Assembly: GCF_024436055.1 (NCBI RefSeq)
Contig: NZ_JANFNH010000001.1
Location: 310,001-374,000 of the forward strand
DNA length: 64,000 nt
Direction of reading: 5' to 3'
Source: Streptantibioticus rubrisoli
GTDB taxonomy: Bacteria > Actinomycetota > Actinomycetes > Streptomycetales > Streptomycetaceae
Shown here: in pieces, positions 1-64,000 of the stretch
How the letters are laid out: the number at the start of each line of letters is the position of its first letter
How positions within the stretch are numbered: position 1 is the first letter of the stretch
Position numbers and translations under genes: made by a program
The notes under the pieces: generated by a model
Databases searched by the model: none
Told to the model about the DNA's origin: nothing
What the model saw: the letters and a program-made list of their open reading frames with translations, nothing else

Positions 1-2213
1 CAGTGCAGCCCCTTGAGCGTGACGCCGCCCGCCAACTGCGGCGGCAGCGTGGGGTCGAGCCGTACCCCGTCGGTGCTCCAGCGCAGCCCGCCAAGGCCGC
101 CCGCGAAGGTCTGCAGGAAGCCGCCCGCCCCGGTCAGGAAGTCCTGTGCGGGCGCGCCCGCCAGCGGGTCCGAGTTTCCCGCCTTGCCGCCGCGCGCCTC
201 GGAGAACTCGTCGAACGGACCGCGCACGAACGGCTCGGCGGAACGCATCAGATACGTGTACGCCGAGCAACCCGGCTCACCGATGGCGGCGGCGTCGATG
301 GCGTGGATGGAGTCCGTCATGGCCGGGCCGTCCGGATCGGTGCGCGCCGCGTAGTAGTCCAAGGTGGCCTGCGCCGAGGTTCCCGGCATCGGCCAGCCCA
401 GCGGATACATCAGCATCACCGTGTCCGCCTGCTTGATCAGCGACCCCTTGTACCCCGCGTACTGCTGGAAGACATGGGTGTCCGGGTCGTACGGGACGCG
501 CAGATGGTCGGCGACGCGCGTCCAGTCGGCGGGTGCCGGGCGGCCGAGCAGCTTGGCCGCCGCGGTGGCGGCGCGCAGCGCGGTCGCGGCACCGGCGTTG
601 GTGAACGCCCCGTCGGTGACGCCGTTGCTGTACTCGTCGGGCCCGGCGACGTTCTTGATGGAGTAGCTGCCGTCGGAGTTGGGCGTGACGCGTCCGGCCC
701 AGAACTGGGCGATGCCGCTCAGTACCGGCCAACCACGCTCGCGCAGCCAGGCGGTGTCACCGGTGGCCTGGTAGTACTGCCAGACGGCGAGCGCGATGTC
801 GCTTTGCAGATGGATCTGGGTGACGCAGTGCGGCGGGCTCCAACTCTGGCACTCCGCCCGCAGGTTGCCCTGGCTGCCGCTCTCCCATGGGTAGAACACC
901 CCCTGGTAGCCGAGTTGCCGCGCGTTGGCGCGGGCGCCCGCCAGGGTCCGGTAGCGGTAGTCCACCACCGACCTGGCCAACTCCGGGTGGTAGGCGAGCA
1001 GACTGGGGAACATCCATGTCTCGGCGTCCCAGAACACCAGGCCCGCGTAGTTGTCGCTGCTCAACCCGGTCGGCGCGATGCTGTTGCCGGATCCGGCGCG
1101 GACGCTGGAGAGCAGTCCGTACTCCGAGGAGCGCACCCATGACTGCAACTCCGGCTGGCCCGCGACCTCGATGTCGCCGCGCCACAGGCCGCCCCAGGCC
1201 GCCGAGTGCGCGGCGAACAGCGCGTCCCAACCGCGCGCCGCCGCCTGCCGGGAGGCGGCCACGGCCGAGTCGTTTGGATCGTGCGAGGTGAGCGCGGTGT
1301 CGACGCCGACGTACTTGGTGAGCGTGTACGTCCGGCCACCCTGAACCGGGAACGCGGTTGCCTGACGTCCCGTCAACTCCTCTCCGTCCTGGCCGAGTCG
1401 GGACGGGTGGACGTTGGGGCTGGCGCTCAGTGTTGAGGCGACGGCGCCCGCCGTGCCGGTGCCGTCGGCGCGGAACCCGACCCGCTGGGTGCGCCCCTGC
1501 GAGCGGACACCGGTGGCGGAGAGCATCCGGGCGCCACGGCCGTCGATCAGGCCGGTGACGGTCGTCTGGCCACTCCAGTGCGGTGTCATCCGCAGCCGTA
1601 CGGCGCCCACGTGCTGGTCGGCGCGGTCGGCGAAGACGTCATAGACCAGATCGGTCGCCCTGCCATCGCTCGCGGTCCAGGTCAGCGAGGTGCGCACCAG
1701 GCCGCACCGCAGATAGAGGGCCTGCCGGTAGTGCGAGACGCGGCCGGTCGGGGTGTCTCCGTCGAACGTCTCACCGCCGGTGCCGACCGTCATCCCGGTC
1801 CAGGTCGGCAGCGCGGCGATCACCTGGCGGTCGCTGGTGGTCTGCTTGTTGTGCGCGTACAGGCCCGAGACGAACGAGCCGTCATAGCGGGGGCTGTACA
1901 GCGGCCAGCCGGTCTTGGCGGCGGAGGCGAAGTAGCCGCTGCCGGTTGCGGGCACCCGCTGGCCCAGATAGCCGTTGCCGACGAAGGCGTGGTAGCTGTC
2001 CTTGGGGTCGATGGCGGTGGAGGTGAGCGTCCAGCCGGGATCCGACGTGGTGCAGGAACGGTCGGCGGGCGGGTCCGGCCGGTCGGCGGCGGTGGCTACC
2101 GGTGGGGCTGTGGGTGCGGCCGCGATGAGCAGTGCCGCGAGCGCGGGGGTGGTGGGTCGTATCCATCGGTGCAGGCGGGTGCGGCGCGCTCGCGGCGCCG
2201 GGGGGTTGCTCAT
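1..2213 (-). CDS. Secreted glycoside hydrolase family 65 protein (5' part; runs off the left edge)
   Basis: About 737 codons are visible from the ATG at 2213, and the frame is open to the window edge, so the C-terminus is missing. The protein begins with an Arg-rich n-region and a hydrophobic stretch (about residues 22-42) ending in ATA-AD, a Sec signal. It continues with GH65 N-terminal sequence (DSYHAFVGNGYLGQR). The (alpha/alpha)6 catalytic domain contains VAGPDEYSNGVTDGAFTN, where the Glu of GPDEY corresponds to the family's catalytic acid. GH65 enzymes hydrolyse or phosphorolyse alpha-glucobioses such as trehalose, kojibiose and maltose. A secreted member is most likely an acid-trehalase-like hydrolase, but substrate cannot be decided. 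A perfect palindrome lies 68-104 bp upstream. Family assignment is confident; substrate is open. Confidence 0.9.
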   Translation of the reverse strand, partial: MSNPPAPRARRTRLHRWIRPTTPALAALLIAAAPTAPPVATAADRPDPPADRSCTTSDPGWTLTSTAIDPKDSYHAFVGNGYLGQRVPATGSGYFASAAKTGWPLYSPRYDGSFVSGLYAHNKQTTSDRQVIAALPTWTGMTVGTGGETFDGDTPTGRVSHYRQALYLRCGLVRTSLTWTASDGRATDLVYDVFADRADQHVGAVRLRMTPHWSGQTTVTGLIDGRGARMLSATGVRSQGRTQRVGFRADGTGTAGAVASTLSASPNVHPSRLGQDGEELTGRQATAFPVQGGRTYTLTKYVGVDTALTSHDPNDSAVAASRQAAARGWDALFAAHSAAWGGLWRGDIEVAGQPELQSWVRSSEYGLLSSVRAGSGNSIAPTGLSSDNYAGLVFWDAETWMFPSLLAYHPELARSVVDYRYRTLAGARANARQLGYQGVFYPWESGSQGNLRAECQSWSPPHCVTQIHLQSDIALAVWQYYQATGDTAWLRERGWPVLSGIAQFWAGRVTPNSDGSYSIKNVAGPDEYSNGVTDGAFTNAGAATALRAATAAAKLLGRPAPADWTRVADHLRVPYDPDTHVFQQYAGYKGSLIKQADTVMLMYPLGWPMPGTSAQATLDYYAARTDPDGPAMTDSIHAIDAAAIGEPGCSAYTYLMRSAEPFVRGPFDEFSEARGGKAGNSDPLAGAPAQDFLTGAGGFLQTFAGGLGGLRWSTDGVRLDPTLPPQLAGGVTLKGLH

Positions 2214-2280
2214 CGTCGTCCGTTCTCGCTTTCCCTCTGTTCGTGATCACCAGCGAAGGGTGGCAGCGAACATAAAGGGA

Positions 2281-2317
2281 TGAACGTAGAGCGTCAACGA
2301 CCGACGCTCTACGTTCA
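2281..2317. promoter_or_regulatory. Perfect 15-bp inverted repeat, candidate operator for the GH65 gene
   Basis: The arms TGAACGTAGAGCGTC and GACGCTCTACGTTCA are perfectly complementary around a 7-nt spacer. The element lies between the end of the 125-aa gene (2392) and the GH65 start (2213), about 70-100 bp upstream of the latter. On the minus strand it is followed by TCCCTTTATG rather than a T-run, so an operator for a sugar-responsive repressor fits better than a terminator. No regulator gene is adjacent. Confidence 0.5.
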
Positions 2318-2391
2318 AAAAGTGAACGGACGTATGGTGATGTGGAGTTCGGACTTCTACCGAACCCGGCGCGCCATCATCTGGCGGACCG

Positions 2392-2769
2392 TCAACGCGG
2401 ACGCGTGGATTCGATGCGGAGTTGTACGTCGATCTCCTGGTCGCCGTGGATCAGGCCGTGCTCCGCCACGCTGAACGAGTCCCCGAGGGCGTGTTCCACC
2501 TTGCGCACCGCGTCCGGGCAGCCCTGCAGATCGGCGGTTACCGGACCGGTCAGCTCCCTGGCGGCGGAGTGCGGCCCCTCGGCCGACACGTCGAAGCTCT
2601 CGATCCATGCGGTCTGCCCGCCCTGCCGCGTGCTGATCGGCGACCCCGGAGCGCCGCCGGGGGTGGCCGGGAAAGCGGTGTTGAGCGAACGGAACACCGT
2701 GTCGGCGTCCTGGGCCGCGCAGTCGTTGAGCACCACGGTCACCTGCGCCGCATCCTGCTGGGTGGTCAT
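2392..2769 (-). CDS. Hypothetical 125-aa protein
   Basis: The ATG at 2769 follows a GGAGCG-like ribosome site a few bases upstream (reading leftward). A longer frame exists upstream but has no good start, so the MTTQQDAAQVTVVLND start was chosen. The protein is acidic and soluble-looking, with no signal peptide, membrane segment or catalytic motif that I recognise. Alternating beta-like and helical segments suggest a small single-domain alpha/beta protein. Codon use matches the neighbours. It stands alone, between the GH65 gene downstream and a short rightward gene upstream. Function unknown. Confidence 0.65.
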   Translation of the reverse strand: MTTQQDAAQVTVVLNDCAAQDADTVFRSLNTAFPATPGGAPGSPISTRQGGQTAWIESFDVSAEGPHSAARELTGPVTADLQGCPDAVRKVEHALGDSFSVAEHGLIHGDQEIDVQLRIESTRPR

Positions 2770-2934
2770 CTTGGACGCTCCTTCGCTGAGACGCTCCTCA
2801 CTGCGATGGGACGGGGGTTCCGCCCATAACCGACGGTAAGCCCGCGTCGGCCAGGGCGCCCGACGGACCGCGGCGGCGACCGTACCGAGAGGGCAGCCAC
2901 AGCGGAGCGGCACCCGGTGACGTATGGTGCCCGG

Positions 2935-3168
2935 ATGTCCGAAAACCACGGTGAAGACATGAGTGAAATGCCGGAAGTGATCCAACTGTCGAAGAAGGCG
3001 GCAATGACGGAGTCGACGCAGGCCGCCGCGTCGCAGGCCGCGCGGGAGGAGCCCAGGTCGCTGACTCCGGTGTTCAACGCACTGGTTCGGGAGTGGCGGG
3101 CCGAAGGCCGCGACATCCCGCTGCGACATAACCCGGCGGCCGCCACGCTGGCACGCGGTGCCGCGTAA
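2935..3168 (+). CDS. Hypothetical 77-aa small protein
   Basis: The frame starts at the ATG at 2935 (an in-frame ATG at 2917 is possible) and ends in TAA at 3168. The sequence begins MSENHGEDMSEMPEVIQLSK and has a hydrophilic, Ala-rich middle and a basic C-terminal half (VREWRAEGRDIPLRHNP). No signal peptide or membrane segment is visible, and no clear Shine-Dalgarno site. It fills an otherwise empty gap between two leftward genes, and its composition looks protein-like. I do not recognise the family; it may be a Streptomyces-specific small protein. Confidence 0.45.
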   Translation: MSENHGEDMSEMPEVIQLSKKAAMTESTQAAASQAAREEPRSLTPVFNALVREWRAEGRDIPLRHNPAAATLARGAA

Positions 3169-3203
3169 CAGCCGCCCGAGCAGCAATCGGCGAAGCGGTA
3201 CGT

Positions 3204-4061
3204 TCAGGAACGGGTGCCCCGCCAAACGTCGTTGACCAACCGAGCGATGGCGGGCGCCTGTTCGCGACCGGCCCGCGCGGCGTCGGCGCGCTTCGCCGGG
3301 TCGAGCGCGTTGCGGCCCATCGCCTCACGCGCGCGTCCGTCCGGTGTGATCACGGTGACCCGCGCACCGTCGCGGCGCAGCCGGTCGGCCTGCTGGTGGG
3401 GGCCGGGCATCAACGGCGTGTGCAGGGGCAGCGGGGCAATCACCACCACCCGGCGGAAGCCATGTGCCAGGTCGGCGTTCGCGCTGCTGCGCACGCCGCC
3501 GTCCATCCACTGGCGGCCACCGATGGTCACGCACGGCCACACCCCCGGAACCGCGCAACTCGCGGCGACCGCGTCCACCAGCTGTGCCCCGTTGCCGCTG
3601 TGGAACGCCGCGAACCCGCCGGTGTGCGCGTCCACCGCTGTGACCAGCAGCCGCCGCTCACGCGGCCACTCGGTCGAGGTGAGCCGGGACTCGATGACCT
3701 TGCGCCGCTCCGCCTCCGGCCCGGTCCGCGCGGCGAGTGCCATCCGGCCGATGCGCCTGCGCGCGGCGCGAACGTCGGGCGAGGTCAGCGCGCTGCGGGC
3801 CATCGTGAGGACGGCGCGTTTGCCGATCGCCGCCGCGATCTCCCCGTGCGGCGGGGCGAGTTGGCGTTGGTACAGGGTCTCCAGCGGGGTGCCGGAGGTG
3901 AGTTGGGCGCCGACGACGGAACCGGCCGATGTGCCGATCACCACCTCCGCGTCGCCCAGGTCGAGCCCGGCGTCCGCCAGCCCGGTGAGCAGCCCCAACT
4001 CCCAGGCGACTCCGGTGACTCCGCCGCCGCCCAGCACCAGTGCCCGCTCGCCCCTGCCCAA
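3204..4061 (-). CDS. Patatin-like phospholipase
   Basis: This 285-aa protein has the patatin hallmarks: an oxyanion-hole motif GGGGVTG at the N-terminus, the nucleophile elbow GTSAGS (catalytic Ser), and the dyad Asp in MDGGVRS. The family hydrolyses acyl chains from phospholipids or neutral lipids. No signal peptide or membrane segment is seen, so a cytosolic enzyme is expected. I chose the TTG at 4061 because GGAGG lies 5 nt upstream and the protein then begins LGRGERALVLGGGG, as family members usually do. GTG codons at 4130 and 4085 are in frame but lack a ribosome site. It is divergent from the acetyltransferase gene at 4181. Confidence 0.88.
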   Translation of the reverse strand: MGRGERALVLGGGGVTGVAWELGLLTGLADAGLDLGDAEVVIGTSAGSVVGAQLTSGTPLETLYQRQLAPPHGEIAAAIGKRAVLTMARSALTSPDVRAARRRIGRMALAARTGPEAERRKVIESRLTSTEWPRERRLLVTAVDAHTGGFAAFHSGNGAQLVDAVAASCAVPGVWPCVTIGGRQWMDGGVRSSANADLAHGFRRVVVIAPLPLHTPLMPGPHQQADRLRRDGARVTVITPDGRAREAMGRNALDPAKRADAARAGREQAPAIARLVNDVWRGTRS

Positions 4062-4180
4062 CCCGGCCTCCCTCGGTATCCGCGCCACAGTACTGCGGCG
4101 CGGGTCGGTCCACGAGAGGGCGGCCCCCACAGGCCGAGGCAGCGGGCGGCCCCAGGCCCCCGCGGGTAGCGTCTTCGGGC

Positions 4181-4735
4181 ATGGAGACGACGCTGCACGG
4201 CACCCTGGTCACACTGCGGCCGGTGACGGCCGCCGACATCCCGGCACTGGCGCGGATCCGCGCCACGCCCGAGGTGCGCCGGTGGTGGCGCGGGGGCGAC
4301 GACATGGTGGCGGCGGTGCGGGAGGATCTGGCGGAACCGGGCGTCCAGCACCTGGCGATCGAGTGCGAGGGTCGCGTGGTCGGCGCGATCCAGTGGGCGG
4401 CCGAGACGGAGCCGGACTATCGGCACGCCAACATCGACATCTACCTGGATCCGGCCGTACACGGCCGTGGAGTGGGTACGGACGCGGTGCGCACCCTGGC
4501 GCGGCACCTGATCGTCGCGCATGGCCACCACCGGCTGGTGATCGACCCGGCGGCGGACAACGCCGCCGCGATCCAGTGCTACCGCAACGTCGGTTTTCGG
4601 CCAGTCGGCATCATGCGGCAGTACGAGCGCGGCGAGGACGGCACCTGGCACGACAGCCTGTTGATGGACCTGCTGGCGGACCAGCTGACCCAGGACGCTG
4701 GCGGCCGCAACGCCGGGCGGACACAACGGAGTTGA
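4181..4735 (+). CDS. GNAT N-acetyltransferase resembling aminoglycoside 6'-N-acetyltransferase
   Basis: This 184-aa protein starts METTLHGTLVTLRPVTAADI, the usual entry of the GNAT fold. It contains the acetyl-CoA pyrophosphate loop HGRGVGTDAV and the segment IDPAADNAAAIQCYRNVGF. That DPAxDNxxAIxCYxxxGF pattern is typical of the AAC(6') branch, which acetylates the 6'-amino group of aminoglycosides. Chromosomal relatives in Streptomyces may instead act on other amines. The start at 4181 gives a standard family length. It is divergent from the patatin gene and precedes the oxidoreductase, separated from it by a promoter with an operator-like repeat. The drug-modifying role is inferred from sequence pattern only. 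Confidence 0.8.
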   Translation: METTLHGTLVTLRPVTAADIPALARIRATPEVRRWWRGGDDMVAAVREDLAEPGVQHLAIECEGRVVGAIQWAAETEPDYRHANIDIYLDPAVHGRGVGTDAVRTLARHLIVAHGHHRLVIDPAADNAAAIQCYRNVGFRPVGIMRQYERGEDGTWHDSLLMDLLADQLTQDAGGRNAGRTQRS

Positions 4736-4823
4736 CCGAACCTGCCGGACCCGCCACACCGTCGCCTTCCGGTCCGCCGGGTCATCCGCGGCGCCGTGGT
4801 CCATGCGGGACGCCCTACCGGTT

Positions 4824-4874
4824 GTTCGATGGTTCACGTACTATCGTGGCCCAGTAGTTCGTAGATCATCGAAC
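4824..4874 (+). promoter_or_regulatory. Operator-like repeats upstream of the quinone oxidoreductase
   Basis: GTTCGATG (4824-4831) is matched by CATCGAAC (4867-4874). The right side alone, GTTCGTAGATCATCGAAC (4857-4874), is an 18-bp palindrome with two mismatched pairs (GTTCG-nn-GATC-nn-CGAAC). It ends about 26 bp before the ATG at 4901. This placement fits a TetR-, MarR- or HxlR-type repressor of the downstream NADPH oxidoreductase. The regulator itself is not adjacent. Confidence 0.5.
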
Positions 4875-4900
4875 TTCACATGCGGGGAGGAAGTGTCGCC

Positions 4901-5884
4901 ATGCGCGCGATCGTGGTCGAGGAGCTCGGTGGGCCCGAGGTGCTGCGGGTGCGGGAGGTCGCCGAGCCGGAGCCGGGGCCGGGGGAGGTGGCCGTCCAGG
5001 TGGCGTGGGCCGGGGTGAACTTCGTGGAGATCAAGATGCGCGGCAGCGGGTATCTGGCGTCCGCGCCGCCGTTCACCCCGGGACTTGAGGTCTCCGGGAC
5101 CGTCAAGGCGGTCGGCGCCGGGGTCACGGGGCTGGCCGTGGGGCAGCGGGTGACGGCGCTGACCCTCGTCGGCGGCTACGCGGAGACCGCCGTGGTCTCC
5201 GCCGCGCTGACCTTCCCCGTGCCCGAGGGCGTGGGCCTGCGGCTGGCGGCCACACTGCCGACCGTGCTGCCGACCGCCCACGCCCTGGTGCACGAGGTCG
5301 GGCGGTTGCGCGCGGGCGAGGCCGTACTGGTGCAGTCCGCGGCGGGCGGCGTCGGCACCGTCGTCGGGCAGATCGCGAAGCGGGCCGGGGCGGGCGCCGT
5401 CTACGCGGTGGTCTCCCGTCCCGACAAGGTCGACTACGTCCGCAGGCAGGGGTACGACGAGGTCTTCGTCGGGGACGGCTGGGCGGACCAGGCACGTAAG
5501 GCCACCGCGGGACGCGGTGTGGACCTGCTGCTGGATCCGGTGGGCGGCCGCACCTGGCACCAGGGGCTGGAGCTGCTGTCACCGTTCGGCCGGGCGGTCT
5601 CGTTCGGCAACGCCAGCGGCGAGCAGCCGTGGACGTCGGGCTTCGACACCCTTGCGCCCGGCGGCTACGGGGTGTACGGCTTCAGCCTCTACGGCCTGGC
5701 CGAGACCGCGCCCGACGCGCTACGGCGACTGGCCGACCGGGCGCTGTGGCTGGCCGCCGACGGCACGGTGGAGCTGCCGATCAGCCATGAACTGCCGCTG
5801 CACGAGGCCGCGCAGGCGCATCGGCTGATCGAATCCCGCACTACCACCGGCAAGTTGGTGCTGCGGGTCGGCGGACAGCGGTAG
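4901..5884 (+). CDS. Zinc-independent quinone oxidoreductase (MDR/QOR family)
   Basis: This 327-aa protein starts MRAIVVEELGGPEVLRV. It has the GroES-like N-terminal half followed by an NADPH Rossmann half with the AAGGVGTVVGQIAK nucleotide loop (about residues 146-160). The zinc-ligand cysteines of alcohol dehydrogenases are absent, which places it with quinone oxidoreductases that reduce quinones or alpha,beta-unsaturated carbonyls. GGGGAGGAAG precedes the ATG at 4901, which decides the start over an in-frame ATG at 4880. The gene stands alone behind an operator-like palindrome, suggesting induction by a toxic electrophile or quinone. Confidence 0.9.
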   Translation: MRAIVVEELGGPEVLRVREVAEPEPGPGEVAVQVAWAGVNFVEIKMRGSGYLASAPPFTPGLEVSGTVKAVGAGVTGLAVGQRVTALTLVGGYAETAVVSAALTFPVPEGVGLRLAATLPTVLPTAHALVHEVGRLRAGEAVLVQSAAGGVGTVVGQIAKRAGAGAVYAVVSRPDKVDYVRRQGYDEVFVGDGWADQARKATAGRGVDLLLDPVGGRTWHQGLELLSPFGRAVSFGNASGEQPWTSGFDTLAPGGYGVYGFSLYGLAETAPDALRRLADRALWLAADGTVELPISHELPLHEAAQAHRLIESRTTTGKLVLRVGGQR

Positions 5885-5904
5885 CGCGGCGGTTTTCTGG
5901 AAGT

Positions 5905-6001
5905 GCCGCGATGTGCCGTGGATCGGCTGCGGCGCGGTCGTGGCTGGTCGCGCCCACGCGGCGGAGGCGGAGATGAGCACAGCCCCGCGCCCCTTCGGGG
6001 G
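5905..6001. repeat. Dispersed Streptomyces intergenic repeat, copy 1
   Basis: This stretch contains GTGGCTGGTCGCG followed 37 nt later by CAGCCCCGCGCCCCTTCGGG. It aligns without gaps to 36944-37041 with about 12 mismatches in 94 positions. The conserved 3' end forms a short CCCC-TTC-GGGG hairpin. Related strings are a familiar non-coding element between Streptomyces genes. It lies between convergent genes (oxidoreductase and Rpf-like), so it may serve as a transcription end. Confidence 0.7.
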
Positions 6002-6099
6002 ATGCCGGACGGCCGCGGTCTTCAGCCGCCGCAGGGGTCAGCCCCACGGCGTGGACCGGCGGGTGAGCGGGGCCGGTGTGGGCCGTGGGGCTGGGGGGC

Positions 6100-6462
6100 T
6101 TACTTGAGGCCGCCTGCCTTGGCGCACTGCCAGGCGCCGGGGCCCTGCATGGCCAGCAGCTTGTTGGCGACGGTGATCTGCTGGTCCTTGGTGGCGTAGT
6201 CGGCGCGCGGGGCGTACTTCAGGCCGCCTGCGGCGGCCCAGCTGGACGGCGAGAACTGCAGGCCGCCGTAGTGGCCGTTGCCGCCGGTGTTGTGGTTGGA
6301 CCAGTTGCCGCTGGACTCGCACTGGGCAACCCGGTCCCAGGTGGCGGAGGAGGCGGCCGAGGCGGTGGTCGATGCGAGGACCGGCAGGCAGATCGCGGTG
6401 GTGGCGACACCGGCGAGTGCGGTGAGACGGGTGGTCTTGGAGGCGCGGCGCAGCTTGAGCAT
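6100..6462 (-). CDS. Secreted Rpf-like transglycosylase (resuscitation-promoting-factor domain)
   Basis: This 120-aa protein has a Sec signal peptide (about residues 1-36, ending ASTTASA-AS). It is followed by one Rpf/transglycosylase-like domain: TWDRVAQCESSGNWSNHNTG, GHYGGLQFSPSSW, and the closing disulfide Cys in AWQCAKAGGLK. The Glu in AQCESSGNW is the family's catalytic acid. Such proteins cleave peptidoglycan and promote germination or regrowth of dormant cells. This is the minimal form, without LysM or G5 domains. Its roughly 240-nt leader carries the c-di-AMP riboswitch typical of Rpf genes in actinomycetes, linking expression to second-messenger control of cell-wall remodelling. Confidence 0.93.
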   Translation of the reverse strand: MLKLRRASKTTRLTALAGVATTAICLPVLASTTASAASSATWDRVAQCESSGNWSNHNTGGNGHYGGLQFSPSSWAAAGGLKYAPRADYATKDQQITVANKLLAMQGPGAWQCAKAGGLK

Positions 6463-6484
6463 GGGTGGGTTCCTCACCGACGCC

Positions 6485-6700
6485 TGCGAGGTCAGCTGTC
6501 GGGTTCGGGCCAGTGAGTGCCCGGTCGCGGCCGTGAAGGCGCACGACTTCACCCCGAGCCGGTCCCGGTTCCCCTCAGGTGGGGTGCGGTTCCGGCAGCG
6601 AACCTTGGGTCCCCCGCTCCTGCCTTCGGCGCTGTTCGCGTCGACTGTTCCCGTCGGTCGGCGGCAGGACTCGGCGTTCCAACCAGCGGGGCCCGCGGAA
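6485..6700 (-). promoter_or_regulatory. ydaO/yuaA-type cyclic di-AMP riboswitch in the Rpf-like gene leader
   Basis: Reading leftward, the leader contains GGAACGCCGAGTCCTGCCGC, then GAAGGCAGGAGCGGGGGACC followed by CAAGG, then CGGGGTGAAGTCG. These are the conserved blocks of ydaO-class RNAs (CCGAGTCCTG, GGGGGACCCA, GGGGTGAA). It ends shortly before the Rpf-like ATG at 6462. In actinomycetes this class binds c-di-AMP and turns off cell-wall hydrolase genes. Boundaries are approximate because I could not fold it. Confidence 0.85.
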
Positions 6701-6935
6701 GCGGGCGATGTCGACAGAAACATGCGCTTCCGGAAGACGGCAAGAGCCCCTCAGCGGGATCAAGCGGGCATCCGGTGATACGGGAATAGAGGAATCCGCA
6801 GGTCAGAGGGTGTGAAATCCGGAAATCGAGCTATTAGTCCGATTTGCCGGGGAGAGGTAAGTCACACCCCCGACCCCCCTCGTACCCCTGTCAATGTGGC
6901 CTGGCCCACACTTCGCCAGCGCCCCGGGCGCCCCC

Positions 6936-7823
6936 TCACCACCGCACCGCGGTGAAGTCGACGGGCTCGGGCCGCAGCGCCCGCACCCGCTTGGCCAGGC
7001 CCCGCATCCGCTCTGCCATCTCGTCGGCGGGCAGGTACTGGCGGTCGCCGTGCCCCGGCAGCAGCCACTCGAAGCGCAGCCGGTCCACGCTGCGAGCCAG
7101 CGAGGCCGCCAGCGCCTCGATGGAGTACCAGGTGACGCTCTGCGCCACCTCCACGTCCTGAGTGCCCCGCGACCAGTAGAAGCTGTCGCCGCTGAAGCAG
7201 TACCGCTCGTCCGCCACGTACAGCACGCTGCCCTCGGTGTGCCCGGGCAGCGGATGGGCGACGACGCCCGGCGCGACCTCGAACGGATCGGTGCCGCGCA
7301 GCACGCGGTCGGCGTCCGGGGCGTACGCCAGGTCGCCCTCGTGGATCCACAGCCGGGCACCGAACCGGTCGGCGTACCGGCGGCCGTGCGCCACATGGTC
7401 CCGGTGGGTGAGCAGCACGTCCGTGACCGGACCCAACGCCTCGTATCTGTCGGCCAGTTCGGCGCTCCAGCGCGGCGTGTCGACCATCAGGTTCCCCGAA
7501 CGGCGAACCAGCAGGTAGGAGTTGGCGCCCGCGGTCCGCCGCGAGTTGTGCCCGCAGAAGTACAGACCCTCGTCCAGGCGCAGTGGATAGGGGTCGAGCG
7601 CGGGGTCCAGCCGCCGTAGGGGGTGGCGGATCGAGCGGGTGTGGCAGGCGTACGCGGCGGCGTGCAACTGCCGCAGCTCCTCGGCGTTCCGCGGCTGGTG
7701 CAGGATCCGCGAGACCCCTTCGGCCTCGCCGATCAGCCCGGGGGCGAGTTGCCGCGCCACATCGCAGTTCGTGCAGCGGTCATCCACGTACCAGCCGCCA
7801 GGTTCGGACGGTGCGTTGGGCAT
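6936..7823 (-). CDS. Metallo-beta-lactamase-fold hydrolase with N-terminal Cys-rich segment
   Basis: This 295-aa protein begins with WYVDDRCTNCDVARQLAP and a later ACHT, a CxxC...C layout like a single ferredoxin half-motif (residues about 12-62). An MBL fold follows with a metal site: LLTHRDHVAHG, PGHTEGS, FSGDSFYWS and LLPGHGD. The canonical first His of HxHxDH is replaced by Thr (T-H-R-D-H), although neighbouring His residues remain. MBL hydrolases of this group cleave thioesters or phosphodiesters or act as oxidoreductases. The specific substrate is unknown. An AGAAGGAG site precedes the ATG at 7823. Confidence 0.8.
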   Translation of the reverse strand: MPNAPSEPGGWYVDDRCTNCDVARQLAPGLIGEAEGVSRILHQPRNAEELRQLHAAAYACHTRSIRHPLRRLDPALDPYPLRLDEGLYFCGHNSRRTAGANSYLLVRRSGNLMVDTPRWSAELADRYEALGPVTDVLLTHRDHVAHGRRYADRFGARLWIHEGDLAYAPDADRVLRGTDPFEVAPGVVAHPLPGHTEGSVLYVADERYCFSGDSFYWSRGTQDVEVAQSVTWYSIEALAASLARSVDRLRFEWLLPGHGDRQYLPADEMAERMRGLAKRVRALRPEPVDFTAVRW

Positions 7824-7970
7824 GCGGGGACTCCTTCTCCGACTTCCGTGCTGGGGAGGGCGACGACCGGTGATCGATTGCCCGATCCATGCATATCGCC
7901 TGGAAGGCGGAGAATAGAAGGGGGTGCCGCTCTTGTACTTCGCCGCGGCATCGTCTCTCTCGGCTCTGCC

Positions 7971-8960
7971 CTATGCGGTCAACTCCCTGGCCACCTCGGC
8001 CGCCCAGTAGGTCAGGATGACGGTGGCGCCCGCGCGGCGGATTGAGGTGAGGGTCTCCCGGATGGCGCGGTCACGGTCGAGCCAGCCGCGGGCGGCGGCC
8101 GCCTCGACCATCGCCAGCTCACCCGAGACCTGGTAGGCGGCCACCGGGACATCGCACCGGTCCGCGACGGTGCGCAGCACGTCCAGGTAGGCCATGGCGG
8201 GCTTGACCATCACCAGGTCGGCGCCCTCGGCCAGGTCCAGCCGCAACTCCCTTACCGCTTCGGCCGCGTTGGCCGGGTCCATCTGGTAGGTGCGGCGGTC
8301 GCCGCGCAGTTCGCTTTCCACCGCGTCCCTGAACGGGCCGTAGAAGGCGGAGGCGTACTTCGCCGTGTAGGCCAGGATCGACACGTCGGTGAAACCGGCG
8401 CCGTCGAGCGCGGCACGGATCACCGCCACCTGCCCGTCCATCATGCCGCTGGGACCCACCATGTGCACTCCCGCGCTGGCCTGGGCGACCGCCATGGCGG
8501 CGTACCGCTCCAGCGTGGCGTCGTTGTCCACCCGGCCTTCGGCGTCCAGCACTCCGCAGTGCCCGTGATCGGTGAACTCGTCGAGGCACAGGTCGCTCAT
8601 CACCACCAGCGCGTCACCCGCCTCGGCCACGGCCTCGCCGATGGCCCGCTGCAGGATGCCGTCCGGCCGGTCGGCCTGCGAACCGGTGGCGTCCTTGCGG
8701 TTCGGCACCGCGAACAGCATCACGCCGCCGATCCCGGCGTCCGCCGCCTCGCGCACCGCCTTGCGCAGCGAGGCCAGGCTGTGCTGGACCACGCCCGGCA
8801 TGGCGGCGATGGGGCGCGGATCGCTCAGGTCCTCCTTGACGAAGAGGGGCAGCACCAGGTTCCTGGCGTGCAACCGGGTCTCCGCGACGAGATCGCGAAC
8901 CGCCGCGGTGCCGCGCAGCCGACGCGGCCTGGGTACGGGGTGCAGCGCATCGGAGGTCAA
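7971..8960 (-). CDS. hemB: Delta-aminolevulinic acid dehydratase (porphobilinogen synthase)
   Basis: HemB condenses two 5-aminolevulinate molecules to porphobilinogen. The 329-aa protein has both active-site lysines (K201 in [10 protein letters not shown] and K253 in [10 protein letters not shown]). Its metal loop [14 protein letters not shown] keeps two of the three zinc cysteines (C125, C135), with Asp at position 127. The TTG start at 8960 overlaps the hemC stop (TTGA), so translation is coupled. It is the last gene of the leftward hemE-F-A-C-B operon. A longer in-frame extension through hemC is an artefact of the open antisense-like frame. This enzyme duplicates a function every Streptomyces already needs, which marks the operon as accessory. 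Confidence 0.95.
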
Positions 8961-9889
8961 CTTCCAGCTCCCGTCGCGAGGTTGTGGTCGGCCAGCAGGG
9001 CGTCGGCCAGTGCGTGCGCGGCCAACGTGGCGTCGGCCGGGGGCGTGGCCACCGTGCGCAGGGTGCGGTGCCGCCCGTCGGGCGTGGTGATGACCGCCGA
9101 CAGCTCCAGTCGCGCCCCCGCCCGCTCGATCCGGGCGTGCGCCCCGACCGGTGCGCTGCACCCAGCCTCCAGCCGGGCCAGCACAGCGCGTTCGGCCGCG
9201 GCCGCGACCCGGGTGCCGCGGTCGTCCAGCCTGCCCAGCAGCGCCAGCAGTCCGAGGTCGTCCGTACGGCACTCCACCGCCAGCGCGCCCTGGGCCGGGG
9301 CGGGCACGAAGGCGTCCGGGTCGAGCAGTTGGCTCGCCTCGGCCAGCCGGTCCAGCCGGGCGAGCCCCGCGGCGGCCACGATGACCGCGTCCAGCTGCCC
9401 GGAACGGACCCGGCCGATGCGGGAGTCGACGTTGCCGCGCAGCGGCACCACCTCCAGCCCGGGATGCGCCCAGAGCAACTGCCCGGCGCGGCGCGGGGAT
9501 CCGGTGCCCACCCGGGCGCCCGCGGGCAACCGCTCCAGCGTTCGGCCGTCGGCGGTGACGACGGCGTCGCGCGGATCCTCCCGGGCTGGGACGGCGGCGA
9601 GGGTGATGCCTTCGGGCAGCGCGGTGGGCAGGTCCTTGTAGGAGTGCACCGCGAAGTCGATCTCCCCGCTCAACAAGGCGGCGCGCACCGCCTGTACGAA
9701 GACACCGGTGTTGCCCATCGTGGCGATGGCCGCGTTGCTGGTGTCGCCCTGGGTGGTGATGCCCACGGTGCGTACCGTGGCGCCGCTGGCGGAGCTGAGC
9801 GCGGCGGCGAAGGACGCGGACTGGGCCAGCGCCAGGGCGCTGCTGCGGGTTCCCATGCGCAGGAACCGGGTGGACGCCTGAGTGGTCAC
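8957..9889 (-). CDS. hemC: Porphobilinogen deaminase (hydroxymethylbilane synthase)
   Basis: HemC polymerises four porphobilinogens into hydroxymethylbilane on a covalent dipyrromethane cofactor. The 310-aa protein shows [12 protein letters not shown] at the N-terminus, the catalytic-loop [27 protein letters not shown], and the cofactor Cys244 in [10 protein letters not shown]. The GTG start at 9889 overlaps the hemA stop (GTGA), and its own stop overlaps the hemB start. hemD, needed for the next step (uroporphyrinogen III), is not in this cluster. The core chromosome copy presumably supplies it. Confidence 0.95.
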
Positions 9890-11211
9890 CGTTCTCCCCC
9901 GTTGCTGTTCGGCGCGCCCGCGGTGCCCGCGGGCTCCGGCCCGAAGAGGTCGTGCAGCACTTCGACATAGGTGTGGCCACCGGTTTCGGTGGCCATCTCG
10001 CGGAGGCGGACCGTCGGCCGGTGGATCAGCTTGCTGGCGATCCGCCGGGCGGTCCGCTCCACCTCCCCGCGCACCTGCCCGGGCAGCGTGGGCACGCGGT
10101 GCAGCAGCCGGTCCACCTCCTCGTCCACCACGGCCATCGCGGACCTGCGCATGGCGACGATGGCCCCGGTCGCGGCGTCCCGGTGGCGCTCGGTCTGGTA
10201 CGCCCCGGTCTCCGCGGCCACGATGCGGTGGGCCTCGGCGATCGGCACCCGCCGGGAGACCTCCTTGAGCCGGGTCTCCAGCCCTACCAGGTCGATGAGT
10301 TGGACGCCGGGCAGTGTGGCGACCGCCGGATCGATGTCCCGGGGCAGCGCCAGGTCGATGAGGACCTTCACCCCGCCGGGCCGCGCGGTGAGCGCGTCCA
10401 CCACCAACTCCCGGGTGAGAACGGGGTTCCTGGCGCCCGTGGCGGACACCACGAGGTCCGCCCGGCGCAGTGCCTGCGGCAGTTGGGGCCAGGTGGCGGT
10501 GTGCACGCCCAGCTCCCGCGCCAGCCGTTCGGCGGTGCGCGCGGTCCGGTTGACCACGGTGATCTCGCTCAGGCCCGCCCGGTGCAGCGCCACCGCGCTC
10601 AGGCTGCCCAGGTTGCCGGAGCCGAGCACCAGGGCCCGGTGCCGCTCCAGTGGACCGGCGAGCCGGGCGGCGGCCTCCAGCGCGACGGTGACCAGACAGG
10701 ACGCGGCGGCGCCGATCCGGGTCTCGTTCTCCACCCGCTTGCCGACCCGCAGCGCCCGCTGGAACAGCCCGTGCAGCACCGGCCCCACGGTGCCGCGCTC
10801 ATCGGCCAGCTGGTACGCGGCGCGGACCTGGCCGCGGATCTGCTGGTCGCCGATGAGCAGCGAGTCCAGCCCGCTGACCACCGTGAACAGGTGCTCCACA
10901 GCCTCTCGTTGCCGTCGTACGCACAACATCGAGCGCAGCTCGGCCGGATCCGCGCCGCCCGCCTGCGCCAGCGCGGCCACGAAGAGGGCCAGCACGGTGT
11001 CGGCGGCGTCGGGGTCGTCGGCGGCATCGGCATCGGTATGGACGTACAACTCGGTGCGGTTGCAGGTCGCCAGCAGCACAGCCTCCGGTACGGCGGGGGA
11101 GTCGGCGAACCGGTCGAGCAGCCGGATGACGTCCGGTGTGGTGAGCGCGGTCGCCTCCAGCAGGGCCAAGGGGGCGAGGTGGTGGCTGGTGCCCATGCTC
11201 AACAGCGTCAT
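9886..11211 (-). CDS. hemA: Glutamyl-tRNA reductase
   Basis: HemA reduces glutamyl-tRNA(Glu) with NADPH to glutamate-1-semialdehyde, the first committed step of C5 tetrapyrrole synthesis. The 441-aa protein carries the catalytic Cys50 in [14 protein letters not shown]. It also has [12 protein letters not shown], the nucleotide-binding [15 protein letters not shown] and a C-terminal dimerisation helix region. The ATG at 11211 overlaps the hemF stop (ATGA). A second HemA lets this operon raise precursor flux independently of the housekeeping copy, which is normally the heme-feedback control point. hemL, the next step, is not in the window. Confidence 0.95.
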
Positions 11212-12161
11212 CGGCTCGCCCCTTGCCCGATCGCCGCCGAGCGGCTGTCGCCCTCGGCGGCCAGCCAGTCCCTCGGGCGCAGGAAGTCGGCCAGCCGCTC
11301 CTCGGCGCTGCCCGGTTCGGTCTGCGGGTGGAAGGTCCAACCGGCCAGTGGCGGAAGGGACATCAAGATGGCGTCGATGTTGCCGCCGGTCTGCAGCCCG
11401 AACTGGGTGCCGCGGTCGTAGACCAGGTTGAACTCGACATAGCGGCTGCGCCGGTGCAACTGCCAGCGCCGCTCCCGCTCGCCGTACTCCAGGAGCGTGC
11501 GGCGGCGCACGATCGGCAGGTAGCCGGGCAGCAGGCTGGTCAGTCCGTCCTCGACGAAGGCCAGCGCATGGTCCCAGCCGTGCGGCCCGGGTGGACGCAG
11601 CCGGTCGAAGAAGATGCCGCCGACGCCGCGGGTCTCCTGCCGGTGCGGCAGGTAGAAGTAGCGGTCGCACTCCTGCTTCGCCGAGGCGTAGAAGCCCGGC
11701 TCGAAGCGGTCGCAGCAGTCCTTGAGCGTGCGGTGTAGATGCCGGGCGTCCTCCTCGAAACCGTACGACGGCGTCATGTCCGCGCCGCCGCCGAACCACC
11801 AGGTGTCCTGGTCGTTGACCTCGAAATAGCGGAAGTTGGCGTGGAAGGACGGCACCCAGGGGTTGCGCGGATGGACCACCATGGACAGTCCGGTGGCGAA
11901 GAAGCCGCCGGTCAGTTCACGTCCGGGCTCGGTGCGGGCGATGGACGGCGGTACCCGGTCGCCGTGCACCGCCGAGACGTTCACCCCCGCCCGCTCGAAC
12001 ACCGCGCCGCCCTCCAGGATCCGGGCCCAGCCGCCGCCTCCCGCTGGGCGCAGCCAGTCGTGCTCCCGGAAGCGTTCGCAGCCGTCGCACTCCTCGAAGG
12101 CGGCCACCAGTTGACTTTGCTGGTCCTTGAGCAGGTCCAGCACCTTGCCGCGGTCCCTCAC
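11208..12161 (-). CDS. hemF: Oxygen-dependent coproporphyrinogen III oxidase
   Basis: HemF oxidatively decarboxylates coproporphyrinogen III to protoporphyrinogen IX using O2 and no cofactor. The 317-aa sequence has the full family signature: GVNVSAVHGDRVPP, MVVHPRNPWVPSFHANFRYF, WWFGGGADMTPSYGFEEDA, EFNLVYDRGTQFGLQTGG and AILMSLPPL. The GTG start at 12161 overlaps the hemE stop. HemF belongs to the protoporphyrin-dependent route. Actinobacteria usually lack it and use coproporphyrin ferrochelatase plus ChdC (HemQ). Its presence between hemE and hemA is the strongest sign that this operon encodes a different, probably acquired, heme route. Confidence 0.95.
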   Translation of the reverse strand: MRDRGKVLDLLKDQQSQLVAAFEECDGCERFREHDWLRPAGGGGWARILEGGAVFERAGVNVSAVHGDRVPPSIARTEPGRELTGGFFATGLSMVVHPRNPWVPSFHANFRYFEVNDQDTWWFGGGADMTPSYGFEEDARHLHRTLKDCCDRFEPGFYASAKQECDRYFYLPHRQETRGVGGIFFDRLRPPGPHGWDHALAFVEDGLTSLLPGYLPIVRRRTLLEYGERERRWQLHRRSRYVEFNLVYDRGTQFGLQTGGNIDAILMSLPPLAGWTFHPQTEPGSAEERLADFLRPRDWLAAEGDSRSAAIGQGASR

Positions 12162-13195
12162 CGGAGCCCCCCGGGTATGGCCGCCGGTTCGCGGTCGAAC
12201 GACCGCACGGCGTCCACGAGTCGGCTGACGCGGTCGGGCGGGACGTCCGGGCGGATGCCGTGCCCCAGGTTGAAGATGTGCGGTCCGCCGATCCCGTGCC
12301 GCAGGACCTCCCGCGCCTGCTCGGCGATCACCTCGGGGGCCGCGGTGAGCACCGCGGGGTCGAGGTTGCCCTGCAGCGTCCGGCCGGGCAGCGCGGGGCG
12401 TACCGCGGACAGCGGTGCGCGCCAGTCGACACCGATCACCTCGGCGGGCAGGTCGGCCAACTGGTCCAGCAGGTGGTGGGCGTTGGTCGCGAAGTAGATC
12501 CGCGGTACGGACAGATCGCCGATCCCGGCCAGGGCCCGGGCCGCGTAGGGCTGGCCGAAGCGGGCGTGGACCGCGGCGGAGTGCACCCCGGCCCAGGAGT
12601 CGAAGAGCTGGACGGCGTGCACCCCGGCGGTGATCTGCGTGCGCAGATAGCGGATGGTGACCTCGGTGAGCTTGTCCAGCAGGGCGTGCGCGGTGCCAGG
12701 CTGTTGGTGCAGCCAGGACCGGAAGCCGGGGAACCCCTCGGCGGTGCCTCCGCTTTCCACCAGGTAGGCGGCGAGGGTGAGCGGCGCTCCGGCGAATCCG
12801 ATCAACGGTACGTGCGTGGCCGCGCGCACCATGGGAATCGCGGCGGCCACGAACGGGGCGATCTCCTCTGCTTCCGGGACGCGCAGTCGCGCCACGTCAG
12901 CGGCGGTGCGCACCGGTCGGGCGATCACCGGGCCGGGGGCGAAGTCGATCTCCACTCCCATCGCGGCGAGCGGCACCATGATGTCGCTGAACAAGATCGC
13001 CGCGTCGAGATCGAAACGGCGTACCGGTTGCAGTGTCACTTCGGTGACGGCTTCCGGATTGCGGCACATTTCAAAGAATCCGTACCGCTCTTTGACCGCG
13101 CGGTACTCGGGAAGGTATCGGCCCGCCTGACGCATGATCCAAATAGGCGCTCGGGCGGTGTCTTTGCCCGACGCGGCGTCCAGAAACAGACTCAC
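12158..13195 (-). CDS. hemE: Uroporphyrinogen III decarboxylase
   Basis: HemE removes four acetate carboxyls from uroporphyrinogen III to give coproporphyrinogen III. The 345-aa protein has IWIMRQAGRYLPEYR (substrate-binding Arg22 and Arg26), FSDIMVPL with the catalytic Asp71, GFAGAPLTLAAYLVE, and GVDWR and NLGHGIRPD near the C-terminus. The N-terminus is short (MSLFLDAASGKDTARAP). The GTG start at 13195 has GGGGGAA upstream. It is the first gene of the leftward hem operon, facing hemH across a 220-bp control region. Confidence 0.95.
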   Translation of the reverse strand: MSLFLDAASGKDTARAPIWIMRQAGRYLPEYRAVKERYGFFEMCRNPEAVTEVTLQPVRRFDLDAAILFSDIMVPLAAMGVEIDFAPGPVIARPVRTAADVARLRVPEAEEIAPFVAAAIPMVRAATHVPLIGFAGAPLTLAAYLVESGGTAEGFPGFRSWLHQQPGTAHALLDKLTEVTIRYLRTQITAGVHAVQLFDSWAGVHSAAVHARFGQPYAARALAGIGDLSVPRIYFATNAHHLLDQLADLPAEVIGVDWRAPLSAVRPALPGRTLQGNLDPAVLTAAPEVIAEQAREVLRHGIGGPHIFNLGHGIRPDVPPDRVSRLVDAVRSFDREPAAIPGGLR

Positions 13196-13226
13196 CTGCG
13201 TTCCCCCAGTCGACAGGAAGTTTGGA

Positions 13227-13265
13227 CCTTAGACAGGTTGCAACTCCCTTGTCGGGCTGTCAAGT
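13227..13265. promoter_or_regulatory. Control elements in the hemE/hemH divergent intergenic region
   Basis: On the plus strand CCTTAGACA (13227-13235) is followed, after 13 bp, by TTGTCGGGCTGTCAAG. Read leftward this contains TTGACA, a good -35 for hemE. The strings CCTTAGACA and TTGTCnGnCTGT recur, with a shorter gap, in the tetR/MMPL intergenic region (16989-17010). Both hem operons and the exporters may therefore answer to the same regulator, presumably the adjacent TetR. This is a pattern match between two sites only. Confidence 0.45.
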
Positions 13266-13415
13266 TGATGCAACAATCGCTGACTTGCCACCATTGTCCG
13301 TCAGGCGCGGCCAAATCACCGCCGCTGCCGGTGGGTTGGGAATGAATCCCGTCTTCCGGATTTGCTTCGACGTGGCGCCGGGTGGCTGGATCTCGCCTGA
13401 CTGGGGGAATGTGCG

Positions 13416-14552
13416 ATGGTGAATCAGGAGCCCACCGGAATCGTGATGATGAATCTCGGCGGGCCGCGGTCGCTCGATGACGTCGAGCCATTTCTGCGCA
13501 ACCTCTTCCTGGACCGGGAAATCATCCAACTGCCGTTGCAGGAGCGGCTGGGCGCGTTCATCGCGAAGCGCCGGGCGCCGAAGGTGCGCGGCCTCTACGA
13601 GGCCATCGGCGGTGGCTCACCGCTGTATGACTGGACCACCCGACAGGGGCGTGGGATGGTCGAGCGGCTGGACGTGCTCTGTCCCGAGACCGCGCCGCAC
13701 CGCTTCTACCTGGCCTTTCGCTACACCGATCCGTCCAGCGAGCAGGCTCTGCGGCAGATGGCGGCGGACGGGGTGCGGCGCGCCGTCGCCTTCTCGCAGT
13801 ATCCGCAGTACTCGTGCACCACGACGGGTTCCAGCCTCAACGAACTGTGGCGCACCGCGCGGCGGTTGGGGCTGGCGGAGTCCTTCGAATGGAGCGTCAT
13901 CGACCGCTGGTCGGCCCATCCGGCCTTCGTGCGGGCCATGGCGGCGAAAGTCAGGGAAGGTCTCGGCCACTTCCACGAGTCGGTCCGCGGCGATGTCGTC
14001 GTGCTGTTTAGCGCGCACTCGCTGCCACGCCGGGTCATTGACCGGGGAGACCCCTATCTTCAGGAAGTCGCGGCCACTGTGCATGATGTGATGCGGGAGA
14101 TCGGCGGCGGTCATGAGTACGCGCTGTCCTTTCAGGCCGATGTCGGGCCGGTGGCCTGGCAGGGGCCGAGCACGGAATCGGTCATCCGGGCGCTCGGTGG
14201 GCAGGGACGACGGCATGTATTGATTGTGGGAATCATTTTCACCTCGGATCACCTGGATACCCTCTCCGAGATAGACATCGAGTTCGCCGAGGTGGCCGAG
14301 CAGGCCGGGGTCACCGATTTCCACCGTGCGCCCGCGCCCAATGACGACCCGGTCTTCCTGGACGCGCTCGCCGAGGTCGTCGCCGACCACCTGCGCGATG
14401 GACGCGGTTGCTCACGGCAGTTCACGCTGCGCTGCGCTGGGTGCGACAACGCGCGGTGCCGGGAGATCCTCAACCCCGCGCGGGCGCACCGCCGTACCGA
14501 CCCCGGGACCGAACGGCAGCCCGCGCTGCCCGCACACCGGTCGACGCGGTGA
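13416..14552 (+). CDS. hemH: Ferrochelatase of the animal/myxobacterial [2Fe-2S] type
   Basis: HemH inserts Fe(II) into protoporphyrin IX. The 378-aa protein has the active-site His201 in FSAHSLP, plus LNLGGP-like MMNLGGPRSLDDV, FIAKRRAPKV, IGGGSP, QYPQYSC and FTSDHLDTL. Four cysteines, C134 (QYPQYSC), C340, C343 and C348 (CAGCDNARC), correspond to human C196, C403, C406 and C411. The 3- and 5-residue spacings are the same, and C332 matches human C395. Native actinobacterial coproporphyrin ferrochelatases place cluster cysteines differently and lack this tail. A GGGGGA site precedes the ATG at 13416. The stop overlaps the hemY start (GTGA). Confidence 0.95.
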   Translation: MVNQEPTGIVMMNLGGPRSLDDVEPFLRNLFLDREIIQLPLQERLGAFIAKRRAPKVRGLYEAIGGGSPLYDWTTRQGRGMVERLDVLCPETAPHRFYLAFRYTDPSSEQALRQMAADGVRRAVAFSQYPQYSCTTTGSSLNELWRTARRLGLAESFEWSVIDRWSAHPAFVRAMAAKVREGLGHFHESVRGDVVVLFSAHSLPRRVIDRGDPYLQEVAATVHDVMREIGGGHEYALSFQADVGPVAWQGPSTESVIRALGGQGRRHVLIVGIIFTSDHLDTLSEIDIEFAEVAEQAGVTDFHRAPAPNDDPVFLDALAEVVADHLRDGRGCSRQFTLRCAGCDNARCREILNPARAHRRTDPGTERQPALPAHRSTR

Positions 14553-15919
14553 GCCCCGACCGCCCGCATGTCGTCGTCATCGGCGGCGGCATCACCGGGC
14601 TCGCCGCGGCGTTCGACCTCCACCAGGCCTGCCAGGTAACGGTGTTGGAGGCGGCCCAAACGGTCGGCGGCAAGATCGCCAGCCACTCGGCCGACGGCTA
14701 CACCGTGGACCTGGGTCCCAACGGCTTCCTGGACGGATCCGCCGAACTGCGCCGCGTGGTGGACGAGTTGGGCCTGGCCGATCGACTGCTCCCCGCGGCG
14801 GACCAGGCGCGCGACCGGTTTGTGCTGCGCGGCGGCCGACTACAGCCTTTGCCGTCCACCGCCGGGGCGGCGCTGACCAGTGCGCTGCTGCCCGCCTACG
14901 CCAAACCGCGGCTGCTCGTCGAACCGCTGGTCGGCCGGGTCGAGGGACGGGAGGAGACCGTCCACACCTTCCTGGCCCGGCGGTTCGGACGCCAGGCGGC
15001 CGACCTGCTCGGCCCGCTGGTGGTGCACGGGGTGAGTGGCGGCGACCCCCGTAAGATCAGCCTGGACGCGGCGTTCCCCCGGATCCGTGAGCTGGAGCGG
15101 CAGCACCGGGGTCTGCTGACGTTGGCCTTGCGCGGCACACCGCGTGCCAGGCTGACCAGCTTCCGTGACGGCGGGACGCGGGTGCTCGTCGACGCGCTGG
15201 CCGCCCGGCTCCGCGACGCCATCCGCACCCGTTCCCCGGTGCACCGCCTGGAGCGGCGCGACGTAGGCGGCTGGCTCGTACACACGGCGCACGACGAGAT
15301 CCGCGCCGACCACGTCCTGCTGGCCGTCCCCGCCCCGGCCGCCGCGCGGCTGCTCCAGCCCCATCTGCCGCGCGCCGCCCAGTGGTTGAACGCCGTGCGC
15401 TACGCCCCGATCCGGGTCACGGCACTGGGCTACCGCCGATCGTCGCTGGCCACCGTGCCCCGCGGCTTCGGCTTCCTGACCGCGGCGGGCGAGACCACCC
15501 GGATGTTCGGCACCGTCTACAGCTCCTCCGTCTTCCCGGACACCGCCCCCGCCGACGGCGTACTGCTGCGGGTCTTCGCTGGCGGGGTCGAGGACCCGGA
15601 GCTGACCCGGCTGCCCGGCGAGGTGGTGATCGAACGGTTCCACCGGGACCTGGCCGCCCTGCTCGGCCTCACCGAACCGCCCGAGTTCACCCATGACCAC
15701 GTATGGACCGAGGGCATCCCGCAGTACGAACTGGGCCACCAGGCCCGGATCCAGGGCGCGCTGGACGAACTGGCGGGCCTGCCGGGGCTGTACGCCGCGG
15801 GCAGCGCGTACCACGGCGTGGCCGTGCGGGACTGCGTGGCCGACGCCCACCGGGCCGCCGCCGAGATCCGTGCGGCGCTCACCCAGGCACCCACCGTCGC
15901 CACAGGAGGACAGCACTGA
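14549..15919 (+). CDS. hemY: Oxygen-dependent protoporphyrinogen oxidase, HemY type (PPOX)
   Basis: This FAD enzyme oxidises protoporphyrinogen IX to protoporphyrin IX. The 456-aa protein starts with a dinucleotide-binding motif (VVVIGGGITGLAAAFDL). It has DLGPNGFLD, FPRIRELERQHRG, a late GFGFLTAAGETTRMFG and the C-terminal GIPQYELGH...GVAVRDCV segment that closes the FAD site. These blocks resemble Myxococcus PPOX as I remember it. The GTG at 14549 overlaps the hemH stop, giving tight coupling with the downstream ferrochelatase step. It could accept coproporphyrinogen like CgoX, but the HemF partner argues for protoporphyrinogen. Confidence 0.92.
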   Translation: MSPDRPHVVVIGGGITGLAAAFDLHQACQVTVLEAAQTVGGKIASHSADGYTVDLGPNGFLDGSAELRRVVDELGLADRLLPAADQARDRFVLRGGRLQPLPSTAGAALTSALLPAYAKPRLLVEPLVGRVEGREETVHTFLARRFGRQAADLLGPLVVHGVSGGDPRKISLDAAFPRIRELERQHRGLLTLALRGTPRARLTSFRDGGTRVLVDALAARLRDAIRTRSPVHRLERRDVGGWLVHTAHDEIRADHVLLAVPAPAAARLLQPHLPRAAQWLNAVRYAPIRVTALGYRRSSLATVPRGFGFLTAAGETTRMFGTVYSSSVFPDTAPADGVLLRVFAGGVEDPELTRLPGEVVIERFHRDLAALLGLTEPPEFTHDHVWTEGIPQYELGHQARIQGALDELAGLPGLYAAGSAYHGVAVRDCVADAHRAAAEIRAALTQAPTVATGGQH

Positions 15920-16377
15920 TGGAGGACAAGAAGGCCCAGACCCGCCGGATGCTCAGCGAACGGCTCCAGCGCTACCTGGAACTGCGCGCCGAACACGGTG
16001 CGGACAAGGCGCGGGAGATCCTGCTGGACGGCTACCCGCAGCGACAGGCCGCCCGCATGGGACCGCTGATCAGCGGCTGCTCGCTCGCCGAGGGCATCGG
16101 CAAGGCGCTGCCGAGGTTCGAGGAGATGGGCTTCCTCGAAGAGGCGATCGACATATCGACCGACACCGAGGACGCGGTGCTCGAAGCCTGCCGTACCTGT
16201 ATGTGCCTGATGGCCGCCGAGGACCTGGGCCTGGACGAGCCGCTGCCCATCCTGTGCGAGCTGGACTTCGAGGCCACCCGGCGCGCCTTCCCCGAGATGA
16301 CCGTGCGGAGCCTGCGCAGGCAGACCGACGGACACCATGTGTGCGCCTTCCGCTACTCGAGGCCGCGTCAGGGCTGA
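15919..16377 (+). CDS. Cys-rich 152-aa protein of the hem operon, possibly ATC-hydrolase/V4R-like
   Basis: An AGGAGGA site sits inside the hemY 3' end and the ATG overlaps its stop (TGATG), so this protein is made with HemH and HemY. It has a helical basic N-terminus, a central ISGCSLAEGIGKALPRFEEMGF segment, the cluster ACRTCMC (about residues 94-100), ILCELDFEATRRAFPE and a C-terminal TDGHHVCAFRYSR. The last pattern resembles ends of L-2-amino-thiazoline-4-carboxylate hydrolase-like and V4R (4-vinyl-reductase-type) proteins. Neither assignment is secure. The cysteines could bind iron or heme. I know of no heme pathway with this component. Its 3' end overlaps the convergent tetR by 10 nt. 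Confidence 0.8.
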   Translation: MEDKKAQTRRMLSERLQRYLELRAEHGADKAREILLDGYPQRQAARMGPLISGCSLAEGIGKALPRFEEMGFLEEAIDISTDTEDAVLEACRTCMCLMAAEDLGLDEPLPILCELDFEATRRAFPEMTVRSLRRQTDGHHVCAFRYSRPRQG

Positions 16378-16982
16378 TCGGGCGCGAACAGGCCGGACGC
16401 CAGCAGCAGCCGCAGGTCCGCGGCGACCGTTTCCACCGAATCGGGCGATCTGAGCACCTGCTCGCGCGCCCCCGCCAGCAGGTGCATCAGCAACTCCGCA
16501 TGCCGCTGCGGGCTCACCTCGGCATGGAAGACACCGTCGCGCCGCCCGTCCGTCAGCACCTCGGAGAGCAGTTGGCGCAGCCGGTCGGTGTGCTGGGTCA
16601 TCCGGGTGCGGATGCTGGGGCTGATTCCGGCGGCCTGGAACTCCAGGGCGCGGGAGCGGCGTTCGGGGCGGGCGAAGTACTCCAGGTGCGTCCCTATGAA
16701 GGCGGCCAGCCGCTCACGTGGTCCGGCCGCCTGCTCCAGCCGGTCGCACAGGTGCCGGTAGAACAGGTCCACCTCGTCCTGCACCACGGCCAACAGTACG
16801 CCTTCCACATGGCGGTAGTAGTTGTAGAGCGTCGCCCGGGACACATCGGCCCGCTCGGCGATCGCCGCCATGGTCGTGTTGGCCAGGCCCTTCTCCACCG
16901 CGACCGAGATCGCCGCCTGTTTGATGCGCGCCCGGACCTGCTCCTTGTGCTCGGCCACCACCTTGTCCCAACTGGAAACCAT
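16368..16982 (-). CDS. TetR-family transcriptional regulator
   Basis: This 204-aa protein has a TetR N-terminal HTH: TMAAIAERADVSRATLYNYYRHVEGVLLAVV (about residues 37-67). It is followed by a helical ligand-binding half with no recognisable ligand signature. The gene is divergent from the MMPL exporter at 17111, the usual arrangement for a repressor of a drug or metabolite pump. The TTAGACAACTTGTCAGTCTG element in between overlaps a likely -35 for the exporter. Because similar strings lie in the hemE/hemH region, it may also govern heme synthesis and could sense a porphyrin or heme. That is inference. Confidence 0.9.
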   Translation of the reverse strand: MVSSWDKVVAEHKEQVRARIKQAAISVAVEKGLANTTMAAIAERADVSRATLYNYYRHVEGVLLAVVQDEVDLFYRHLCDRLEQAAGPRERLAAFIGTHLEYFARPERRSRALEFQAAGISPSIRTRMTQHTDRLRQLLSEVLTDGRRDGVFHAEVSPQRHAELLMHLLAGAREQVLRSPDSVETVAADLRLLLASGLFAPDQP

Positions 16983-16988
16983 GACACC

Positions 16989-17042
16989 CCTTAGACAACT
17001 TGTCAGTCTGTTGGCGATCCGTCTACGCTTTCCATCGAGCGT
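16989..17042 (+). promoter_or_regulatory. MMPL promoter with probable TetR operator
   Basis: CCTTAGACA at 16989-16997 runs into GACAACTTGTC, an 11-bp palindrome. TTGTCA with an 18-bp spacer to TACGCT gives a plausible -35/-10 pair for the rightward exporter gene. The palindrome overlaps this -35, so bound repressor would block transcription. TetR's own leftward promoter shares the region. Confidence 0.5.
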
Positions 17043-17110
17043 CGAACCGGAACAGCGTGCAGCGTAGGCCGTTCGTCGGGGGAACGCGACGAGAGGCGGA
17101 GGCAGGCGAA

Positions 17111-19306
17111 GTGAGTTCGCGCTTAGGCACGGGCCGATTCGGGTTGGTGCTGTGGGCCGTTGTGATCGGCTGGCTCGGTGTGGCAGCCGTACTCGGGCCG
17201 CTCCAGGGCAAGTTGACGAAGGCGGAGAGCAACGACAACGCCGCCTTCCTGCCGCGCTCCTCGCAGTCCGCGCGCGTCGACCAACTGCTCACCCAGCGCT
17301 TCGCGACCGGCGACGCGCTCCCCGCCCTGATCGTCTACCAGCGCCCCACCGGCCTGACCCCCGCCGACCGCAACGCCTTGGTGGCGGACGCCGCCCGGCT
17401 GCGCGGCCTGCCCGACATCGGCCGCCCGACGCTGCCGTCACCCGGCTCGGCCAAGGGGGCACCACGGCTGTGGTCCGCCGACGGCACGGTAGCGGTCACC
17501 GTGGTGCCCGTGACCGCGCACGGCCTGAAGGTCCGCCAGGCAGTCGACGCCATCAAACGCCGACTGCGGACGGTCCCGGGCCTGCGCACCTACGTCACCG
17601 GCCCGGCGGGCATCAGCGCGGATGCCATCAGTGTCTTCAGCAGCATCGACTTCCGGCTGCTCGCGGCCACCGTGGCACTGGTCCTGGTACTGCTGCTGGT
17701 GGTCTACCGCTCGCCCGTCCTGGCGTTCGTGCCCCTGCTCGTGGTGGGCCTGGCGTATGTGCTCGCCTCCGGCCTGGTCTATGTACTGGCCACGCGGGGC
17801 GGGCTGTTGGTCAACAGTCAGGCCACCTCGCTGATGCTCATCTTGATGTTCGGCGCGGGAACCGACTACTGCCTGCTGCTGATCGCCCGCTACCAGGACG
17901 AACTGCGCCGCCACAGCTCCAGCGCGGCGGCGATGCGCGCCGCGCTGGGCAGGGTGTGGGGCTCGGTGTTCTTCAGCGGCCTGACCGTCATCGCCTCTTT
18001 GGCCGCGCTGTTCGCCACCCGGCTCGGCTCGACCAGGGTGATCGCCCCGGTCGGCATCATCGGCGTGGGCTGCGTGCTGCTGGCGGCGTTCACGTTGCTT
18101 CCCGCGCTCCTGGTGCTGCTGGGCCGCCGGGCGTTCGGGCGGCGGCGCCTCGACGCGCAGGAGCGGTCGGGCGGTTGGGAGCGCATCGCGCGGGCCGTGC
18201 TCACCCGCCCGTGGTGGGCGGTGGCGGGCACCCTGGTACTGCTGGCCGTCGGATCGCTCGGCGCCATCCGCTACACCGACGATGTCAACCTGCTCAACGC
18301 CTTCCGCGCGCACACCTCTTCGGCGGCCGGATACCAGGCCATCGCGCACGCCTTCCCGGCGGGCACGGCGGCGCCCACCACGGTACTGGTGGAGCGTACC
18401 GGCGGCCCGCTGCGCGAGTCCGACCTGGCGGCGGCCAGCACGGCGCTGCGCCCGGTCCGGGACATCGCCTCCGTCGCGCCGCTGCCGGTGCGCTCCACGG
18501 ACGGGCGGATCGGCGAGCTGCGGGTCGTGCTGGACGTCGACCCGTACGGTAGCGCGGGACTGGCCAGGCTGGCTGACATCCGGCACCGGCTGTCCACCCA
18601 ACTCCCCTCCGGCACCAGGGCGTTGGTGGGTGGCGACCCAGCGGTGCAACTGGACACCAAGTACGCCGCCGACCACGACCTGCGGGTCGTCGTACCGCTG
18701 GTGCTGACGATCATCCTGGTGATCCTCGTGGCACTCCTGCGCGCGCTGGTCGCCCCGCTGTACCTGATCGGTACCGTCGTCGCCTCGTTCTTCGGCGCGT
18801 TCGGGATCTCGGTGTTCGTCTTCCGCGTACTGCTGCACCAGCACGGCATCAACCCCGTCGAGCCCACCTTCGCGTTCCTGTTCCTGGTGGCGCTCGGCGT
18901 GGACTACAACATCTTCCTGATGGCCAGGGTCCGGCAGGAGACCCGAAGCCACGACACCCGTACCGCGGTGGCCGTCGGGCTGCGCGCCACCGGTTCGGTG
19001 ATCACCAGTGCCGGGGTCATCCTCGCCGGTACCTTCGCGGTGCTGATGGTGCTGCCGCTGGTCATGCTGTTCCAACTCGGCTTCACCGTCTGCGTCGGCG
19101 TGCTGCTGGACACCTTCCTGGTACGGACCGCACTGGTGCCCGCCCTCACCCATCTGCTGGGGGAGCGTTCGTGGTGGCCCGGCCGGACCCTGACCACCCA
19201 GCCCACCACGACAGTTCACCGGGAGCCGACACAGCCATGGCCCAGACAGTCACCGAAGGAAGCGGGCAACGGCCCGTCGTCGCCCGCGCCGCGTGGCGGC
19301 AGCTAG
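17111..19306 (+). CDS. MMPL-family RND exporter
   Basis: This 731-aa membrane protein has the MMPL layout. TM1 is near the N-terminus (LVLWAVVIGWLGVAAVL), followed by an extracellular loop, five TMs, a second loop and five TMs. Paired motifs GAGTDYCLLL and GVDYNIFLMARV carry the Asp-Tyr pairs linked to proton coupling in this family. MMPL pumps move lipids, polyketides and, in mycobacteria, siderophores and heme. The GTG at 17111 follows GGAGGCAGGCGAA; upstream in-frame codons lack a ribosome site. It lies between its probable TetR repressor and an MFS exporter that overlaps its 3' end. Substrate unknown; a porphyrin or heme-related compound is a context-based guess. Confidence 0.92.
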   Translation: MSSRLGTGRFGLVLWAVVIGWLGVAAVLGPLQGKLTKAESNDNAAFLPRSSQSARVDQLLTQRFATGDALPALIVYQRPTGLTPADRNALVADAARLRGLPDIGRPTLPSPGSAKGAPRLWSADGTVAVTVVPVTAHGLKVRQAVDAIKRRLRTVPGLRTYVTGPAGISADAISVFSSIDFRLLAATVALVLVLLLVVYRSPVLAFVPLLVVGLAYVLASGLVYVLATRGGLLVNSQATSLMLILMFGAGTDYCLLLIARYQDELRRHSSSAAAMRAALGRVWGSVFFSGLTVIASLAALFATRLGSTRVIAPVGIIGVGCVLLAAFTLLPALLVLLGRRAFGRRRLDAQERSGGWERIARAVLTRPWWAVAGTLVLLAVGSLGAIRYTDDVNLLNAFRAHTSSAAGYQAIAHAFPAGTAAPTTVLVERTGGPLRESDLAAASTALRPVRDIASVAPLPVRSTDGRIGELRVVLDVDPYGSAGLARLADIRHRLSTQLPSGTRALVGGDPAVQLDTKYAADHDLRVVVPLVLTIILVILVALLRALVAPLYLIGTVVASFFGAFGISVFVFRVLLHQHGINPVEPTFAFLFLVALGVDYNIFLMARVRQETRSHDTRTAVAVGLRATGSVITSAGVILAGTFAVLMVLPLVMLFQLGFTVCVGVLLDTFLVRTALVPALTHLLGERSWWPGRTLTTQPTTTVHREPTQPWPRQSPKEAGNGPSSPAPRGGS

Positions 19307-20445
19307 CGGCCTGCACCGCGGTCGCCACGCTGCTGCAACTCGACGGCACCATCGTCACGGTGGCACTGCCCTCGGCGGGCGGTCACTTCGGCGCCACCGC
19401 ACAGGGCCAGTCCTGGGTGCTGACCGCCTACTTCGCCACCTACGCGGCTGGACTGCTGCCCGGCGGCCGGATGGTGGAGCGCTTCGGGCCGCGCCGCACC
19501 GCGCTGCTCGGGCTGGCCGTGTTCGCCGCCGGAACGCTGATGGGCGCGCTGGCCGGATCCCTCGCCGTGCTCATCGCCTCCCGCGTGGTGCAGGGCGTCG
19601 GCGCCGGGCTCGCCAGCCCCGCCGCGCTCACCGGCGCGGTCGGCGGCTTCCCGGCCGAGCGCCGGGGGACCGCGCTGGGCATCTGGGGCGGCGCCTCCGG
19701 CCTGGCCAACCTCGTCGGGCCGCTGCTCGGCGGACTGCTCACCGCGGGCTGGGGCTGGCGGGCCAACTGGTGGACGCTGCTGGCGCTGACGCTGTCGGCG
19801 GTCGCGGCGGCACTCGGCTGGGTGCGGATCGCAACGTCCGGGCCGTCGCGTGCCGCGGACGGCCCGATGCGCACCGCGCGAGCGGCGTCGATCACAGCGG
19901 CGCTCACCTTCGCCATGATGATCGGCACGTTCTTCGCCATAGAGCAGTACCTGCAACAGGCCGCGGGCTACGGTGCGTTGACCGCCGCCGCGGCGCCCAT
20001 GGTGCTGGCCCTGTTCATCGGCGCGGCCAGTCCGGTGGCCGGACGCACCACCGACCGGTACGGGGAGCGCGGCCCGGCCCTGTGCGGCTTCCTGGCCGCC
20101 GCGGTGGTGTTCGGCGCGTACGCGCTGCTGCCGCCGCACGGCCCGCTGATGGTCCCCGGCGGTGTGGTACTCGGTTTCGCGCTCGGCCTGCTGTTCCCCG
20201 CGACCTCGCGCGCCGCCCTGAACTCCGTCCCCGACGCCCTGCACGGCCGGGTCTCCGCCCAACTCTCCGCCGGTCGCCTACTGGGCGCCGCCGCGGGCGT
20301 GGCCCTGGCTGGTCTGTCCTTCCGGCAACACGTCACAGCCGACCGCCTGCACTGGATCCTTCTGGGCGGCGCGATTCTGGCCCTGGCGGGCGTGGCGGTG
20401 GTGGCGGCGGGGTTCCACGGCGCGGGGAGTCGGGGGGATGGGTAG
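19237..20445 (+). CDS. MFS transporter, DHA2-like drug exporter
   Basis: This 402-aa membrane protein has about 12 hydrophobic segments. It carries the DHA2-type entry LLQLDGTIVTVALPS and the loop motif GRMVERFGPRRT (motif A). Also present is VVQGVGAGLASPAA (motif C-like). It is shorter than 14-TM DHA2 members. The ATG at 19237, 70 nt inside the MMPL gene, gives a normal N-terminus (MAQTVTEGSG). An in-frame GTG at 19171 is possible. The overlap implies co-transcription with the MMPL pump under TetR control. Proton-driven export of a small molecule is expected; substrate unknown. Confidence 0.9.
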   Translation: MAQTVTEGSGQRPVVARAAWRQLAACTAVATLLQLDGTIVTVALPSAGGHFGATAQGQSWVLTAYFATYAAGLLPGGRMVERFGPRRTALLGLAVFAAGTLMGALAGSLAVLIASRVVQGVGAGLASPAALTGAVGGFPAERRGTALGIWGGASGLANLVGPLLGGLLTAGWGWRANWWTLLALTLSAVAAALGWVRIATSGPSRAADGPMRTARAASITAALTFAMMIGTFFAIEQYLQQAAGYGALTAAAAPMVLALFIGAASPVAGRTTDRYGERGPALCGFLAAAVVFGAYALLPPHGPLMVPGGVVLGFALGLLFPATSRAALNSVPDALHGRVSAQLSAGRLLGAAAGVALAGLSFRQHVTADRLHWILLGGAILALAGVAVVAAGFHGAGSRGDG

Positions 20446-20469
20446 ACCCATGACGACTGCTCGGCGCTG

Positions 20470-20503
20470 CTTGGGTGACTCCCATCGGTCATAGAATCGC
20501 CGC
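20470..20503 (+). promoter_or_regulatory. Probable leaderless promoter of the HTH gene
   Basis: TAGAAT (20492-20497) is a near-consensus -10 ending only 6 nt before the GTG start at 20504. There is no room for a Shine-Dalgarno site. The -35 is weak (TTGGGT). A leaderless transcript is the simplest reading. Confidence 0.5.
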
Positions 20504-21142
20504 GTGACCGCCGAGGACTCCGCATTCGCAGTGTTGGGCATGCTGGGTGATCCCGTGCGCCGCCAGCTCTATCGACACGTCGCCGCTGCCCCGGGCGAGG
20601 TAGGGCGCGACGCGGCCGCAGAGGCAGTCGGGATTTCCCGGTCGCTGGCCGCCTTCCACCTGGACAAGCTGGTCGAGGCCGGACTGCTGACCGTGTCCTT
20701 CCGGCGGCTGTCGGGGCGCAGCGGCCCCGGGGCGGGGCGGCCCGCGAAGGTGTACGGGCGTGCCGAGGGTGAGCACACCGCGTCCGTGCCGCCCCGGTCC
20801 TACGACGCCGTCAGTCGGCTGCTCGCCGAGGTGGTGGAGAACGCAGGCTTGGACCGGGAACTGCACGCCGCGGCGAAGGCCGCGGGGGCGGCGCACCCGG
20901 ACGCGGTTGCCGGCGATCTGGTCGAGGTGCTGCGGGCGCGCGGCTACCAGCCCTTCTGGGACGGGGAGACGCTGCGGTTGAACAACTGCCCCTTCCACGC
21001 GCTGGCGGAGGAGTTCCCTGCCCTCATCTGCGGGATGAACCTCGCGCTGATCGAGGGCCTGGCGACCTACCAGTGGTCACCGGCGATGGAACCGTGTCCC
21101 GGCGGGTGTTGCGTGGCACTTTCTAAAAACAAATCTCATTGA
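20504..21142 (+). CDS. ArsR/SufR-like HTH regulator with C-terminal cysteines
   Basis: This 212-aa protein has a winged-helix N-terminus (MLGDPVRRQLYRHV, GISRSLAAFHLDKLVEAGLL, residues about 12-70). The C-terminal half ends with NNCPFHALAEEFPALICG and later CPGGCCVAL. Such spaced cysteines occur in SufR-like regulators that hold an Fe-S cluster. Whether this one does is unproven. In Streptomyces this type often sits beside a DUF3291-type gene, as here (21175). The start is a leaderless GTG. It may sense redox or iron state and control its neighbour. Confidence 0.85.
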   Translation: MTAEDSAFAVLGMLGDPVRRQLYRHVAAAPGEVGRDAAAEAVGISRSLAAFHLDKLVEAGLLTVSFRRLSGRSGPGAGRPAKVYGRAEGEHTASVPPRSYDAVSRLLAEVVENAGLDRELHAAAKAAGAAHPDAVAGDLVEVLRARGYQPFWDGETLRLNNCPFHALAEEFPALICGMNLALIEGLATYQWSPAMEPCPGGCCVALSKNKSH

Positions 21143-21168
21143 CTATAGAAGTTGGGCCGGGCCATGCT
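21139..21168 (+). promoter_or_regulatory. Probable leaderless promoter of the DUF3291-like gene
   Basis: TTGACT (21139-21144) and CATGCT (21163-21168) are separated by 18 bp. The -10 ends 6 nt before the ATG at 21175. No ribosome site is present, so the message probably starts at the ATG. The -35 overlaps the 3' end of the upstream HTH gene. Confidence 0.5.
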
Positions 21169-21174
21169 GGGCAC

Positions 21175-21645
21175 ATGACTGGCTTTCACCTCGCGCAGGT
21201 CAACGTCGGCCGCATGGTCGCCCCGCTCGACGGCCCCGAGTTGGCCGACTTCGTCGCTCAACTGCCCGAGATCAACGCCCTCGCGGACGGCAGTCCCGGG
21301 TTCGTCTGGCGCATGGTCGACGACGGGGGCGCGGACGCGACCGCTTTCCGACCCGACGACAACGACGACATGCTCCTGATCAACTGCTCGGTCTGGGAGT
21401 CGGTCGAAGCCCTGCGGAACTTCACCTACCACACCGACCATCTCCGCGTGCTGAGCCGTCGCCGCGAGTGGTTCCATCGCATGGCCGAGGCGTACCAGGC
21501 CCTGTGGTGGATCCCGGCCGGTCACCGCCCGAGCGTGGCCGAGGCGATGGAGCGGATCGCCATGGTGCGGGAACATGGCCCGGGACCGCTCGCCTTCACC
21601 TTCCGCGACCCCTACCCGGCGCCAGCCAGAACCGCGCAAGCCTAG
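21175..21645 (+). CDS. DUF3291-like protein (dimeric alpha/beta-barrel fold)
   Basis: This 156-aa protein starts MTGFHLAQVNVGRMVAPLDG. It matches the DUF3291 pattern: LAQVN at the N-terminus, SPGFVWRM, INCSVWESVEALRNFTY, HRMAEAYQALWWIPAGHRPS. Its fold resembles antibiotic-biosynthesis monooxygenases, but no catalytic role is established for the family. The ATG at 21175 fits the family start; an upstream in-frame ATG at 21139 lies inside the -35. It follows the SufR-like regulator by 32 bp, suggesting a functional pair. Confidence 0.85.
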   Translation: MTGFHLAQVNVGRMVAPLDGPELADFVAQLPEINALADGSPGFVWRMVDDGGADATAFRPDDNDDMLLINCSVWESVEALRNFTYHTDHLRVLSRRREWFHRMAEAYQALWWIPAGHRPSVAEAMERIAMVREHGPGPLAFTFRDPYPAPARTAQA

Positions 21646-21670
21646 GGTCCGCCTTGCCGACGCGGACCCA

Positions 21671-21712
21671 CCCCGGGCGGGGCCGCGGCCTTCCCCGCTC
21701 CGGGCCCCGGGG
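21671..21712. terminator. GC-rich hairpin between convergent genes
   Basis: GGGCGGGG (21675-21682) pairs with CCCCGCTC (21693-21700), with further CCCC/GGGG pairing outside. It lies between the ends of the DUF3291-like gene and desD, 25-60 bp from both stops. There is no T-run, which is common for Streptomyces terminators. Probably bidirectional. Confidence 0.45.
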
Positions 21713-21733
21713 ACGACGGGATGCGGGGTCTCG

Positions 21734-23539
21734 TCAGGTTCGGGCGAAGCGCGCGATCGGGTTCTTCACGGTGCCGACGAGTTGGAGCGCCCCGGTCGGG
21801 TCCTGCAGATCGACCATCCGCCGGTTGTCGCGCAGCTGCAACCGGTTGAGGCAGGAGAGTGCGAACTCCCCGCAGAACAGGTCGTACCGCTTGAACCGCT
21901 CGGCCAAGTGCGGGTGTGCCGACTGGTATTCGGCCACGCAGTCGGCGACCGTCGACCAGAACGTGTCCTCGTCCAGCGTGCCGTTCACGCTGAGGATCCC
22001 GTTGAGGAAGCGCAGGAAGCAGTCGAAGACATCAGTGAAGAGCGACAGCGTCCACAACTCCTCCGGCACCCGCGCGCGGATCCGCTCGACCTCGGGCGGC
22101 AGCGGGGTGTCCGGGTCCATCACCACGATCTCCTCGGCGATGTCCTTGAAGATCACCCGCTGGACGGCCCCGCCATCCAGCACCAGGATGACGTTCTCGC
22201 CGTGCGGCATGAACACCAGGCCGTAGGCGTAGAAGCAGTGCAGCAGCGGGGTGAGGTAGGCGTCCAGATAGCGGCGCAGCCAGGTCGCGGCGTCGAGTCC
22301 CGACTCCTCGATCAGCGCGGCGGTGAACGAGCCCCCGCCCCGGTCGACGTGCAGCAGCGAGGCCATGGTGGCCAGTCGCTGACCGGGCGCCAGCTTCGGC
22401 ACCGGGCTCTCCCGCCACAGCGCGGCCAGCATCTTCAGGTACGGCGAGCCCTTGGCGGACGTGGCGGCGTACTGCCTGTGGTGGTAGCCGACGGCGGCCC
22501 GCTCCCGGAGCACGGCCAGACCGGTTCGCTGGAGCACCTCGTCCTCGGCGACCAGTGCGGCCAGCCAGTCGTTGATCGCCGGAGTGGCCTTCATGTACTC
22601 GGCGGAAAGGCCGCGCACGAAGCCCATGTTGAGCACCGACAGCGCGGTCTTCACATAGTGCTTGGACGGGTCGGAGGTGTTGAAGAAGGTGCGGATCGAC
22701 TGCTGGGGCAGATAGGTGTCGTCACCGTGGCCGAGGCAGACGATGTTGCGCTGGGCGACCTCGGCGGCGAACGTCACCGACAGCTTGTTCCACCACTGCC
22801 AGGGGTGGACCGGCATCAGGTGGAAGTCACCGAGGTCCAGGCCGAGTTCGGCCATCGTGGCGGTGAACCGCTCCAGGGTTGCCTCGCCCAGCTCGGAGCG
22901 GATCAGTTCGTCGTAGTCCAGGTCGGCGCCGACCGAGAACGTCGACCGGTCGCGCCGGGCGGCCAGCCAGATCAGCCGTACCCCGTCCGCGGCCTCGGGC
23001 GCGTACGTCAGGTACTCGGGCGCGCCGAAACCCAACCGGCCGTTGTTGGCCACGAAGCAGGGGTGGCCCTCGGTCATCCCGGCCTCGATCCGCTGGAAGG
23101 GGGCCTTGGCGAGTTCCGCCGAACCGACCGGTGGCTGGGAGAGTTTGAAGGCGCTGCTGGCCAGTGTGCTGCTGATCTCCTCCAGGTAGACGGGGAGGAC
23201 CTCCTGGTCCAGGTGGAGGGTCTCGCGCAGTTCGATGAACAGGTCCAGTGCGTCCAGGGGGAGTTGGGCGCCACCGCGGTGCCGGGTGATGGAGTCCGGG
23301 TCGATCCACCAGTGGTCCAAGGTGAGCAGCCGGGCGGTGAAGCGGTACTCCACCGTGCCGTCGTCGCTGGTGACGGTGTACTCGCCGGACTCCTGCCGTC
23401 TCGGGGCCAGCAGCCGTTCGTGGGAGAACTCGGCGAGGGCCTTGCGGACCAGCGACCGGTTGGCGCGGCTCCACAGTTCGGGTGTCAGATGCGCGACCAC
23501 GTCGCGCGGGGTGTGGTTGTGCATGGCGCTCCGGTTCAC
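21734..23539 (-). CDS. desD: Desferrioxamine synthetase DesD (IucA/IucC family NIS synthetase)
   Basis: DesD is the ATP-dependent NIS synthetase that condenses N-hydroxy-N-succinylcadaverine units and macrocyclises them to desferrioxamine E or B. The 601-aa protein has IucA/IucC features: KLSQPPVGSAE, EGHPCFVANNGRLGFG, MPVHPWQWW, SIRTFFNT-type triphosphate contacts. A C-terminal FhuF-like segment follows, with HGENVILVLDGG and RVIFKDIAEE. The ATG at 23539 overlaps the desC stop (ATGA). It is the final gene of desEFABCD, followed by a hairpin. Confidence 0.95.
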   Translation of the reverse strand: MNRSAMHNHTPRDVVAHLTPELWSRANRSLVRKALAEFSHERLLAPRRQESGEYTVTSDDGTVEYRFTARLLTLDHWWIDPDSITRHRGGAQLPLDALDLFIELRETLHLDQEVLPVYLEEISSTLASSAFKLSQPPVGSAELAKAPFQRIEAGMTEGHPCFVANNGRLGFGAPEYLTYAPEAADGVRLIWLAARRDRSTFSVGADLDYDELIRSELGEATLERFTATMAELGLDLGDFHLMPVHPWQWWNKLSVTFAAEVAQRNIVCLGHGDDTYLPQQSIRTFFNTSDPSKHYVKTALSVLNMGFVRGLSAEYMKATPAINDWLAALVAEDEVLQRTGLAVLRERAAVGYHHRQYAATSAKGSPYLKMLAALWRESPVPKLAPGQRLATMASLLHVDRGGGSFTAALIEESGLDAATWLRRYLDAYLTPLLHCFYAYGLVFMPHGENVILVLDGGAVQRVIFKDIAEEIVVMDPDTPLPPEVERIRARVPEELWTLSLFTDVFDCFLRFLNGILSVNGTLDEDTFWSTVADCVAEYQSAHPHLAERFKRYDLFCGEFALSCLNRLQLRDNRRMVDLQDPTGALQLVGTVKNPIARFART

Positions 23540-24129
23540 TGCGTGGCTTCGGCAGCCACGGTGGCGGCGCCCTCGCGGGCGGCCAGGTACTGCTGACGGG
23601 TACAGGTGCTGAGATGGGCGTGCTTGTCCGGTAGCGCGATGGTCCGCACGACCCGGAAGCCCACCGCCGCGTTGAGCGCGTGCACCGCGTGGTTGCGTAT
23701 GTCCGGCTCGACCACGACGCGCTGGTTGGCGGGGTCGCTGAACAGCAGCTCCATCACGGTGGTGAGGACGGCGCGGGTGAAGCCGGGGATCGGGGTGTCG
23801 GTGGGCGCCACCAGGAAGTGCATGCCGACATCGCCGGGCCGGACGGCGTACCGTCCGGCAAGTTCGCTGTGCGTGGGATCGTACCGCTCGACGAGGAACG
23901 CCGGGCGGTCCTCGTACAGCCCAAGCAGCGCGTCATGGTGCGGATCGGCGTCGATCGCCTCGAACTCGCGGCGCACATCGGCCGGTTGGGCGTCCTGCAT
24001 CATCCAGAAGACGGACTTGGGGTGGGTGACCCAACGGTGCAGCAGCTCGGTGTCGGTGGCCGGGTCGACGGGGCGGACGGCGAACCGCCCGAGCCGCTCG
24101 TCGGTACGGTTGAAGACCACGTCGGTCAT
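23536..24129 (-). CDS. desC: N-hydroxycadaverine acyltransferase DesC
   Basis: This 197-aa GNAT-type enzyme acylates N-hydroxycadaverine with succinyl- or acetyl-CoA to form the hydroxamate. Visible blocks are FAVRPVDPATDTELLHRWV, HPKSVFWMMQDA and VGMHFLVAPTDTPIPGFTRAVL. RVVVEPDIRNHAVHALNAAVGFRVVR corresponds to the siderophore acetyltransferase family (IucB-like). It starts 1 nt after the desB stop region and overlaps desD, so it is co-translated in the operon. Confidence 0.94.
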   Translation of the reverse strand: MTDVVFNRTDERLGRFAVRPVDPATDTELLHRWVTHPKSVFWMMQDAQPADVRREFEAIDADPHHDALLGLYEDRPAFLVERYDPTHSELAGRYAVRPGDVGMHFLVAPTDTPIPGFTRAVLTTVMELLFSDPANQRVVVEPDIRNHAVHALNAAVGFRVVRTIALPDKHAHLSTCTRQQYLAAREGAATVAAEATQ

Positions 24130-24130
24130 C

Positions 24131-25468
24131 TCAGGCCACGCCTCCTTCAGCGCCGACGGGAGCGCCGAACTCCTGGAAGGCGATGGACTTCTCCACCCGG
24201 TAGTGTTCCCGGCCCAGCAGTTCGCGGATGATCCACGAGTTGCGGTAGGCGCCCATGCCCAGGTCGGGTGCGGTGATGCTGTGGGTGTGCGCCGCGGCGT
24301 TCTGGACGAAGATCTCGTTCCCGGCGGTGTCGACGCTGTAGTTGCGGCGCACCGCGAAGCGGCCCTGGTCGTCCCAGACGATCCGGTCGCGTACCGGGGC
24401 CAGGAAGTCCGGCGCCTGGTAGCGGTAGCCGGTGGCCAGCACCAGGCCCTCGGTGGTCAGGGAGAAGTCCCGCCGCTGCTCCTGCTGGCGCAGGCCCAGG
24501 GTGTACGTACCGCTCGCCGCGTCGTAACCGGCGTCGGTGAGCGCGGTGTTGGTGATCAGCCGGGTCGGGCAGGGACCCTTGAGGTTCTTCTGGTACAGCA
24601 GGTCGAAGATGGCGTTGATCAGGTCGGAGTTGATGCCCTTGTAGAGCGGCTTCTGCTCCACGGTCAGCCGGTCGCGGGTGGCCTGCGGCAGGGCGTGGAA
24701 GTAGTCGATGTACTCCGGTGAGGTCATCTCCAGGGTGAGCTTGGTGTACTCCAGGGGGAAGAACCGCGGGGAGCGGGTCACCCAGGTCAGCTCATAGGCG
24801 CGGGCGTCGATGTCCTGCAGCAGGTCGTAGTAGATCTCGGCGGCGCTCTGGCCGCTGCCGACGATGGTGATGCTCCGCTTCTCCTGCAGCGATGACCTGC
24901 TGTCCAGGTAGCGGGAGTTGTGGATCAGATCGCCTTCCAGGCCGCGGCACGGCTCGGGGATGTGCGGGGGCGTTCCGGTGCCGAGCACCAGGCGCCGGGC
25001 GCGGTGCACGGTGCGCTCGCCGGTGGACAGCACGATGGCGTGCACCGCGTACAGCCCGTCGTCCTCGTGGTACTCGACGCTGGTCACCTGGTGGCCGAAG
25101 CGCAGGTTGTCCAGCTTGCCGGCCGCCCAGCGGCAGTAGTCGTTGTACTCGCTGCGCAGCGGGTAGAAGTTCTCCCTGATGTAGAACGAGTACAGGCGGC
25201 CCGATTCCTTGAGGTAGTTGAGGAACGACAAGGGCGAGGTCGGATCGGCGAGGGTGACCAGGTCCGACATGAACGGGGTCTGCAGGGTGCTGCTCTCCAG
25301 CAGCATTCCGGTGTGCCAGTTGAAGCCCGGTTTGCTCTCCAGGAACAGTCCGGTCAGCTCCTCGATCGGCTGGGTCAGACAGGCGAGGCCGAGGTTGAAG
25401 GGGCCGAGGCCGATGCCGATGAAGTCGTACGGCCTGCTGGGATCATGGGGGGTGGGGGGCGTGGCCAA
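24131..25468 (-). CDS. desB: Cadaverine N-monooxygenase DesB
   Basis: DesB is an FAD- and NADPH-dependent N-hydroxylase that converts cadaverine to N-hydroxycadaverine. The 445-aa protein has the FAD motif [15 protein letters not shown] near the N-terminus, the NADPH motif [17 protein letters not shown] and the C-terminal [10 protein letters not shown] (ATGY). These are standard for lysine/ornithine N-monooxygenases. The gene lies between desA and desC with only 1- and 30-nt gaps. Confidence 0.95.
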
Positions 25469-25498
25469 GGGTCTCTCCGGTCCGGTGGGTCGGGTGGG

Positions 25499-26998
25499 TC
25501 AGCTGGCCAGGGCCTGGCTGGGTTCCGCGTGCTCGGACAGGTAGCGGTGGGCGTGGTCGGCGAGCAGGTCGAGGACGTGCGCTATGTCCTCCAGCGTGGT
25601 GCGGGGGTTGAGCAGGGTGAACTTCAGGTAGTGCCGTCCGTCCACCACGGTGCCGGCGACCACGGCCTCGCCGGAGGCGGCAAGTGCCTCACGGGCGCGT
25701 AGGTTGGCCCGGTCGCACATCGCGGGGGTGGCGCCTTCCGCCGGGGCGTAGCGGAAGACCAGGGTGCTCAACTGGGGTTCGGTGACCACCTCGAAGCGCG
25801 GGTCGTCGCCCAGCAGTTTCCACGCGTCGGCGGCGAGGTCCACCACGTCGTCGAACAGCGCTCCCACACCGTCGGCTCCCATGACGCGCAGCGTGAGCCA
25901 CAGCTTGAGCGCGTCGAACCGCCGGGTGGTCTGGATGCTCTTGTCCACCTGATTGGGTATCAGGTTCTCGGCGGCCCTGACCGGGTTGAGGTAGTCGGCG
26001 TGGTACGTGGCGTGGCGCAGCGTCGAGCGGTCGCGGACCAGTATGGCGCTGGAACTGACCGGCTGGAAGAAGGACTTGTGGTAGTCGACCGTCACCGAGT
26101 CGGCACGCTCGATGCCGTCGAGCAGATGGCGGCGCCGGTTGGAGACCAGCAGCCCGCAGCCGTAGGCGGCGTCCACGTGCATCCAGGTCCCGGCTCGCTC
26201 GCACAGCTCGGCGATCTTCGGTAGCGGGTCGATGCTGCCGAAGTCGGTGGTGCCCGCGGTGGCGGAGACCGCCATCACCACCAGGCCCTCGTCCCGGCAG
26301 CGGTCCAGCTCGGCGGCGAGCGCGTCGGTGCGCATCCGCCGGTTCTCGTCGCAGGGTACGGGGAGCACGGCCTCGTAGCCGAGGCCCAGTAGGGCGGCGG
26401 CCTTGGCGATGCTGAAGTGGCCGCACTCGGAGGCGAGGACACGCAGCCGGGGCAGGATCTCCGCCTTGCGCAACGGAGTCGGCGAGTGCTGTTGCGCGGT
26501 ACGGCAGGCCTCGTCGCGGGCGAGCAGCATCGCGTGCAGGTTGGACTGGGTACCGCCGCTGGTGAACACGCCGTCCGCGTGCTCGCCCAGGCCGATCCGC
26601 TCCGCGGTCCAGTCGATCAGCCGCCGCTCGATCAGCGTGCCGCCATAGCTCTGGTCCCAGGTGTCCAGCGAGGAGTTGACCGAGGAGATCACCGCCTCGG
26701 CGAGCACCGCCGGTATCACCACCGGGCAGTTGAGGTGCCCGAGGTAGCGGGGGTGGTGGAAGTACACCGCGTCCCGCAGGTAGACCCGCTCCAACTCCTC
26801 CAGTGCGGCGGTCGCCTCGCCCAGCGGCTGGTCCAGGTCGATCGCGGATATCACGGGAGCCAGCTGCGCCGGGGTCACTCCGGTCAACGGTTTTCTGGTA
26901 CGGGTGAGTTTGTCCGCCACCCGCTCCACGCCCTCGGTCACACAGCGCCGGTAGTCCTCGGCCGTCAGGTCGTTGAGCAGGTGCGACGTGAAACTCAT
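25499..26998 (-). CDS. desA: Lysine decarboxylase DesA (PLP, group II)
   Basis: DesA decarboxylates L-lysine to cadaverine, the first step of desferrioxamine synthesis. The 499-aa protein is a group II PLP decarboxylase. PLP-binding Lys308 lies in VDYHKSFFQP, with MHVDAAYGCG and VFTSGGTQSNL around the cofactor. There is no iron box directly upstream, only an 78-bp gap from desF. Transcription therefore probably comes from the iron-box promoter at 29049 through desE and desF. Confidence 0.95.
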   Translation of the reverse strand: MSFTSHLLNDLTAEDYRRCVTEGVERVADKLTRTRKPLTGVTPAQLAPVISAIDLDQPLGEATAALEELERVYLRDAVYFHHPRYLGHLNCPVVIPAVLAEAVISSVNSSLDTWDQSYGGTLIERRLIDWTAERIGLGEHADGVFTSGGTQSNLHAMLLARDEACRTAQQHSPTPLRKAEILPRLRVLASECGHFSIAKAAALLGLGYEAVLPVPCDENRRMRTDALAAELDRCRDEGLVVMAVSATAGTTDFGSIDPLPKIAELCERAGTWMHVDAAYGCGLLVSNRRRHLLDGIERADSVTVDYHKSFFQPVSSSAILVRDRSTLRHATYHADYLNPVRAAENLIPNQVDKSIQTTRRFDALKLWLTLRVMGADGVGALFDDVVDLAADAWKLLGDDPRFEVVTEPQLSTLVFRYAPAEGATPAMCDRANLRAREALAASGEAVVAGTVVDGRHYLKFTLLNPRTTLEDIAHVLDLLADHAHRYLSEHAEPSQALAS

Positions 26999-27076
26999 GA
27001 TGTGTCCTAGCGTCAGGTGTCGGGGGGGTCGGGGGTCCAGCCCCTGGGAGCGCGGCCCCCGCGAGGGAAGAAGTCG

Positions 27077-27925
27077 TCAGTCCTCGGCCGCGGCCGTGCC
27101 CGAGACGGCCTCCGCCAGCAGGTCCTCCTCGGTCGCGCCGCGGCGCCAGTAGCCGGTGAACTTCACCGCCCGGCGGTCGAATCCGCGCATCCCGACCAGA
27201 TGGCGGCGCAGCGCCCGTACCGCGCCCGCCTCCCCGGCGATCCACGCGTACGGTGTGCCGTCGGGCAGTTCGGCGGACCGTACCGCCGCCAGCAGCGGAT
27301 CGTCCGCGGCGTCCCGGACCAGCCAGACGATGTCGGCGTCGGCCGCGGTGGGCAGTTCCTGCCGGTCGGCGGCGTGGCCGACCTCGATCCACACCTTGGC
27401 CCTGGTGCCGGGCGGCAGCCAGTCCAGGATTCCGGCGATCGCGGGCAGTGCCGTCTCGTCGCCGGTGACCAGCACCCAGTCGGTGCCCGGCGGCGGCCGG
27501 AAGTCCACCCCGCCGTTGTCCTCGACGACCGGTCCGAGAGCCGTCACCCGGTCACCCGGCACCGCCCGCTGCGCCCAGCGCGAGGCCGGGCCGGTGCCGC
27601 CGTGCACCGCGAAGTCCACGTCGAACTCCTGCTGTTCGCGGCGTTGTTCGCGCACGGTGTACGAGCGCATCACCCCGCGCACCGCCGGATCCATCGCCCG
27701 CCACTGGGCGAACCAGTCCTCGTGGGTGGGCACCAGGGGGGCGTCCTGGCCGGGGTGCGGCAGGAACAGTTTGAACCGCTGGTCCCGGCCGCCGGAGGTG
27801 AAGTGGGCCAACTGCTCGCCGCCGAAGGTGACCCGGACCATGCCGGGGCCCAGCCGCCGGGTGCGGGCCACCCGCAGGTCGAAGAAGCGGAACGGAACGG
27901 CGGTCGTGGTGGTCGCGGTGGTCAT
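27077..27925 (-). CDS. desF: Siderophore-interacting protein / ferric-siderophore reductase DesF
   Basis: This 282-aa protein of the ViuB/SIP family releases iron from ferrioxamine by FAD- and NAD(P)H-dependent reduction in the cytosol. It shows RTRRLGPGMVRVTFGG, MRSYTVREQR (FAD-binding RxYT), GPASRWAQRAVPGD, LVTGDETALPAIAGIL and AWIAGEAGAVRALRRHL. The ATG at 27925 follows GGGAGGGACCCC. Position and type match desF in the S. coelicolor des locus. Confidence 0.92.
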   Translation of the reverse strand: MTTATTTTAVPFRFFDLRVARTRRLGPGMVRVTFGGEQLAHFTSGGRDQRFKLFLPHPGQDAPLVPTHEDWFAQWRAMDPAVRGVMRSYTVREQRREQQEFDVDFAVHGGTGPASRWAQRAVPGDRVTALGPVVEDNGGVDFRPPPGTDWVLVTGDETALPAIAGILDWLPPGTRAKVWIEVGHAADRQELPTAADADIVWLVRDAADDPLLAAVRSAELPDGTPYAWIAGEAGAVRALRRHLVGMRGFDRRAVKFTGYWRRGATEEDLLAEAVSGTAAAED

Positions 27926-27957
27926 GGGGTCCCTCCCGAAAGGTGAGTCGCGTCGGT

Positions 27958-28977
27958 TCAGCTGACCTTCTTGGCCTGCCGTACGGCCGTCGCCAGCGCC
28001 TCGACCGTCGGCGCGCACCCCGCGTACGACATGCGCGGCTCGCTCTGCCAGGGCAGCACCTGGTTCGTCTTGACGGCGGGCAGGTTGGTCCAGGCGGGCT
28101 TGCCGGTGAGGAAGCCGGACTGGGCGGCGGCCGTGCGGCTGTCCAGCAGGATCACGTCGGCCGGGTACTTGTTGGCGTTCTCCCAGCTGAGGTTCTCGAA
28201 GAAGCCGCCTTGCACCTTGTCCGGCTGCACGAAGTCGACGCCGAGGGAACGGAAGTAGGACAGGTCGGGGTAGACCTTCGGATCACAGACATAGAGCAGG
28301 TCGGCGCTGGCCGAGGCGGCCATGACCTTGATCCGGCCGCTCGCGTTCGCCGCGCCGCGCAGCCGCTCCGCGGCCGCCTGGAAGCGGGCCTTGGCGTCGG
28401 TGACCTTCTTCGCCCTGGTGTCGGCACCGAGGGACTCGGCCAACTCCATGTAATGCTTGAGGGGTTGGGGCAGCGGCACCCTGCTGACCGTGATGCCGAC
28501 GCTGGGCGCCAGCTTGCCGATGGTGTCCTTGCTCTGGTCCGGTACGAACCACAGTGCGCCGGGCTGGAACATGTTGGTGACCAGCAGGTCCGGCTCCAGT
28601 GCCGCGTACTTCTCGATGTCGAACTCGCCGTAGGCGTTGCCGATGACGGTGAGCCTGCCGATGTCCAGGTCGCCCGCCATCGGGTCGGGCTTGCCGTCCT
28701 TGAGCCTGGTCGGCCCGAAGACTCCGACGATCTGGTCGCCGAGGCCGAGGTCGTGCAGGGCCGCGGCGGCGCCGGTGTAGGCGACGACGCGCTTCGGACG
28801 GGAGGCGGCCGTCACCTTCCGCCCGCGGTCGTCGGTGAAGGACCAGCCGTCACCCCCGCCCGCGGACGCCGAACCGCTCCTGGCCCCGCAGGCGGTCACC
28901 AGGGCGCCGAGGCCGAGGGCGCCGCCCGCGGCGAGCAGGCCGCGGCGGGAGAGGTCGGCGGACGGGGAGAAAGGCAT
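27958..28977 (-). CDS. desE: Ferrioxamine-binding lipoprotein DesE
   Basis: This 339-aa substrate-binding protein of the FhuD/BtuF type captures ferric desferrioxamine outside the membrane. It has a twin-arginine signal with lipobox (SRRGLLAAGG ... ALVTAC, lipid-modified Cys about 30). After that come the binding-protein landmarks RPKRVVAYTGAAAALHDLGL, LEPDLLVTNMF and a conserved CAPTVEALA tail. It is the first gene of the leftward operon and sits behind the iron box, divergent from the importer permeases that it presumably serves. Confidence 0.93.
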   Translation of the reverse strand: MPFSPSADLSRRGLLAAGGALGLGALVTACGARSGSASAGGGDGWSFTDDRGRKVTAASRPKRVVAYTGAAAALHDLGLGDQIVGVFGPTRLKDGKPDPMAGDLDIGRLTVIGNAYGEFDIEKYAALEPDLLVTNMFQPGALWFVPDQSKDTIGKLAPSVGITVSRVPLPQPLKHYMELAESLGADTRAKKVTDAKARFQAAAERLRGAANASGRIKVMAASASADLLYVCDPKVYPDLSYFRSLGVDFVQPDKVQGGFFENLSWENANKYPADVILLDSRTAAAQSGFLTGKPAWTNLPAVKTNQVLPWQSEPRMSYAGCAPTVEALATAVRQAKKVS

Positions 28978-29048
28978 GGCGGAACTTCCTTCATCGGTGG
29001 CGTCATCGCGTACGGCGTGCCTGACGACGCCGGTGATCGAGATCGATG

Positions 29049-29067
29049 TTAGGTTAACCTAACCTAA
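29049..29067. promoter_or_regulatory. DmdR/IdeR iron box controlling des and the importer
   Basis: TTAGGTTAACCTAACCTAA matches the actinobacterial iron-box consensus (TTAGGTTAGGCTAACCTAA type). It also contains the perfect 14-bp palindrome TTAGGTTAACCTAA. It lies between desE (leftward) and the FecCD permease (rightward). Fe(II)-loaded DmdR1 bound here would shut off both operons. Confidence 0.93.
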
Positions 29068-29121
29068 GTCACTGTCCAATGGGGGGCGGCCGCCGCTCCC
29101 CGGTCGCACCGGAGCACCTAC

Positions 29122-30177
29122 GTGTCGGTCACCAAGTCACCGCAAGCCATGGGAGGTTCGACGGCTGCACCGTCGCCCGGTATACGACCGCCCGGCAGAC
29201 GTGGCGCACTGCGTGCCGCGGGGCTCCTCGGCGCCCTGCTGCTCCTGGCGGTGGTGGCGGCGCTGAGCCTCGCGCTGGGCGCCAAGCCGCTCTCGCTCTC
29301 TCAGGTGTGGCACGGCCTGTTCGACCCGGGGGACGTGGTGGTGCACCGGATGCGGTTGCCGCGCACCGTCCTCGGGTTGGTGGTGGGGGTGGCGCTGGGT
29401 CTCGCCGGTGGCGTGATGCAGGCCCTCACCCGCAATCCGCTGGCCGACCCCGGGCTGTTGGGGATCAACGCGGGCGCCTCGGCCGCCGTGGTCTCCGTCA
29501 TCTCCTTTCTGGGACTGTCCAGTTTCACGGGATACATCTGGTTCGCCTTTCTGGGGGCCGCGCTGGTCTCCGTCCTCATCTACGCGGTCGGCGGAGGGCG
29601 CGGCGCGACCCCCGCGCGGCTGGCGCTGGCCGGTGCGGCGGTGAACGCGATGCTCTACTCGTACGTCAGCGCCGTGGAACTGCTGGACACCGCGTCGCTG
29701 GACAAGATGCGCTTTTGGACCGTGGGCTCCCTGGGCGCCGCCCAACCCGGCACCGCCGAGCGGCTGGCGCCGTTCGTGGCGGTCGGCGCGGCCGCCGCCC
29801 TGGCGCTGGCCCGGCCGCTGAACGCCCTGGCCCTCGGCGACGACGCCGCGCAGGCGCTGGGCGCCCGTCCGGCCCGCGTCCGGGCGGCCGCCATCGTGGC
29901 CGTCACCCTGCTGTGCGGCGCCGCAACCGCGGCCTGCGGGCCGATCGTGTTCGTCGGACTGATGGTGCCGCACCTGGTGCGCTCGCTCACCGGACCCGAC
30001 CTGCGCTGGCAACTGCCGTACTGCGCACTGCTCGCGCCGGTGCTGCTGCTCGGCTCCGACGTACTGGGCCGGGTCCTGGCCCGGCCCTCCGAAGTCCAGG
30101 TGGGCATCGTCACCGCGGTCGTCGGCGGACCGTTCTTCCTCTACTTCGTGCGGCGGAACCGGGCGGTGCGGGCATGA
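29122..30177 (+). CDS. FecCD-family Fe-siderophore ABC permease, first subunit
   Basis: This 351-aa integral membrane protein has FecCD landmarks: MRLPRTVLGLVVGVALGLAGGVMQALTRNPLADPGLLGINAGAS, about ten TMs, and the coupling segment FVGLMVPHLVRSLTGPD that contacts the ATPase. The GTG at 29122 is used; upstream is the iron box. Its stop overlaps the start of the second permease (ATGA). Together with the next two genes and DesE it should import ferric siderophores. Confidence 0.93.
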   Translation: MSVTKSPQAMGGSTAAPSPGIRPPGRRGALRAAGLLGALLLLAVVAALSLALGAKPLSLSQVWHGLFDPGDVVVHRMRLPRTVLGLVVGVALGLAGGVMQALTRNPLADPGLLGINAGASAAVVSVISFLGLSSFTGYIWFAFLGAALVSVLIYAVGGGRGATPARLALAGAAVNAMLYSYVSAVELLDTASLDKMRFWTVGSLGAAQPGTAERLAPFVAVGAAAALALARPLNALALGDDAAQALGARPARVRAAAIVAVTLLCGAATAACGPIVFVGLMVPHLVRSLTGPDLRWQLPYCALLAPVLLLGSDVLGRVLARPSEVQVGIVTAVVGGPFFLYFVRRNRAVRA

Positions 30178-31205
30178 GCGTGATCCGTACCACCGGTGGG
30201 CTGTCCGTCGCCTACCGGCCCAGGGCGCTGCTGGTCGGCACCGGTTGCGCACTGCTCGCGCTGGCGGTCGGCGTGCTGTCGCTCGGCAGCGGCGAGTACC
30301 CGATGAGCCCGACCGCCGTACTGCGCACCCTCGTTGGGCAGGGCGCGGTGGCCGACACCTTCGTCCTGGAGCAACTGCGTCTGCCGCGCGTCATCACCGC
30401 GCTCCTGGTCGGAGCGGCGCTCGCGCTGGCCGGTGCCGTCTTCCAGTCCCTGGTGCGCAACCCGCTGGGCAGCCCCGACGTACTGGGCTTCACCCAGGGC
30501 GCGGCCACCGGGGCGCTCACCGTGATCGTGCTGATCGGTGGCGGCGGCGCGGCGCTCGCGGGCGGCGCGGTGCTCGGCGGGGTGCTCACCGGCGCGGTGA
30601 TCTACGCGCTGGCCGCACGGCAGGGCGCGCACGGTTATCCGCTGATCCTGGTGGGGATCGGGGTGGCGGCGATCCTCACCGGCGTCAACGGCTATCTGCT
30701 GACCCGGGCGCAGATTCCCGACGCGGCCCGTGCGGTGCTGTGGCTCACCGGCTCGCTGGACGGACGCCAGTGGAGCGACGTGCTGCCGCTCGCGCTGGCC
30801 ATGGCGGTACTGCTGCCGGTGGTGCTGCTGGGTTGCGCCCGCCCGCTACGGGTGCTGGAGATGGGTGACGACGCCGCGCACGGCCTGGGCGTGCCGGTGC
30901 GCCGCACCCGGATGGCGCTGCTGGGCTGCGCGGTGCTGCTGGCCGCCTTCGCCGCGGCGGCGGCCGGACCGGTGGCGTTCGTCGCGCTCACCGCGCCACG
31001 GCTGGCCCGGCGGCTGACCCGGGCGCCCGGGCCGAACCTGGTGCCGTCGCTGTGCGTGGGCGCCGCGCTGATGGTCAGCGCCGACTTCGTCGCCCAACGC
31101 CTGCTCAACGGGCACCAGTTGCCGGTGGGCGTGGTGACCGGGGTACTGGGCGGCGGCTACCTGGTGTGGCTGCTGGCCACCGAACGCAAGCGGGGGCGGA
31201 TTTGA
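30174..31205 (+). CDS. FecCD-family Fe-siderophore ABC permease, second subunit
   Basis: This 343-aa partner permease has LRLPRVITALLVGAALALAG, QSLVRNPLGSPDVLGFTQGA and the C-terminal coupling segment GPVAFVALTAPRLARRLT. The ATG at 30174 overlaps the preceding stop. The two permeases form the heterodimeric channel of a BtuCD-type importer. The ATPase gene follows closely. Confidence 0.93.
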   Translation: MSVIRTTGGLSVAYRPRALLVGTGCALLALAVGVLSLGSGEYPMSPTAVLRTLVGQGAVADTFVLEQLRLPRVITALLVGAALALAGAVFQSLVRNPLGSPDVLGFTQGAATGALTVIVLIGGGGAALAGGAVLGGVLTGAVIYALAARQGAHGYPLILVGIGVAAILTGVNGYLLTRAQIPDAARAVLWLTGSLDGRQWSDVLPLALAMAVLLPVVLLGCARPLRVLEMGDDAAHGLGVPVRRTRMALLGCAVLLAAFAAAAAGPVAFVALTAPRLARRLTRAPGPNLVPSLCVGAALMVSADFVAQRLLNGHQLPVGVVTGVLGGGYLVWLLATERKRGRI

Positions 31206-31246
31206 GCGGGAACGTGAACAACGGACAACGCGAGGTACCGAAGAAG

Positions 31247-32080
31247 ATGGCGCAGACCGGAACACGACTGAGCGGCAGCGCGCTGACCCTCGCCTACGAA
31301 CAGCGCACGATCGCCGAACACCTCGATGTGACCGTGCCCGACCACTCCTTCACCGTCATCGTCGGCCCCAACGCCTGTGGCAAGTCAACCCTGTTGCGCG
31401 CGCTGTCCAGGACACTGAAGCCGTCGGACGGAACCGTGCTGCTGGACGGGCAGGACATCCACACCGTGCCCGCCCGCAAGGTGGCCAGGACCCTCGGCCT
31501 GCTGCCGCAGTCGTCCATCGCACCGGACGGCATCACCGTCGCCGACCTGGTGGCCCGCGGCCGCTATCCGCACCAGGGCCTGCTGCGCCAGTGGTCCACG
31601 GAGGATGAGCGGATCGTCGCCGAGTCGATGGCCGCCACCGGCGTCAGCGAACTGGCCGACCGCTATGTCGACGAACTCTCCGGCGGACAGCGGCAACGCG
31701 TGTGGATCGCCATGGCGCTGGCCCAGCAGACCCCGCTGCTCCTGCTGGACGAGCCGACGACATACCTCGACATCGCCCACCAGATCGATGTGCTGGACCT
31801 GTGCGCCGAACTCCACGCCGAGCAGCGCCGTACGCTCGTCGCCGTACTGCACGACCTCAACCAGGCGGCCCGCTATGCCACCCATCTGATCGCCATGCGC
31901 GCGGGCCGGGTGATGGCCGCCGGTGCGCCCGGTGACATCGTGACCGCCCAACTGGTCGAGGAGGTCTTCGGCGTCCCCTGCCGCGTCATCGACGACCCGG
32001 AAACCGGCACCCCGCTGGTGGTTCCCGCGGCGCCCCGGCGTTCGAGCGCACCGGCCGAGCCCACCGCGGCTGGCCGATAA
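31247..32080 (+). CDS. Fe-siderophore ABC transporter ATP-binding protein
   Basis: This 277-aa FecE-type ATPase has Walker A GPNACGKST, the Q-loop LLPQSS, the signature LSGGQRQR, Walker B LLLLDEPT and the switch His in LHDLNQAARYA. I chose the ATG at 31247; GTG at 31214 or TTG at 31202 (overlapping the permease stop) would add 11-15 residues. The Pro/Ala-rich C-terminal tail is nonconserved. It completes the iron-regulated importer. Confidence 0.93.
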   Translation: MAQTGTRLSGSALTLAYEQRTIAEHLDVTVPDHSFTVIVGPNACGKSTLLRALSRTLKPSDGTVLLDGQDIHTVPARKVARTLGLLPQSSIAPDGITVADLVARGRYPHQGLLRQWSTEDERIVAESMAATGVSELADRYVDELSGGQRQRVWIAMALAQQTPLLLLDEPTTYLDIAHQIDVLDLCAELHAEQRRTLVAVLHDLNQAARYATHLIAMRAGRVMAAGAPGDIVTAQLVEEVFGVPCRVIDDPETGTPLVVPAAPRRSSAPAEPTAAGR

Positions 32081-32191
32081 CAACCTGTGACCACTGGTAG
32101 CGGATGTGCGCCGGCGCGAACCCTTGGTAAACAGAGTCAGGCTCACGAGAAGCCAGCCGGGAAACCTTTGAAAAACCAACGAGGAGCATTC

Positions 32192-32578
32192 ATGCGCCAG
32201 CGCGCAATTCGCTTAGGGGTAGCGGCGGTTACGGCACTCGGCGTGTCGGCGGTACTGGCGCCGAGCAGCTACGCCGCCGCTCCCGAGCGGTGCGGGAAGG
32301 GCGACTTCTGCCTGTTCAGCGGCCCGCACCAGACGGGCGACGTGCTGTACAAGCTGGACGCGAAGGTGCGCAGGACGACGTTCACCTTCCCCGATGCCGA
32401 CGCGCTTTCGCTGCCCAGCGGCCCGCGTTCGGCGTACAACCCGATACCGGACAGCTTCGGCTGCGTCGTGCGGCTGAACGACCGGGCGCACTTCGCCGGT
32501 GCGGAACAGGAAATCGGCGGCGGCGACTCGGAGTTGTCCGGTGCGCCGGTGGCCTCCATCACCGTCGACTGCGGCTGA
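32192..32578 (+). CDS. Secreted peptidase inhibitor, family I36-like
   Basis: This 128-aa protein has a Sec signal (MRQRAIRLGVAAVTALGVSA..., cleavage after SYA). A short Cys-containing domain follows with CGKGDFCLFSGPHQTG, DSFGCVVRLNDRAHF and a C-terminal ITVDCG. CxxGxxCLF... is typical of the I36 (SMI, metalloprotease inhibitor) family. A strong GAGGAG site precedes the ATG. An in-frame upstream extension lacks a signal, so the 32192 start is preferred. It is convergent with, and overlaps by 20 nt, the ROK regulator. Confidence 0.85.
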   Translation: MRQRAIRLGVAAVTALGVSAVLAPSSYAAAPERCGKGDFCLFSGPHQTGDVLYKLDAKVRRTTFTFPDADALSLPSGPRSAYNPIPDSFGCVVRLNDRAHFAGAEQEIGGGDSELSGAPVASITVDCG

Positions 32579-33767
32579 CGGTCAGTTCGGCGGGGTCCTC
32601 GATGATGCGGCGTATGGCGGCCATCCCGGCACCCAGCAGCGGACCCCGCCGTCCCAGCCCGGAGACCAGCAGCGCCTTGGGCGGCCAGCGGCGCAGCGCG
32701 CGGGCCGTCAGCTCCCGGCGCATCCCCGGCAGCAGCCAGTCGCCCAACTCGGCGTAGGCGCCGCCCAGTACCACCGCCTCCGGGTCGACGAGATTGACCG
32801 CACCGGCGAGCGCCGTGCCCAGCGCCTCACCCGCCCGCTCCAGCGCCGCCAGCGCACACCGGTCGCCCTCCCGCGCCCGGGACGCGAGCCGCCGCACCGC
32901 GTCCTCGCCCGCCGCCAGCCCGGCCTGCCGCAGCACCGCCTCCTCGCCCGCGTACTGCTCCAGGCAGCCGCGCGCACCGCACGCGCACACGGGACCGTCC
33001 GGGCACAACGGCACATGGCCCAACTCACCCGCGAACCCCCGCGCGCCGCGGAACAACCGGCCGCCCACGACCAGGGCGGCACCGATGCCCTCGGCCGCGG
33101 AGACATGGATGAAGTCGGATGTCCCCGTGCCGTGCCACAACTCGGCCAGCGCGCCGAGGTTCGCCTCGTTCTCCACTTCCAACGGCAGCCCCTGGGCGCA
33201 CAGTCCGGACGCGGCCACATCGCGCCAGCCCAGGTTGGGGGCGGTCGCCACGGTTCCGGGCGCCTCTCCGACGAGTCCCGGTACCGCCAACACCGCGGCG
33301 ACCGGGCGCAGTCCCGTCCCCTCCGCCTCGGTGACGGCCCGCCGGGACACCGTGGCGAGTTCGGCCAGCACCTCGTCCGCCGGACGGTTCCGGTTGTCCG
33401 CCGCGACCCGCAGCCAGCCCCTGACCTCACCGCGCAGATCGACCACACAGGCGCCCAGATGACCGACCCCGACCTCAAGCCCCAGCCCGGCGGGACCGCG
33501 CTCACTGAGCGCCAGCGCCCGGCCTGGGCGACCGGCCCGGCCGCTGGGCAGCGAGCCCAACTCGGTCAGCAGGCCAGCCGTGTTCAGCTCCTCCACCAGA
33601 CTGGAGACGGCGGCCCTGGTCAGTCCGGTGCGCCCGGCGATCGCGGCCCGGGACAGCGGCCCGTGCGCGGCCACCGTGGTCATCACCAGTGCCAGGTTCT
33701 GCCGCCGCATGTCCTGCTGTGAGGCGGCCCGCCCGGACCGTGCGGGGGGTGCCCAGCCGTGGGTCAC
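32559..33767 (-). CDS. ROK-family transcriptional regulator, probable xylose repressor
   Basis: This 402-aa protein has an N-terminal winged HTH (GPLSRAAIAGRTGLTRAAVSSLVEEL). A sugar-kinase-like ROK domain follows, with the zinc motif CACGARGCLEQY and GxxGxxA-type sugar-binding GGRLFRGARGFAGELGH. The GTG at 33767 overlaps the xylB stop (GTGA), so it is translated with xylulokinase. XylR repressors of this type bind promoters in the absence of xylose. Candidate sites are in the xylB/xylA gap and upstream of the distant xylF-like gene. Confidence 0.9.
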   Translation of the reverse strand: MTHGWAPPARSGRAASQQDMRRQNLALVMTTVAAHGPLSRAAIAGRTGLTRAAVSSLVEELNTAGLLTELGSLPSGRAGRPGRALALSERGPAGLGLEVGVGHLGACVVDLRGEVRGWLRVAADNRNRPADEVLAELATVSRRAVTEAEGTGLRPVAAVLAVPGLVGEAPGTVATAPNLGWRDVAASGLCAQGLPLEVENEANLGALAELWHGTGTSDFIHVSAAEGIGAALVVGGRLFRGARGFAGELGHVPLCPDGPVCACGARGCLEQYAGEEAVLRQAGLAAGEDAVRRLASRAREGDRCALAALERAGEALGTALAGAVNLVDPEAVVLGGAYAELGDWLLPGMRRELTARALRRWPPKALLVSGLGRRGPLLGAGMAAIRRIIEDPAELTVSRSRR

Positions 33768-35191
33768 GGTGTGGGACCCGCGCTGAGCAGCGGTCCGGCC
33801 GCGCGCAGCGTCTGCCTGATCCGCTCCAGCGTCTCGGTGTCCCGTGGCACCGGCTCCAGCAGCATCCCGGCCGCGGTGCCCCACCGCCGGGCCACCGCGT
33901 CGGGCTCCTCACCGGTGAGCAGCCCGGCGGCCTGCGCGGCGGCGCCCAACGCCACCAACTCCCGCGCGGCGGGCACCCGTACCGGCCGCCCCGACAGCCT
34001 GCGCACCGTCTCCCGCCATGCCGTGCCCCGGGCGCCGCCACCGACCAGCAGCAGCGGAACCGACGGATCGACCGGTTCGCCACCGGCGCGCAGTACGTCG
34101 TCAACGGCCGTCAACAGCGAGTACGCCGCGCCGTCATAGGCGGCCTGCAGCAACTGGCCGCCACCGGTGTCATGGCGCAGCCCGTGCAACAGGCCCGACG
34201 CGTAGGGGAGGTTGGGGGTGCGCTCGCCGTCCAGATACGGCAACAGCACGGTGGTGCCGCCAGGTTCGACGTCCTCCCGGTCCCGGTCCAGCAACGCCGC
34301 GATCCGGTCGACGGCCAGCGTGCAGTTGAGGGTGCAGGCCAGCGGGAGCCAGTCGCCGCGCGCGTCGGCGAACCCGGCGACGGTACCGGAGGGGTCCCGC
34401 GGCCTGCCCCGGGTGACCGCGTAGACCGTGCCCGAGGTGCCCAGGCTCACCACCGGCACGCCCGGTCGCAGACCAAGCCCCAGCGCCGCCGCCATGTTGT
34501 CACCGGTACCGGCCGCGACCAGCGCACCCTCCCGCAGCGGTGCGCCCGCCCTGACCGTCCCGGCCGCCACGCCCGGGGCCAGCACCTCGGGCAGCAGCGC
34601 GCGGCCCAGCCCGACCCGGCGCAGGATGTCCTGGTCATATCCGTCCGGGGTCCACCAGCCGGTGCCCGATGCGTCGCCCCGGTCGGTGACCGCGGCACCG
34701 GTGAGCCGCTCCGTGAGGTAGTCGTGCGGCAACCGCACCGCGGCCACCCGGTCGGCGGCCTCCGGCTCGTTGGCGCGCAGCCAGGCCCACTTGGCCACGG
34801 TGAAGGCGGCGGTGGGGGCGCTGCCGGTGCGCCGCGCCCACCACTTCGGCGTCAACTCCTCGACCAGGGCGTCGGCTTGGGGCGCGGAGCGCACATCGTT
34901 CCACAGCAGCGCGGGACGCACCGGCACGCCCCGGGAGTCCAGGGCCACCAGGCCGTGCTGCTGCGCGCCGATAGAGACGGCCGCCGCCTGGTCGGCGTGG
35001 CCGGTCCGCCGGACCGCCTCGGCGAACGCGCGCCACCACTGCTCCGGATCGCTCTCCCGGGCCGCTCCGGTGCTCACGGTGTGCGGGGCGCGCCCCTCGC
35101 CCAGCACGGCACCGGTGTCCACGTCCACGGCGACCGCCTTGGTCGCCTGGGTGGAACTGTCCACGCCGACGACCACGCGCTGTACGGCCAT
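33764..35191 (-). CDS. xylB: Xylulokinase
   Basis: XylB phosphorylates D-xylulose to xylulose-5-phosphate for the pentose phosphate pathway. The 475-aa FGGY kinase shows the N-terminal phosphate loop VVVGVDSSTQATKAV. It also has SIGAQQHGLVALD, LLWNDVRS, SLGTSGTVYAV and LLVGGGARGTAWRE near the C-terminus. AGGAGGCAGCG precedes the ATG at 35191. It is divergent from xylA across a 137-bp control region and co-translated with the ROK regulator. Confidence 0.95.
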   Translation of the reverse strand: MAVQRVVVGVDSSTQATKAVAVDVDTGAVLGEGRAPHTVSTGAARESDPEQWWRAFAEAVRRTGHADQAAAVSIGAQQHGLVALDSRGVPVRPALLWNDVRSAPQADALVEELTPKWWARRTGSAPTAAFTVAKWAWLRANEPEAADRVAAVRLPHDYLTERLTGAAVTDRGDASGTGWWTPDGYDQDILRRVGLGRALLPEVLAPGVAAGTVRAGAPLREGALVAAGTGDNMAAALGLGLRPGVPVVSLGTSGTVYAVTRGRPRDPSGTVAGFADARGDWLPLACTLNCTLAVDRIAALLDRDREDVEPGGTTVLLPYLDGERTPNLPYASGLLHGLRHDTGGGQLLQAAYDGAAYSLLTAVDDVLRAGGEPVDPSVPLLLVGGGARGTAWRETVRRLSGRPVRVPAARELVALGAAAQAAGLLTGEEPDAVARRWGTAAGMLLEPVPRDTETLERIRQTLRAAGPLLSAGPTP

Positions 35192-35256
35192 CGCTGCCTC
35201 CTCGCGCACCCGTGCCGCAACCCGCCGCCGCGGGGCTTCCTCGCGGCGCCCGCGCA

Positions 35257-35283
35257 TACTAATTTGTTTGCCGCCCTTACGAA
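35257..35283. promoter_or_regulatory. Candidate ROK/XylR operator between xylB and xylA
   Basis: ACTAATTTGTTTGCC followed by CCTTACGAA is an AT-rich island in a very GC-rich gap. CTAATTTGTTT resembles half of the Bacillus XylR site (TTAGTTTGTTT). Both ATTTGTT and CTTACGA recur, in the opposite order, in the leader of the xylF-like gene at 53053-53083. No promoter boxes are obvious. Confidence 0.45.
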
Positions 35284-35328
35284 TAGGGGTGGCGCCGCTT
35301 CCTCACCTCCGGCAACCGGGAGGCACCC

Positions 35329-36504
35329 ATGACCGACCACCTGACCCCCGTCCCCGAGGACAAGTTCACCTTCGGTCTGTGGACCGTGGGCTGGCAGGGC
35401 CGCGATCCGTTCGGCGACGCCACCCGCCCCGCACTCGATCCGGCCGAGACGGTGCGGCGGCTCGCCGAACTGGGCGCCTACGGCGTCACCTTCCACGACG
35501 ACGACCTGATCCCGTTCGGCAGCGGCGAGGCGGAGCGCGAGGCGCACGTCAAGCGGTTCCGGCAGGCGCTGGACGAAACGGGCATGAAGGTCCCCATGGC
35601 GACCACCAACCTGTTCACCCACCCGGTGTTCAAGGACGGAGCCTTCACCGCCAACGACCGCGACGTGCGCCGCTACGCGCTGCGCAAGACCCTGCGCAAC
35701 ATCGACCTCGCCGTAGAACTCGGCGCCTCGGTCTACGTCGCCTGGGGCGGCCGGGAAGGCGCGGAGTCCGGCGCCGCCAAGGACGTGCGCACCGCCCTCG
35801 ACCGGCTGAAGGAAGCGTTCGACGTGCTCGCCGAGTACGTCCTGGCCCAGGGCCTGCGACTGCGGTTCGCCATCGAACCCAAGCCCAACGAGCCGCGCGG
35901 CGACATCCTGCTGCCGACCGTCGGCCACGCCCTGGCGTTCATCGAACGGCTGGAGCACCCCGAGCTGTTCGGCGTGAACCCCGAGACCGGTCATGAACAG
36001 ATGGCCGGGCTCAACTTCCCGCACGGCATCGCGCAAGCCCTGTGGGCGGGCAAACTGTTCCACATCGACCTCAACGGGCAGTCCGGCATCAAGTACGACC
36101 AGGACCTGAGGTTCGGCGCGGGCGATCTGCGGCAGGCGTTCTGGCTGGTGGACCTGCTGGAATCGGCGGGCTACAGCGGGCCGCGGCACTTCGACTTCAA
36201 ACCGCCGCGCACCGAGGACCTGGACGGTGTGTGGGCCTCCGCCGCCGGGTGCATGCGCAACTATCTCGCGCTCAAGGCGAAGGCCGCCGCCTTCCGCGCC
36301 GACCCCGCCGTCCAGGAAGCGCTGCGCGCCGCCCGGCTCGACCAGCTCGCCCGGCCCACCCTCGGCCCCGGTGAGACGGTCACCGAACTGCTCGCGGACC
36401 GCTCGGCGTTCGAGGACTTCGACCCGGAGGCGGCGGGCCGCCGCGGCATGGCCTTCGAACGGCTCGACCAGCTCGCCATGGACCACCTGCTGGGTCTTCG
36501 CTAA
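35329..36504 (+). CDS. xylA: D-xylose isomerase
   Basis: XylA converts D-xylose to D-xylulose (and glucose to fructose) with two Mg2+ ions. The 391-aa protein is a class I actinomycete enzyme. It has [18 protein letters not shown], the catalytic-base His in [21 protein letters not shown], the metal and Lys site [24 protein letters not shown] and LFHIDLNGQ. It is almost residue-for-residue like the industrial Streptomyces glucose isomerases. ACCGGGAGG precedes the ATG. Confidence 0.97.
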
Positions 36505-36637
36505 ATCCGTTCGGGTTGGGGACCGGCATCCCTGTGTACCGCGCCTAGGAACCGCACGTACGCTACCTCCCGCCCAGCATCAGCCCTGATGAGCGGTCCT
36601 TGACGGTCCTCGACGAGCAGAACCAGGAGAGACGTCC

Positions 36638-36931
36638 ATGTCCAGTCCGGACGGCCCCGCCGTGCACCTGAACCACCGGACCGACCGGAACCCCGGCCGC
36701 GCCGCCGGCCGTAGCGCGGCGGCCAGGCCGGGGGCGGCCACCGGGCGCCCCCGCTCGCGGCGCGCCGCCAGCGCGCCGCAGCGCCCGGCGCCGCAGCCGC
36801 GCGGCGGCCTCGGCGGCGCGGTGGTGCGGTGCGCGGAACTGATCGCCCTGGTGGGCGTGACGGCGGTGATCCTGCTGGTGGTCTGCGGTATCGCCGGTGG
36901 CATAGCGCTGGCGATCTACATGTACGGCTAG
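36638..36931 (+). CDS. Hypothetical small membrane protein (97 aa)
   Basis: The ATG at 36638 follows ACCAGGAGAG. The first 60 residues are Arg/Ala/Pro-rich and disordered. One C-terminal transmembrane helix follows (LIALVGVTAVILLVVCGIAGGIALAIYMY, about residues 67-95), giving an N-in tail-anchored-like topology. No family is recognised. It stands alone between xylA and a dispersed repeat. Confidence 0.65.
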   Translation: MSSPDGPAVHLNHRTDRNPGRAAGRSAAARPGAATGRPRSRRAASAPQRPAPQPRGGLGGAVVRCAELIALVGVTAVILLVVCGIAGGIALAIYMYG

Positions 36932-36943
36932 GCGCTTCGCGGG

Positions 36944-37041
36944 GTGCGGCGATGTGCTGTCGATCGTCTGCGGCACCGTTGTGGCTGGTCGCGTCCGCGC
37001 GGCGGAGCCGCACATGAACACAGCCCCGCGCCCCTTCGGGG
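36944..37041. repeat. Dispersed Streptomyces intergenic repeat, copy 2
   Basis: It is about 87% identical to 5905-6001, with the same GTGGCTGGTCGCG core and the identical 3' end CAGCCCCGCGCCCCTTCGGG. It lies between the convergent small membrane-protein gene and the response-regulator gene, the same kind of position as copy 1. Confidence 0.7.
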
Positions 37042-37077
37042 GCGCTGGCGAACCGCTTCCGACTGGGCCCAACAACC

Positions 37078-37746
37078 CTACGTGGCCTGGGAGTTCCACC
37101 GGTACAGATGCTCCGGGCGCCCGGCGACGCCGTAGCGCAACTCCACCCGTACCGCCCCATCCGCGGACAGATCGGCGAGGTAGCGCTGCGCGGTCGGCCG
37201 GGACAGGCCGAGTCGGGCCGCGAGTTCGCTCGCGGTCACCGGCTGGTCGGCGCGGCGGACCGCCTCCGCGACCAACTCGGCGGTGGGGGAGGAGCGTTTG
37301 CGCCGGGCCCGGGCGGCGCGGTCGGTGCCGTGCAGCGCCCGTAGCGCCCGGTCCACCTGCTCCTGGTCCAGGGTGCGGTCACCGCCGAGCTGGGCGCGGA
37401 ACCGCGCATAGGACCTGAGCCGCGCGGTCAGTTGCTGGGCGTCGAACGGCTTGATCAGATAACCGACCGCGCCACGGCCCAGCGCCTGGCGTATCTGCGC
37501 CGCGTCCGCGGCCGCGGTCAGCATGATGACGTCCGCCCGCAGCTCGGGCAGCACGCTGGTGCCGAGCCGGTCCGGCAGGTACTGGTCGAGCAGCACCAGG
37601 TCGGGGCGCAGCCGCTGCTCCAACTCGACCGCCTCCCGCGCGCAGTGCGCGGTGCCCACCACCTCGAAGCCGTCCACGCCGCTGGCGTAGCGGGCGTGCA
37701 ACCCGGCGACGCGGTAGTCGTCGTCCACCACCAGCACGCTGATCAT
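37078..37746 (-). CDS. CitB/DcuR-type response regulator
   Basis: This 222-aa protein has a receiver domain: acidic VVDDD near the N-terminus, the phospho-acceptor Asp in LVLLDQYLPD, and the Lys in YLIKPFD. A C-terminal HTH follows with VTASELAARLGLSRPTAQRYL. The CitB/DcuR class controls transport and use of citrate or C4-dicarboxylates. Its start overlaps the kinase stop (ATGA), so the pair is co-translated, and it probably regulates the GntP permease that lies beyond the kinase. Confidence 0.92.
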   Translation of the reverse strand: MISVLVVDDDYRVAGLHARYASGVDGFEVVGTAHCAREAVELEQRLRPDLVLLDQYLPDRLGTSVLPELRADVIMLTAAADAAQIRQALGRGAVGYLIKPFDAQQLTARLRSYARFRAQLGGDRTLDQEQVDRALRALHGTDRAARARRKRSSPTAELVAEAVRRADQPVTASELAARLGLSRPTAQRYLADLSADGAVRVELRYGVAGRPEHLYRWNSQAT

Positions 37747-39377
37747 CGTGCGACCTCCATCGTGTCAACGTGTGGTGCTCCGGTGCCCGGCGGCTCCACC
37801 ACCGATGGGATGCGGGCGATGAAGACCGCGCCGTGGTCCGCGCCGCTCCCGCGCTCCAGCCGCAGCTCGCCGCCGTACTTCCGGACCAGCTGGCGGGCGA
37901 GCGGCAGTCCGATGCCGTGCCCGTCGCGGCCCCGCTCCGGCCGGGTGCTGAAGCCGCTGCGGAACAGCAGGTCCGCGTCCGCCTCCGGCACACCGTCGCC
38001 GCTGTCCACCACGGCCAGGTGCACGGTGTCGCCCTCGGCCAGCACGCTCAGCTCCACCCAGGCGGGGGCGCGCACTCCGGCGGCGGCCGCCCGCAGCGCG
38101 TTGTCCAGTAGGTTGCCGACGACGCTGACCACGTCCAGCGGCTCGGCCAGCCGCCGCGGCAGATGGGAGTCGGCCACCAGCCGTAGCGCGACGCCCAGTT
38201 CGGACGCGGTCGCCGTCTTGGCGGCCAGCAGCCCGCGCAGATACGGATCGGCGATCCGGGCGCCGTCCCGCCCCTCGGTGGCCAGCGGTGCCGCGGCCAG
38301 CTCCCGCAGATAGGCCTGCGCCTCCTCGTTGGCGCCGGTGGCCAGCAGGCCGGAGAGGGTGTGCAGCCGGTTGGTGTACTCGTGCGCCTGGGCGCGCAGC
38401 GCGTCCGACAGCGACCGCAGCGCCGCCAGTTCCCGCTCCAGCTCGTCCAGCTCGGTACGGTCGCGCAGGGTCAGCACATGCCCGAGATCCCGGCCGCCGC
38501 GGCGCACCGGCTGCGCGGTGACCACCAGCAGCCGGTCACCCACCACCAGATGGCTCTGCCGCAGCTCCCGGCGCTCGATGAGCAACTCGCCCAGCACGGG
38601 CGGCAGTTCGGCCACCGGTGTGCCCGGCGGTCGCGGTCCGCCGAGCAGTCGTTCCGCCTCGTCGTTGCACACCGTGACGCGGTCCGCGGTGTCCACCGCC
38701 AGCACACCGTCACCGACGCCGCCCAGCACCGCCCGCTGCTCCCGCAGCAGCTCGGCCAGCTCCACCGGCTCCAGCCCGAGGGTCTGCCGCTTCAGCCGCC
38801 GCGACAGCAGCACCGCCCCCGCCGTGCCGACCAGCAGCGCCACCCCGGCGAACGCGGCGGCCTGCCGGATCAGCGGCACGGCGGCCTGCTGCGCGGTCCG
38901 GGTCCGCACCCCCGTGCTCACCTCGCCGACGACCCGCCCCCGCGGGTCCCGCAACGGCACCTTGGCCCGTGCCGAGTCGCCCAGTGTGCCGCGCTGCACC
39001 GAGACCGACTCCTGGCCGTCCAGGGCGGTCGGCCGGGTGCTCACGGGCTTGCCCAGCTCCGCCGGGTCGGGGTGCGAATACCGGATGCCGTGCGCGTCGG
39101 TGACCACCACGAACAGCATGCCGGTGCGCCGCCTGATCCGTTCGGCCTCCCGCTGGACATCGCCGTTCGGGTCACGGCCGGAAGCGATCCGCCGCACGAT
39201 CACCGGGTTGTCGGCGGTGGTACGGGCCACCGCCAGCGCCCGCTGTGCGTACTGCTGCTCCGACTGGTGCCGGACCAGCATCGCGGTGAGCGTGAATCCG
39301 GCGCCGAGCACCAGCAGCAGCACCGTGATCTGCGCGAGCAGCGCCTGGGTCACGATGCGGGGCTTACGGCGGAACAT
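37743..39377 (-). CDS. CitA/DcuS-type sensor histidine kinase
   Basis: This 544-aa membrane kinase has TM1 (ALLAQITVLLLVLGAGFTLTAML) and an extracellular PASp/CHASE-like sensor (about residues 35-165). TM2 is near 170-190. A PAS domain follows (VLGGVGDGVLAVDTADRVTVCNDEAERLL), then a DHp region with ALRAQAHEYTNRLHTLSGLL (phospho-His in HEYTNRLH) and an HATPase domain (NLLDNALRAA, DGHGIGLPLARQLV). This HExxNxLH kinase class senses citrate or dicarboxylates directly. The ATG at 39377 gives TM1 at once and is preferred over an upstream in-frame start. Confidence 0.93.
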   Translation of the reverse strand: MFRRKPRIVTQALLAQITVLLLVLGAGFTLTAMLVRHQSEQQYAQRALAVARTTADNPVIVRRIASGRDPNGDVQREAERIRRRTGMLFVVVTDAHGIRYSHPDPAELGKPVSTRPTALDGQESVSVQRGTLGDSARAKVPLRDPRGRVVGEVSTGVRTRTAQQAAVPLIRQAAAFAGVALLVGTAGAVLLSRRLKRQTLGLEPVELAELLREQRAVLGGVGDGVLAVDTADRVTVCNDEAERLLGGPRPPGTPVAELPPVLGELLIERRELRQSHLVVGDRLLVVTAQPVRRGGRDLGHVLTLRDRTELDELERELAALRSLSDALRAQAHEYTNRLHTLSGLLATGANEEAQAYLRELAAAPLATEGRDGARIADPYLRGLLAAKTATASELGVALRLVADSHLPRRLAEPLDVVSVVGNLLDNALRAAAAGVRAPAWVELSVLAEGDTVHLAVVDSGDGVPEADADLLFRSGFSTRPERGRDGHGIGLPLARQLVRKYGGELRLERGSGADHGAVFIARIPSVVEPPGTGAPHVDTMEVAR

Positions 39378-39583
39378 GCCGCCAGCGTACGAGACGGCAT
39401 TGTCGGCGCCGGTGGGTGTATGCGGCATGCGCCTGGTGGGCTTCGGTGAGCACAACGCACACAAAGCGCGAAACGCATTCGTCATTCTCAATCAGCACAA
39501 CCGGCCTGGATCTGGCCGCGGTTCGAACTCGGCCCATACGGTGCAAGCCGCAATGGGGGAGAACGGCAGAAGGAGATCCCTGG

Positions 39584-40987
39584 ATGACGGCATTGGCAAC
39601 ATCGGCGGCGAAGGCGGCGGCGATGTCCTGGACCGCGCATGACACCTGGCTGTTGACGCTGGTGGGGATTTCCATGGTTGTGGTCATCCTGGGGATCAGC
39701 TGGCTCAAGCTGCACGCTTTCCTGGCCCTGATGGTCGGGTCCTTCGTCGTCTCACTGCTGTCGGGGCATCCCGTGGCGAAGGCGGTCGACTCCTTCACCA
39801 CGGGAATGGGCGGCACCACGGGCAAGATAGGCGTGCTGATCATCCTTGGCGCGATCCTGGGCCGCCTGCTGGCGGATTCAGGGGGCATTGACCAGATCGT
39901 CCAGACGCTGACCCGGCTGGTCGGAACCGAACGCCTGCCGTGGGCCATCACGTTGGTCGCGGCCGTCGTCGGGCTGCCGATGTTCTTCGAGGTCGGCTTC
40001 GTGATGCTGGTGCCGCTGGTGCTGCAACTGGCGCACCGCGCCAGGTATCCGGTGCTACGGGTGGGCATTCCGGCGATGGCCGGCCTCGCCACCGTGCACG
40101 CACTCGTTCCGCCGCACCCCGGACCGCTGATCGCCGTCCAGGCGGTACACGCCACGGTCGGCCTCACCCTGGTGTACGGGCTGATCGTGGCGGTGCCCTG
40201 CGCGATCGTGGTCGGCCCGTTGCTCACCGCCTACATCTGGCCGCGGGTGAGGGCGCAGATACCCCCCTCCGCGCTGGCGGCGTTCACCACGGGAGCGGGC
40301 GACGAGCCCTCCCGCACTCTTCCGCGCTTCTCGGTCACGCTCGGCACGATCCTGCTGCCCATCGCATTGATGATGCTCAAGGCGATCTGCGACACCGCAC
40401 AACTGGCGCACGGCACGCTCTACTCCGTGCTGGAGTTCCTCGGCACACCGGTCATCGCCCTGCTACTGGCCGTCCTGGTGTCGCTGTTCACCTTCGGCTA
40501 CTCGGTGGGGTCCAGCAGGCAGCGTGTCCAGGAGTCGTTGAGCCGGAGCTTTCCGCCAATCGCCGGTGTACTGGCCATAGTTGGCGCGGGCGGCGGTTAT
40601 TCGCAGGCCCTGCAGGACAGCGGTGTGGACGAGGCCATAGCCACGGCCGTCCGGCACTTCCACGTTCCGCTGCTGCTGCTCGCCTGGCTGGTCGCGGCCC
40701 TGATGCGTACCGCGGCGGGCTCCGGCACGGTCGCCACGGTGGCCGCGGCCGGGATCATCGGCCCCATGGCCCACGGACTGACACCCACCCAGGCCGCCCT
40801 GCTCGCCCTGGCACTGGGCTCGGGCGCGGCGTTCCTGGGCCATGTCAACGACGCCGCGTTCTGGATGTTCAAGGAGTACTTCGGCCTGTCGGTCGGCGGC
40901 ACCCTGCGCACCTGGACGGCGGCGCACACGCTGCTGTCGGTGACCTCGCTGGGGGCGATCCTGCTGGTCAGCGCGGTTGTGACATGA
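39584..40987 (+). CDS. GntP-family permease (gluconate/citrate-type H+ symporter)
   Basis: This 467-aa membrane protein has 12-14 hydrophobic segments. Family landmarks are MVGSFVVSLLSG, GFGSTLGKIG-like MGGTTGKIGVLIILGAILGRLLADSGG and LPMFFEVGFVMLVPLV. HALVPPHPGPLIAVQ and GSGAAFLGHVNDAAFWMFKEY follow. GntP members import gluconate or other sugar acids with protons. An AGAAGGAGAT site precedes the ATG at 39584. It is divergent from the CitA/DcuS-like two-component genes, which probably induce it when the substrate is outside. Confidence 0.93.
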   Translation: MTALATSAAKAAAMSWTAHDTWLLTLVGISMVVVILGISWLKLHAFLALMVGSFVVSLLSGHPVAKAVDSFTTGMGGTTGKIGVLIILGAILGRLLADSGGIDQIVQTLTRLVGTERLPWAITLVAAVVGLPMFFEVGFVMLVPLVLQLAHRARYPVLRVGIPAMAGLATVHALVPPHPGPLIAVQAVHATVGLTLVYGLIVAVPCAIVVGPLLTAYIWPRVRAQIPPSALAAFTTGAGDEPSRTLPRFSVTLGTILLPIALMMLKAICDTAQLAHGTLYSVLEFLGTPVIALLLAVLVSLFTFGYSVGSSRQRVQESLSRSFPPIAGVLAIVGAGGGYSQALQDSGVDEAIATAVRHFHVPLLLLAWLVAALMRTAAGSGTVATVAAAGIIGPMAHGLTPTQAALLALALGSGAAFLGHVNDAAFWMFKEYFGLSVGGTLRTWTAAHTLLSVTSLGAILLVSAVVT

Positions 40988-41038
40988 GGCGGTGAGGTTT
41001 GGCGGCTTGGGGCTTGCGGGGGCTTCGGTGGGCGTGGG

Positions 41039-42055
41039 TCATGCGCGTCGGCGGCGGAGCCTGGTGGTGAGCAGTGCGGTGGCCGCCGCGAGGGTGCCGC
41101 CGATGGCCGTCCAGGTGATGCGGGGGTGGTGGGAGAACAGGAGTTGGGGTGCGCGGCCGTGGGCCTGGGCGTCGAAGACGCCGTGGGCGCCGAAGTCGCG
41201 GCCGCCTTGGCCGTCGAGCGGCTGCCACAGGTTGTGCGGGCGGTCCGGGGGGACCTCCTGGCCGGTCTGCTGCGACTCGTAGCCGGTGCGGGCCAGATAG
41301 CGGTCCAGCAGCCCTGGGGCGACCTTGTTGGCGAGACAGGTGGCGACGGTCGAGGCGCCCACGTAGTACTGCCTGCGCTGCGGGTGGTCGGCGGCGTAGA
41401 GCACCGCGCGGGCGGCGACCTCCGGCTGGTAGATCGGCGGCACCGGCTGCGGATGTCGCGGAAGCCGGGAGAGCACCCAGGAGAACTGGGGGGTGTTGAC
41501 GGCCGGCATCTGCACCACCGTCAGCCGTACCTTGCTCTTGTTGTGCATCAGCTCGCAGCGGATGGACGAGGTGAAGCCGTTCACGGCGTGCTTGGCACCG
41601 CAGTAGGCCGACTGCAGCGGGATGGAGCGCTCGCCGAGTGCGGAGCCGACCTGCACGATCGTGCCCGCCTCGCGGGGCAGCATCCGCGACAGCGCCGCTC
41701 GTGTGCCATGGACGCAGCCGAGGTAGGTCACCTCGGTGACGCGTCGGAACTCCTCGGGCGAGATGTCGGTGAAGGGCGCGAAGACGGAGGTGAAGGCGGT
41801 GTTGACCCAGACATCGATGGGTCCGTACGCCTCCTCCATCGTGCTCGCGGCGGCGTCGACCTGGGAGTAGTCGGCCACATCGGCGGGCAGCACGAGGGCC
41901 CTTCCGCCCGCCTGCTCCACCTCGCGCGCCGCCGCCCGCAGTCCCATGTCCCCACGGGCGATGAGGCCGACATTGGCACCGCGCCGGGCGAACGCGCGAG
42001 CGGTGGCACGGCCGATGCCGCCACTGGCTCCGGTGATGACAACGGTCTGGGGCAT
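41039..42055 (-). CDS. Short-chain dehydrogenase/reductase with C-terminal membrane anchor
   Basis: This 338-aa SDR has the NAD(P) motif TGASGGIG (residues 8-15), catalytic Ser in QVGSALGE and YCGAK (Tyr-x3-Lys). The usual NNAG is altered to NTAF. A long C-terminal extension ends with a hydrophobic helix (ITWTAIGGTLAAATALL) and RLRRRR, suggesting membrane anchoring. This longer membrane-tailed SDR type is often in stress regulons. A SigB-like promoter sits about 70 bp upstream. Substrate unknown. Confidence 0.88.
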   Translation of the reverse strand: MPQTVVITGASGGIGRATARAFARRGANVGLIARGDMGLRAAAREVEQAGGRALVLPADVADYSQVDAAASTMEEAYGPIDVWVNTAFTSVFAPFTDISPEEFRRVTEVTYLGCVHGTRAALSRMLPREAGTIVQVGSALGERSIPLQSAYCGAKHAVNGFTSSIRCELMHNKSKVRLTVVQMPAVNTPQFSWVLSRLPRHPQPVPPIYQPEVAARAVLYAADHPQRRQYYVGASTVATCLANKVAPGLLDRYLARTGYESQQTGQEVPPDRPHNLWQPLDGQGGRDFGAHGVFDAQAHGRAPQLLFSHHPRITWTAIGGTLAAATALLTTRLRRRRA

Positions 42056-42125
42056 GAGCGAGGGCCTTTCTCCACCGAGACGGTGAACGATCCAATCCGT
42101 TTCCGCTGGAGTTCTCCGACTGCGC

Positions 42126-42151
42126 TTAACCCTTGCCCGCCGTGGTCAAAC
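42126..42151 (-). promoter_or_regulatory. SigB-like stress promoter of the SDR gene
   Basis: Read leftward, GTTT (42151-42148) is followed after 15 bp by GGGTTA (42132-42127). This is close to the actinomycete SigB pattern GNNT-N14-16-GGGTAT. It lies about 70 bp upstream of the SDR start. The last bases of the -10 deviate, so this is suggestive only. The rest of 42056-42382 holds no gene that I can see. Confidence 0.4.
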
Positions 42152-42382
42152 CCCACCGCCGCGCACCCACGCCGCTCCACGGCCGCCTGCCGCGGGCCTA
42201 GCGCGACCGTCGGCGTGACCCGGTCGGCGCTCAGGTCGCGCAGCGCTTTTTCACCCTGACGAACCCCGCCGATAGGCCGAACGCCCGGACGCCAGGTTTG
42301 CCGGGAAACGGTAGGGGCTACACAGCAGGCGGCGTTGCCGGAACGCCGTTTCTGCTGCTTCCGCCGGGTGCTCGGGAGGGCC

Positions 42383-44101
42383 ATGTCGCAGCTGGGCCAG
42401 GACGAGCGCCAAGAGCCGCTGGACGCCTCGCAGAACCCACGGGTCAGTGCGGGGGCCAGGGTCAGGAAGTACCTCACCACGACCGATCACAAGACGATCG
42501 GCAACATGTACCTGGTGACCTCGTTCAGCTTCTTCCTGTTCGCTGGTCTGCTGGCGATGGCCATGCGTGCGGAGTTGGCACGCCCGGGCCTGCAGTTCGT
42601 CTCCAACGAGCAGTACAACGAGCTGTTCACGATCCACGGCACGGTCATGATGCTGCTGTTCGCCACGCCGACGTTCGCGGGTTTCGCCAACGCCGTCATG
42701 CCGCTGCAGATCGGCGCGCCGGACGTCGCCTTCCCCCGCCTGAACGCCCTGACGTACTGGCTGTTCCTGTTCGGCGGGCTGACCGTCATCTCCGGTTTCG
42801 TGGTTCCCGGCGGCGCGGCGCCGTTCGGCTGGTTCGCCTACGCGCCGCTCAACGGCCCGATCCACACCCCGGGCGCCGGTGGTGACCTGTGGGCGATGGG
42901 CCTGGTGACAGCGGGCCTGTCCACGACGCTCGGGTCGGTCAACTTCATCGCCACCATCGTCTCGCTGCGCGCCCCGGGGATGACGATGTTCCGAATGCCG
43001 CTGTTCACGTGGAACATCCTGTTCACGGCCATCCTGGCGCTGCTGGCGTTCCCGGTGCTCACCGCGATCCTGCTGTGCCTGGAGGCGGACCGGAAGTTCG
43101 GCGCCCACGTCTTCGACGCCGCGAACGGCGGGGCGATCCTGTGGCAGCACCTGTTCTGGTTCTTCGGCCACCCCGAGGTCTACATCGTCGCCCTGCCGTT
43201 CTTCGGCGTGATCACCGAGATCGTCCCGGTCTTCAGCCGCAAACCGGTCTTCGGCTACGTCGGCATGGTCGGCGCGACGATCACCATCACCATGCTGTCG
43301 GCGAGCGTGTGGGCGCACCACATGTTCGCCACCGGCATGGTCCTGTTGCCGTTCTTCTCCCTGATGTCATTCCTGATCGCCGTGCCCACCGGAGTGAAGT
43401 TCTTCAACTGGATCGGCACCATGTGGGGCGGCAGCCTGTCGTTCGAGACACCCATGCTCTGGTCGGTGGGCTTCATGGTGACCTTCCTGCTCGGTGGCCT
43501 CAGCGGGGTTCTGATCGCCTCGCCGCCGCTGGACTTCCACGTCACCGACACCTATTTCATCGTCGCCCACCTGCACTACGTCCTGTTCGGCACCATCGTC
43601 TTCGCCATGTTCGGCGGCTTCTACTTCTGGTGGCCGAAGTGGACCGGCCGCATGCTCGACGAACGCCTCGGGAGGATCCACTTCTGGACCCTCTTCGTGG
43701 GATTCCAGACCACCTTCCTGGTGATGCACTGGCTCGGCGGGATGGGCATGCCCCGCCGCTACGCCAACTACCTGGCCGCCGACGGCTTCACCACGCTCAA
43801 CACCGTCTCCACGATCGGCGCCTTCTTGCTCGGCCTGTCCACCCTGCCGTTTCTGTACAACGTGTGGAAGACCACCAAGTACGCCCCGAAGGTGGAGGTC
43901 GACGACCCCTGGGGATACGGCCGTTCGCTGGAGTGGGCGACCTCCTGCCCACCTCCGCGGCACAACTTCCACTCGCTGCCCAGGGTGCGTTCCGATTCCC
44001 CCGCCTTCGACCTGCACCACCCCGGGTTCCTGGAGCTTCCGCCGGGGGAACGCGGCACGATTGAGCCGACCCCCGACACGCTGGGAGAACAGAGCGAATG
44101 A
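42383..44101 (+). CDS. ctaD: Cytochrome c oxidase subunit I (aa3 type), accessory copy
   Basis: CtaD carries the low-spin heme a and the a3-CuB site that reduce O2. The 572-aa protein has 12 TMs, the heme a His in [12 protein letters not shown], the CuB ligand and cross-link motif [19 protein letters not shown], the K-channel region and the distal heme His pair in [12 protein letters not shown]. The ATG at 42383 follows CTCGGGAGGGCC. It overlaps ctaF, but ctaC, ctaE and qcrCA are not here, unlike the housekeeping cta-qcr cluster. It is therefore probably a second copy for special conditions. Confidence 0.95.
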
Positions 44102-44487
44102 AGACCGAGGCCTATCTGTTCGCCGGCGTGGCCGGCTTCTTCCTGGTCACCGACATCATCTACATCGTCTTCGCCCACGAACCCGCGGGAATCGCCGCGT
44201 TGACGGTCTCGTTCCTGATGGCATCGGTCATCTCGTTCTTCTTCACCATGAACTACCAGCGCAAGGGCCGACGCCCCGAGGACCGCCGGGACGGCCAGGT
44301 ACAGGACCGCGCGGGAGTGCTGGACTTCTTCCCGCCGCACAGTGGCTATCCGCCGATGACCGGCCTGGGCATCGCCCTGCTCGGCGTCGGAATCGTCTAC
44401 GGCCTGTGGCTGTTCATCATCGCCTTCGGCATCACGATGGCGGGGGTCGCGGGTATGGCCTTCGAGTTCGTCGGGCGCGACGACTGA
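44098..44487 (+). CDS. ctaF: Cytochrome c oxidase subunit IV (CtaF), accessory copy
   Basis: This 129-aa actinobacterial oxidase subunit has four TMs in two hairpins: [38 protein letters not shown], then [18 protein letters not shown] and the final helix. The loop ends [28 protein letters not shown], typical for CtaF. The ATG overlaps the ctaD stop (ATGA). It stabilises the oxidase within the bcc-aa3 supercomplex. Confidence 0.93.
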
Positions 44488-44512
44488 CCTGGCGGCCCGG
44501 ATATCCCGGCCC

Positions 44513-46192
44513 TCACTCTTTCGGGGCTGCGACGGGGGCGGCGGTCTTGCCGGTGATCTGCAACCGCTGCTCGGCGGTGGTGGGCATGTCGACTCGATCC
44601 CGGTAGTACCAGGCGCTCAGTGCCGCCCGCATCCGGTGCCTGCGCGGTGCCTGCTTGCCGGGATGGGCCAGTGGCTTGGGGATGTCCCGCACCAGCAGGC
44701 GGTAGCGGTGTTCGACGGGGATCGGGCGGTGGCTTTCACTGATGCCGCCGTAGACGTTCTGGCTGACCCTCCCGGTCTCCTCCCCTTCTTCGAGGAGTTG
44801 CCGGTCGTGCATCTGCATCGCCAGGCAGATCCGCTTGGTGGCCAGGAAGGCCACGATGGGGCCGAGGATCACGGAAATCCGGAAGATCCAGGTCAGTGCG
44901 TTGACGGAGACACGGAAGCTGTAGGCGATCACGTCGTTTCCCCCGGCCAACAACGTCACGGCGTAGAAGACGATGGCCGCCACCGCGAGCGCGGTCCTGG
45001 TCGGGCGGTCCCGGGGGCGGTCGCACAAATGGTGTTCCATCAGGTCGCCCGTCACCCACTTCTCGAAGAGCGGGTAGAGGTAGAGCACCAGGAAGAGCAC
45101 GGCGGGCATGAGGACGGCGGGAATGAAGACGTTCCACATGATGGTGTGTCCGACCACGTTGTTCTCCCACGGAGGCATGATCCGCAGCGCCCCCTCAAGA
45201 AAGCCGACGTACCAGTCGGGCTGGGCGTCGGTCGCCACCTGGTCGGCCTGATAGGGACCGTAGTTCCAGATCGGGTTGATCTGCGCCACCGCGCCGAGGG
45301 CGGAGGTCACGCCGAAGACCATCAGGGACAAACCGGTCGACTTGGCGGTGAACTGCGGGACCATCGGCAGGCCGACCGAGTTCCGGTTCGTCTTGCCCTG
45401 CGCGCCCCACTGCGTGTGCTTGAGGTAGACCACCAGCATCAGATGCGCGGCGACCAGTGCGATGAGCACGCCGGGAACGAACAGTACGTGCACGATGTAC
45501 AGCCGCGGAATGAGAGCATGCCCGGGAAACGCTCCACCCCAGACGAAGAAAGTCAGGTAGGTGCCGACAACGGGGATGGACATCAAGATGGTGTTCGCGG
45601 TGCGCAATCCGGTGCCGGACAGCAGGTCGTCCGGAAGGGAGTAGCCGCAAAACCCTTCGAGCAGGGCGAGCATGAACAGGGTGACACCGATCATCCAGTT
45701 GGCCTCCCGGGGGCGGCGGAACGCCCCGGTGAAGAAGATCCGCAGCATGTGTACGCCGATGGCCGCTACGAAGACCAGGGCCGCCCAGTGGTGCATCTGC
45801 CGGATCAGCAGCCCCCCGCGGATGTCGAAACTGATGTCCAAGGTGGAGGAGTAGGCATCCGTGACCCGCAGACCCTGCAACGGCACATAGACGCCGTGGT
45901 AGACGCTCTCGCTCATGCTCGGATTGAAGAAAAGGGTCAGGTAGCTGCCCGTCAGAACAAGGACCACCAGGCTGTAGAGGGCGATTTCCCCCAACAGGAA
46001 CGACCAGTGTTCGGGGAAAGCCTTGCGCAGCAGGGCCTTGCACGCCTCGGCTGCCGGAAGCCGCCGGTCGAGTACCACGAAGCCGGTGTAGGCCGTCTCC
46101 CGCGCCTTGGACACAAGCCTGGCCTTCTTCTTCGACAGCAGCACCAGCCCACGCTCCCTATCCGCCCTGCCCGCCGCCAGGAGCAGGGTCAT
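44513..46192 (-). CDS. qcrB: Cytochrome bc complex cytochrome b subunit, orphan copy
   Basis: QcrB holds two b hemes and oxidises menaquinol in the bcc complex. The 559-aa protein has the actinobacterial long form: HWSFLLGEIALYSLVVLVLTGSYLTLFFNPS, heme His pairs in IRQMHHWAALVF and the PEWY-type motif as QPDWYVGFLEGALRIMPPWE. The ATG at 46192 is preferred over a TTG at 46228 with no ribosome site. It is convergent with ctaD-ctaF, and no qcrA or qcrC is present. It may combine with housekeeping subunits or form a variant supercomplex with the neighbouring oxidase subunits. Confidence 0.92.
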   Translation of the reverse strand: MTLLLAAGRADRERGLVLLSKKKARLVSKARETAYTGFVVLDRRLPAAEACKALLRKAFPEHWSFLLGEIALYSLVVLVLTGSYLTLFFNPSMSESVYHGVYVPLQGLRVTDAYSSTLDISFDIRGGLLIRQMHHWAALVFVAAIGVHMLRIFFTGAFRRPREANWMIGVTLFMLALLEGFCGYSLPDDLLSGTGLRTANTILMSIPVVGTYLTFFVWGGAFPGHALIPRLYIVHVLFVPGVLIALVAAHLMLVVYLKHTQWGAQGKTNRNSVGLPMVPQFTAKSTGLSLMVFGVTSALGAVAQINPIWNYGPYQADQVATDAQPDWYVGFLEGALRIMPPWENNVVGHTIMWNVFIPAVLMPAVLFLVLYLYPLFEKWVTGDLMEHHLCDRPRDRPTRTALAVAAIVFYAVTLLAGGNDVIAYSFRVSVNALTWIFRISVILGPIVAFLATKRICLAMQMHDRQLLEEGEETGRVSQNVYGGISESHRPIPVEHRYRLLVRDIPKPLAHPGKQAPRRHRMRAALSAWYYRDRVDMPTTAEQRLQITGKTAAPVAAPKE

Positions 46193-46375
46193 CGCGGCTG
46201 ATGCGTAACCTCCACCGCTGATGTCCAATCACTCGCGCGGCCGTGATTACGCGAATCAGCGGTACTTCGCCGCGTCTTCCGCTCGCCGCAGACTCCAATG
46301 GCCGGACAAGCGGCCACGACGCATCACACTGGTCGCCCGGTGGCCACGTCCGATACACCCGAGAGGTCCGACACC

Positions 46376-46951
46376 ATGGGACATGGCGGTGATGTCATCA
46401 AGGAACTCACGGCCGACCACGCCGAAGTGGCGGGTCTCTTCGACCGGATTCGCTCCTCCCGGCCCGGCAGCAGGGAACGCAAGGAGCTGGTCGACGAGGT
46501 GACCGAGCGTCTGGTACGCCATGCGGTGGCGGAGGAGCAGTACCTTTACCCGGCCGTCCGTGAGCATGTTGTCGACGGGGAGGCGCTGGCCGAGAAGGAA
46601 CTGAGGGATCACTCCAGAATAGCGGAGACCCTCAACGCCCTGGCGGGCGTGGACTCCGGTGATCCCGGCTTCAGTGAGTTGCTCGTCGTGCTTGTCACGG
46701 GCGTCACCGCCCATGTGCGCGACGAAGAGGAACGGCTCTTCCCGCGGCTTTCGGCAGCCTGCCCGCGCGAAGTCCTGCGGGATCTCGGCGACAAGGTCCG
46801 ACGCGCCGAAAGGATCGCCCCCACCCGACCGCATCCCGCTGCCCCGGACAGGCCGCCCGCCATCGGGGCCGTGTCACCCTGGCTGGGGCTCGTCGACAAG
46901 ATCCGCGACAAGATCCGCGACTTCGTCACCAGAAGGGCGAAGCCGCGGTAG
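46376..46951 (+). CDS. Hemerythrin-like domain protein
   Basis: This 191-aa protein has a four-helix HHE bundle. Putative diiron ligands lie in KELTADHAEVAGLF, RLVRHAVAEEQYLYPAV, LRDHSRIAE and VTAHVRDEEERLFPRL. A Pro-rich linker and a short basic tail follow (SPWLGLVDKIRDKIRDFVTRRAK), possibly membrane-binding. Hemerythrins bind O2 or NO or protect against oxidative stress. It is divergent from qcrB, which suggests a link to the accessory respiratory genes. GAGAGG precedes the ATG at 46376. Confidence 0.9.
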   Translation: MGHGGDVIKELTADHAEVAGLFDRIRSSRPGSRERKELVDEVTERLVRHAVAEEQYLYPAVREHVVDGEALAEKELRDHSRIAETLNALAGVDSGDPGFSELLVVLVTGVTAHVRDEEERLFPRLSAACPREVLRDLGDKVRRAERIAPTRPHPAAPDRPPAIGAVSPWLGLVDKIRDKIRDFVTRRAKPR

Positions 46952-47113
46952 GCGGCTCAACATCGGCCGGAACCCCCGGTGGCCGAGCCGACGAGGGCCG
47001 CGAGCTGGCGGCCGCCGTTTCTCGGACGCGCTGACAAGGCGGGGCGGGCTGGCCCGGGAGCTGCGCCGGTCGACACAGGAAGCAGCACCCGGACTCGGCG
47101 GTCCGGGCCCGGA

Positions 47114-47938
47114 TTACCCGCTCGGGTTGATCCATAGCTGGATCGCAAGGCCGATGCCGATCAGGGCAGCCAGCCAGCGCAGGAGGCCGGGAGGTAGGCG
47201 TCTGGCGATGCAGGGGCCGAGGGTGGAGCCGACGAACATGCCCGCTCCAAGGGGGATGACAGCGGTCCAGTCGACAGGCCCCACGGCGGCGAAGACGGCC
47301 GCAGAGGCGAGCGCCGCAGCGCCGATGAGCATGTTCTTCACAGCATTGGCAGTGGGCAGGTGTGACTCAGCACAGATCAGGAGGAGCGCCAGGGTCATCA
47401 CACCGGATCCAGCGCCGAAGTAGCCGTTGTAGAGCGACATCACGGTCAGTCCGAGCGGCAGGACCAAGTGCCGGGCATCGGATTGACGTCCGGACGGGCA
47501 CTGGTAATGCCGGGCTGCCAGCCGAGGCTGGGCAAGGAGCGTCAGCGAGCCGACGGCCACCAGGAATGGCACGACGCGAGCGAAGAGGCCCGGCGGGGTG
47601 GACAGCAGCAAAACGGACCCCGCTGCCCCGCCCAGAGCGGATATGGGCACCCAGCGACGCAGCCACGCCCCCTGCCCGGCCAGTTCGGGCTGGGAGGCCA
47701 CGGCCGCACCGGGCCAGCACGCCACCAGCGCGACGATGTTGGCCACGTTCGCCGCGAGGCCGGGCAGGCCGGCCGCGAGCAGCGCGGGGTAGGAGACGAG
47801 CGAGGTGATACCGCCAGCGGTGCCGACCAGCCCGGCGAGGACCCCGGCGACGGCCAACACGACGATGTTGCCGATGCCGGTCACGACCAGGCCGACCGGG
47901 ATGCCGGGTATATGGCTGGCGGCGGTGACAGGGTTCAC
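47114..47938 (-). CDS. TauE/SafE-family sulfite exporter-like permease
   Basis: This 274-aa membrane protein has about eight TMs. The duplicated family motif appears as VGTAGGITSLVSYPALLAAG in the N-terminal half and YNGYFGAGSGVMTLALLL in the C-terminal half. TauE/SafE proteins export sulfite, sulfonates or other anions. The GTG at 47938 has AGGAGG seven bases upstream, which decides the start over longer in-frame options. It is convergent with the hemerythrin gene. Substrate unknown. Confidence 0.88.
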   Translation of the reverse strand: MNPVTAASHIPGIPVGLVVTGIGNIVVLAVAGVLAGLVGTAGGITSLVSYPALLAAGLPGLAANVANIVALVACWPGAAVASQPELAGQGAWLRRWVPISALGGAAGSVLLLSTPPGLFARVVPFLVAVGSLTLLAQPRLAARHYQCPSGRQSDARHLVLPLGLTVMSLYNGYFGAGSGVMTLALLLICAESHLPTANAVKNMLIGAAALASAAVFAAVGPVDWTAVIPLGAGMFVGSTLGPCIARRLPPGLLRWLAALIGIGLAIQLWINPSG

Positions 47939-48301
47939 GAGAAGGCCTCCTGGGATCCAGCCCAGCCGGAAGGCGGGCAGGCTGATGGAAGCCCTCGGGG
48001 TTTTTATCCCGTCAGGTGTGGAGCCGAATGCCTCGGCTCTGGCGCCGCTCGGTCCAGTCCGCCGACCCCTGATTGTCATCACTTGAGGCGGGGCCGTCGC
48101 GGAACCCTAGGCGCAACCGCGAGCTGCCCGGATCGTAGGGGCCGTGGGCTGCCTGGTCAACGCCCCCTGATCGACTGGCGCCTTGGGGATCTTGGCGCGG
48201 TGACGGTCTGGCCCGGATTTCCTCATCGGTCGGCCGTTCCGGGCAGGCGGGTAGAAATTCAGACGGCGATGACCAGCCCGGACCAGGAGTGAACGCCTGG
48301 T
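47939..48301. other. Intergenic region without a convincing gene
   Basis: This 363-bp stretch holds the ribosome site of the TauE/SafE gene and a small AT island, GGTTTTTATCCC near 48000. Open frames cross it on the minus strand but lack a start site, family similarity or clear codon bias. I see nothing else. Confidence 0.5.
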
Positions 48302-48922
48302 TCATGGTTGGGGGCTCAGGACGCTGTCGATGATGTAGAGGTTCGCGTTGACGGTCTGGATGTTCCCGCACACGATGTTGGCCGTGCCGTCGACCTTGAA
48401 CGACTGGCCCGATCCCGAGGTCAGCAGCGCGCCGTTGCTCAGGGTGGTGAACGCGCTGTTGGACAGGGCGTCGGGTGTGACGCGATGGCCGACGACGTGG
48501 TACAGGAGGGTCTTGCGCAGCTCTGCCTTGTTCTCCAGCAGCCGCGCCAGTTGGGATTTGGGGATCTTGGCGAAGGCGGCGTCGTCTGGCGCGAAGACGG
48601 TGATGTGCTGGGCTTCCTTGAGCGTTCTGTGCATGTTGGCTTCGTCAACGGCGTGAACCCACTGGGTCAGCATCGGCAGATGCGCGGACGCGTCGGTCAC
48701 GAGGTCCTTGGACATTTCCGCGAAGCTACCGGTGCCGCTGCGCGGAATGGACGAACAACCGGGCCCGAAGGGCTGCGCCTGGTGGTTGGCCGTGGGGGAC
48801 GGCTCCTCGTTGCCCCCACTGGAGCAGTCCGCGCAGGCGAGGGACAGGATCACCGCCATGGTGACGGCCCGGGCGGTGTGACGGGCCGGTCGCCTTCCGC
48901 GCCGCCCTTCCCCCGCGCTCAT
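48302..48922 (-). CDS. Fasciclin (FAS1) domain secreted protein
   Basis: This 206-aa protein starts with a basic region (GRRGRRPARHTARA) and a hydrophobic segment ending in LACADCSSGG, an export signal and possibly a weak lipobox. One FAS1 domain follows: ITVFAPDDAAFAKIP, LLYHVVGHRVTPDAL, LTSGSGQSFKVDG and NLYIIDSVLSPQ. FAS1 domains mediate cell-surface adhesion. The ATG at 48922 was chosen; a GTG at 48973 would overlap the preceding remnant gene. It lies downstream of the radical-SAM remnant. Confidence 0.87.
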   Translation of the reverse strand: MSAGEGRRGRRPARHTARAVTMAVILSLACADCSSGGNEEPSPTANHQAQPFGPGCSSIPRSGTGSFAEMSKDLVTDASAHLPMLTQWVHAVDEANMHRTLKEAQHITVFAPDDAAFAKIPKSQLARLLENKAELRKTLLYHVVGHRVTPDALSNSAFTTLSNGALLTSGSGQSFKVDGTANIVCGNIQTVNANLYIIDSVLSPQP

Positions 48923-48966
48923 CCCGGGTCCCGCGGTGGGTGGTGACGGTGTGGTGGGTACTTCCC

Positions 48967-49539
48967 TCAGCACGGTTCACCCGGGCCCTTCGCCACTGGA
49001 CGCACTTGGCCGGTCTCGCCGCGTCCGGATCGGGTGTGCACGTACAGTTGGCGCCGGTCGCCGACGTCGATGCGCCGCGGCAGCGGGAGTTCGTAGGTGA
49101 CCGGGCGGGCGTGGTCGGCGAGTTGGCGCCGCGGGTTGTGGACGCGGTTGAAGCGCCACAGCATGCGGGCGAAGTTCGTGTGGCCGCGGGCGAGGTTTCC
49201 GGCGAGGACCCGTGCCGCACTGACGGCGGTGCGCAGGCCGAGGTGCTTGCGGTTGATGACTGCCTGGGTGCGCACCAGTTCCTGGTAGAAGACGTCCAGT
49301 GGCAACGTGGTGGGAACTACGCTGGCCAGGGAGTTGAGGGAAACGCCCATCGCCTGCGGGGCGAAGGACACCAGTTGACGGTCCAGCGACGCGTGCGACT
49401 CGATCCGAAGGTCGATGACGCGCACCTCATGGCCGGCGTCACGGGCGGCGCCGGCCACCCGTTCCAGCCCCGAAGGCTCCAGCCGTAGGAAGATCTCCGA
49501 GTACATCAGGGAGCTCGGGTGGACGAGCAACAGGCGCAT
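48967..49539 (-). pseudogene. Internally deleted B12-binding radical SAM protein (N- and C-terminal ends fused)
   Basis: The 190-residue frame begins MRLLLVHPSSLMYSEIFLRL and continues through VRVIDLRIESHASLDRQ and MGVSLNSLASV, the start of a cobalamin-binding Rossmann domain. At about residue 75 it jumps to TLPLDVFYQELVRTQAVINR and a C-terminal tail usual for full-length (about 450-500 aa) relatives. The rest of the B12 domain and the whole radical SAM core, including the CxxxCxxC motif, are missing. The frame is intact across the junction, so a clean in-frame deletion of about 800-900 bp is inferred. It is not expected to be active. Confidence 0.7.
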
Positions 49540-49901
49540 GCGTCAGCCTCCGGACCGCTGGGTGCTCACCCCACGTGTCCGAAGGCCCAGGTGCATAAAC
49601 GCGGGGCACCCGGGGATCGCCCGGCCGGACGCCGTTTCCGCAGCGAATGGACGTTCCACCGGCCGGTCGGTGCCGGAGGCGGGGTTCCTCCACTCGGCCG
49701 GGCCAGCCAGTGCGGTTGCGGAGTTGCGGTGAGGGCGGCCTGGCCGGTGACCCGGGCAGCAGGTTTCGGGGGAGGTGCGTGAGGGTGGCGACGGGGGTGA
49801 CGTGAAAGCGACCCGTACGACGTGCGAGGCGCTAAGGTCTGGGCGATGCTGCCGTCTTTGCGCGCGGTCGAACCGTACGAGCACGCATGAGGGGTAGGCG
49901 G
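49540..49901. other. Intergenic region between remnant gene and cupin gene
   Basis: This 362-bp region separates divergent genes and so should hold at least the cupin promoter. Short open frames on both strands show no recognisable product. GTACGACGTGCGAGG and CTAAGGTCT near 49820-49845 could contribute a promoter, but I see no clear -35/-10 pair. Confidence 0.45.
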
Positions 49902-50438
49902 ATGCGGCCCGAGAACATCACGGTCAGGGAACTGGTCTCGCGTTACGGCCTTGAGCCGCTGCCCCTGGAGGGCGGGCTGTTCCGGCGTACCTGGGCCGGC
50001 CCGCGGGTGGCCGGAGGCCGTCCCGCCGGATCGGCCATCATCGTGCTGCTCTCGGCCGAGGACGACCGGTTCTCCGCGATGCACCGACTGCCCACCGACG
50101 AGATCTGGCACTTCTACCTCGGCGACCCCGTCGAACTGCTGCTGCTGGAACCGGACGGTGCCGCCCGGACCGTGGTGCTCGGCCACGATGTGCTCGGCGG
50201 CCAGCAGGTGCAGTTCACCGTGCCCAGTGGTACGTGGATGGGTGGCAAGGTGGCTGGCGGCGGCAGCTGGGCGCTGCTCGGCTGTACCAACGCGCCGGGA
50301 TTCGTGGCGGCCGACTACGAGGGCGCGGACGCCGACCAGCTCTGCGCGCGCTACCCGCAGGCGGCCGAGCGGATCAGGGGCCTGTGCCGCCCCGGAGTCC
50401 CGCTGCGCCACGCCGTCGGCCAGGAGGATCCGACGTGA
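49902..50438 (+). CDS. Cupin-2 family protein (DUF985-like)
   Basis: This 178-aa protein is a single cupin of the COG3542 type. It contains GLFRRTW, the metal-site region LPTDEIWHFYLGDPVELLLL, GQQVQFTVPSGTWMGG and a conserved WALLGCTNAPGFVAADYE. The group is thought to act as sugar or dicarboxylic-acid epimerase-like enzymes, but function is unproven. The ATG at 49902 has GGGGTAGGCGG just upstream. Its stop overlaps the SDR start (GTGA), so the two work as a pair. Confidence 0.88.
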   Translation: MRPENITVRELVSRYGLEPLPLEGGLFRRTWAGPRVAGGRPAGSAIIVLLSAEDDRFSAMHRLPTDEIWHFYLGDPVELLLLEPDGAARTVVLGHDVLGGQQVQFTVPSGTWMGGKVAGGGSWALLGCTNAPGFVAADYEGADADQLCARYPQAAERIRGLCRPGVPLRHAVGQEDPT

Positions 50439-51208
50439 CCGACCCGGCCCTGCCCGATCTGAGCGGGCACACCGTGTTGGTGACCGGCGCCAGTGGCACT
50501 GTGGGCCGCGGCATCGCCTGGCGCTTCGCCCTCGCCGGTGCCGCCGTCGTCGTCCACCACCGCGCGCGGGCCGATCGCGCGGAAGAAGTCGTCGAGCGGA
50601 TCCGGCGGCGCGGCGGCGAGGCGTTGGCCCTGCGCGCCGACCTCACTGACGAGACGGAGTGCCGGCGCCTGGTGCGCGAGTCGGCCTCCTGGAACGGACG
50701 GTTGACCACCCTGGTGAACAACGCGGGGGTGCAGCCGGTACAGCCCCTGGAGGGCATGACCGTCGCCGACTGGCGGGAGGTGGCCGACCTCAATGTGGTG
50801 AGCGCCTTCGCCTGTACGCAGGCCGCGGTGGAGGCGATGCGCACCACCGGAGGCGGGACGGTCACCCATGTCGCCTCCATCGAGGGCAGCCAACCCGCCC
50901 GACACCACGCGCACTACTGCTCGTCCAAGGCGGCCCTGATCATGCACGCGCGCAGCGCCGCGCTTGAGTACGGGCCTTTGGGCATCCGGGTCAACACCGT
51001 CTCACCCGGCCTGATCGACCGCCCAGGGCTGGCGGCGGACTGGCCGGACGGAGTGCGCCGCTGGGACCGGACCGCGCCACTGGGGCGCCGGGGCGAGGCC
51101 GAGGACATCGGGGACGCCTGCGTCTTCCTGGCGTCCCCGATGGCCAGGTGGCTGACCGGGCACAACCTGGTGGTGGACGGTGGGATGTCCTGCGCGCCCA
51201 CGTGGTAG
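50435..51208 (+). CDS. Short-chain dehydrogenase/reductase
   Basis: This 257-aa classical SDR has the NAD(P) motif TGASGTVGRG (residues 16-25), LVNNAG, catalytic Ser in HVASIEG and YCSSK (Tyr-x3-Lys). It ends GHNLVVDGGMSC, the C-terminal signature of FabG-like SDRs. The GTG start overlaps the cupin stop, indicating coupled translation. A keto-reductase or sugar dehydrogenase working with the cupin is plausible. Substrate unknown. Confidence 0.92.
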   Translation: MTDPALPDLSGHTVLVTGASGTVGRGIAWRFALAGAAVVVHHRARADRAEEVVERIRRRGGEALALRADLTDETECRRLVRESASWNGRLTTLVNNAGVQPVQPLEGMTVADWREVADLNVVSAFACTQAAVEAMRTTGGGTVTHVASIEGSQPARHHAHYCSSKAALIMHARSAALEYGPLGIRVNTVSPGLIDRPGLAADWPDGVRRWDRTAPLGRRGEAEDIGDACVFLASPMARWLTGHNLVVDGGMSCAPTW

Positions 51209-51370
51209 CCACTCCGGTCCGGCCGCACCGGGAACGTGGTGCGGCCCAAATCGACTTGTCTGTCTGACGGTGGGCAACCTTCGCGTGGGGTCGCGTGTCA
51301 TACAGGACGTGAGAGGTCGTTACGGCCTGATCCGGTAAGATTTCCCATTCGGTGAAGTAGGGGGATAGAC

Positions 51371-51751
51371 ATGTCCACATCTGGCTTGCGTCGAGGGGTT
51401 GTGGTCGCAGCGGGCGCGATGCTGGCGGGCGCGATGGCGCTGTCCGGCGCCTCACTGGCCGTCGCCGCGGCGCCGACCGCGGTGGCGCATCCGGCGCCGG
51501 TCGCCGTCAGGGCCGCGGAGCCCACGGGGAAGGTGGTCTCCAGGGTCAACCTGTCGATCCGCGAACAACCCACCACCAACTCGAAGTTCCTCGGTTCCCT
51601 CCGCCCCGCGACGGTGATCGCGCTGCACTGCAAGAAGGTCGGCCAGAACGTCGACGGCAACAACCTGTGGTACTTGCTGGGTGGGGGCAAGCCCGGCTAT
51701 GTCAGCGCGCGGTACGTCAAGAACCTCGCTGCCGTGCCCTACTGCAGGTAA
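51371..51751 (+). CDS. Secreted SH3-like domain protein
   Basis: This 126-aa protein has a Sec signal (MSTSGLRRGVVVAAGAMLAGAM..., to about residue 34). A bacterial SH3-type domain follows: VVSRVNLSIREQPTTNSKFLGSL, VIALHCKKVGQNVDGNNLWYLLGG and GYVSARYVKN, with two cysteines likely forming a disulfide. Such small secreted SH3 proteins are frequent in Streptomyces and may bind cell wall. Its own promoter region precedes it. Confidence 0.88.
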   Translation: MSTSGLRRGVVVAAGAMLAGAMALSGASLAVAAAPTAVAHPAPVAVRAAEPTGKVVSRVNLSIREQPTTNSKFLGSLRPATVIALHCKKVGQNVDGNNLWYLLGGGKPGYVSARYVKNLAAVPYCR

Positions 51752-51858
51752 CCGCCCGTGCTTGGCGGCACGGCACCGTCTGGGGGCCGTGTCCGTGCTG
51801 CCGAGGCCTCCCGCGGTGGGCCGACCACCCATCGCGGGAGGCACGCGCGCGAAGAGGG

Positions 51859-52962
51859 CTACTTCAGACCGACCTTGACGCAGTCCGCCGCGTACTCCGA
51901 GGCGCAGATCTGGTCCACCGTGTAGAGGCCGTCAGCGAGGACCGTCTGTCTTATGTTCTTGCTGTCCATGATCGTGGTGGCGACCAGCTTCGCCGGAATG
52001 TCCTTGTTCGTGGCGCTGTTGACCTTGCCGTCGGCGACCTCCAGCGGCTGGCCGGTGGCCAGTTCGATCGCCATCTGCGCCGCGGTGCCGGCCTCCACCA
52101 GGTACGGCTTGTAGACGGTGAACGACTGCAGACCGGCCACGATCCTCTGGGTCGCGTCGAGTTGGGCGTCCTGTCCGCTGATCGGGGGCAGCGGGCTGAC
52201 GTGGTCGGCCAGCAGGGTGTTGACGATCCCGGTGGCCATACCGTCGTTGGCCGAGTAGACGGCGGCGATGTTGGCCTTGCCCAGGCGGCTGATCGCGCTG
52301 TCGATCTCCTTGCTCGCCTCGTCGGCCTGCCAGCCCGGGGTGTCGTAGGTGGCCGCGATCCTGACCTTGCCGCGCAGGACGCTGAGCGCACCGGCCTTGT
52401 ACTGGGCGGCGTTCGGGTCGGCGCTGTCACCGTTGATCATGACGACCGGGGTGCTCGGGGTGGCCCGGCCGCCGAGGGCCTCCAGCAGTCCCTGTGCCTG
52501 CTCCTTGCCGACCTGGGTGTTGTCGAAGGAGACGTACCCGTCCACTGGGCCCTGCGCCAGGCGGTCATAGGAGACGATCTTGATGCCCGCGGCGTGTGCC
52601 TTTTCGATCGAGGGCTGAATCGCCTTGTAGTCGACCGGATCGACGATGATGACCTTGTCACCCTCGCTGATCAGCGTATTGAGCTGCGCTTCCTGGGTGT
52701 TGGCGTTCTGCCCGGCGTTCTCGTAGTCCAGTTGGCACTTCGGGCAGAGTGCGTGGAGCCTGGTCTGAATCTGCGGGCGGTCTACCGCCTCGTAACGGGT
52801 GGTCTGGTTCTCCGGCAGCGCCAGACCGATCCGGAAGCCCTGATTCACGTCTGCCGCGCTGGTCTTGCCGGTGTCGACCGACTTCTTGCCGCACGCCGCC
52901 ATGCTGAGCGTTATGGACACTGCCGCGGTCGCCACGACGGCGCGACGCAGAGTGGTGTTCAC
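51859..52962 (-). CDS. XylF-like sugar-binding lipoprotein, orphan
   Basis: This 367-aa periplasmic-binding-protein family 4 member has a lipobox (SITLSMAACGKK). It then resembles D-xylose-binding XylF: FRIGLALPENQTTRYE, DKVIIVDPVDYKAIQPSIEKAHAAGIKIVSYDRL, GPVDGYVSFDNTQVG, INGDSADPNA and ISGQDAQLDATQRI. The GTG at 52962 follows GGGAGGTACCCC. No permease or ATPase gene is adjacent, unlike usual xylFGH operons. Its leader shares short motifs with the xylB/xylA control region, supporting xylose as ligand. Confidence 0.9.
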   Translation of the reverse strand: MNTTLRRAVVATAAVSITLSMAACGKKSVDTGKTSAADVNQGFRIGLALPENQTTRYEAVDRPQIQTRLHALCPKCQLDYENAGQNANTQEAQLNTLISEGDKVIIVDPVDYKAIQPSIEKAHAAGIKIVSYDRLAQGPVDGYVSFDNTQVGKEQAQGLLEALGGRATPSTPVVMINGDSADPNAAQYKAGALSVLRGKVRIAATYDTPGWQADEASKEIDSAISRLGKANIAAVYSANDGMATGIVNTLLADHVSPLPPISGQDAQLDATQRIVAGLQSFTVYKPYLVEAGTAAQMAIELATGQPLEVADGKVNSATNKDIPAKLVATTIMDSKNIRQTVLADGLYTVDQICASEYAADCVKVGLK

Positions 52963-53040
52963 GAGGGGTACCTCCCTGACAGGGCCGCGATGGTACGGCC
53001 GAGGTGGAGGTGAGTAGAACTCCGGCAATTGGGTCCCGTC

Positions 53041-53083
53041 AAGAAGTTAATTCTTACGAGACGGCAACGTAGTGATTTGTTAT
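53041..53083 (-). promoter_or_regulatory. Candidate promoter/operator of the xylF-like gene
   Basis: The AT-rich leader includes the palindrome AAGAA-GTTAA-TTCTT (53041-53055), CTTACGA (53053-53059) and GATTTGTT (53074-53081). CTTACGA and ATTTGTT are both also in the xylB/xylA gap (35257-35283). This suggests shared control by the ROK regulator. Confidence 0.45.
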
Positions 53084-53463
53084 CTAGCCGAAAGCAAACA
53101 CCGCTGACGGTTTTGTGTGGCAGTTGCCACGGGCATGCCCCAACGGCCAGGTGTGGCCGTCACGGGACGGCGGGGAAACGGCCAACTCGCCGAAATGCTC
53201 AGGGACCTGACCGCCCTGCGGATTCCGTCCGGAATAGCGATACCGACGCACGCCGCCCCTCCTTGGCCGTTCACGAGACGGGGGACGGTACCACGCGAAC
53301 CTGGAGCGGCCGACCGGGGTCCGCAGGTCGTGTGGCGCGTACAGATCAACAACGCCGCCAGGTGTCGGGGGTGCCTCCGTGCGCATAGCCCAGCGGGCCG
53401 CCGATTGATCCTAATTTAGGGAATCGAGCACATCTGCCCGGTGTGATCCGCGACGATGGCGCC
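53084..53463. other. Intergenic region, no gene seen
   Basis: This 380-bp stretch separates divergent genes. Short frames on both strands have poor starts and no family resemblance. The last 40 bp before 53464 contain TTGATCCTAATTTAGGG, which includes the palindrome CCTAAnTTAGG and may contribute to the promoter or operator of the 131-aa gene. I see nothing else. Confidence 0.45.
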
Positions 53464-53859
53464 ATGAGCGATCAGGACTTCGCGGCGCGCACCGAGCGGT
53501 TCGCGCGTCATCTGGCCGAACTCGGGCTTCGTTTGGACAAAGAGTCGTTCGCATTGCTGCTACGCATCCTGCATGGCGTGAACCAAGCTTTGGTGCATCA
53601 TTCACGGAGCGTTGACATTCCCTTCGGTCCGGGCGACAGGGAGTTGTTCACCAATGAGCTGGGCCGGGAATTGGGAACGCTTATGGACCTCCTTGGGCCG
53701 CACGGCATGCGCATGGTCGTCGACGTGGGCGATTCCGCTGGTACGGCCACCACCGGCGGCCGTCAGGGGCCGCCGAGCGGACTGCTGGCACTGGCCGAAC
53801 GGGAACGGGACCGGCACGAGGTGGAGGCCATTGTGCGGGCCAGCGGAATGGAACCGTAG
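53464..53859 (+). CDS. Hypothetical 131-aa protein
   Basis: The ATG at 53464 was chosen; a GTG at 53443 is in frame. The protein is charged and mainly helical (FAARTERFARHLAELGLRLDKESFALLLRILHGVNQAL). An acidic middle and a Gly-rich linker (AGTATTGGRQGPPSG) follow, then a helical Glu/Arg-rich end. There is no signal peptide or membrane segment. I do not recognise a family. CCTAAATTTAGG-like symmetry lies just upstream. It is convergent with the ALDH gene. Confidence 0.65.
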   Translation: MSDQDFAARTERFARHLAELGLRLDKESFALLLRILHGVNQALVHHSRSVDIPFGPGDRELFTNELGRELGTLMDLLGPHGMRMVVDVGDSAGTATTGGRQGPPSGLLALAERERDRHEVEAIVRASGMEP

Positions 53860-53893
53860 GGCGCGGAAGCCGAATTGCCGCGACCACCGACCG

Positions 53894-55438
53894 TCACAGG
53901 AAGTCAACGCCCTGTGCCAACGGCAGTTCGGCCGAGTAGTTGACGGTGTGCGTGGCCCGCCGCATATAGGCCCGCCAGGCGTCGGAACCGGATTCCCGGC
54001 CGCCACCGGTGGCTTTCTCCCCGCCGAACGCCCCGCCGATCTCGGCGCCGGAGGTGCCGAGATTGACGTTGGCGATGCCGCAGTCGGAGCCGTCGGCGGC
54101 CAGGAAGCGCTCCGCCTCCCGCTGGTCGCTGGTGAAGACGCTGGAGGACAGGCCCTGAGGAACCTCGTTGTGCAGGGTGATGGCCTCCTCGAAGGTGCGG
54201 TAGGTGAGCACGTAGACGATCGGGGCGAACGTCTCCGCCCGTACGATCGCCGTCTGCGCTGGCATCCGGACCACCGCGGGCGCGACATAACGCGCCTGCG
54301 GCGCCTCGTCCCGTAGCAGGGTTTCGCCACCGGTCAGCAGCTTTCCGCCGTCGGCCTGGGCGCGCTCCAGGGCCTGTGCCATCGCCTCGTGGGCCCGTGC
54401 GGTGATCAGCGGGCCGACCAGGGTGGCGGCGGCGAACGGGTCGCCGACCGGCAGCCGGTGGTAGGCGTGCACGATCCGGTCCACCAGCCGGTCGGCGATG
54501 TCCTCGTGCACGATCAGGCGGCGCAGCGTGGTGCACCGCTGGCCCGCCGTCCCCGCGGCGGAGAAGACGATGCCGCGCACCGCCAGGTCCAGATCGGCCG
54601 AGGGCGCCACCACCGCCCCGTTGTTGCCGCCGAGCTCCAGCAGGCACCGGCCGAACCGCGCGGCGACCCGTGGCGCGACCGCACGCCCCATGCGCACCGA
54701 GCCCGTGGCACTGACCAACGCCACCCGGTCGTCGTCCACCAGCTGTTGTCCGGTGTCCCGGTCCCCGAGGACAAGTTGGTGCACCCCGGGCGGGGCGCCC
54801 GTGTCCTTCGCCGCACGGGCCAGCAGCGCGTCGCAGGCCACCGCGGTCAGTGGGGTCAGCTCCGACGGCTTCCACACCACCGTGTCACCGCACACCAACG
54901 CCACCGCGGTGTTCCACGCCCACACCGCCGCGGGGAAGTTGAAGGCGGACAGCACCCCGACCACGCCCAGCGGATGCCAGCATTCGGCGAGCCGGTGACC
55001 GGGCCGCTCAGACGGCATGGTGCGTCCGTAGAGCTGACGCGACAGGCCGACCGCGAAGTCGCAGATGTCGATCATCTCCTGCACCTCGCCCAGCGCTTCC
55101 GAGCGGATCTTCCCCGCTTCCAGGGTGACCAGATCGGCCAGGTCCTCCTTGTACTCGGTCAGCAGCTCACCGAGCCGCTTGACCAGCCGACCGCGCTGCG
55201 GCGCCGGAGTGGTGCGCCAACTGGCGAACGTCGCATGGGCGGTGCCGACCGCCGCGTCGACCTGCTCGGCACCCGCGCACGGCAGGAAGAACATCGCGCC
55301 GCCGGTGATCGGGGTACGGCAGACCAGATCACCGCTGTCACCCCCGAGCGGCGGCTGGGCGCCGCAGTGGTTGAGCCGCTGCGCGGCCAGAACGCGCAGG
55401 GAGTCGGTGTCGGGCAGTGTGGTGCGCGGGTCGGTCAC
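53894..55438 (-). CDS. ALDH7-family aldehyde dehydrogenase (aminoadipate-semialdehyde dehydrogenase-like)
   Basis: This 514-aa NAD-dependent aldehyde dehydrogenase has LSAFNFPAAVWAWNTAVAL, the catalytic Cys in TAGQRCTTLRR, the general base in LELGGNNGA and the nucleotide-site WKPSELTP. The C-terminal GTSGAEIGGAFGGEKATGGGRE is diagnostic of ALDH7 (antiquitin/AmaB). These enzymes oxidise alpha-aminoadipate semialdehyde in lysine degradation. The GTG at 55438 is used. Next to it is a broken FAD amine-oxidase-like gene, so a lysine-catabolic segment may be decaying here. Confidence 0.92.
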   Translation of the reverse strand: MTDPRTTLPDTDSLRVLAAQRLNHCGAQPPLGGDSGDLVCRTPITGGAMFFLPCAGAEQVDAAVGTAHATFASWRTTPAPQRGRLVKRLGELLTEYKEDLADLVTLEAGKIRSEALGEVQEMIDICDFAVGLSRQLYGRTMPSERPGHRLAECWHPLGVVGVLSAFNFPAAVWAWNTAVALVCGDTVVWKPSELTPLTAVACDALLARAAKDTGAPPGVHQLVLGDRDTGQQLVDDDRVALVSATGSVRMGRAVAPRVAARFGRCLLELGGNNGAVVAPSADLDLAVRGIVFSAAGTAGQRCTTLRRLIVHEDIADRLVDRIVHAYHRLPVGDPFAAATLVGPLITARAHEAMAQALERAQADGGKLLTGGETLLRDEAPQARYVAPAVVRMPAQTAIVRAETFAPIVYVLTYRTFEEAITLHNEVPQGLSSSVFTSDQREAERFLAADGSDCGIANVNLGTSGAEIGGAFGGEKATGGGRESGSDAWRAYMRRATHTVNYSAELPLAQGVDFL

Positions 55439-55476
55439 GACTTACGTCTCCTCGGTGGAGTCATCCTGTGGCGGCG

Positions 55477-55902
55477 TCAGATGACGGCGGATTCCCGGCG
55501 GTTGGCGCGGGAGGACGAACCCGTCGGCGGCCAGCGGCGCCACATCGATGACCGGGTTCCGGCGCAGGCGGCCGCCTTTTCGCCGTCGCGCGGCGGGAAG
55601 AGGTAACCCGCCTCACCCAACACCACACCCACGCCTGGGAGTTGGAGGAAGTCGCGGGACGCCGCGAAACCGCGCTGCCCCAGCGTGCTGTTCAGGGAAT
55701 CGCGGAAACGCGCTCGAACTCCCCTGATCGGCTTGCCCGATGAGCCGCTGGCCGGACCGTCGCGGTCCAGCACCAGCACATCGCGCGCCCCCGCCTCGGC
55801 CAGCTGGAAGGCGACGCTCGCGCCGATCACCCCGGCTCCGACGGCCACCACCCAGGCGTCCGGCGGCAGTGAACCGCCGGTGCGGTCCGTACCGTTCGTC
55901 AT
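55477..55902 (-). pseudogene. Truncated FAD-dependent oxidoreductase (DAO-like N-terminus)
   Basis: The frame has an FAD-binding start, WVVAVGAGVIGASVAFQLAEAG...VLVLDRD, then RFRDSLNSTLGQRGFAASRDFL and LGEAGYLF. This is typical of sarcosine/D-amino-acid oxidase-like proteins of 370-430 residues. After about residue 105 it turns into unrelated Arg/Ser-rich sequence and stops at 141 residues. The substrate-binding and C-terminal FAD segments are absent. A second frame nearby reads IDVAPLAADGFVLP, which suggests a frameshift or deletion. Probably non-functional. Confidence 0.7.
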
Positions 55903-55972
55903 GGCCCCTCCCTGACTGCGCGCCGAGGCGGTACGGCAGTGGACGTGCGGTGCGAACCCGGCCGCAGGCGCC

Positions 55973-57856
55973 TCAGCCGCTGAGCAGCCTCCTCGCGGCG
56001 TCGGTGATGTGGGGCCTGGAGATACCGGCGGCGTCCAGCAGTTCGGCGGACGTGCCCGAGGCGGGCAGGTCCCGTACCGCCAGGTGCGCGAAGCGGGGCG
56101 CCACGGAGCGCTCGGCGAGCGCGCCCAGTACCGCCTCGCCGATGCCGCCCTCCGGGCGGTGGTCCTCGGCGACCACCAGGGCTCCGGTCTGCTCGGCGGC
56201 CCGGGCCAGCGCGTCGGCGTCGATCGGCTTGACCGAGTACACGTCGATCACCCTGGCGTTGATGCCCTCCGACGCCAACGTGTCGGCGGCGGCCAGGCAC
56301 TCGTGCACCGTCACCCCCGCGCCGACCAGCGTGATCCGGTCGTCGGCGGAGGACCGCGGCGTCTTGGAGCCGCCGACGGGAAACGCCTCCCCCGCCGGGT
56401 ACAGCACGGGGTAGCCGCCGCGGGTGGTGCGCAGGTACGAGATGCCCTCCAGGTCGGCCATGGCGGCGGTGAGGGCGACGGTCGCGTTGGCGTCGCAGGG
56501 GTAGAGCACCGTCGAGCCGTGCACGGACCGCATCATCGCCAGATCCTCCAGGCCCATCTGCGAGGGGCCGTCGGCGCCGATCTCCACCCCGCAGTGCGAA
56601 CCGCACAGCGCCAGGCGGGCCCGGGAGACCGACGCCATCCGGATGAAGTCGTGCGCGCGGGTCAAGAACGCGGCGAACGTGGCCGCGTACGGCCGCCAAC
56701 CGCGCACCGAGAGTCCGACCGCGGTGGCCAGCATCTGCTGCTCGGCGATGTAGGACTGGAAGTAGCGGCCGGGGTAGACCTTGGCGAAGTCCTCGGCGTG
56801 CGTGGAGTTGCCCACCTCCGCGTCCAGCCCGACCACCTCCGGCCGGGCTCCCAGCGCCGCCAGCGCCTTGCCGTACGCGGACCGGGTGGCCACCTTCTCG
56901 CCGAGTTCGAACTCCGGCAGCCGCACCTCCTTGGCCGCCGGGCGCGCGGGCGGCTGGTACGGCCGCGGTCCGTGGCCGCGCACCGTCAGACGGCGTACGC
57001 CGCCGAGTTCGCCGATCGCCCGCTCGGCCATCTCGGACGGCAGTGGCTTGCCGTGCCAGCCCTCGGCGTCCGCCACCTCGCTGAAGCCCTGGCCCTTGAC
57101 GGTCCTGGCCAGGATGACGGTGGGCCGCTCGCTCTGGGTGGCGTACTCAAACGCCTTGTCGATCGCCGCCACGTCATGGCCCTCGACGGTCAACGCGGCG
57201 CAGCCGAAGGCCTCCACCCGGTTGGCGTAGGCCTCCAGGTCCCAGCCGAGTTCGGTGGGGCCGCGCTGGCCCAGCCGGTTGACGTCCACGATGGCGGTGA
57301 GATTGTCCAGACCGTAGCGGCCCGCCTTGTCCAGCGCCTCCCAGATGGACCCCTCGGTCATCTCGCTGTCCCCGCACAGCACCCACACCCTGTACGGCGC
57401 GTGCTCCAGCTTGCGGCCCGACAGCGCCACGCCGACGCCGTACGGCAGCCCCTGGCCGAGCGAGCCGGTGGCGACGTCGACCCAGGGCAGCACCGGGGTC
57501 GGGTGCCCCTCCAGGCGCGATCCCGCCCTGCGGTAACGGGCCAGCAACTCCTCCTCGCTGACCACGCCCGCCGCGTGGAACATCGCGTACAGCAGTGGCG
57601 AGGCATGTCCCTTGGAGAAGATCAGGTGGTCGTTGCCGGGGTCGTCGGGGCGCTGCCAGTCGTAGTGCAGATGGCGGGCGAGCAGCACCGCCATCAGGTC
57701 GGCGGCCGACATGCTCGACGTCGGATGGCCCGAACCGGCGGAGGTGCTGGCGCGCACCGAGTCGACCCGCAGCTGTTGGGCGAGTTCGAAGACGGCCGTC
57801 AGGTCGGACCGGGGTCCGACCGTCGCGTTGGGTCCGTTGGGGGAAGCGGCAGTCAT
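55973..57856 (-). CDS. tkt: Transketolase, compact (animal-like length) type
   Basis: This 627-aa ThDP enzyme transfers two-carbon units in the pentose phosphate pathway. The N-terminal half has SAGSGHPTSSMSAADL, HLIFSKGHASPLLYAMF, the ThDP/Mg motif CGDSEMTEGSIWEALDKAG...LTAIVDVNRLGQ and HDVAAIDKAF. The C-terminal half has FQSYIAEQQMLATAVGLSV and HCGVEIGADGPSQMGLEDLAMMRS. It is shorter than bacterial TktA (about 660-700 aa) and resembles the human TKT-like subgroup. It may supplement the housekeeping enzyme for pentose use. ATG at 57856; the downstream neighbour is the broken oxidoreductase. Confidence 0.94.
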   Translation of the reverse strand: MTAASPNGPNATVGPRSDLTAVFELAQQLRVDSVRASTSAGSGHPTSSMSAADLMAVLLARHLHYDWQRPDDPGNDHLIFSKGHASPLLYAMFHAAGVVSEEELLARYRRAGSRLEGHPTPVLPWVDVATGSLGQGLPYGVGVALSGRKLEHAPYRVWVLCGDSEMTEGSIWEALDKAGRYGLDNLTAIVDVNRLGQRGPTELGWDLEAYANRVEAFGCAALTVEGHDVAAIDKAFEYATQSERPTVILARTVKGQGFSEVADAEGWHGKPLPSEMAERAIGELGGVRRLTVRGHGPRPYQPPARPAAKEVRLPEFELGEKVATRSAYGKALAALGARPEVVGLDAEVGNSTHAEDFAKVYPGRYFQSYIAEQQMLATAVGLSVRGWRPYAATFAAFLTRAHDFIRMASVSRARLALCGSHCGVEIGADGPSQMGLEDLAMMRSVHGSTVLYPCDANATVALTAAMADLEGISYLRTTRGGYPVLYPAGEAFPVGGSKTPRSSADDRITLVGAGVTVHECLAAADTLASEGINARVIDVYSVKPIDADALARAAEQTGALVVAEDHRPEGGIGEAVLGALAERSVAPRFAHLAVRDLPASGTSAELLDAAGISRPHITDAARRLLSG

Positions 57857-58840
57857 GGACGTTCCTCGGGTCGGGGAGCTGTGCGCGGGATCGGTGTGAG
57901 GCCGTGGCCGTGCACGATCTCATCGCGCGCGCCGACGGCAGCCGCACATTGCTCCGTAAGGGGGCGTGGCCGCCGCGGTCTCACCCCGCCGCCCCGGTGT
58001 GTTCTTGTTCGCTTCTCCGCCCGCGCGGCGCGGGTGCGGGCATCGTTGCTTTCTGCGGCTCGGCGGCCGCGCGTGCGTCGCTCACGGTGTGGTGCATGAC
58101 GTGTTTGATTCGGCGTACTCCTGCAGGCCGTGACGTGAGAGCTTCTTGCCGTGGCGGAGCGCTTGAAACCACCGTGCGGCATTTCCGGGCGGAACGCGAA
58201 GTACCGGTTGCCCCGGACGCGGCTGTGGGTCCAGGCGGCGCGGTTGGGGCGCGTGGTTCGGGCGTGGTCGGCGGTCAACACCGCCGCGCCGCATTCCGGC
58301 CGGTGCTGGGGGTACGTCGAGGGCCGTCTGCCGGAAGGGGTGCCGCGGGGAGGGACTCGACGGCGGCCCTCGGCCGAGATGCGGATCGGATTCATCGGCG
58401 GGGCGGATGCTCGGGCGCCGTCTAGAACGCCAACGCGCGTATTCCTGACCGCTTTTCGGCCGTGAGCCATGAGTGCGGGTCCGGTTGTGACCGGTGACGG
58501 CCGTCGCGGCCACCACCGGGACTTCTACCGCCGGTCATACGGCCCGCGTTGCCACCTGACAGCCATTTCGCCCCGATCCCACGCACCGTCAACGCCGGTC
58601 CCCGCGGCCGCCGAAGCGCTTTCCGCGCCCCGGCCGACGGCAGCCGCCGTCAGGAATTCCCCGCGCCCTGCAAGCCGTCGGGCGACGGAGCCCAACCGGC
58701 TCGGTGAATTCATGAGTAGCGCCCCGGAGTTAGGGGCATCCTATGAATGATGTCGGGAGGTTTGCAGAAGCCTGGGAGCAGCCGATCGCGTCTCCTGTAG
58801 CATCCGTCATCCATCAGTCGTACCAAGCTGGAGAAAACTC
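57857..58840. other. Long intergenic region upstream of lsr2
   Basis: This 984-bp stretch has no convincing gene. A plus-strand frame at 58151-58465 (104 aa, Arg-rich) has no ribosome site or recognised family. Near 58722-58737 GCCCC-GGAGTTA-GGGGC forms a short inverted repeat. The last 60 bp hold the lsr2 leader (TAGCAT as a possible -10, GGAGAAAACTC as ribosome site). The high GC and several weakly protein-like frames could be decayed sequence. Confidence 0.5.
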
Positions 58841-59179
58841 GTGGCACAAAAGGTTCAGGTCCTTCTCGTCGACGACCTCGACGGTGGCGAGGCGGACGAG
58901 ACGGTGACGTTCGCGCTGGACGGGAAGTCCTACGAGATCGACCTCACGGCGGCCAACGCCGAGAAACTCCGCAAGTCCCTTGCGGACTTTGTGAAGTCGG
59001 GCCGCAGGACCGGTGGGCGGACCACTGCGGGGCGCGGCAAGGCACGCCCGGTGGTGGCCGGTAACCAGGACACCGCCAAGATCCGTGCATGGGCCAAGGA
59101 GAACGGCTACAACGTCAACGAGCGCGGTCGGGTCCCGGCCGATATTCGTGCCGCCTACGAGGCGGCCGCGGGCGTGTAA
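58841..59179 (+). CDS. lsr2: Lsr2 nucleoid-associated protein
   Basis: Lsr2 is the actinobacterial H-NS analogue that bridges and silences AT-rich, often horizontally acquired, DNA. The 112-aa protein has the N-terminal oligomerisation domain (VQVLLVDDLDGGEADETVTFALDGKSYEIDLT), a basic linker and a C-terminal DNA-binding domain with the AT-hook-like RGR in NERGRVPADIRAAYEAA. The GTG at 58841 follows GGAGAAAACTC. Streptomyces have two Lsr2 paralogs; this could be the core one or LsrL. An AT-rich palindrome lies 157 bp downstream. Confidence 0.95.
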   Translation: MAQKVQVLLVDDLDGGEADETVTFALDGKSYEIDLTAANAEKLRKSLADFVKSGRRTGGRTTAGRGKARPVVAGNQDTAKIRAWAKENGYNVNERGRVPADIRAAYEAAAGV

Positions 59180-59335
59180 CCGGCGCTCCCAGGGTTCGCG
59201 GCTGCCGGACCGGCCGCGGACCGCGCCCCGTCCCGCCTGTCGGTCCGGCAACGCTACGAGTGTCGGGCGCGGCTCCGTCGTTCACCACGCGGGCCGCGCC
59301 CGTTCTCGTGCCCTGGTGTCCCGCGGCGGCGTGAT

Positions 59336-59355
59336 GGAAAATCATGTGATTTTCC
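59336..59355. promoter_or_regulatory. AT-rich perfect 9-bp palindrome downstream of lsr2
   Basis: GGAAAATCA-TG-TGATTTTCC has fully complementary 9-bp arms around 2 bp. A 2-nt loop is too small for a terminator hairpin, so a protein-binding site is more likely. AT-rich sequence is rare here and attracts Lsr2. Confidence 0.4.
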
Positions 59356-59794
59356 TGTGAATTCTCCGTGGGCTCCCTGGATTTCGGCTGGTCGATGGCT
59401 CACTATGACCACCGGCGATCCTCCAGCGAAAACGCGTTCTACTCCTGGCCCGGTGCGCCGCCGCATGTCATCCGGGGCGTGATCGCTGGCAACGCGGTGC
59501 ACGTGGAATGTGAACTTCCCACCCGCGCTGGAGACTTCTCGCCGCTTCCGTGGAACAGCGGTGCGCGGGTTACGACGGGCCCGCAGAATGTGACCGTCGA
59601 GCGCGGGCATCATCCGCGCTCGTCCGCTCCCGCCCACCGGAAATGGGGGATTCCCGGTTGCCGTGCAGAGCGCATCGCACGTCCCACGACCATCACGGGA
59701 TCCACTTCACCGGCGGTCACGCCGTACTGCGGTGTGCCTGCGCGCACCGTTGACCGGAGCAGCATGGCGAATGCTGCCCCAGGGGGGACACCCT
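59356..59794. other. Region without an intact gene
   Basis: These 439 bp follow the palindrome and precede the spherulin-4 remnant. A plus-strand frame from 59368 reads through but has no ribosome site and ends in an unrelated frame of the remnant. It may include decayed 5' parts of the spherulin-4 gene, which I could not recognise. Confidence 0.4.
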
Positions 59795-60073
59795 GGCTTG
59801 GAAAACGCGTGCCGTCGCCCTGCCCAGATCGCCGACGTGCTGGTGGCCTTCGAGGGCGGTTGGCCGTCCTACTGCCGTGCCGCGGCGCCCGGTTGGCCCG
59901 CACGGCACCACCCGGAGCGGTTCTGCCATCTGGTGTACGACGTTCCGCCGGGCGCGCACGAGCGGGTGGCGCGGCTGGCCGGGCAGCGCGGTGCCGGGGC
60001 GCACTGCGCGGTGTCCGGCGGGGGCGCCAACCCGTGGCGATCGGCGCCGGGTTGCCTGGAGGGCGGAGGGTGA
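59795..60073 (+). pseudogene. Remnant of a spherulation-specific family 4 (spherulin 4) gene
   Basis: The translation contains IADVLVAFEGGWPSYCRAAAPGWPARHHPERFCHLVYDVPPG...LAGQRGAGAHCAVSGGGANPW. This matches the C-terminal third of spherulin-4-like proteins (normally about 220-260 aa). Sequence upstream in the same frame shows no similarity, and no start or ribosome site is apparent. The N-terminal barrel is missing, so this is a decayed fragment. Confidence 0.65.
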
Positions 60074-60162
60074 GGCGGTCGCGCGGGCGGACATCCGGCG
60101 GCAAGTCCCTTGGCTGGTGGGCGACTTCGGATCCGCGCTGAACGCGTGGGGCGCCCGGCGAA

Positions 60163-60208
60163 CCGGTTCCGGGGGCGCCCCCGCTCAGCGGGAGACCCCC
60201 GGAACGGG
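60163..60208 (-). terminator. Strong hairpin downstream of the esterase-like gene
   Basis: TTCCGGGGG (60167-60175) pairs perfectly with CCCCCGGAA (60196-60204). The interior CCCGC-TCAGC-GGGAG adds a second stem. It begins 7 bp after the esterase-like stop (reading leftward). Such stems ending Streptomyces genes usually lack a T-run. Confidence 0.65.
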
Positions 60209-60214
60209 ACAACC

Positions 60215-61267
60215 TCAGCCCTGTTGCGCGGCGGTGAGCGCCAGCTTCTGGTCCAGCCAGCGGATCGCGGCCGGGTAGCCGGTGCCGTTCTGGGCGTCGA
60301 CGTGCGAGGGCGCCTTGGCGCTCTGCTGGAACTGGGTGCTGGACCCGCCGCCCGGCACCAGCAGGGAGACCGGCGGGGCGGGCATGTGCGCCAGCCGCCA
60401 CGTCAGGTCGTTTTCGTTCTTCACCTCGGTGTTGCCCGCGTACAAATCGCCGGTGCCGCCGGTCCGCGGGGTGAAGTCGGCCGACAGACTGGCGCCCGCG
60501 CCGTAGCGGGTGGGGTTGGTCAGCGGGAGCTTCAGCGCGCAGTAGCCGCCGGTGGCATCGCCGAGGGTGCCCCAGGAGCCGAGGGCACCGCTGGCGCGGT
60601 ACTGGTCGGCGACGGCCAGCGGCAGGTCCTGGTTGAAGAAGGCCAGGCCCTGCGGGCCGCTGGGCACGTTGGTGCAGTCGACGCCCCGGCCTGGCACCAC
60701 GGTGGGCCGCACCATCACATAGATGGTCGGCTTGATCTTGTTGCTGACGATGTCGGCGGCGACGGTGCGCGGCAGCGCCCCGTTCGGTTGCCCGCTGAGG
60801 GCGACGACCACCGGGAACCGGTCGCTTTGGTGTGCCTTCTGGAAGTACTGCGGCGGCAGGTAGACGAAGCCGTCGGCGGTCACCCCGGAGGACGGGCCGT
60901 GGAAGGTGACCTTCTGCACCTCACCGGAGTGCGCCTTGCCGCCGGGCAGGCCCGCGTTGATCACGCCCTTGACGGTGAGGGCGACCGGGCGGGTGCTGGC
61001 GGTCCCCGCGGTGAGCACCTGCTTGCCGGTGGACGCGCCGAACAGGTCGGTCCACGACGAGTAGAAGCCCATGCTCTTGTTGACGCCGACCAGGATCACG
61101 CCCAGTATCACGATCTGCGTCGCCGCGATCAGCCCGAGGCGGCCGAGCCACTGCAGCGGGCCCTTCTTCGCGGCGCGCGGCCACAGCCACAGCGCCAGCG
61201 CGACCACCGCCAAGGCGGTGATCACCAGCACTGTGAGGAACAAGCTGGACGTGAGTCCCACGGTCAT
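60215..61267 (-). CDS. Membrane-anchored esterase-like (Ag85/EstD fold) protein with altered nucleophile motif
   Basis: This 350-aa protein has two N-terminal TMs (about residues 5-28 and 46-64) and an extracellular alpha/beta-hydrolase domain of the antigen-85/putative esterase type: DGFVYLPPQYF, FPVVVALSGQPNG, WGTLGDATGGYCALKLPL and ASLSADFTP. In the GxSxG elbow the nucleophile position reads G-D-A-T-G, with Ala instead of Ser, confirmed at codon level (GGC GAT GCC ACC GGC). It may be inactive, or use the neighbouring Thr. The ATG at 61267 puts TM1 at the N-terminus. Family assignment good; activity doubtful. Confidence 0.82.
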   Translation of the reverse strand: MTVGLTSSLFLTVLVITALAVVALALWLWPRAAKKGPLQWLGRLGLIAATQIVILGVILVGVNKSMGFYSSWTDLFGASTGKQVLTAGTASTRPVALTVKGVINAGLPGGKAHSGEVQKVTFHGPSSGVTADGFVYLPPQYFQKAHQSDRFPVVVALSGQPNGALPRTVAADIVSNKIKPTIYVMVRPTVVPGRGVDCTNVPSGPQGLAFFNQDLPLAVADQYRASGALGSWGTLGDATGGYCALKLPLTNPTRYGAGASLSADFTPRTGGTGDLYAGNTEVKNENDLTWRLAHMPAPPVSLLVPGGGSSTQFQQSAKAPSHVDAQNGTGYPAAIRWLDQKLALTAAQQG

Positions 61268-61437
61268 CGCTCTCTGTTGAATGAAACCTTCAGAAGATGA
61301 GGATATGAATTCGGGCTGTTCGGTTTCCTCAGCGGGGTGATCACTTCCCCCGCCGTCGACTGAAGGTCTTGAGCAGTGAAGCAGGGCACCGCCAGGGCCC
61401 ACCCCGGCCCGTCGAGGCCGGTCGCGATGAGCATCCG

Positions 61438-61650
61438 TCAACGGCGATGGCTGCGGTACTGGATTCTGGCGAGGGTCGTGTCGGAGAATATGGGGACGAA
61501 GCGGTCGGGGTCAGTGGAGGCGGTGGTGGCCCGGCTGCTGCGCCGTAGCAGTGACCAGATGCCTTCGACCGGGTTGAGGTCGGGTGCGTACGGCGGCAGG
61601 TGGGAGGCCGTGATCCAGTCGTGGGCGTCGATTCGACGTCCGGCCGGTGT
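61438..61650 (-). mobile_element. C-terminal remnant of an IS630-family transposase
   Basis: The leftward frame reads DWITASHLPPYAPDLNPVEG-IWSLLRR and later TTLARIQYRSHR before a TGA at 61438-61440. LPPYAPDLNPVEGIW is the hallmark around the last catalytic acidic residue of IS630/Tc1-type DDE transposases. Only about 65 codons remain. The N-terminal domains and both terminal repeats are missing, and the LuxR gene begins about 60 bp beyond the truncated end. Confidence 0.8.
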
Positions 61651-61706
61651 CGCTGAGCATGGGGTGCGGGGGCCGGGCGACGTCCCGGCAGGACGGGGAG
61701 CCTGGC

Positions 61707-62753
61707 ATGGCCGAGTACCGGGTGACCGCCGCCGAGCGGGACGCGTGCCGCGAACTGCTGGCGGTGGCGGGCGCCATCGCGACGATTCCGGAGCTGGCCG
61801 CCGAGGTGTCCCGGTGGCTGCACCGCTTCGTCCCCCACGACGGGTACATGCTGGCGGGGCTCGATCCGCTCACCGGTGTCGGCTGCTTCCACCACAAGGA
61901 GCACGGATACAGCGTGGCCTCGGCCCACCGGCTGGAGATCGACGACTCCTTCGGCAGCGAACCGCACCCCTTCGCCCGTCTCATGAGCGGTCCCAGCCCG
62001 GTGTGCGTGCTGAGTGCGGCCTCGTCCCGCTACCCGGAGAGCGTGCGGTCGCACGTCCTCATACCGACGGAGGGGTTCGGGAGCGAGATGCGCGTCGCGC
62101 TCGCGCACCGGGGCCTGACCTGGGGCGGGCTGATCCTGCTTCGCGACCGGGGAAACGGACGGTTCTCGGAGGGGGAGGCCCTGTGCACCGAGCGGCTCGC
62201 GGGCCCGGTGGCCGCCGCGCTTCGGGAGTTCGTGGCCCGCAAGCCGCTGCGGCCGGGCCGTAACTCGCTGGCCCCGGGCGTGGTCGTCATCGGCCCCGAC
62301 GACACGGTCAAGGGGATGACGGCGACGGCGCGCACCTGGCTCGCCAAATTCGTCCCCGAGCATCTGCGGACTGCGGAGGAGGAACTCCCCAATCTCCTGT
62401 GGGGCTTCACCTACCACACGCGCCGCACCCACCGGACGGCCCTCAGCCGGATCCCCACGCACACCGGGTGGGTCGCCGCGCACGCGCAGTTCCTCGACGG
62501 CACCGACGGCGACATCACGGTCACCTTCCAGCCCGCCCCAGCAGCCCTGCTTTTGCCAGCGGTCTCCACCTGGTACGGGATCACCCCGCGGGAACAGGCC
62601 ATCGTCGAGCACCTGCTGAGCGGGCTGCCGACCAAGCACATCGCCCGTCTCCTGGGCATGTCCCCGCACACGGTCGCCGACCACCTTCGGTCCGTCTACC
62701 GCAAGACGGGCACGGCTGGGCGCGAGGAACTCATCGCGGGGCTCAGGCAGTAG
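61707..62753 (+). CDS. LuxR-family transcriptional regulator
   Basis: This 348-aa protein ends in a GerE/LuxR HTH: GITPREQAIVEHLLSGLPTKHIARLLGMSPHTVADHLRSVYRKTG (about residues 283-328). The front half (MAEYRVTAAERDACRELLAVAGAIA...) is GAF-like, with LRDRGNGRFSEGEALCTERLAGPVAAAL. It has no receiver or ATPase domain. The ATG at 61707 follows GGGGAG. This GAF-LuxR type is common in Streptomyces; the ligand is unknown. It lies between an IS remnant and the radical SAM gene, and could regulate the latter or genes beyond the edge. Confidence 0.9.
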   Translation: MAEYRVTAAERDACRELLAVAGAIATIPELAAEVSRWLHRFVPHDGYMLAGLDPLTGVGCFHHKEHGYSVASAHRLEIDDSFGSEPHPFARLMSGPSPVCVLSAASSRYPESVRSHVLIPTEGFGSEMRVALAHRGLTWGGLILLRDRGNGRFSEGEALCTERLAGPVAAALREFVARKPLRPGRNSLAPGVVVIGPDDTVKGMTATARTWLAKFVPEHLRTAEEELPNLLWGFTYHTRRTHRTALSRIPTHTGWVAAHAQFLDGTDGDITVTFQPAPAALLLPAVSTWYGITPREQAIVEHLLSGLPTKHIARLLGMSPHTVADHLRSVYRKTGTAGREELIAGLRQ

Positions 62754-62806
62754 GGAGCAGCGCCGTAGGGAACAGCCCTGTGGGAAATGGCGCGGTGGGG
62801 AGCGGT

Positions 62807-63967
62807 TCAGCCGAGCGCCCGCCGCTCAAGGAGGGCGGGGTCCAGTCGGCGGTTCACCCGGTCCACCAGTCCGAGGGCCGTGAGCCGTTCCTCGATGTAC
62901 TGCTGTACGGGCCGTACCACCCCGCAGTACGGCAGGCCGGACACGGGGTCGCGCCACCGCTGTTCGGGGGTGGACTCCGCCGCGAAGAATCCGGAGCAGG
63001 AGCCGAAGTAGCGGCAGCCGGTGCAGGTTTGGCGGACCCGCTCCCGCGACTGGCGCAGCGCCTCGCCGAAGGACGGGGAACGGCGCATGGCGGACAGGGA
63101 CTCGGTGAAGATGTCGCCGTGCCGCAGGGCCGGGTCGTACGCATCGCCGTTGGAGTACACGGACCCGTCCGTGTCGACGACCAGGATGGTCTCGCCCTGC
63201 TCCTTGTCGTAGAAGCGCTGTTCCCCCGCGCCGTGCAGGGCGTGCACGACGTTGGCCGCGTAGCTGTCGACCGGTTCGACGGTGATGGAGCTGTCGGAGG
63301 CCAGCCAGCGGTCGGTGAGCGTCTTCAGCGCGGTGACGATCTCCTGCGCCGTGAGCCCGTGCCGGGCCTGCTGCCCCGGGTAGCCGGTCCGGTAGACGGG
63401 CAGCAGCCGGAAGCCGAGGCCCACGTCCTCGAAGAACCGGTGGATCTCCGCGACGTGGGGTGCCGTGGAGCGGGACAGCACGGTGATGCAGCCGAAGTCC
63501 AGGCCCTCGTCCAGCAGGCGCTGCATGTGGGCCAGAACCCGGGGCTGCGCCTGGCGGCCGGCAACGGTCACGCGCTGGCCGCCGACGAGGTCCACCGAGA
63601 CGCCGACGTCGTCGAAGACCTCCCGGATCACAGCGATGTCCTCGTCGGTGAGCCGGTAGAGGTTGGTCTGGACGGAGTTCCCGTAGGGGATCCCGGCGGG
63701 CTCCAGGAACTCCTGCTGGGCCCGCTTGACCTCGCGGTAGAACGCGTGCGGCATCAGCAGGGGCTCCCCGCCGTGCCACACGAAGTCCGCCGTCCGGCCC
63801 GGCTGGTCCGCCAGCCACTCTCCCACGTGCCGGATCATGGTCCTCACCTGCGGCACCGTCATCGCGGTCCGGTCGCCGAGCGACGGGTACTCGTAGCAGT
63901 AGCGGCACCGCAGGTTGCAGAACTTGGACACCTTCACCACGAGTTGCAGGTAGGGCGGCGTCGTCAT
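62807..63967 (-). CDS. Radical SAM/SPASM domain peptide maturase
   Basis: This 386-aa enzyme has the radical SAM cluster motif CNLRCRYCYEY (residues 17-27), DFVWHGGEPLLMP and a C-terminal SPASM-like region. The latter has Cys at CTGCRYFGSCSGFF and a later PYCGVV that would bind auxiliary Fe-S clusters. Such enzymes (FxsB/XyeB/AnSME-like) make C-C, ether or thioether crosslinks in ribosomal peptides. The ATG at 63967 overlaps a TGA of an upstream frame (ATGA), so it is probably second or later in an operon that starts beyond the window. The precursor peptide is not visible here. Confidence 0.9.
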   Translation of the reverse strand: MTTPPYLQLVVKVSKFCNLRCRYCYEYPSLGDRTAMTVPQVRTMIRHVGEWLADQPGRTADFVWHGGEPLLMPHAFYREVKRAQQEFLEPAGIPYGNSVQTNLYRLTDEDIAVIREVFDDVGVSVDLVGGQRVTVAGRQAQPRVLAHMQRLLDEGLDFGCITVLSRSTAPHVAEIHRFFEDVGLGFRLLPVYRTGYPGQQARHGLTAQEIVTALKTLTDRWLASDSSITVEPVDSYAANVVHALHGAGEQRFYDKEQGETILVVDTDGSVYSNGDAYDPALRHGDIFTESLSAMRRSPSFGEALRQSRERVRQTCTGCRYFGSCSGFFAAESTPEQRWRDPVSGLPYCGVVRPVQQYIEERLTALGLVDRVNRRLDPALLERRALG

Positions 63968-64000
63968 GCGGGCCCTGGGCCGAGGGCCGACCTCAGCCGG
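63964..64000 (-). CDS. 3' end of an upstream gene (partial, edge)
   Basis: The frame ending in TGA at 63964-63966 reads RLRSALGPGPA and overlaps the radical SAM start as ATGA, the coupling used throughout this window. Only 11 codons are visible, so identity cannot be judged. Confidence 0.25.
   Translation of the reverse strand, partial: RLRSALGPGPA

Follow-up and report, generated by a model that had tools for sequence, protein, structure and literature searches.

Evidence for a second, protoporphyrin-type tetrapyrrole route with a divergent human-type ferrochelatase in Streptantibioticus rubrisoli

The coproporphyrin route is the one that textbooks assign to actinobacteria. A precedent for second hem gene sets is given by the tolyporphin clusters of cyanobacteria, in which the enzyme TolI acts; the primary paper on TolI is that of Ushimaru et al. 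2023. As described in reviews (PMC10459692, PMC8401325), TolI has a bound iron-sulfur cluster and strips a porphyrinogen of vinyl groups, releasing acetaldehyde, and the tolyporphin clusters contain second hem copies without hemD, a tolI gene annotated as the same hydrolase as a protein of the present locus, and transport genes. Ferrochelatases provide the other point of comparison. The iron-sulfur cluster of the Myxococcus xanthus ferrochelatase sits in an internal insertion, and for Actinobacteria with a motif only C-terminal motifs are reported in the available sections of Weerth et al. (PMC8529089). In the human enzyme, according to a review (PMC9133952), E343 sits in a pi-helix and its replacement by Asp impairs a step after chelation, and residues 302 to 314 form a metal-sensitive loop with a role in product release. 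Among open-licence PMC papers, none was found that describes an actinobacterial cluster of the kind presented here.

The window, a stretch of 64,000 nucleotides from S. rubrisoli (contig NZ_JANFNH010000001.1, positions 310,001 to 374,000 of the forward strand), contains a ferrochelatase gene, hemH, at 13416 to 14552 on the plus strand. This gene is one of an eight-gene pathway cluster; the sequence-only reading that had singled it out mentions neither the cluster, nor the Asp at the human E343 position, nor the second, native ferrochelatase of the genome. There is good support for the view, in our judgment very probable, that the cluster constitutes a second tetrapyrrole route of the protoporphyrin type, mixed in origin and equipped with a human-type ferrochelatase. 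The genes lie in two arms. The minus-strand arm, hemE-F-A-C-B, was assigned by profiles and trees and comprises hemE (uroporphyrinogen decarboxylase of the PPD-bacterium type, 12158 to 13195), hemF (oxygen-dependent coproporphyrinogen III oxidase, 11208 to 12161), and second copies of hemA (glutamyl-tRNA reductase, 9886 to 11211, 40% identical to the genome's native copy), hemC (hydroxymethylbilane synthase of actinobacterial type, 8957 to 9889), and hemB (porphobilinogen synthase of actinobacterial type, 7971 to 8960, 73% identical to the native copy). On the plus strand, hemH is followed by hemY (protoporphyrinogen-oxidase family, 14549 to 15919, from profile and PDB sequence searches) and by a gene for a PF14196 (ATC_hydrolase) protein (15919 to 16377, from its Pfam profile). 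Neighboring genes of the minus arm overlap by 4 bp each, as do hemH and hemY, and hemY overlaps the PF14196 gene by 1 bp; reading frames and overlaps in the window are intact.

The two arms diverge from an intergenic region delimited by the ORF positions (13196 to 13415), in which a scan for consensus promoters and terminators found nothing. Neither hemD nor hemL is among the window cluster genes, and none of the genes from hemB to the MFS transporter encodes a HemF2, a P450, or a glycosyltransferase. Next to the plus arm are a TetR-like regulator (16368 to 16982, minus strand) and an MMPL-family transporter (17144 to 19306, plus strand, start uncertain), both recognized by profile and by locus comparison and conserved in S. 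ferralitis and Streptomyces sp. SAJ15, and an MFS transporter (19171 to 20445, plus strand, start uncertain) taken from the ORF list and its profile. On the other side, a gene encoding a ferredoxin-like domain fused to a metallo-beta-lactamase fold (6936 to 7787) adjoins hemB, an arrangement also present in S. ferralitis and absent from the other three loci.

The same window holds a siderophore gene set at 21734 to 32080 (IucA/IucC, lysine/ornithine monooxygenase, PLP decarboxylase, acetyltransferase, SIP, binding protein, FecCD, and ABC ATPase), which we take to be of the desferrioxamine type. A link between this set and the cluster was rejected, as the des-like genes found at 21.7 to 32 kb here are not beside the cluster in S. 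ferralitis. A DtxR-like iron box lies within the siderophore region at 29049 to 29067; being a single palindrome that matches on both strands, it is the sole match, with none near 13.2 to 13.4 kb, and iron-box regulation of the cluster was likewise rejected. A tRNA-Arg called by ARAGORN at 30914 to 30999, inside the FecCD permease ORF (30174 to 31205), is probably false.

Profile, alignment, tree, and fold searches all identify the 378-residue hemH product as a human-type ferrochelatase. It scores 323 bits against TIGR00109 (hemH; cutoff, 124.6), and phmmer aligns its residues 6 to 351 (5 to 351 for some entries) with ferrochelatase entries assigned to human from their structure titles (E values of 1.8e-116 to 7.4e-113). 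In a MAFFT alignment, it is 49% identical to human FECH with a single one-residue gap within the aligned segment; H201 corresponds to the catalytic H263, and F337, D340, and H341 of the human enzyme are also kept. The sequence-only reading had equated C134, C340, C343, and C348 with human C196, C403, C406, and C411, and C332 with C395, and the alignment, in human numbering, bears out all five; every stretch that it had quoted as shared with the human enzyme (QYPQYSC, FIAKRRAPK, IGGGSP, FSAHSLP, RGDPY, and FTSDH) occurs in the ORF. Cysteine occupies all four ligand positions in 40 of 123 aligned ferrochelatases, every one of them in a single 42-row clade whose remaining 2 rows are without the tail. 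Because the set is confined to this clade and is present in none of the 29 rows taken as native actinobacterial CpfC and none of 19 other actinobacterial ferrochelatases, the four-cysteine match is not due to chance. An AlphaFold2 model built from 14 aligned sequences (mean pLDDT, 81) has a core that matches the human enzyme, and its top PDB fold match is 4kla, titled "E343D variant of human ferrochelatase." The pLDDT falls below 50 at residues 331 to 378 and 135 to 138, leaving the cysteine tail unplaced, so the Fe-S site of the hemH product is a prediction from sequence.

Ferrochelatase relationships were examined in a first tree of 123 rows (117 distinct) and in a careful tree of 55 hand-chosen rows. 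In the careful tree, the ferrochelatases of the five actinobacterial clusters form one clade (support, 100/99) within an enclosing clade (100/98) that also holds human, Deinococcota, Gemmatimonadota, some Chloroflexota, one Planctomycetota, a deltaproteobacterial metagenome-assembled genome (MAG), and two Myxococcota, and that is separate from native CpfC and from seven proteobacterial sequences. The description of the enzyme as "animal-type" is misleading, since the human sequence is itself nested in a bacterial clade (100/98). Native actinobacterial enzymes do differ, as had been claimed: hemH and the CpfC of its own genome are 27% identical, and a grouping of hemH with five native CpfC rows was rejected (AU test, P = 0.00086).

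The gene is rare among actinobacteria. Matches to hemH below 1e-100 occurred in 2 of 100 related genomes (its own and that of S. ferralitis, with a third Streptantibioticus genome having none) and in 1 of 396 evenly drawn Actinomycetota, its own; another 24 of the 396 matched at 2.7e-76 to 1.0e-41, and all 19 of those aligned are without the full cysteine set. Searches of other phyla at the same threshold recovered human-type hemH from 28 of 101 Deinococcota genomes, 2 of 151 from Chloroflexota, and 2 of 111 from Myxococcota. Plasmid and phage ferrochelatases are all less than 60% identical to hemH. A group of Actinomycetota with genomes of 1.4 to 2.8 Mb (loci L064 to L082) have ferrochelatases that are 33 to 43% identical to hemH and are without the cysteine set.

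A myxobacterium-like donor had been proposed for hemH. Transfer as such is supported by the rejected CpfC grouping and by the rarity of the gene in actinobacteria; a myxobacterium-like source is not supported, the AU tests rejecting a grouping with eight fetched insertion-type genes (P = 8.6e-51) and also one with four other, insertion-less myxobacterial sequences (P = 4.7e-7). Of the Myxococcota, 95 genomes matched, 48 of the 95 in two or more pieces that were mostly broken near residues 205 to 236, and the eight fetched genes with broken matches all have a cysteine-rich insertion and none has the four human-type ligands, in agreement with what parts of Weerth et al. (PMC8529089) describe. 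No such insertion is present in hemH, which has 30 residues over human positions 270 to 300, as in the human enzyme. The trees took the loci returned by each phylum search, which for Myxococcota meant the best 20 of 111 genomes, none of them insertion-type; a later quick tree, and no other, includes the eight insertion-type genes and omits the haloarchaeal row because of its long branch. The closest sampled sequences to hemH come from Deinococcota (64% identity), Gemmatimonadota (62%), and Chloroflexota (60%); a single Myxococcota sequence follows at 58%, and the branching order among these relatives is not supported in the careful tree. Because the myxobacterial groupings were rejected, a more fitting description of the donor would be a bacterium that uses the protoporphyrin pathway and is close to Deinococcota, not tied to any one phylum. 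Separately, human FECH is surrounded in its clade by Chloroflexota, Planctomycetota, Deinococcota, and similar bacteria, a position that is relevant to where the eukaryotic enzyme came from; its grouping with five plasmid-borne alphaproteobacterial sequences was rejected (P of about 1e-22).

The S. rubrisoli genome (a 7.26-Mb draft in 103 contigs, with the cluster inside a 672,880-base contig) retains a native pathway. ChdC is encoded elsewhere, adjoining a HemY-family gene taken as CgoX; a second ferrochelatase, the native CpfC, lies on another contig and has several cysteines in its C terminus; and a native hemE and a native hemA-hemC-539-aa ORF-hemB locus are also present. Because the same genome has CpfC and ChdC elsewhere, the gene at 13416 to 14552 is not its native ferrochelatase.

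The other Hem proteins of the cluster differ in origin. HemE is 61% identical to that of a Truepera MAG and 45% identical to its native counterpart, and the three cluster sequences (of five) included in the hemE tree join Deinococcota and Myxococcota with a support of 100. HemF occurs in 3 of 396 Actinomycetota, S. rubrisoli included; the other two (G147 and G434) have genomes of about 2 Mb. The window HemF is 59 to 60% identical to those of Deinococcota, and in the hemF tree all five cluster sequences fall with Deinococcota and apart from two other actinobacteria (100/100), with weak support for the unity of the five (66/54); as the tree otherwise consists only of Deinococcota and those two actinobacteria, a wider donor could not show. 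HemY is 40 to 42% identical to Trueperaceae sequences, and its best solved relative is 2ivd (234.6 bits, versus 159.8 for 3i6d), these being presumably M. xanthus and Bacillus subtilis proteins, respectively; by family, both PgoX and CgoX are possible. HemB and HemC fall inside actinobacterial clades (support, 99 and 98), and the cluster copies of HemA are placed without support; for hemE, hemA, hemB, and hemC, trees were built quickly, with SH-aLRT as the sole support measure. By these placements and identities, HemE, HemF, and HemH are foreign, HemY is probably so, and their genes have been joined to hemB and hemC copies that are actinobacterial duplicates.

The cluster ferrochelatases depart from their relatives at positions that are otherwise nearly invariant. 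At the position of the active-site Glu that is invariant in human-type ferrochelatases (human E343), hemH has Asp (D281), which makes it a divergent relative, not an ordinary member, of that group. Asp occurs here in all five cluster ferrochelatases, across proteins diverged down to 53 to 54% identity, and Glu in 117 of 117 other rows (one further row being truncated), as well as in 8 of 8 additional careful-tree rows and 8 of 8 insertion-type myxobacterial rows. The position of human S303 (A241 in hemH) is Ala in four of the cluster proteins and Asp in the fifth, and Ser in 118 of 118 other rows; Ser is also kept in all eight insertion-type myxobacterial sequences and in 7 of 8 additional careful-tree sequences, the haloarchaeal enzyme having Asn. 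At L311, all five have Gln, with Leu in 107 other rows and Gln in one. These departures at E343, S303, and L311 fall within the product-release machinery described for the human enzyme. H263, F337, D340, H341, R115, and the four cysteine ligands are intact in all five.

Of 18 near-invariant columns, 2 are changed in the cluster clade and none in 10 of 11 control clades; the single control clade with changes, also at 2 columns, is a 27-sequence CpfC clade, whose substrate is different. Two of the ten unchanged clades are subsets of this 27-member clade, so the controls are not all independent. For the other six cluster enzymes, a looser criterion and smaller alignments (20 to 64 rows, with all five cluster sequences in) recovered departures in at least four of the five sequences at HemE G153, HemF F147, and HemA S177, with none for HemB, HemC, or HemY; one more HemE column is a gap in all five.

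The 152-residue product of the gene at 15919 to 16377 scores 31.7 bits against ATC_hydrolase, for which the Pfam cutoff is 28.1. Its homologues in S. ferralitis and SAJ15 score 32.5 and 42.0, and that of Streptoalloteichus (L053) scores 19.1, below the cutoff; four cysteines (C94, C96, C113, and C142) are invariant among the four proteins. Of 80 chosen genomes, 4 encode the protein, and all are bearers of the cluster (S. rubrisoli, S. ferralitis, SAJ15, and Streptoalloteichus hindustanus); searches of the fifth bearer, S. beigongshangae, and of the 75 genomes that do not carry the actinobacterial cluster did not detect it, and viral contigs and plasmids yielded no relatives. PDB sequence searches returned no convincing relative (best E value of 3.3e-6, to 68 residues of a designed repeat protein; 0.089 in the other search), and a structure prediction from four sequences has a mean pLDDT of 44. 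We regard this protein as a TolI-like candidate, the link being the shared Pfam family name.

A scan of named genomes with two peptide patterns gave at least 25 loci, a lower bound, of which four are actinobacterial: those of S. ferralitis, Streptomyces sp. SAJ15, S. beigongshangae, and Streptoalloteichus hindustanus. All four contain hemA, hemB, hemC, hemE, hemF, hemH, and hemY, in a different order in Streptoalloteichus. An MFS gene 61 to 81% identical to the window copy lies beside the cluster in the three other Streptomycetaceae, and the surroundings in S. ferralitis largely match those in the window, including the neighbors on the hemB side. The genes listed for the other genomes, from flanking stretches of at most 20 kb, include no shared biosynthetic neighbors beyond the cluster and the transporters. 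ChdC is present in all five bearers and in none of three tested nonactinobacterial genomes with human-type hemH (Trueperaceae, Chloroflexota, and Myxococcales); in the Trueperaceae locus (L037), hemC-B-E-F-H form one stretch, with hemY further along.

Several further features of these and other loci were observed. A flavin-dependent halogenase-like gene (Trp_halogenase; L036:2491-4269) directly adjoins hemB of S. beigongshangae, the bearer without a PF14196 gene, and a DDE-type transposase-like gene (L053:12580-13881) lies between hemY and the PF14196 gene of Streptoalloteichus hindustanus. On a Haloterrigena plasmid (L204), hemH is beside an MMPL transporter and hemG, echoing the hemH/hemY/MMPL arrangement of the window, and similar hemH-hemG pairs occur on other haloarchaeal plasmids.

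In our proposed scheme, hemH would provide the metal-inserting step of a self-contained second protoporphyrin-dependent route, with ordinary heme coming from the native coproporphyrin-dependent pathway of the same bacterium. That the second route serves a specialized product, not spare heme, is an evenly balanced proposition. It is suggested by E343D and S303A/D in all five bearers and by the bearer-only distribution of PF14196; against it stand the facts that L311Q is not unique, that a haloarchaeal enzyme has Asn at S303, that PF14196 is named for another activity and the Streptoalloteichus protein falls below its cutoff, and that the window cluster, unlike tolyporphin clusters, has no P450, glycosyltransferase, or second HemF. 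The duplicated HemA, HemB, and HemC would drive precursor made from glutamate toward uroporphyrinogen III; HemD and HemL would come from the native pathway, since the window cluster is without both, and HemE and HemF would lead on to protoporphyrinogen IX. The PF14196 protein, present in four of the five bearers, may act as TolI does and strip one or both vinyl groups; with a single HemF, apparently of the ordinary type, the expected TolI-like step is from protoporphyrinogen IX to deuteroporphyrinogen IX. HemY would then oxidize the ring and HemH insert the metal to give a metallo-deuteroporphyrin, the changes at E343, S303, and L311 perhaps tuning product release or the choice of metal or substrate, and the MFS and MMPL pumps would carry it out of the cell. 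A metalloporphyrin serving as a specialized metabolite, possibly metallo-deuteroporphyrin, is thus the predicted end product. The narrower claim is tentative and rather doubtful: that a devinylated metalloporphyrin (metallo-deuteroporphyrin) is produced and exported by some actinobacteria, with a TolI-like Fe-S hydrolase acting before ring oxidation and a naturally E343D human-type ferrochelatase altered in its choice of metal or substrate. In S. beigongshangae, the hem set and the altered ferrochelatase occur without PF14196, indicating that the vinyl step would not be universal and that the active-site changes do not track it.

The alternative to which we give most weight, as a real possibility that falls well short of probable, is a redundant protoporphyrin-dependent pathway to ordinary heme b, kept as a back-up or as a way around inhibitors or conditions that block the coproporphyrin-dependent enzymes. 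The cluster has an enzyme family for each conversion between uroporphyrinogen III and heme b, HemE, HemF, and HemY retain nearly all of the columns conserved in their relatives, and no ChdC was detected in the organisms that harbor the closest relatives of HemE, HemF, and HemH (3 of 3 tested). Such a pathway leaves unexplained, however, the clade-wide E343D and S303A/D, the PF14196 gene and the exporters, and the duplication of HemA, HemB, and HemC, as the same precursor is supplied by the native route. The duplicated and diverged HemA, HemB, HemC, and HemE beside MFS, MMPL, and TetR genes could also be read as a cassette that gives the bearer strains precursor supply for, and self-resistance to, an inhibitor of heme synthesis of their own making. 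This reading is improbable: resistance needs one altered enzyme, not a whole pathway, and no biosynthetic genes are common to the flanks of the different genomes, among the genes listed.

Decay of the ferrochelatase would account for the same substitutions in another way, with E343D marking loss of function in a poorly active enzyme and the cluster drifting. The impairment of a step after chelation by human E343D, as described in parts of PMC9133952, is in keeping with this, but the Asp is fixed in five proteins down to 53 to 54% identity, the catalytic residues and four cysteine ligands are intact in 5 of 5, and the window frames are unbroken, making decay very improbable. Assembly contamination, for which a draft in 103 contigs leaves room, has a negligible probability in that the locus lies inside a 672,880-base contig, the first 40 kb of the window (1 to 40 kb) have an even G+C content of 68 to 74%, and the same locus with the same hemB-side neighbors is present in S. 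ferralitis.

Read as a second protoporphyrin-type cassette beside a native route, the locus amounts to a natural experiment in how a pathway is chosen. Should the PF14196 protein prove to work as TolI does, culturable actinobacteria would be a source of porphyrin natural products of a new class, and if the devinylated-metalloporphyrin reading is true, this would be a natural-product pathway ending in a dedicated chelatase. Human E343D is a laboratory mutant; the same change appears to have become fixed in nature alongside substitutions in the metal-sensitive loop, which makes the model of product release testable on an evolved enzyme.

Like tolyporphin BGC-1 of cyanobacterium HT-58-2 and its relatives, the cluster combines second copies of hemA, hemB, hemC, hemE, and hemF without hemD with a protein annotated as a PF14196-type hydrolase and with transport genes. 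It differs in having one HemF, in being without hemL, P450, and sugar genes, in the presence of hemY and a ferrochelatase, and in its host, which is actinobacterial, not cyanobacterial. With human FECH, hemH shares the four cluster ligands and C395, the catalytic His, and the propionate-binding R115, Y123, and S130, over a comparison that covers hemH up to residue 351, and differs from it by E343D, S303A, and L311Q. Actinobacterial CpfC has the same family and fold, but cysteine is absent at the C196 and C411 positions in 29 of 29 rows, and these proteins form a separate clade. The human-type ferrochelatases of Trueperaceae, Gemmatimonadota, and Chloroflexota have both the clade (100/98) and the four cysteines in common with hemH, whereas E343 and S303 are intact in all rows of that clade outside the five actinobacterial clusters.
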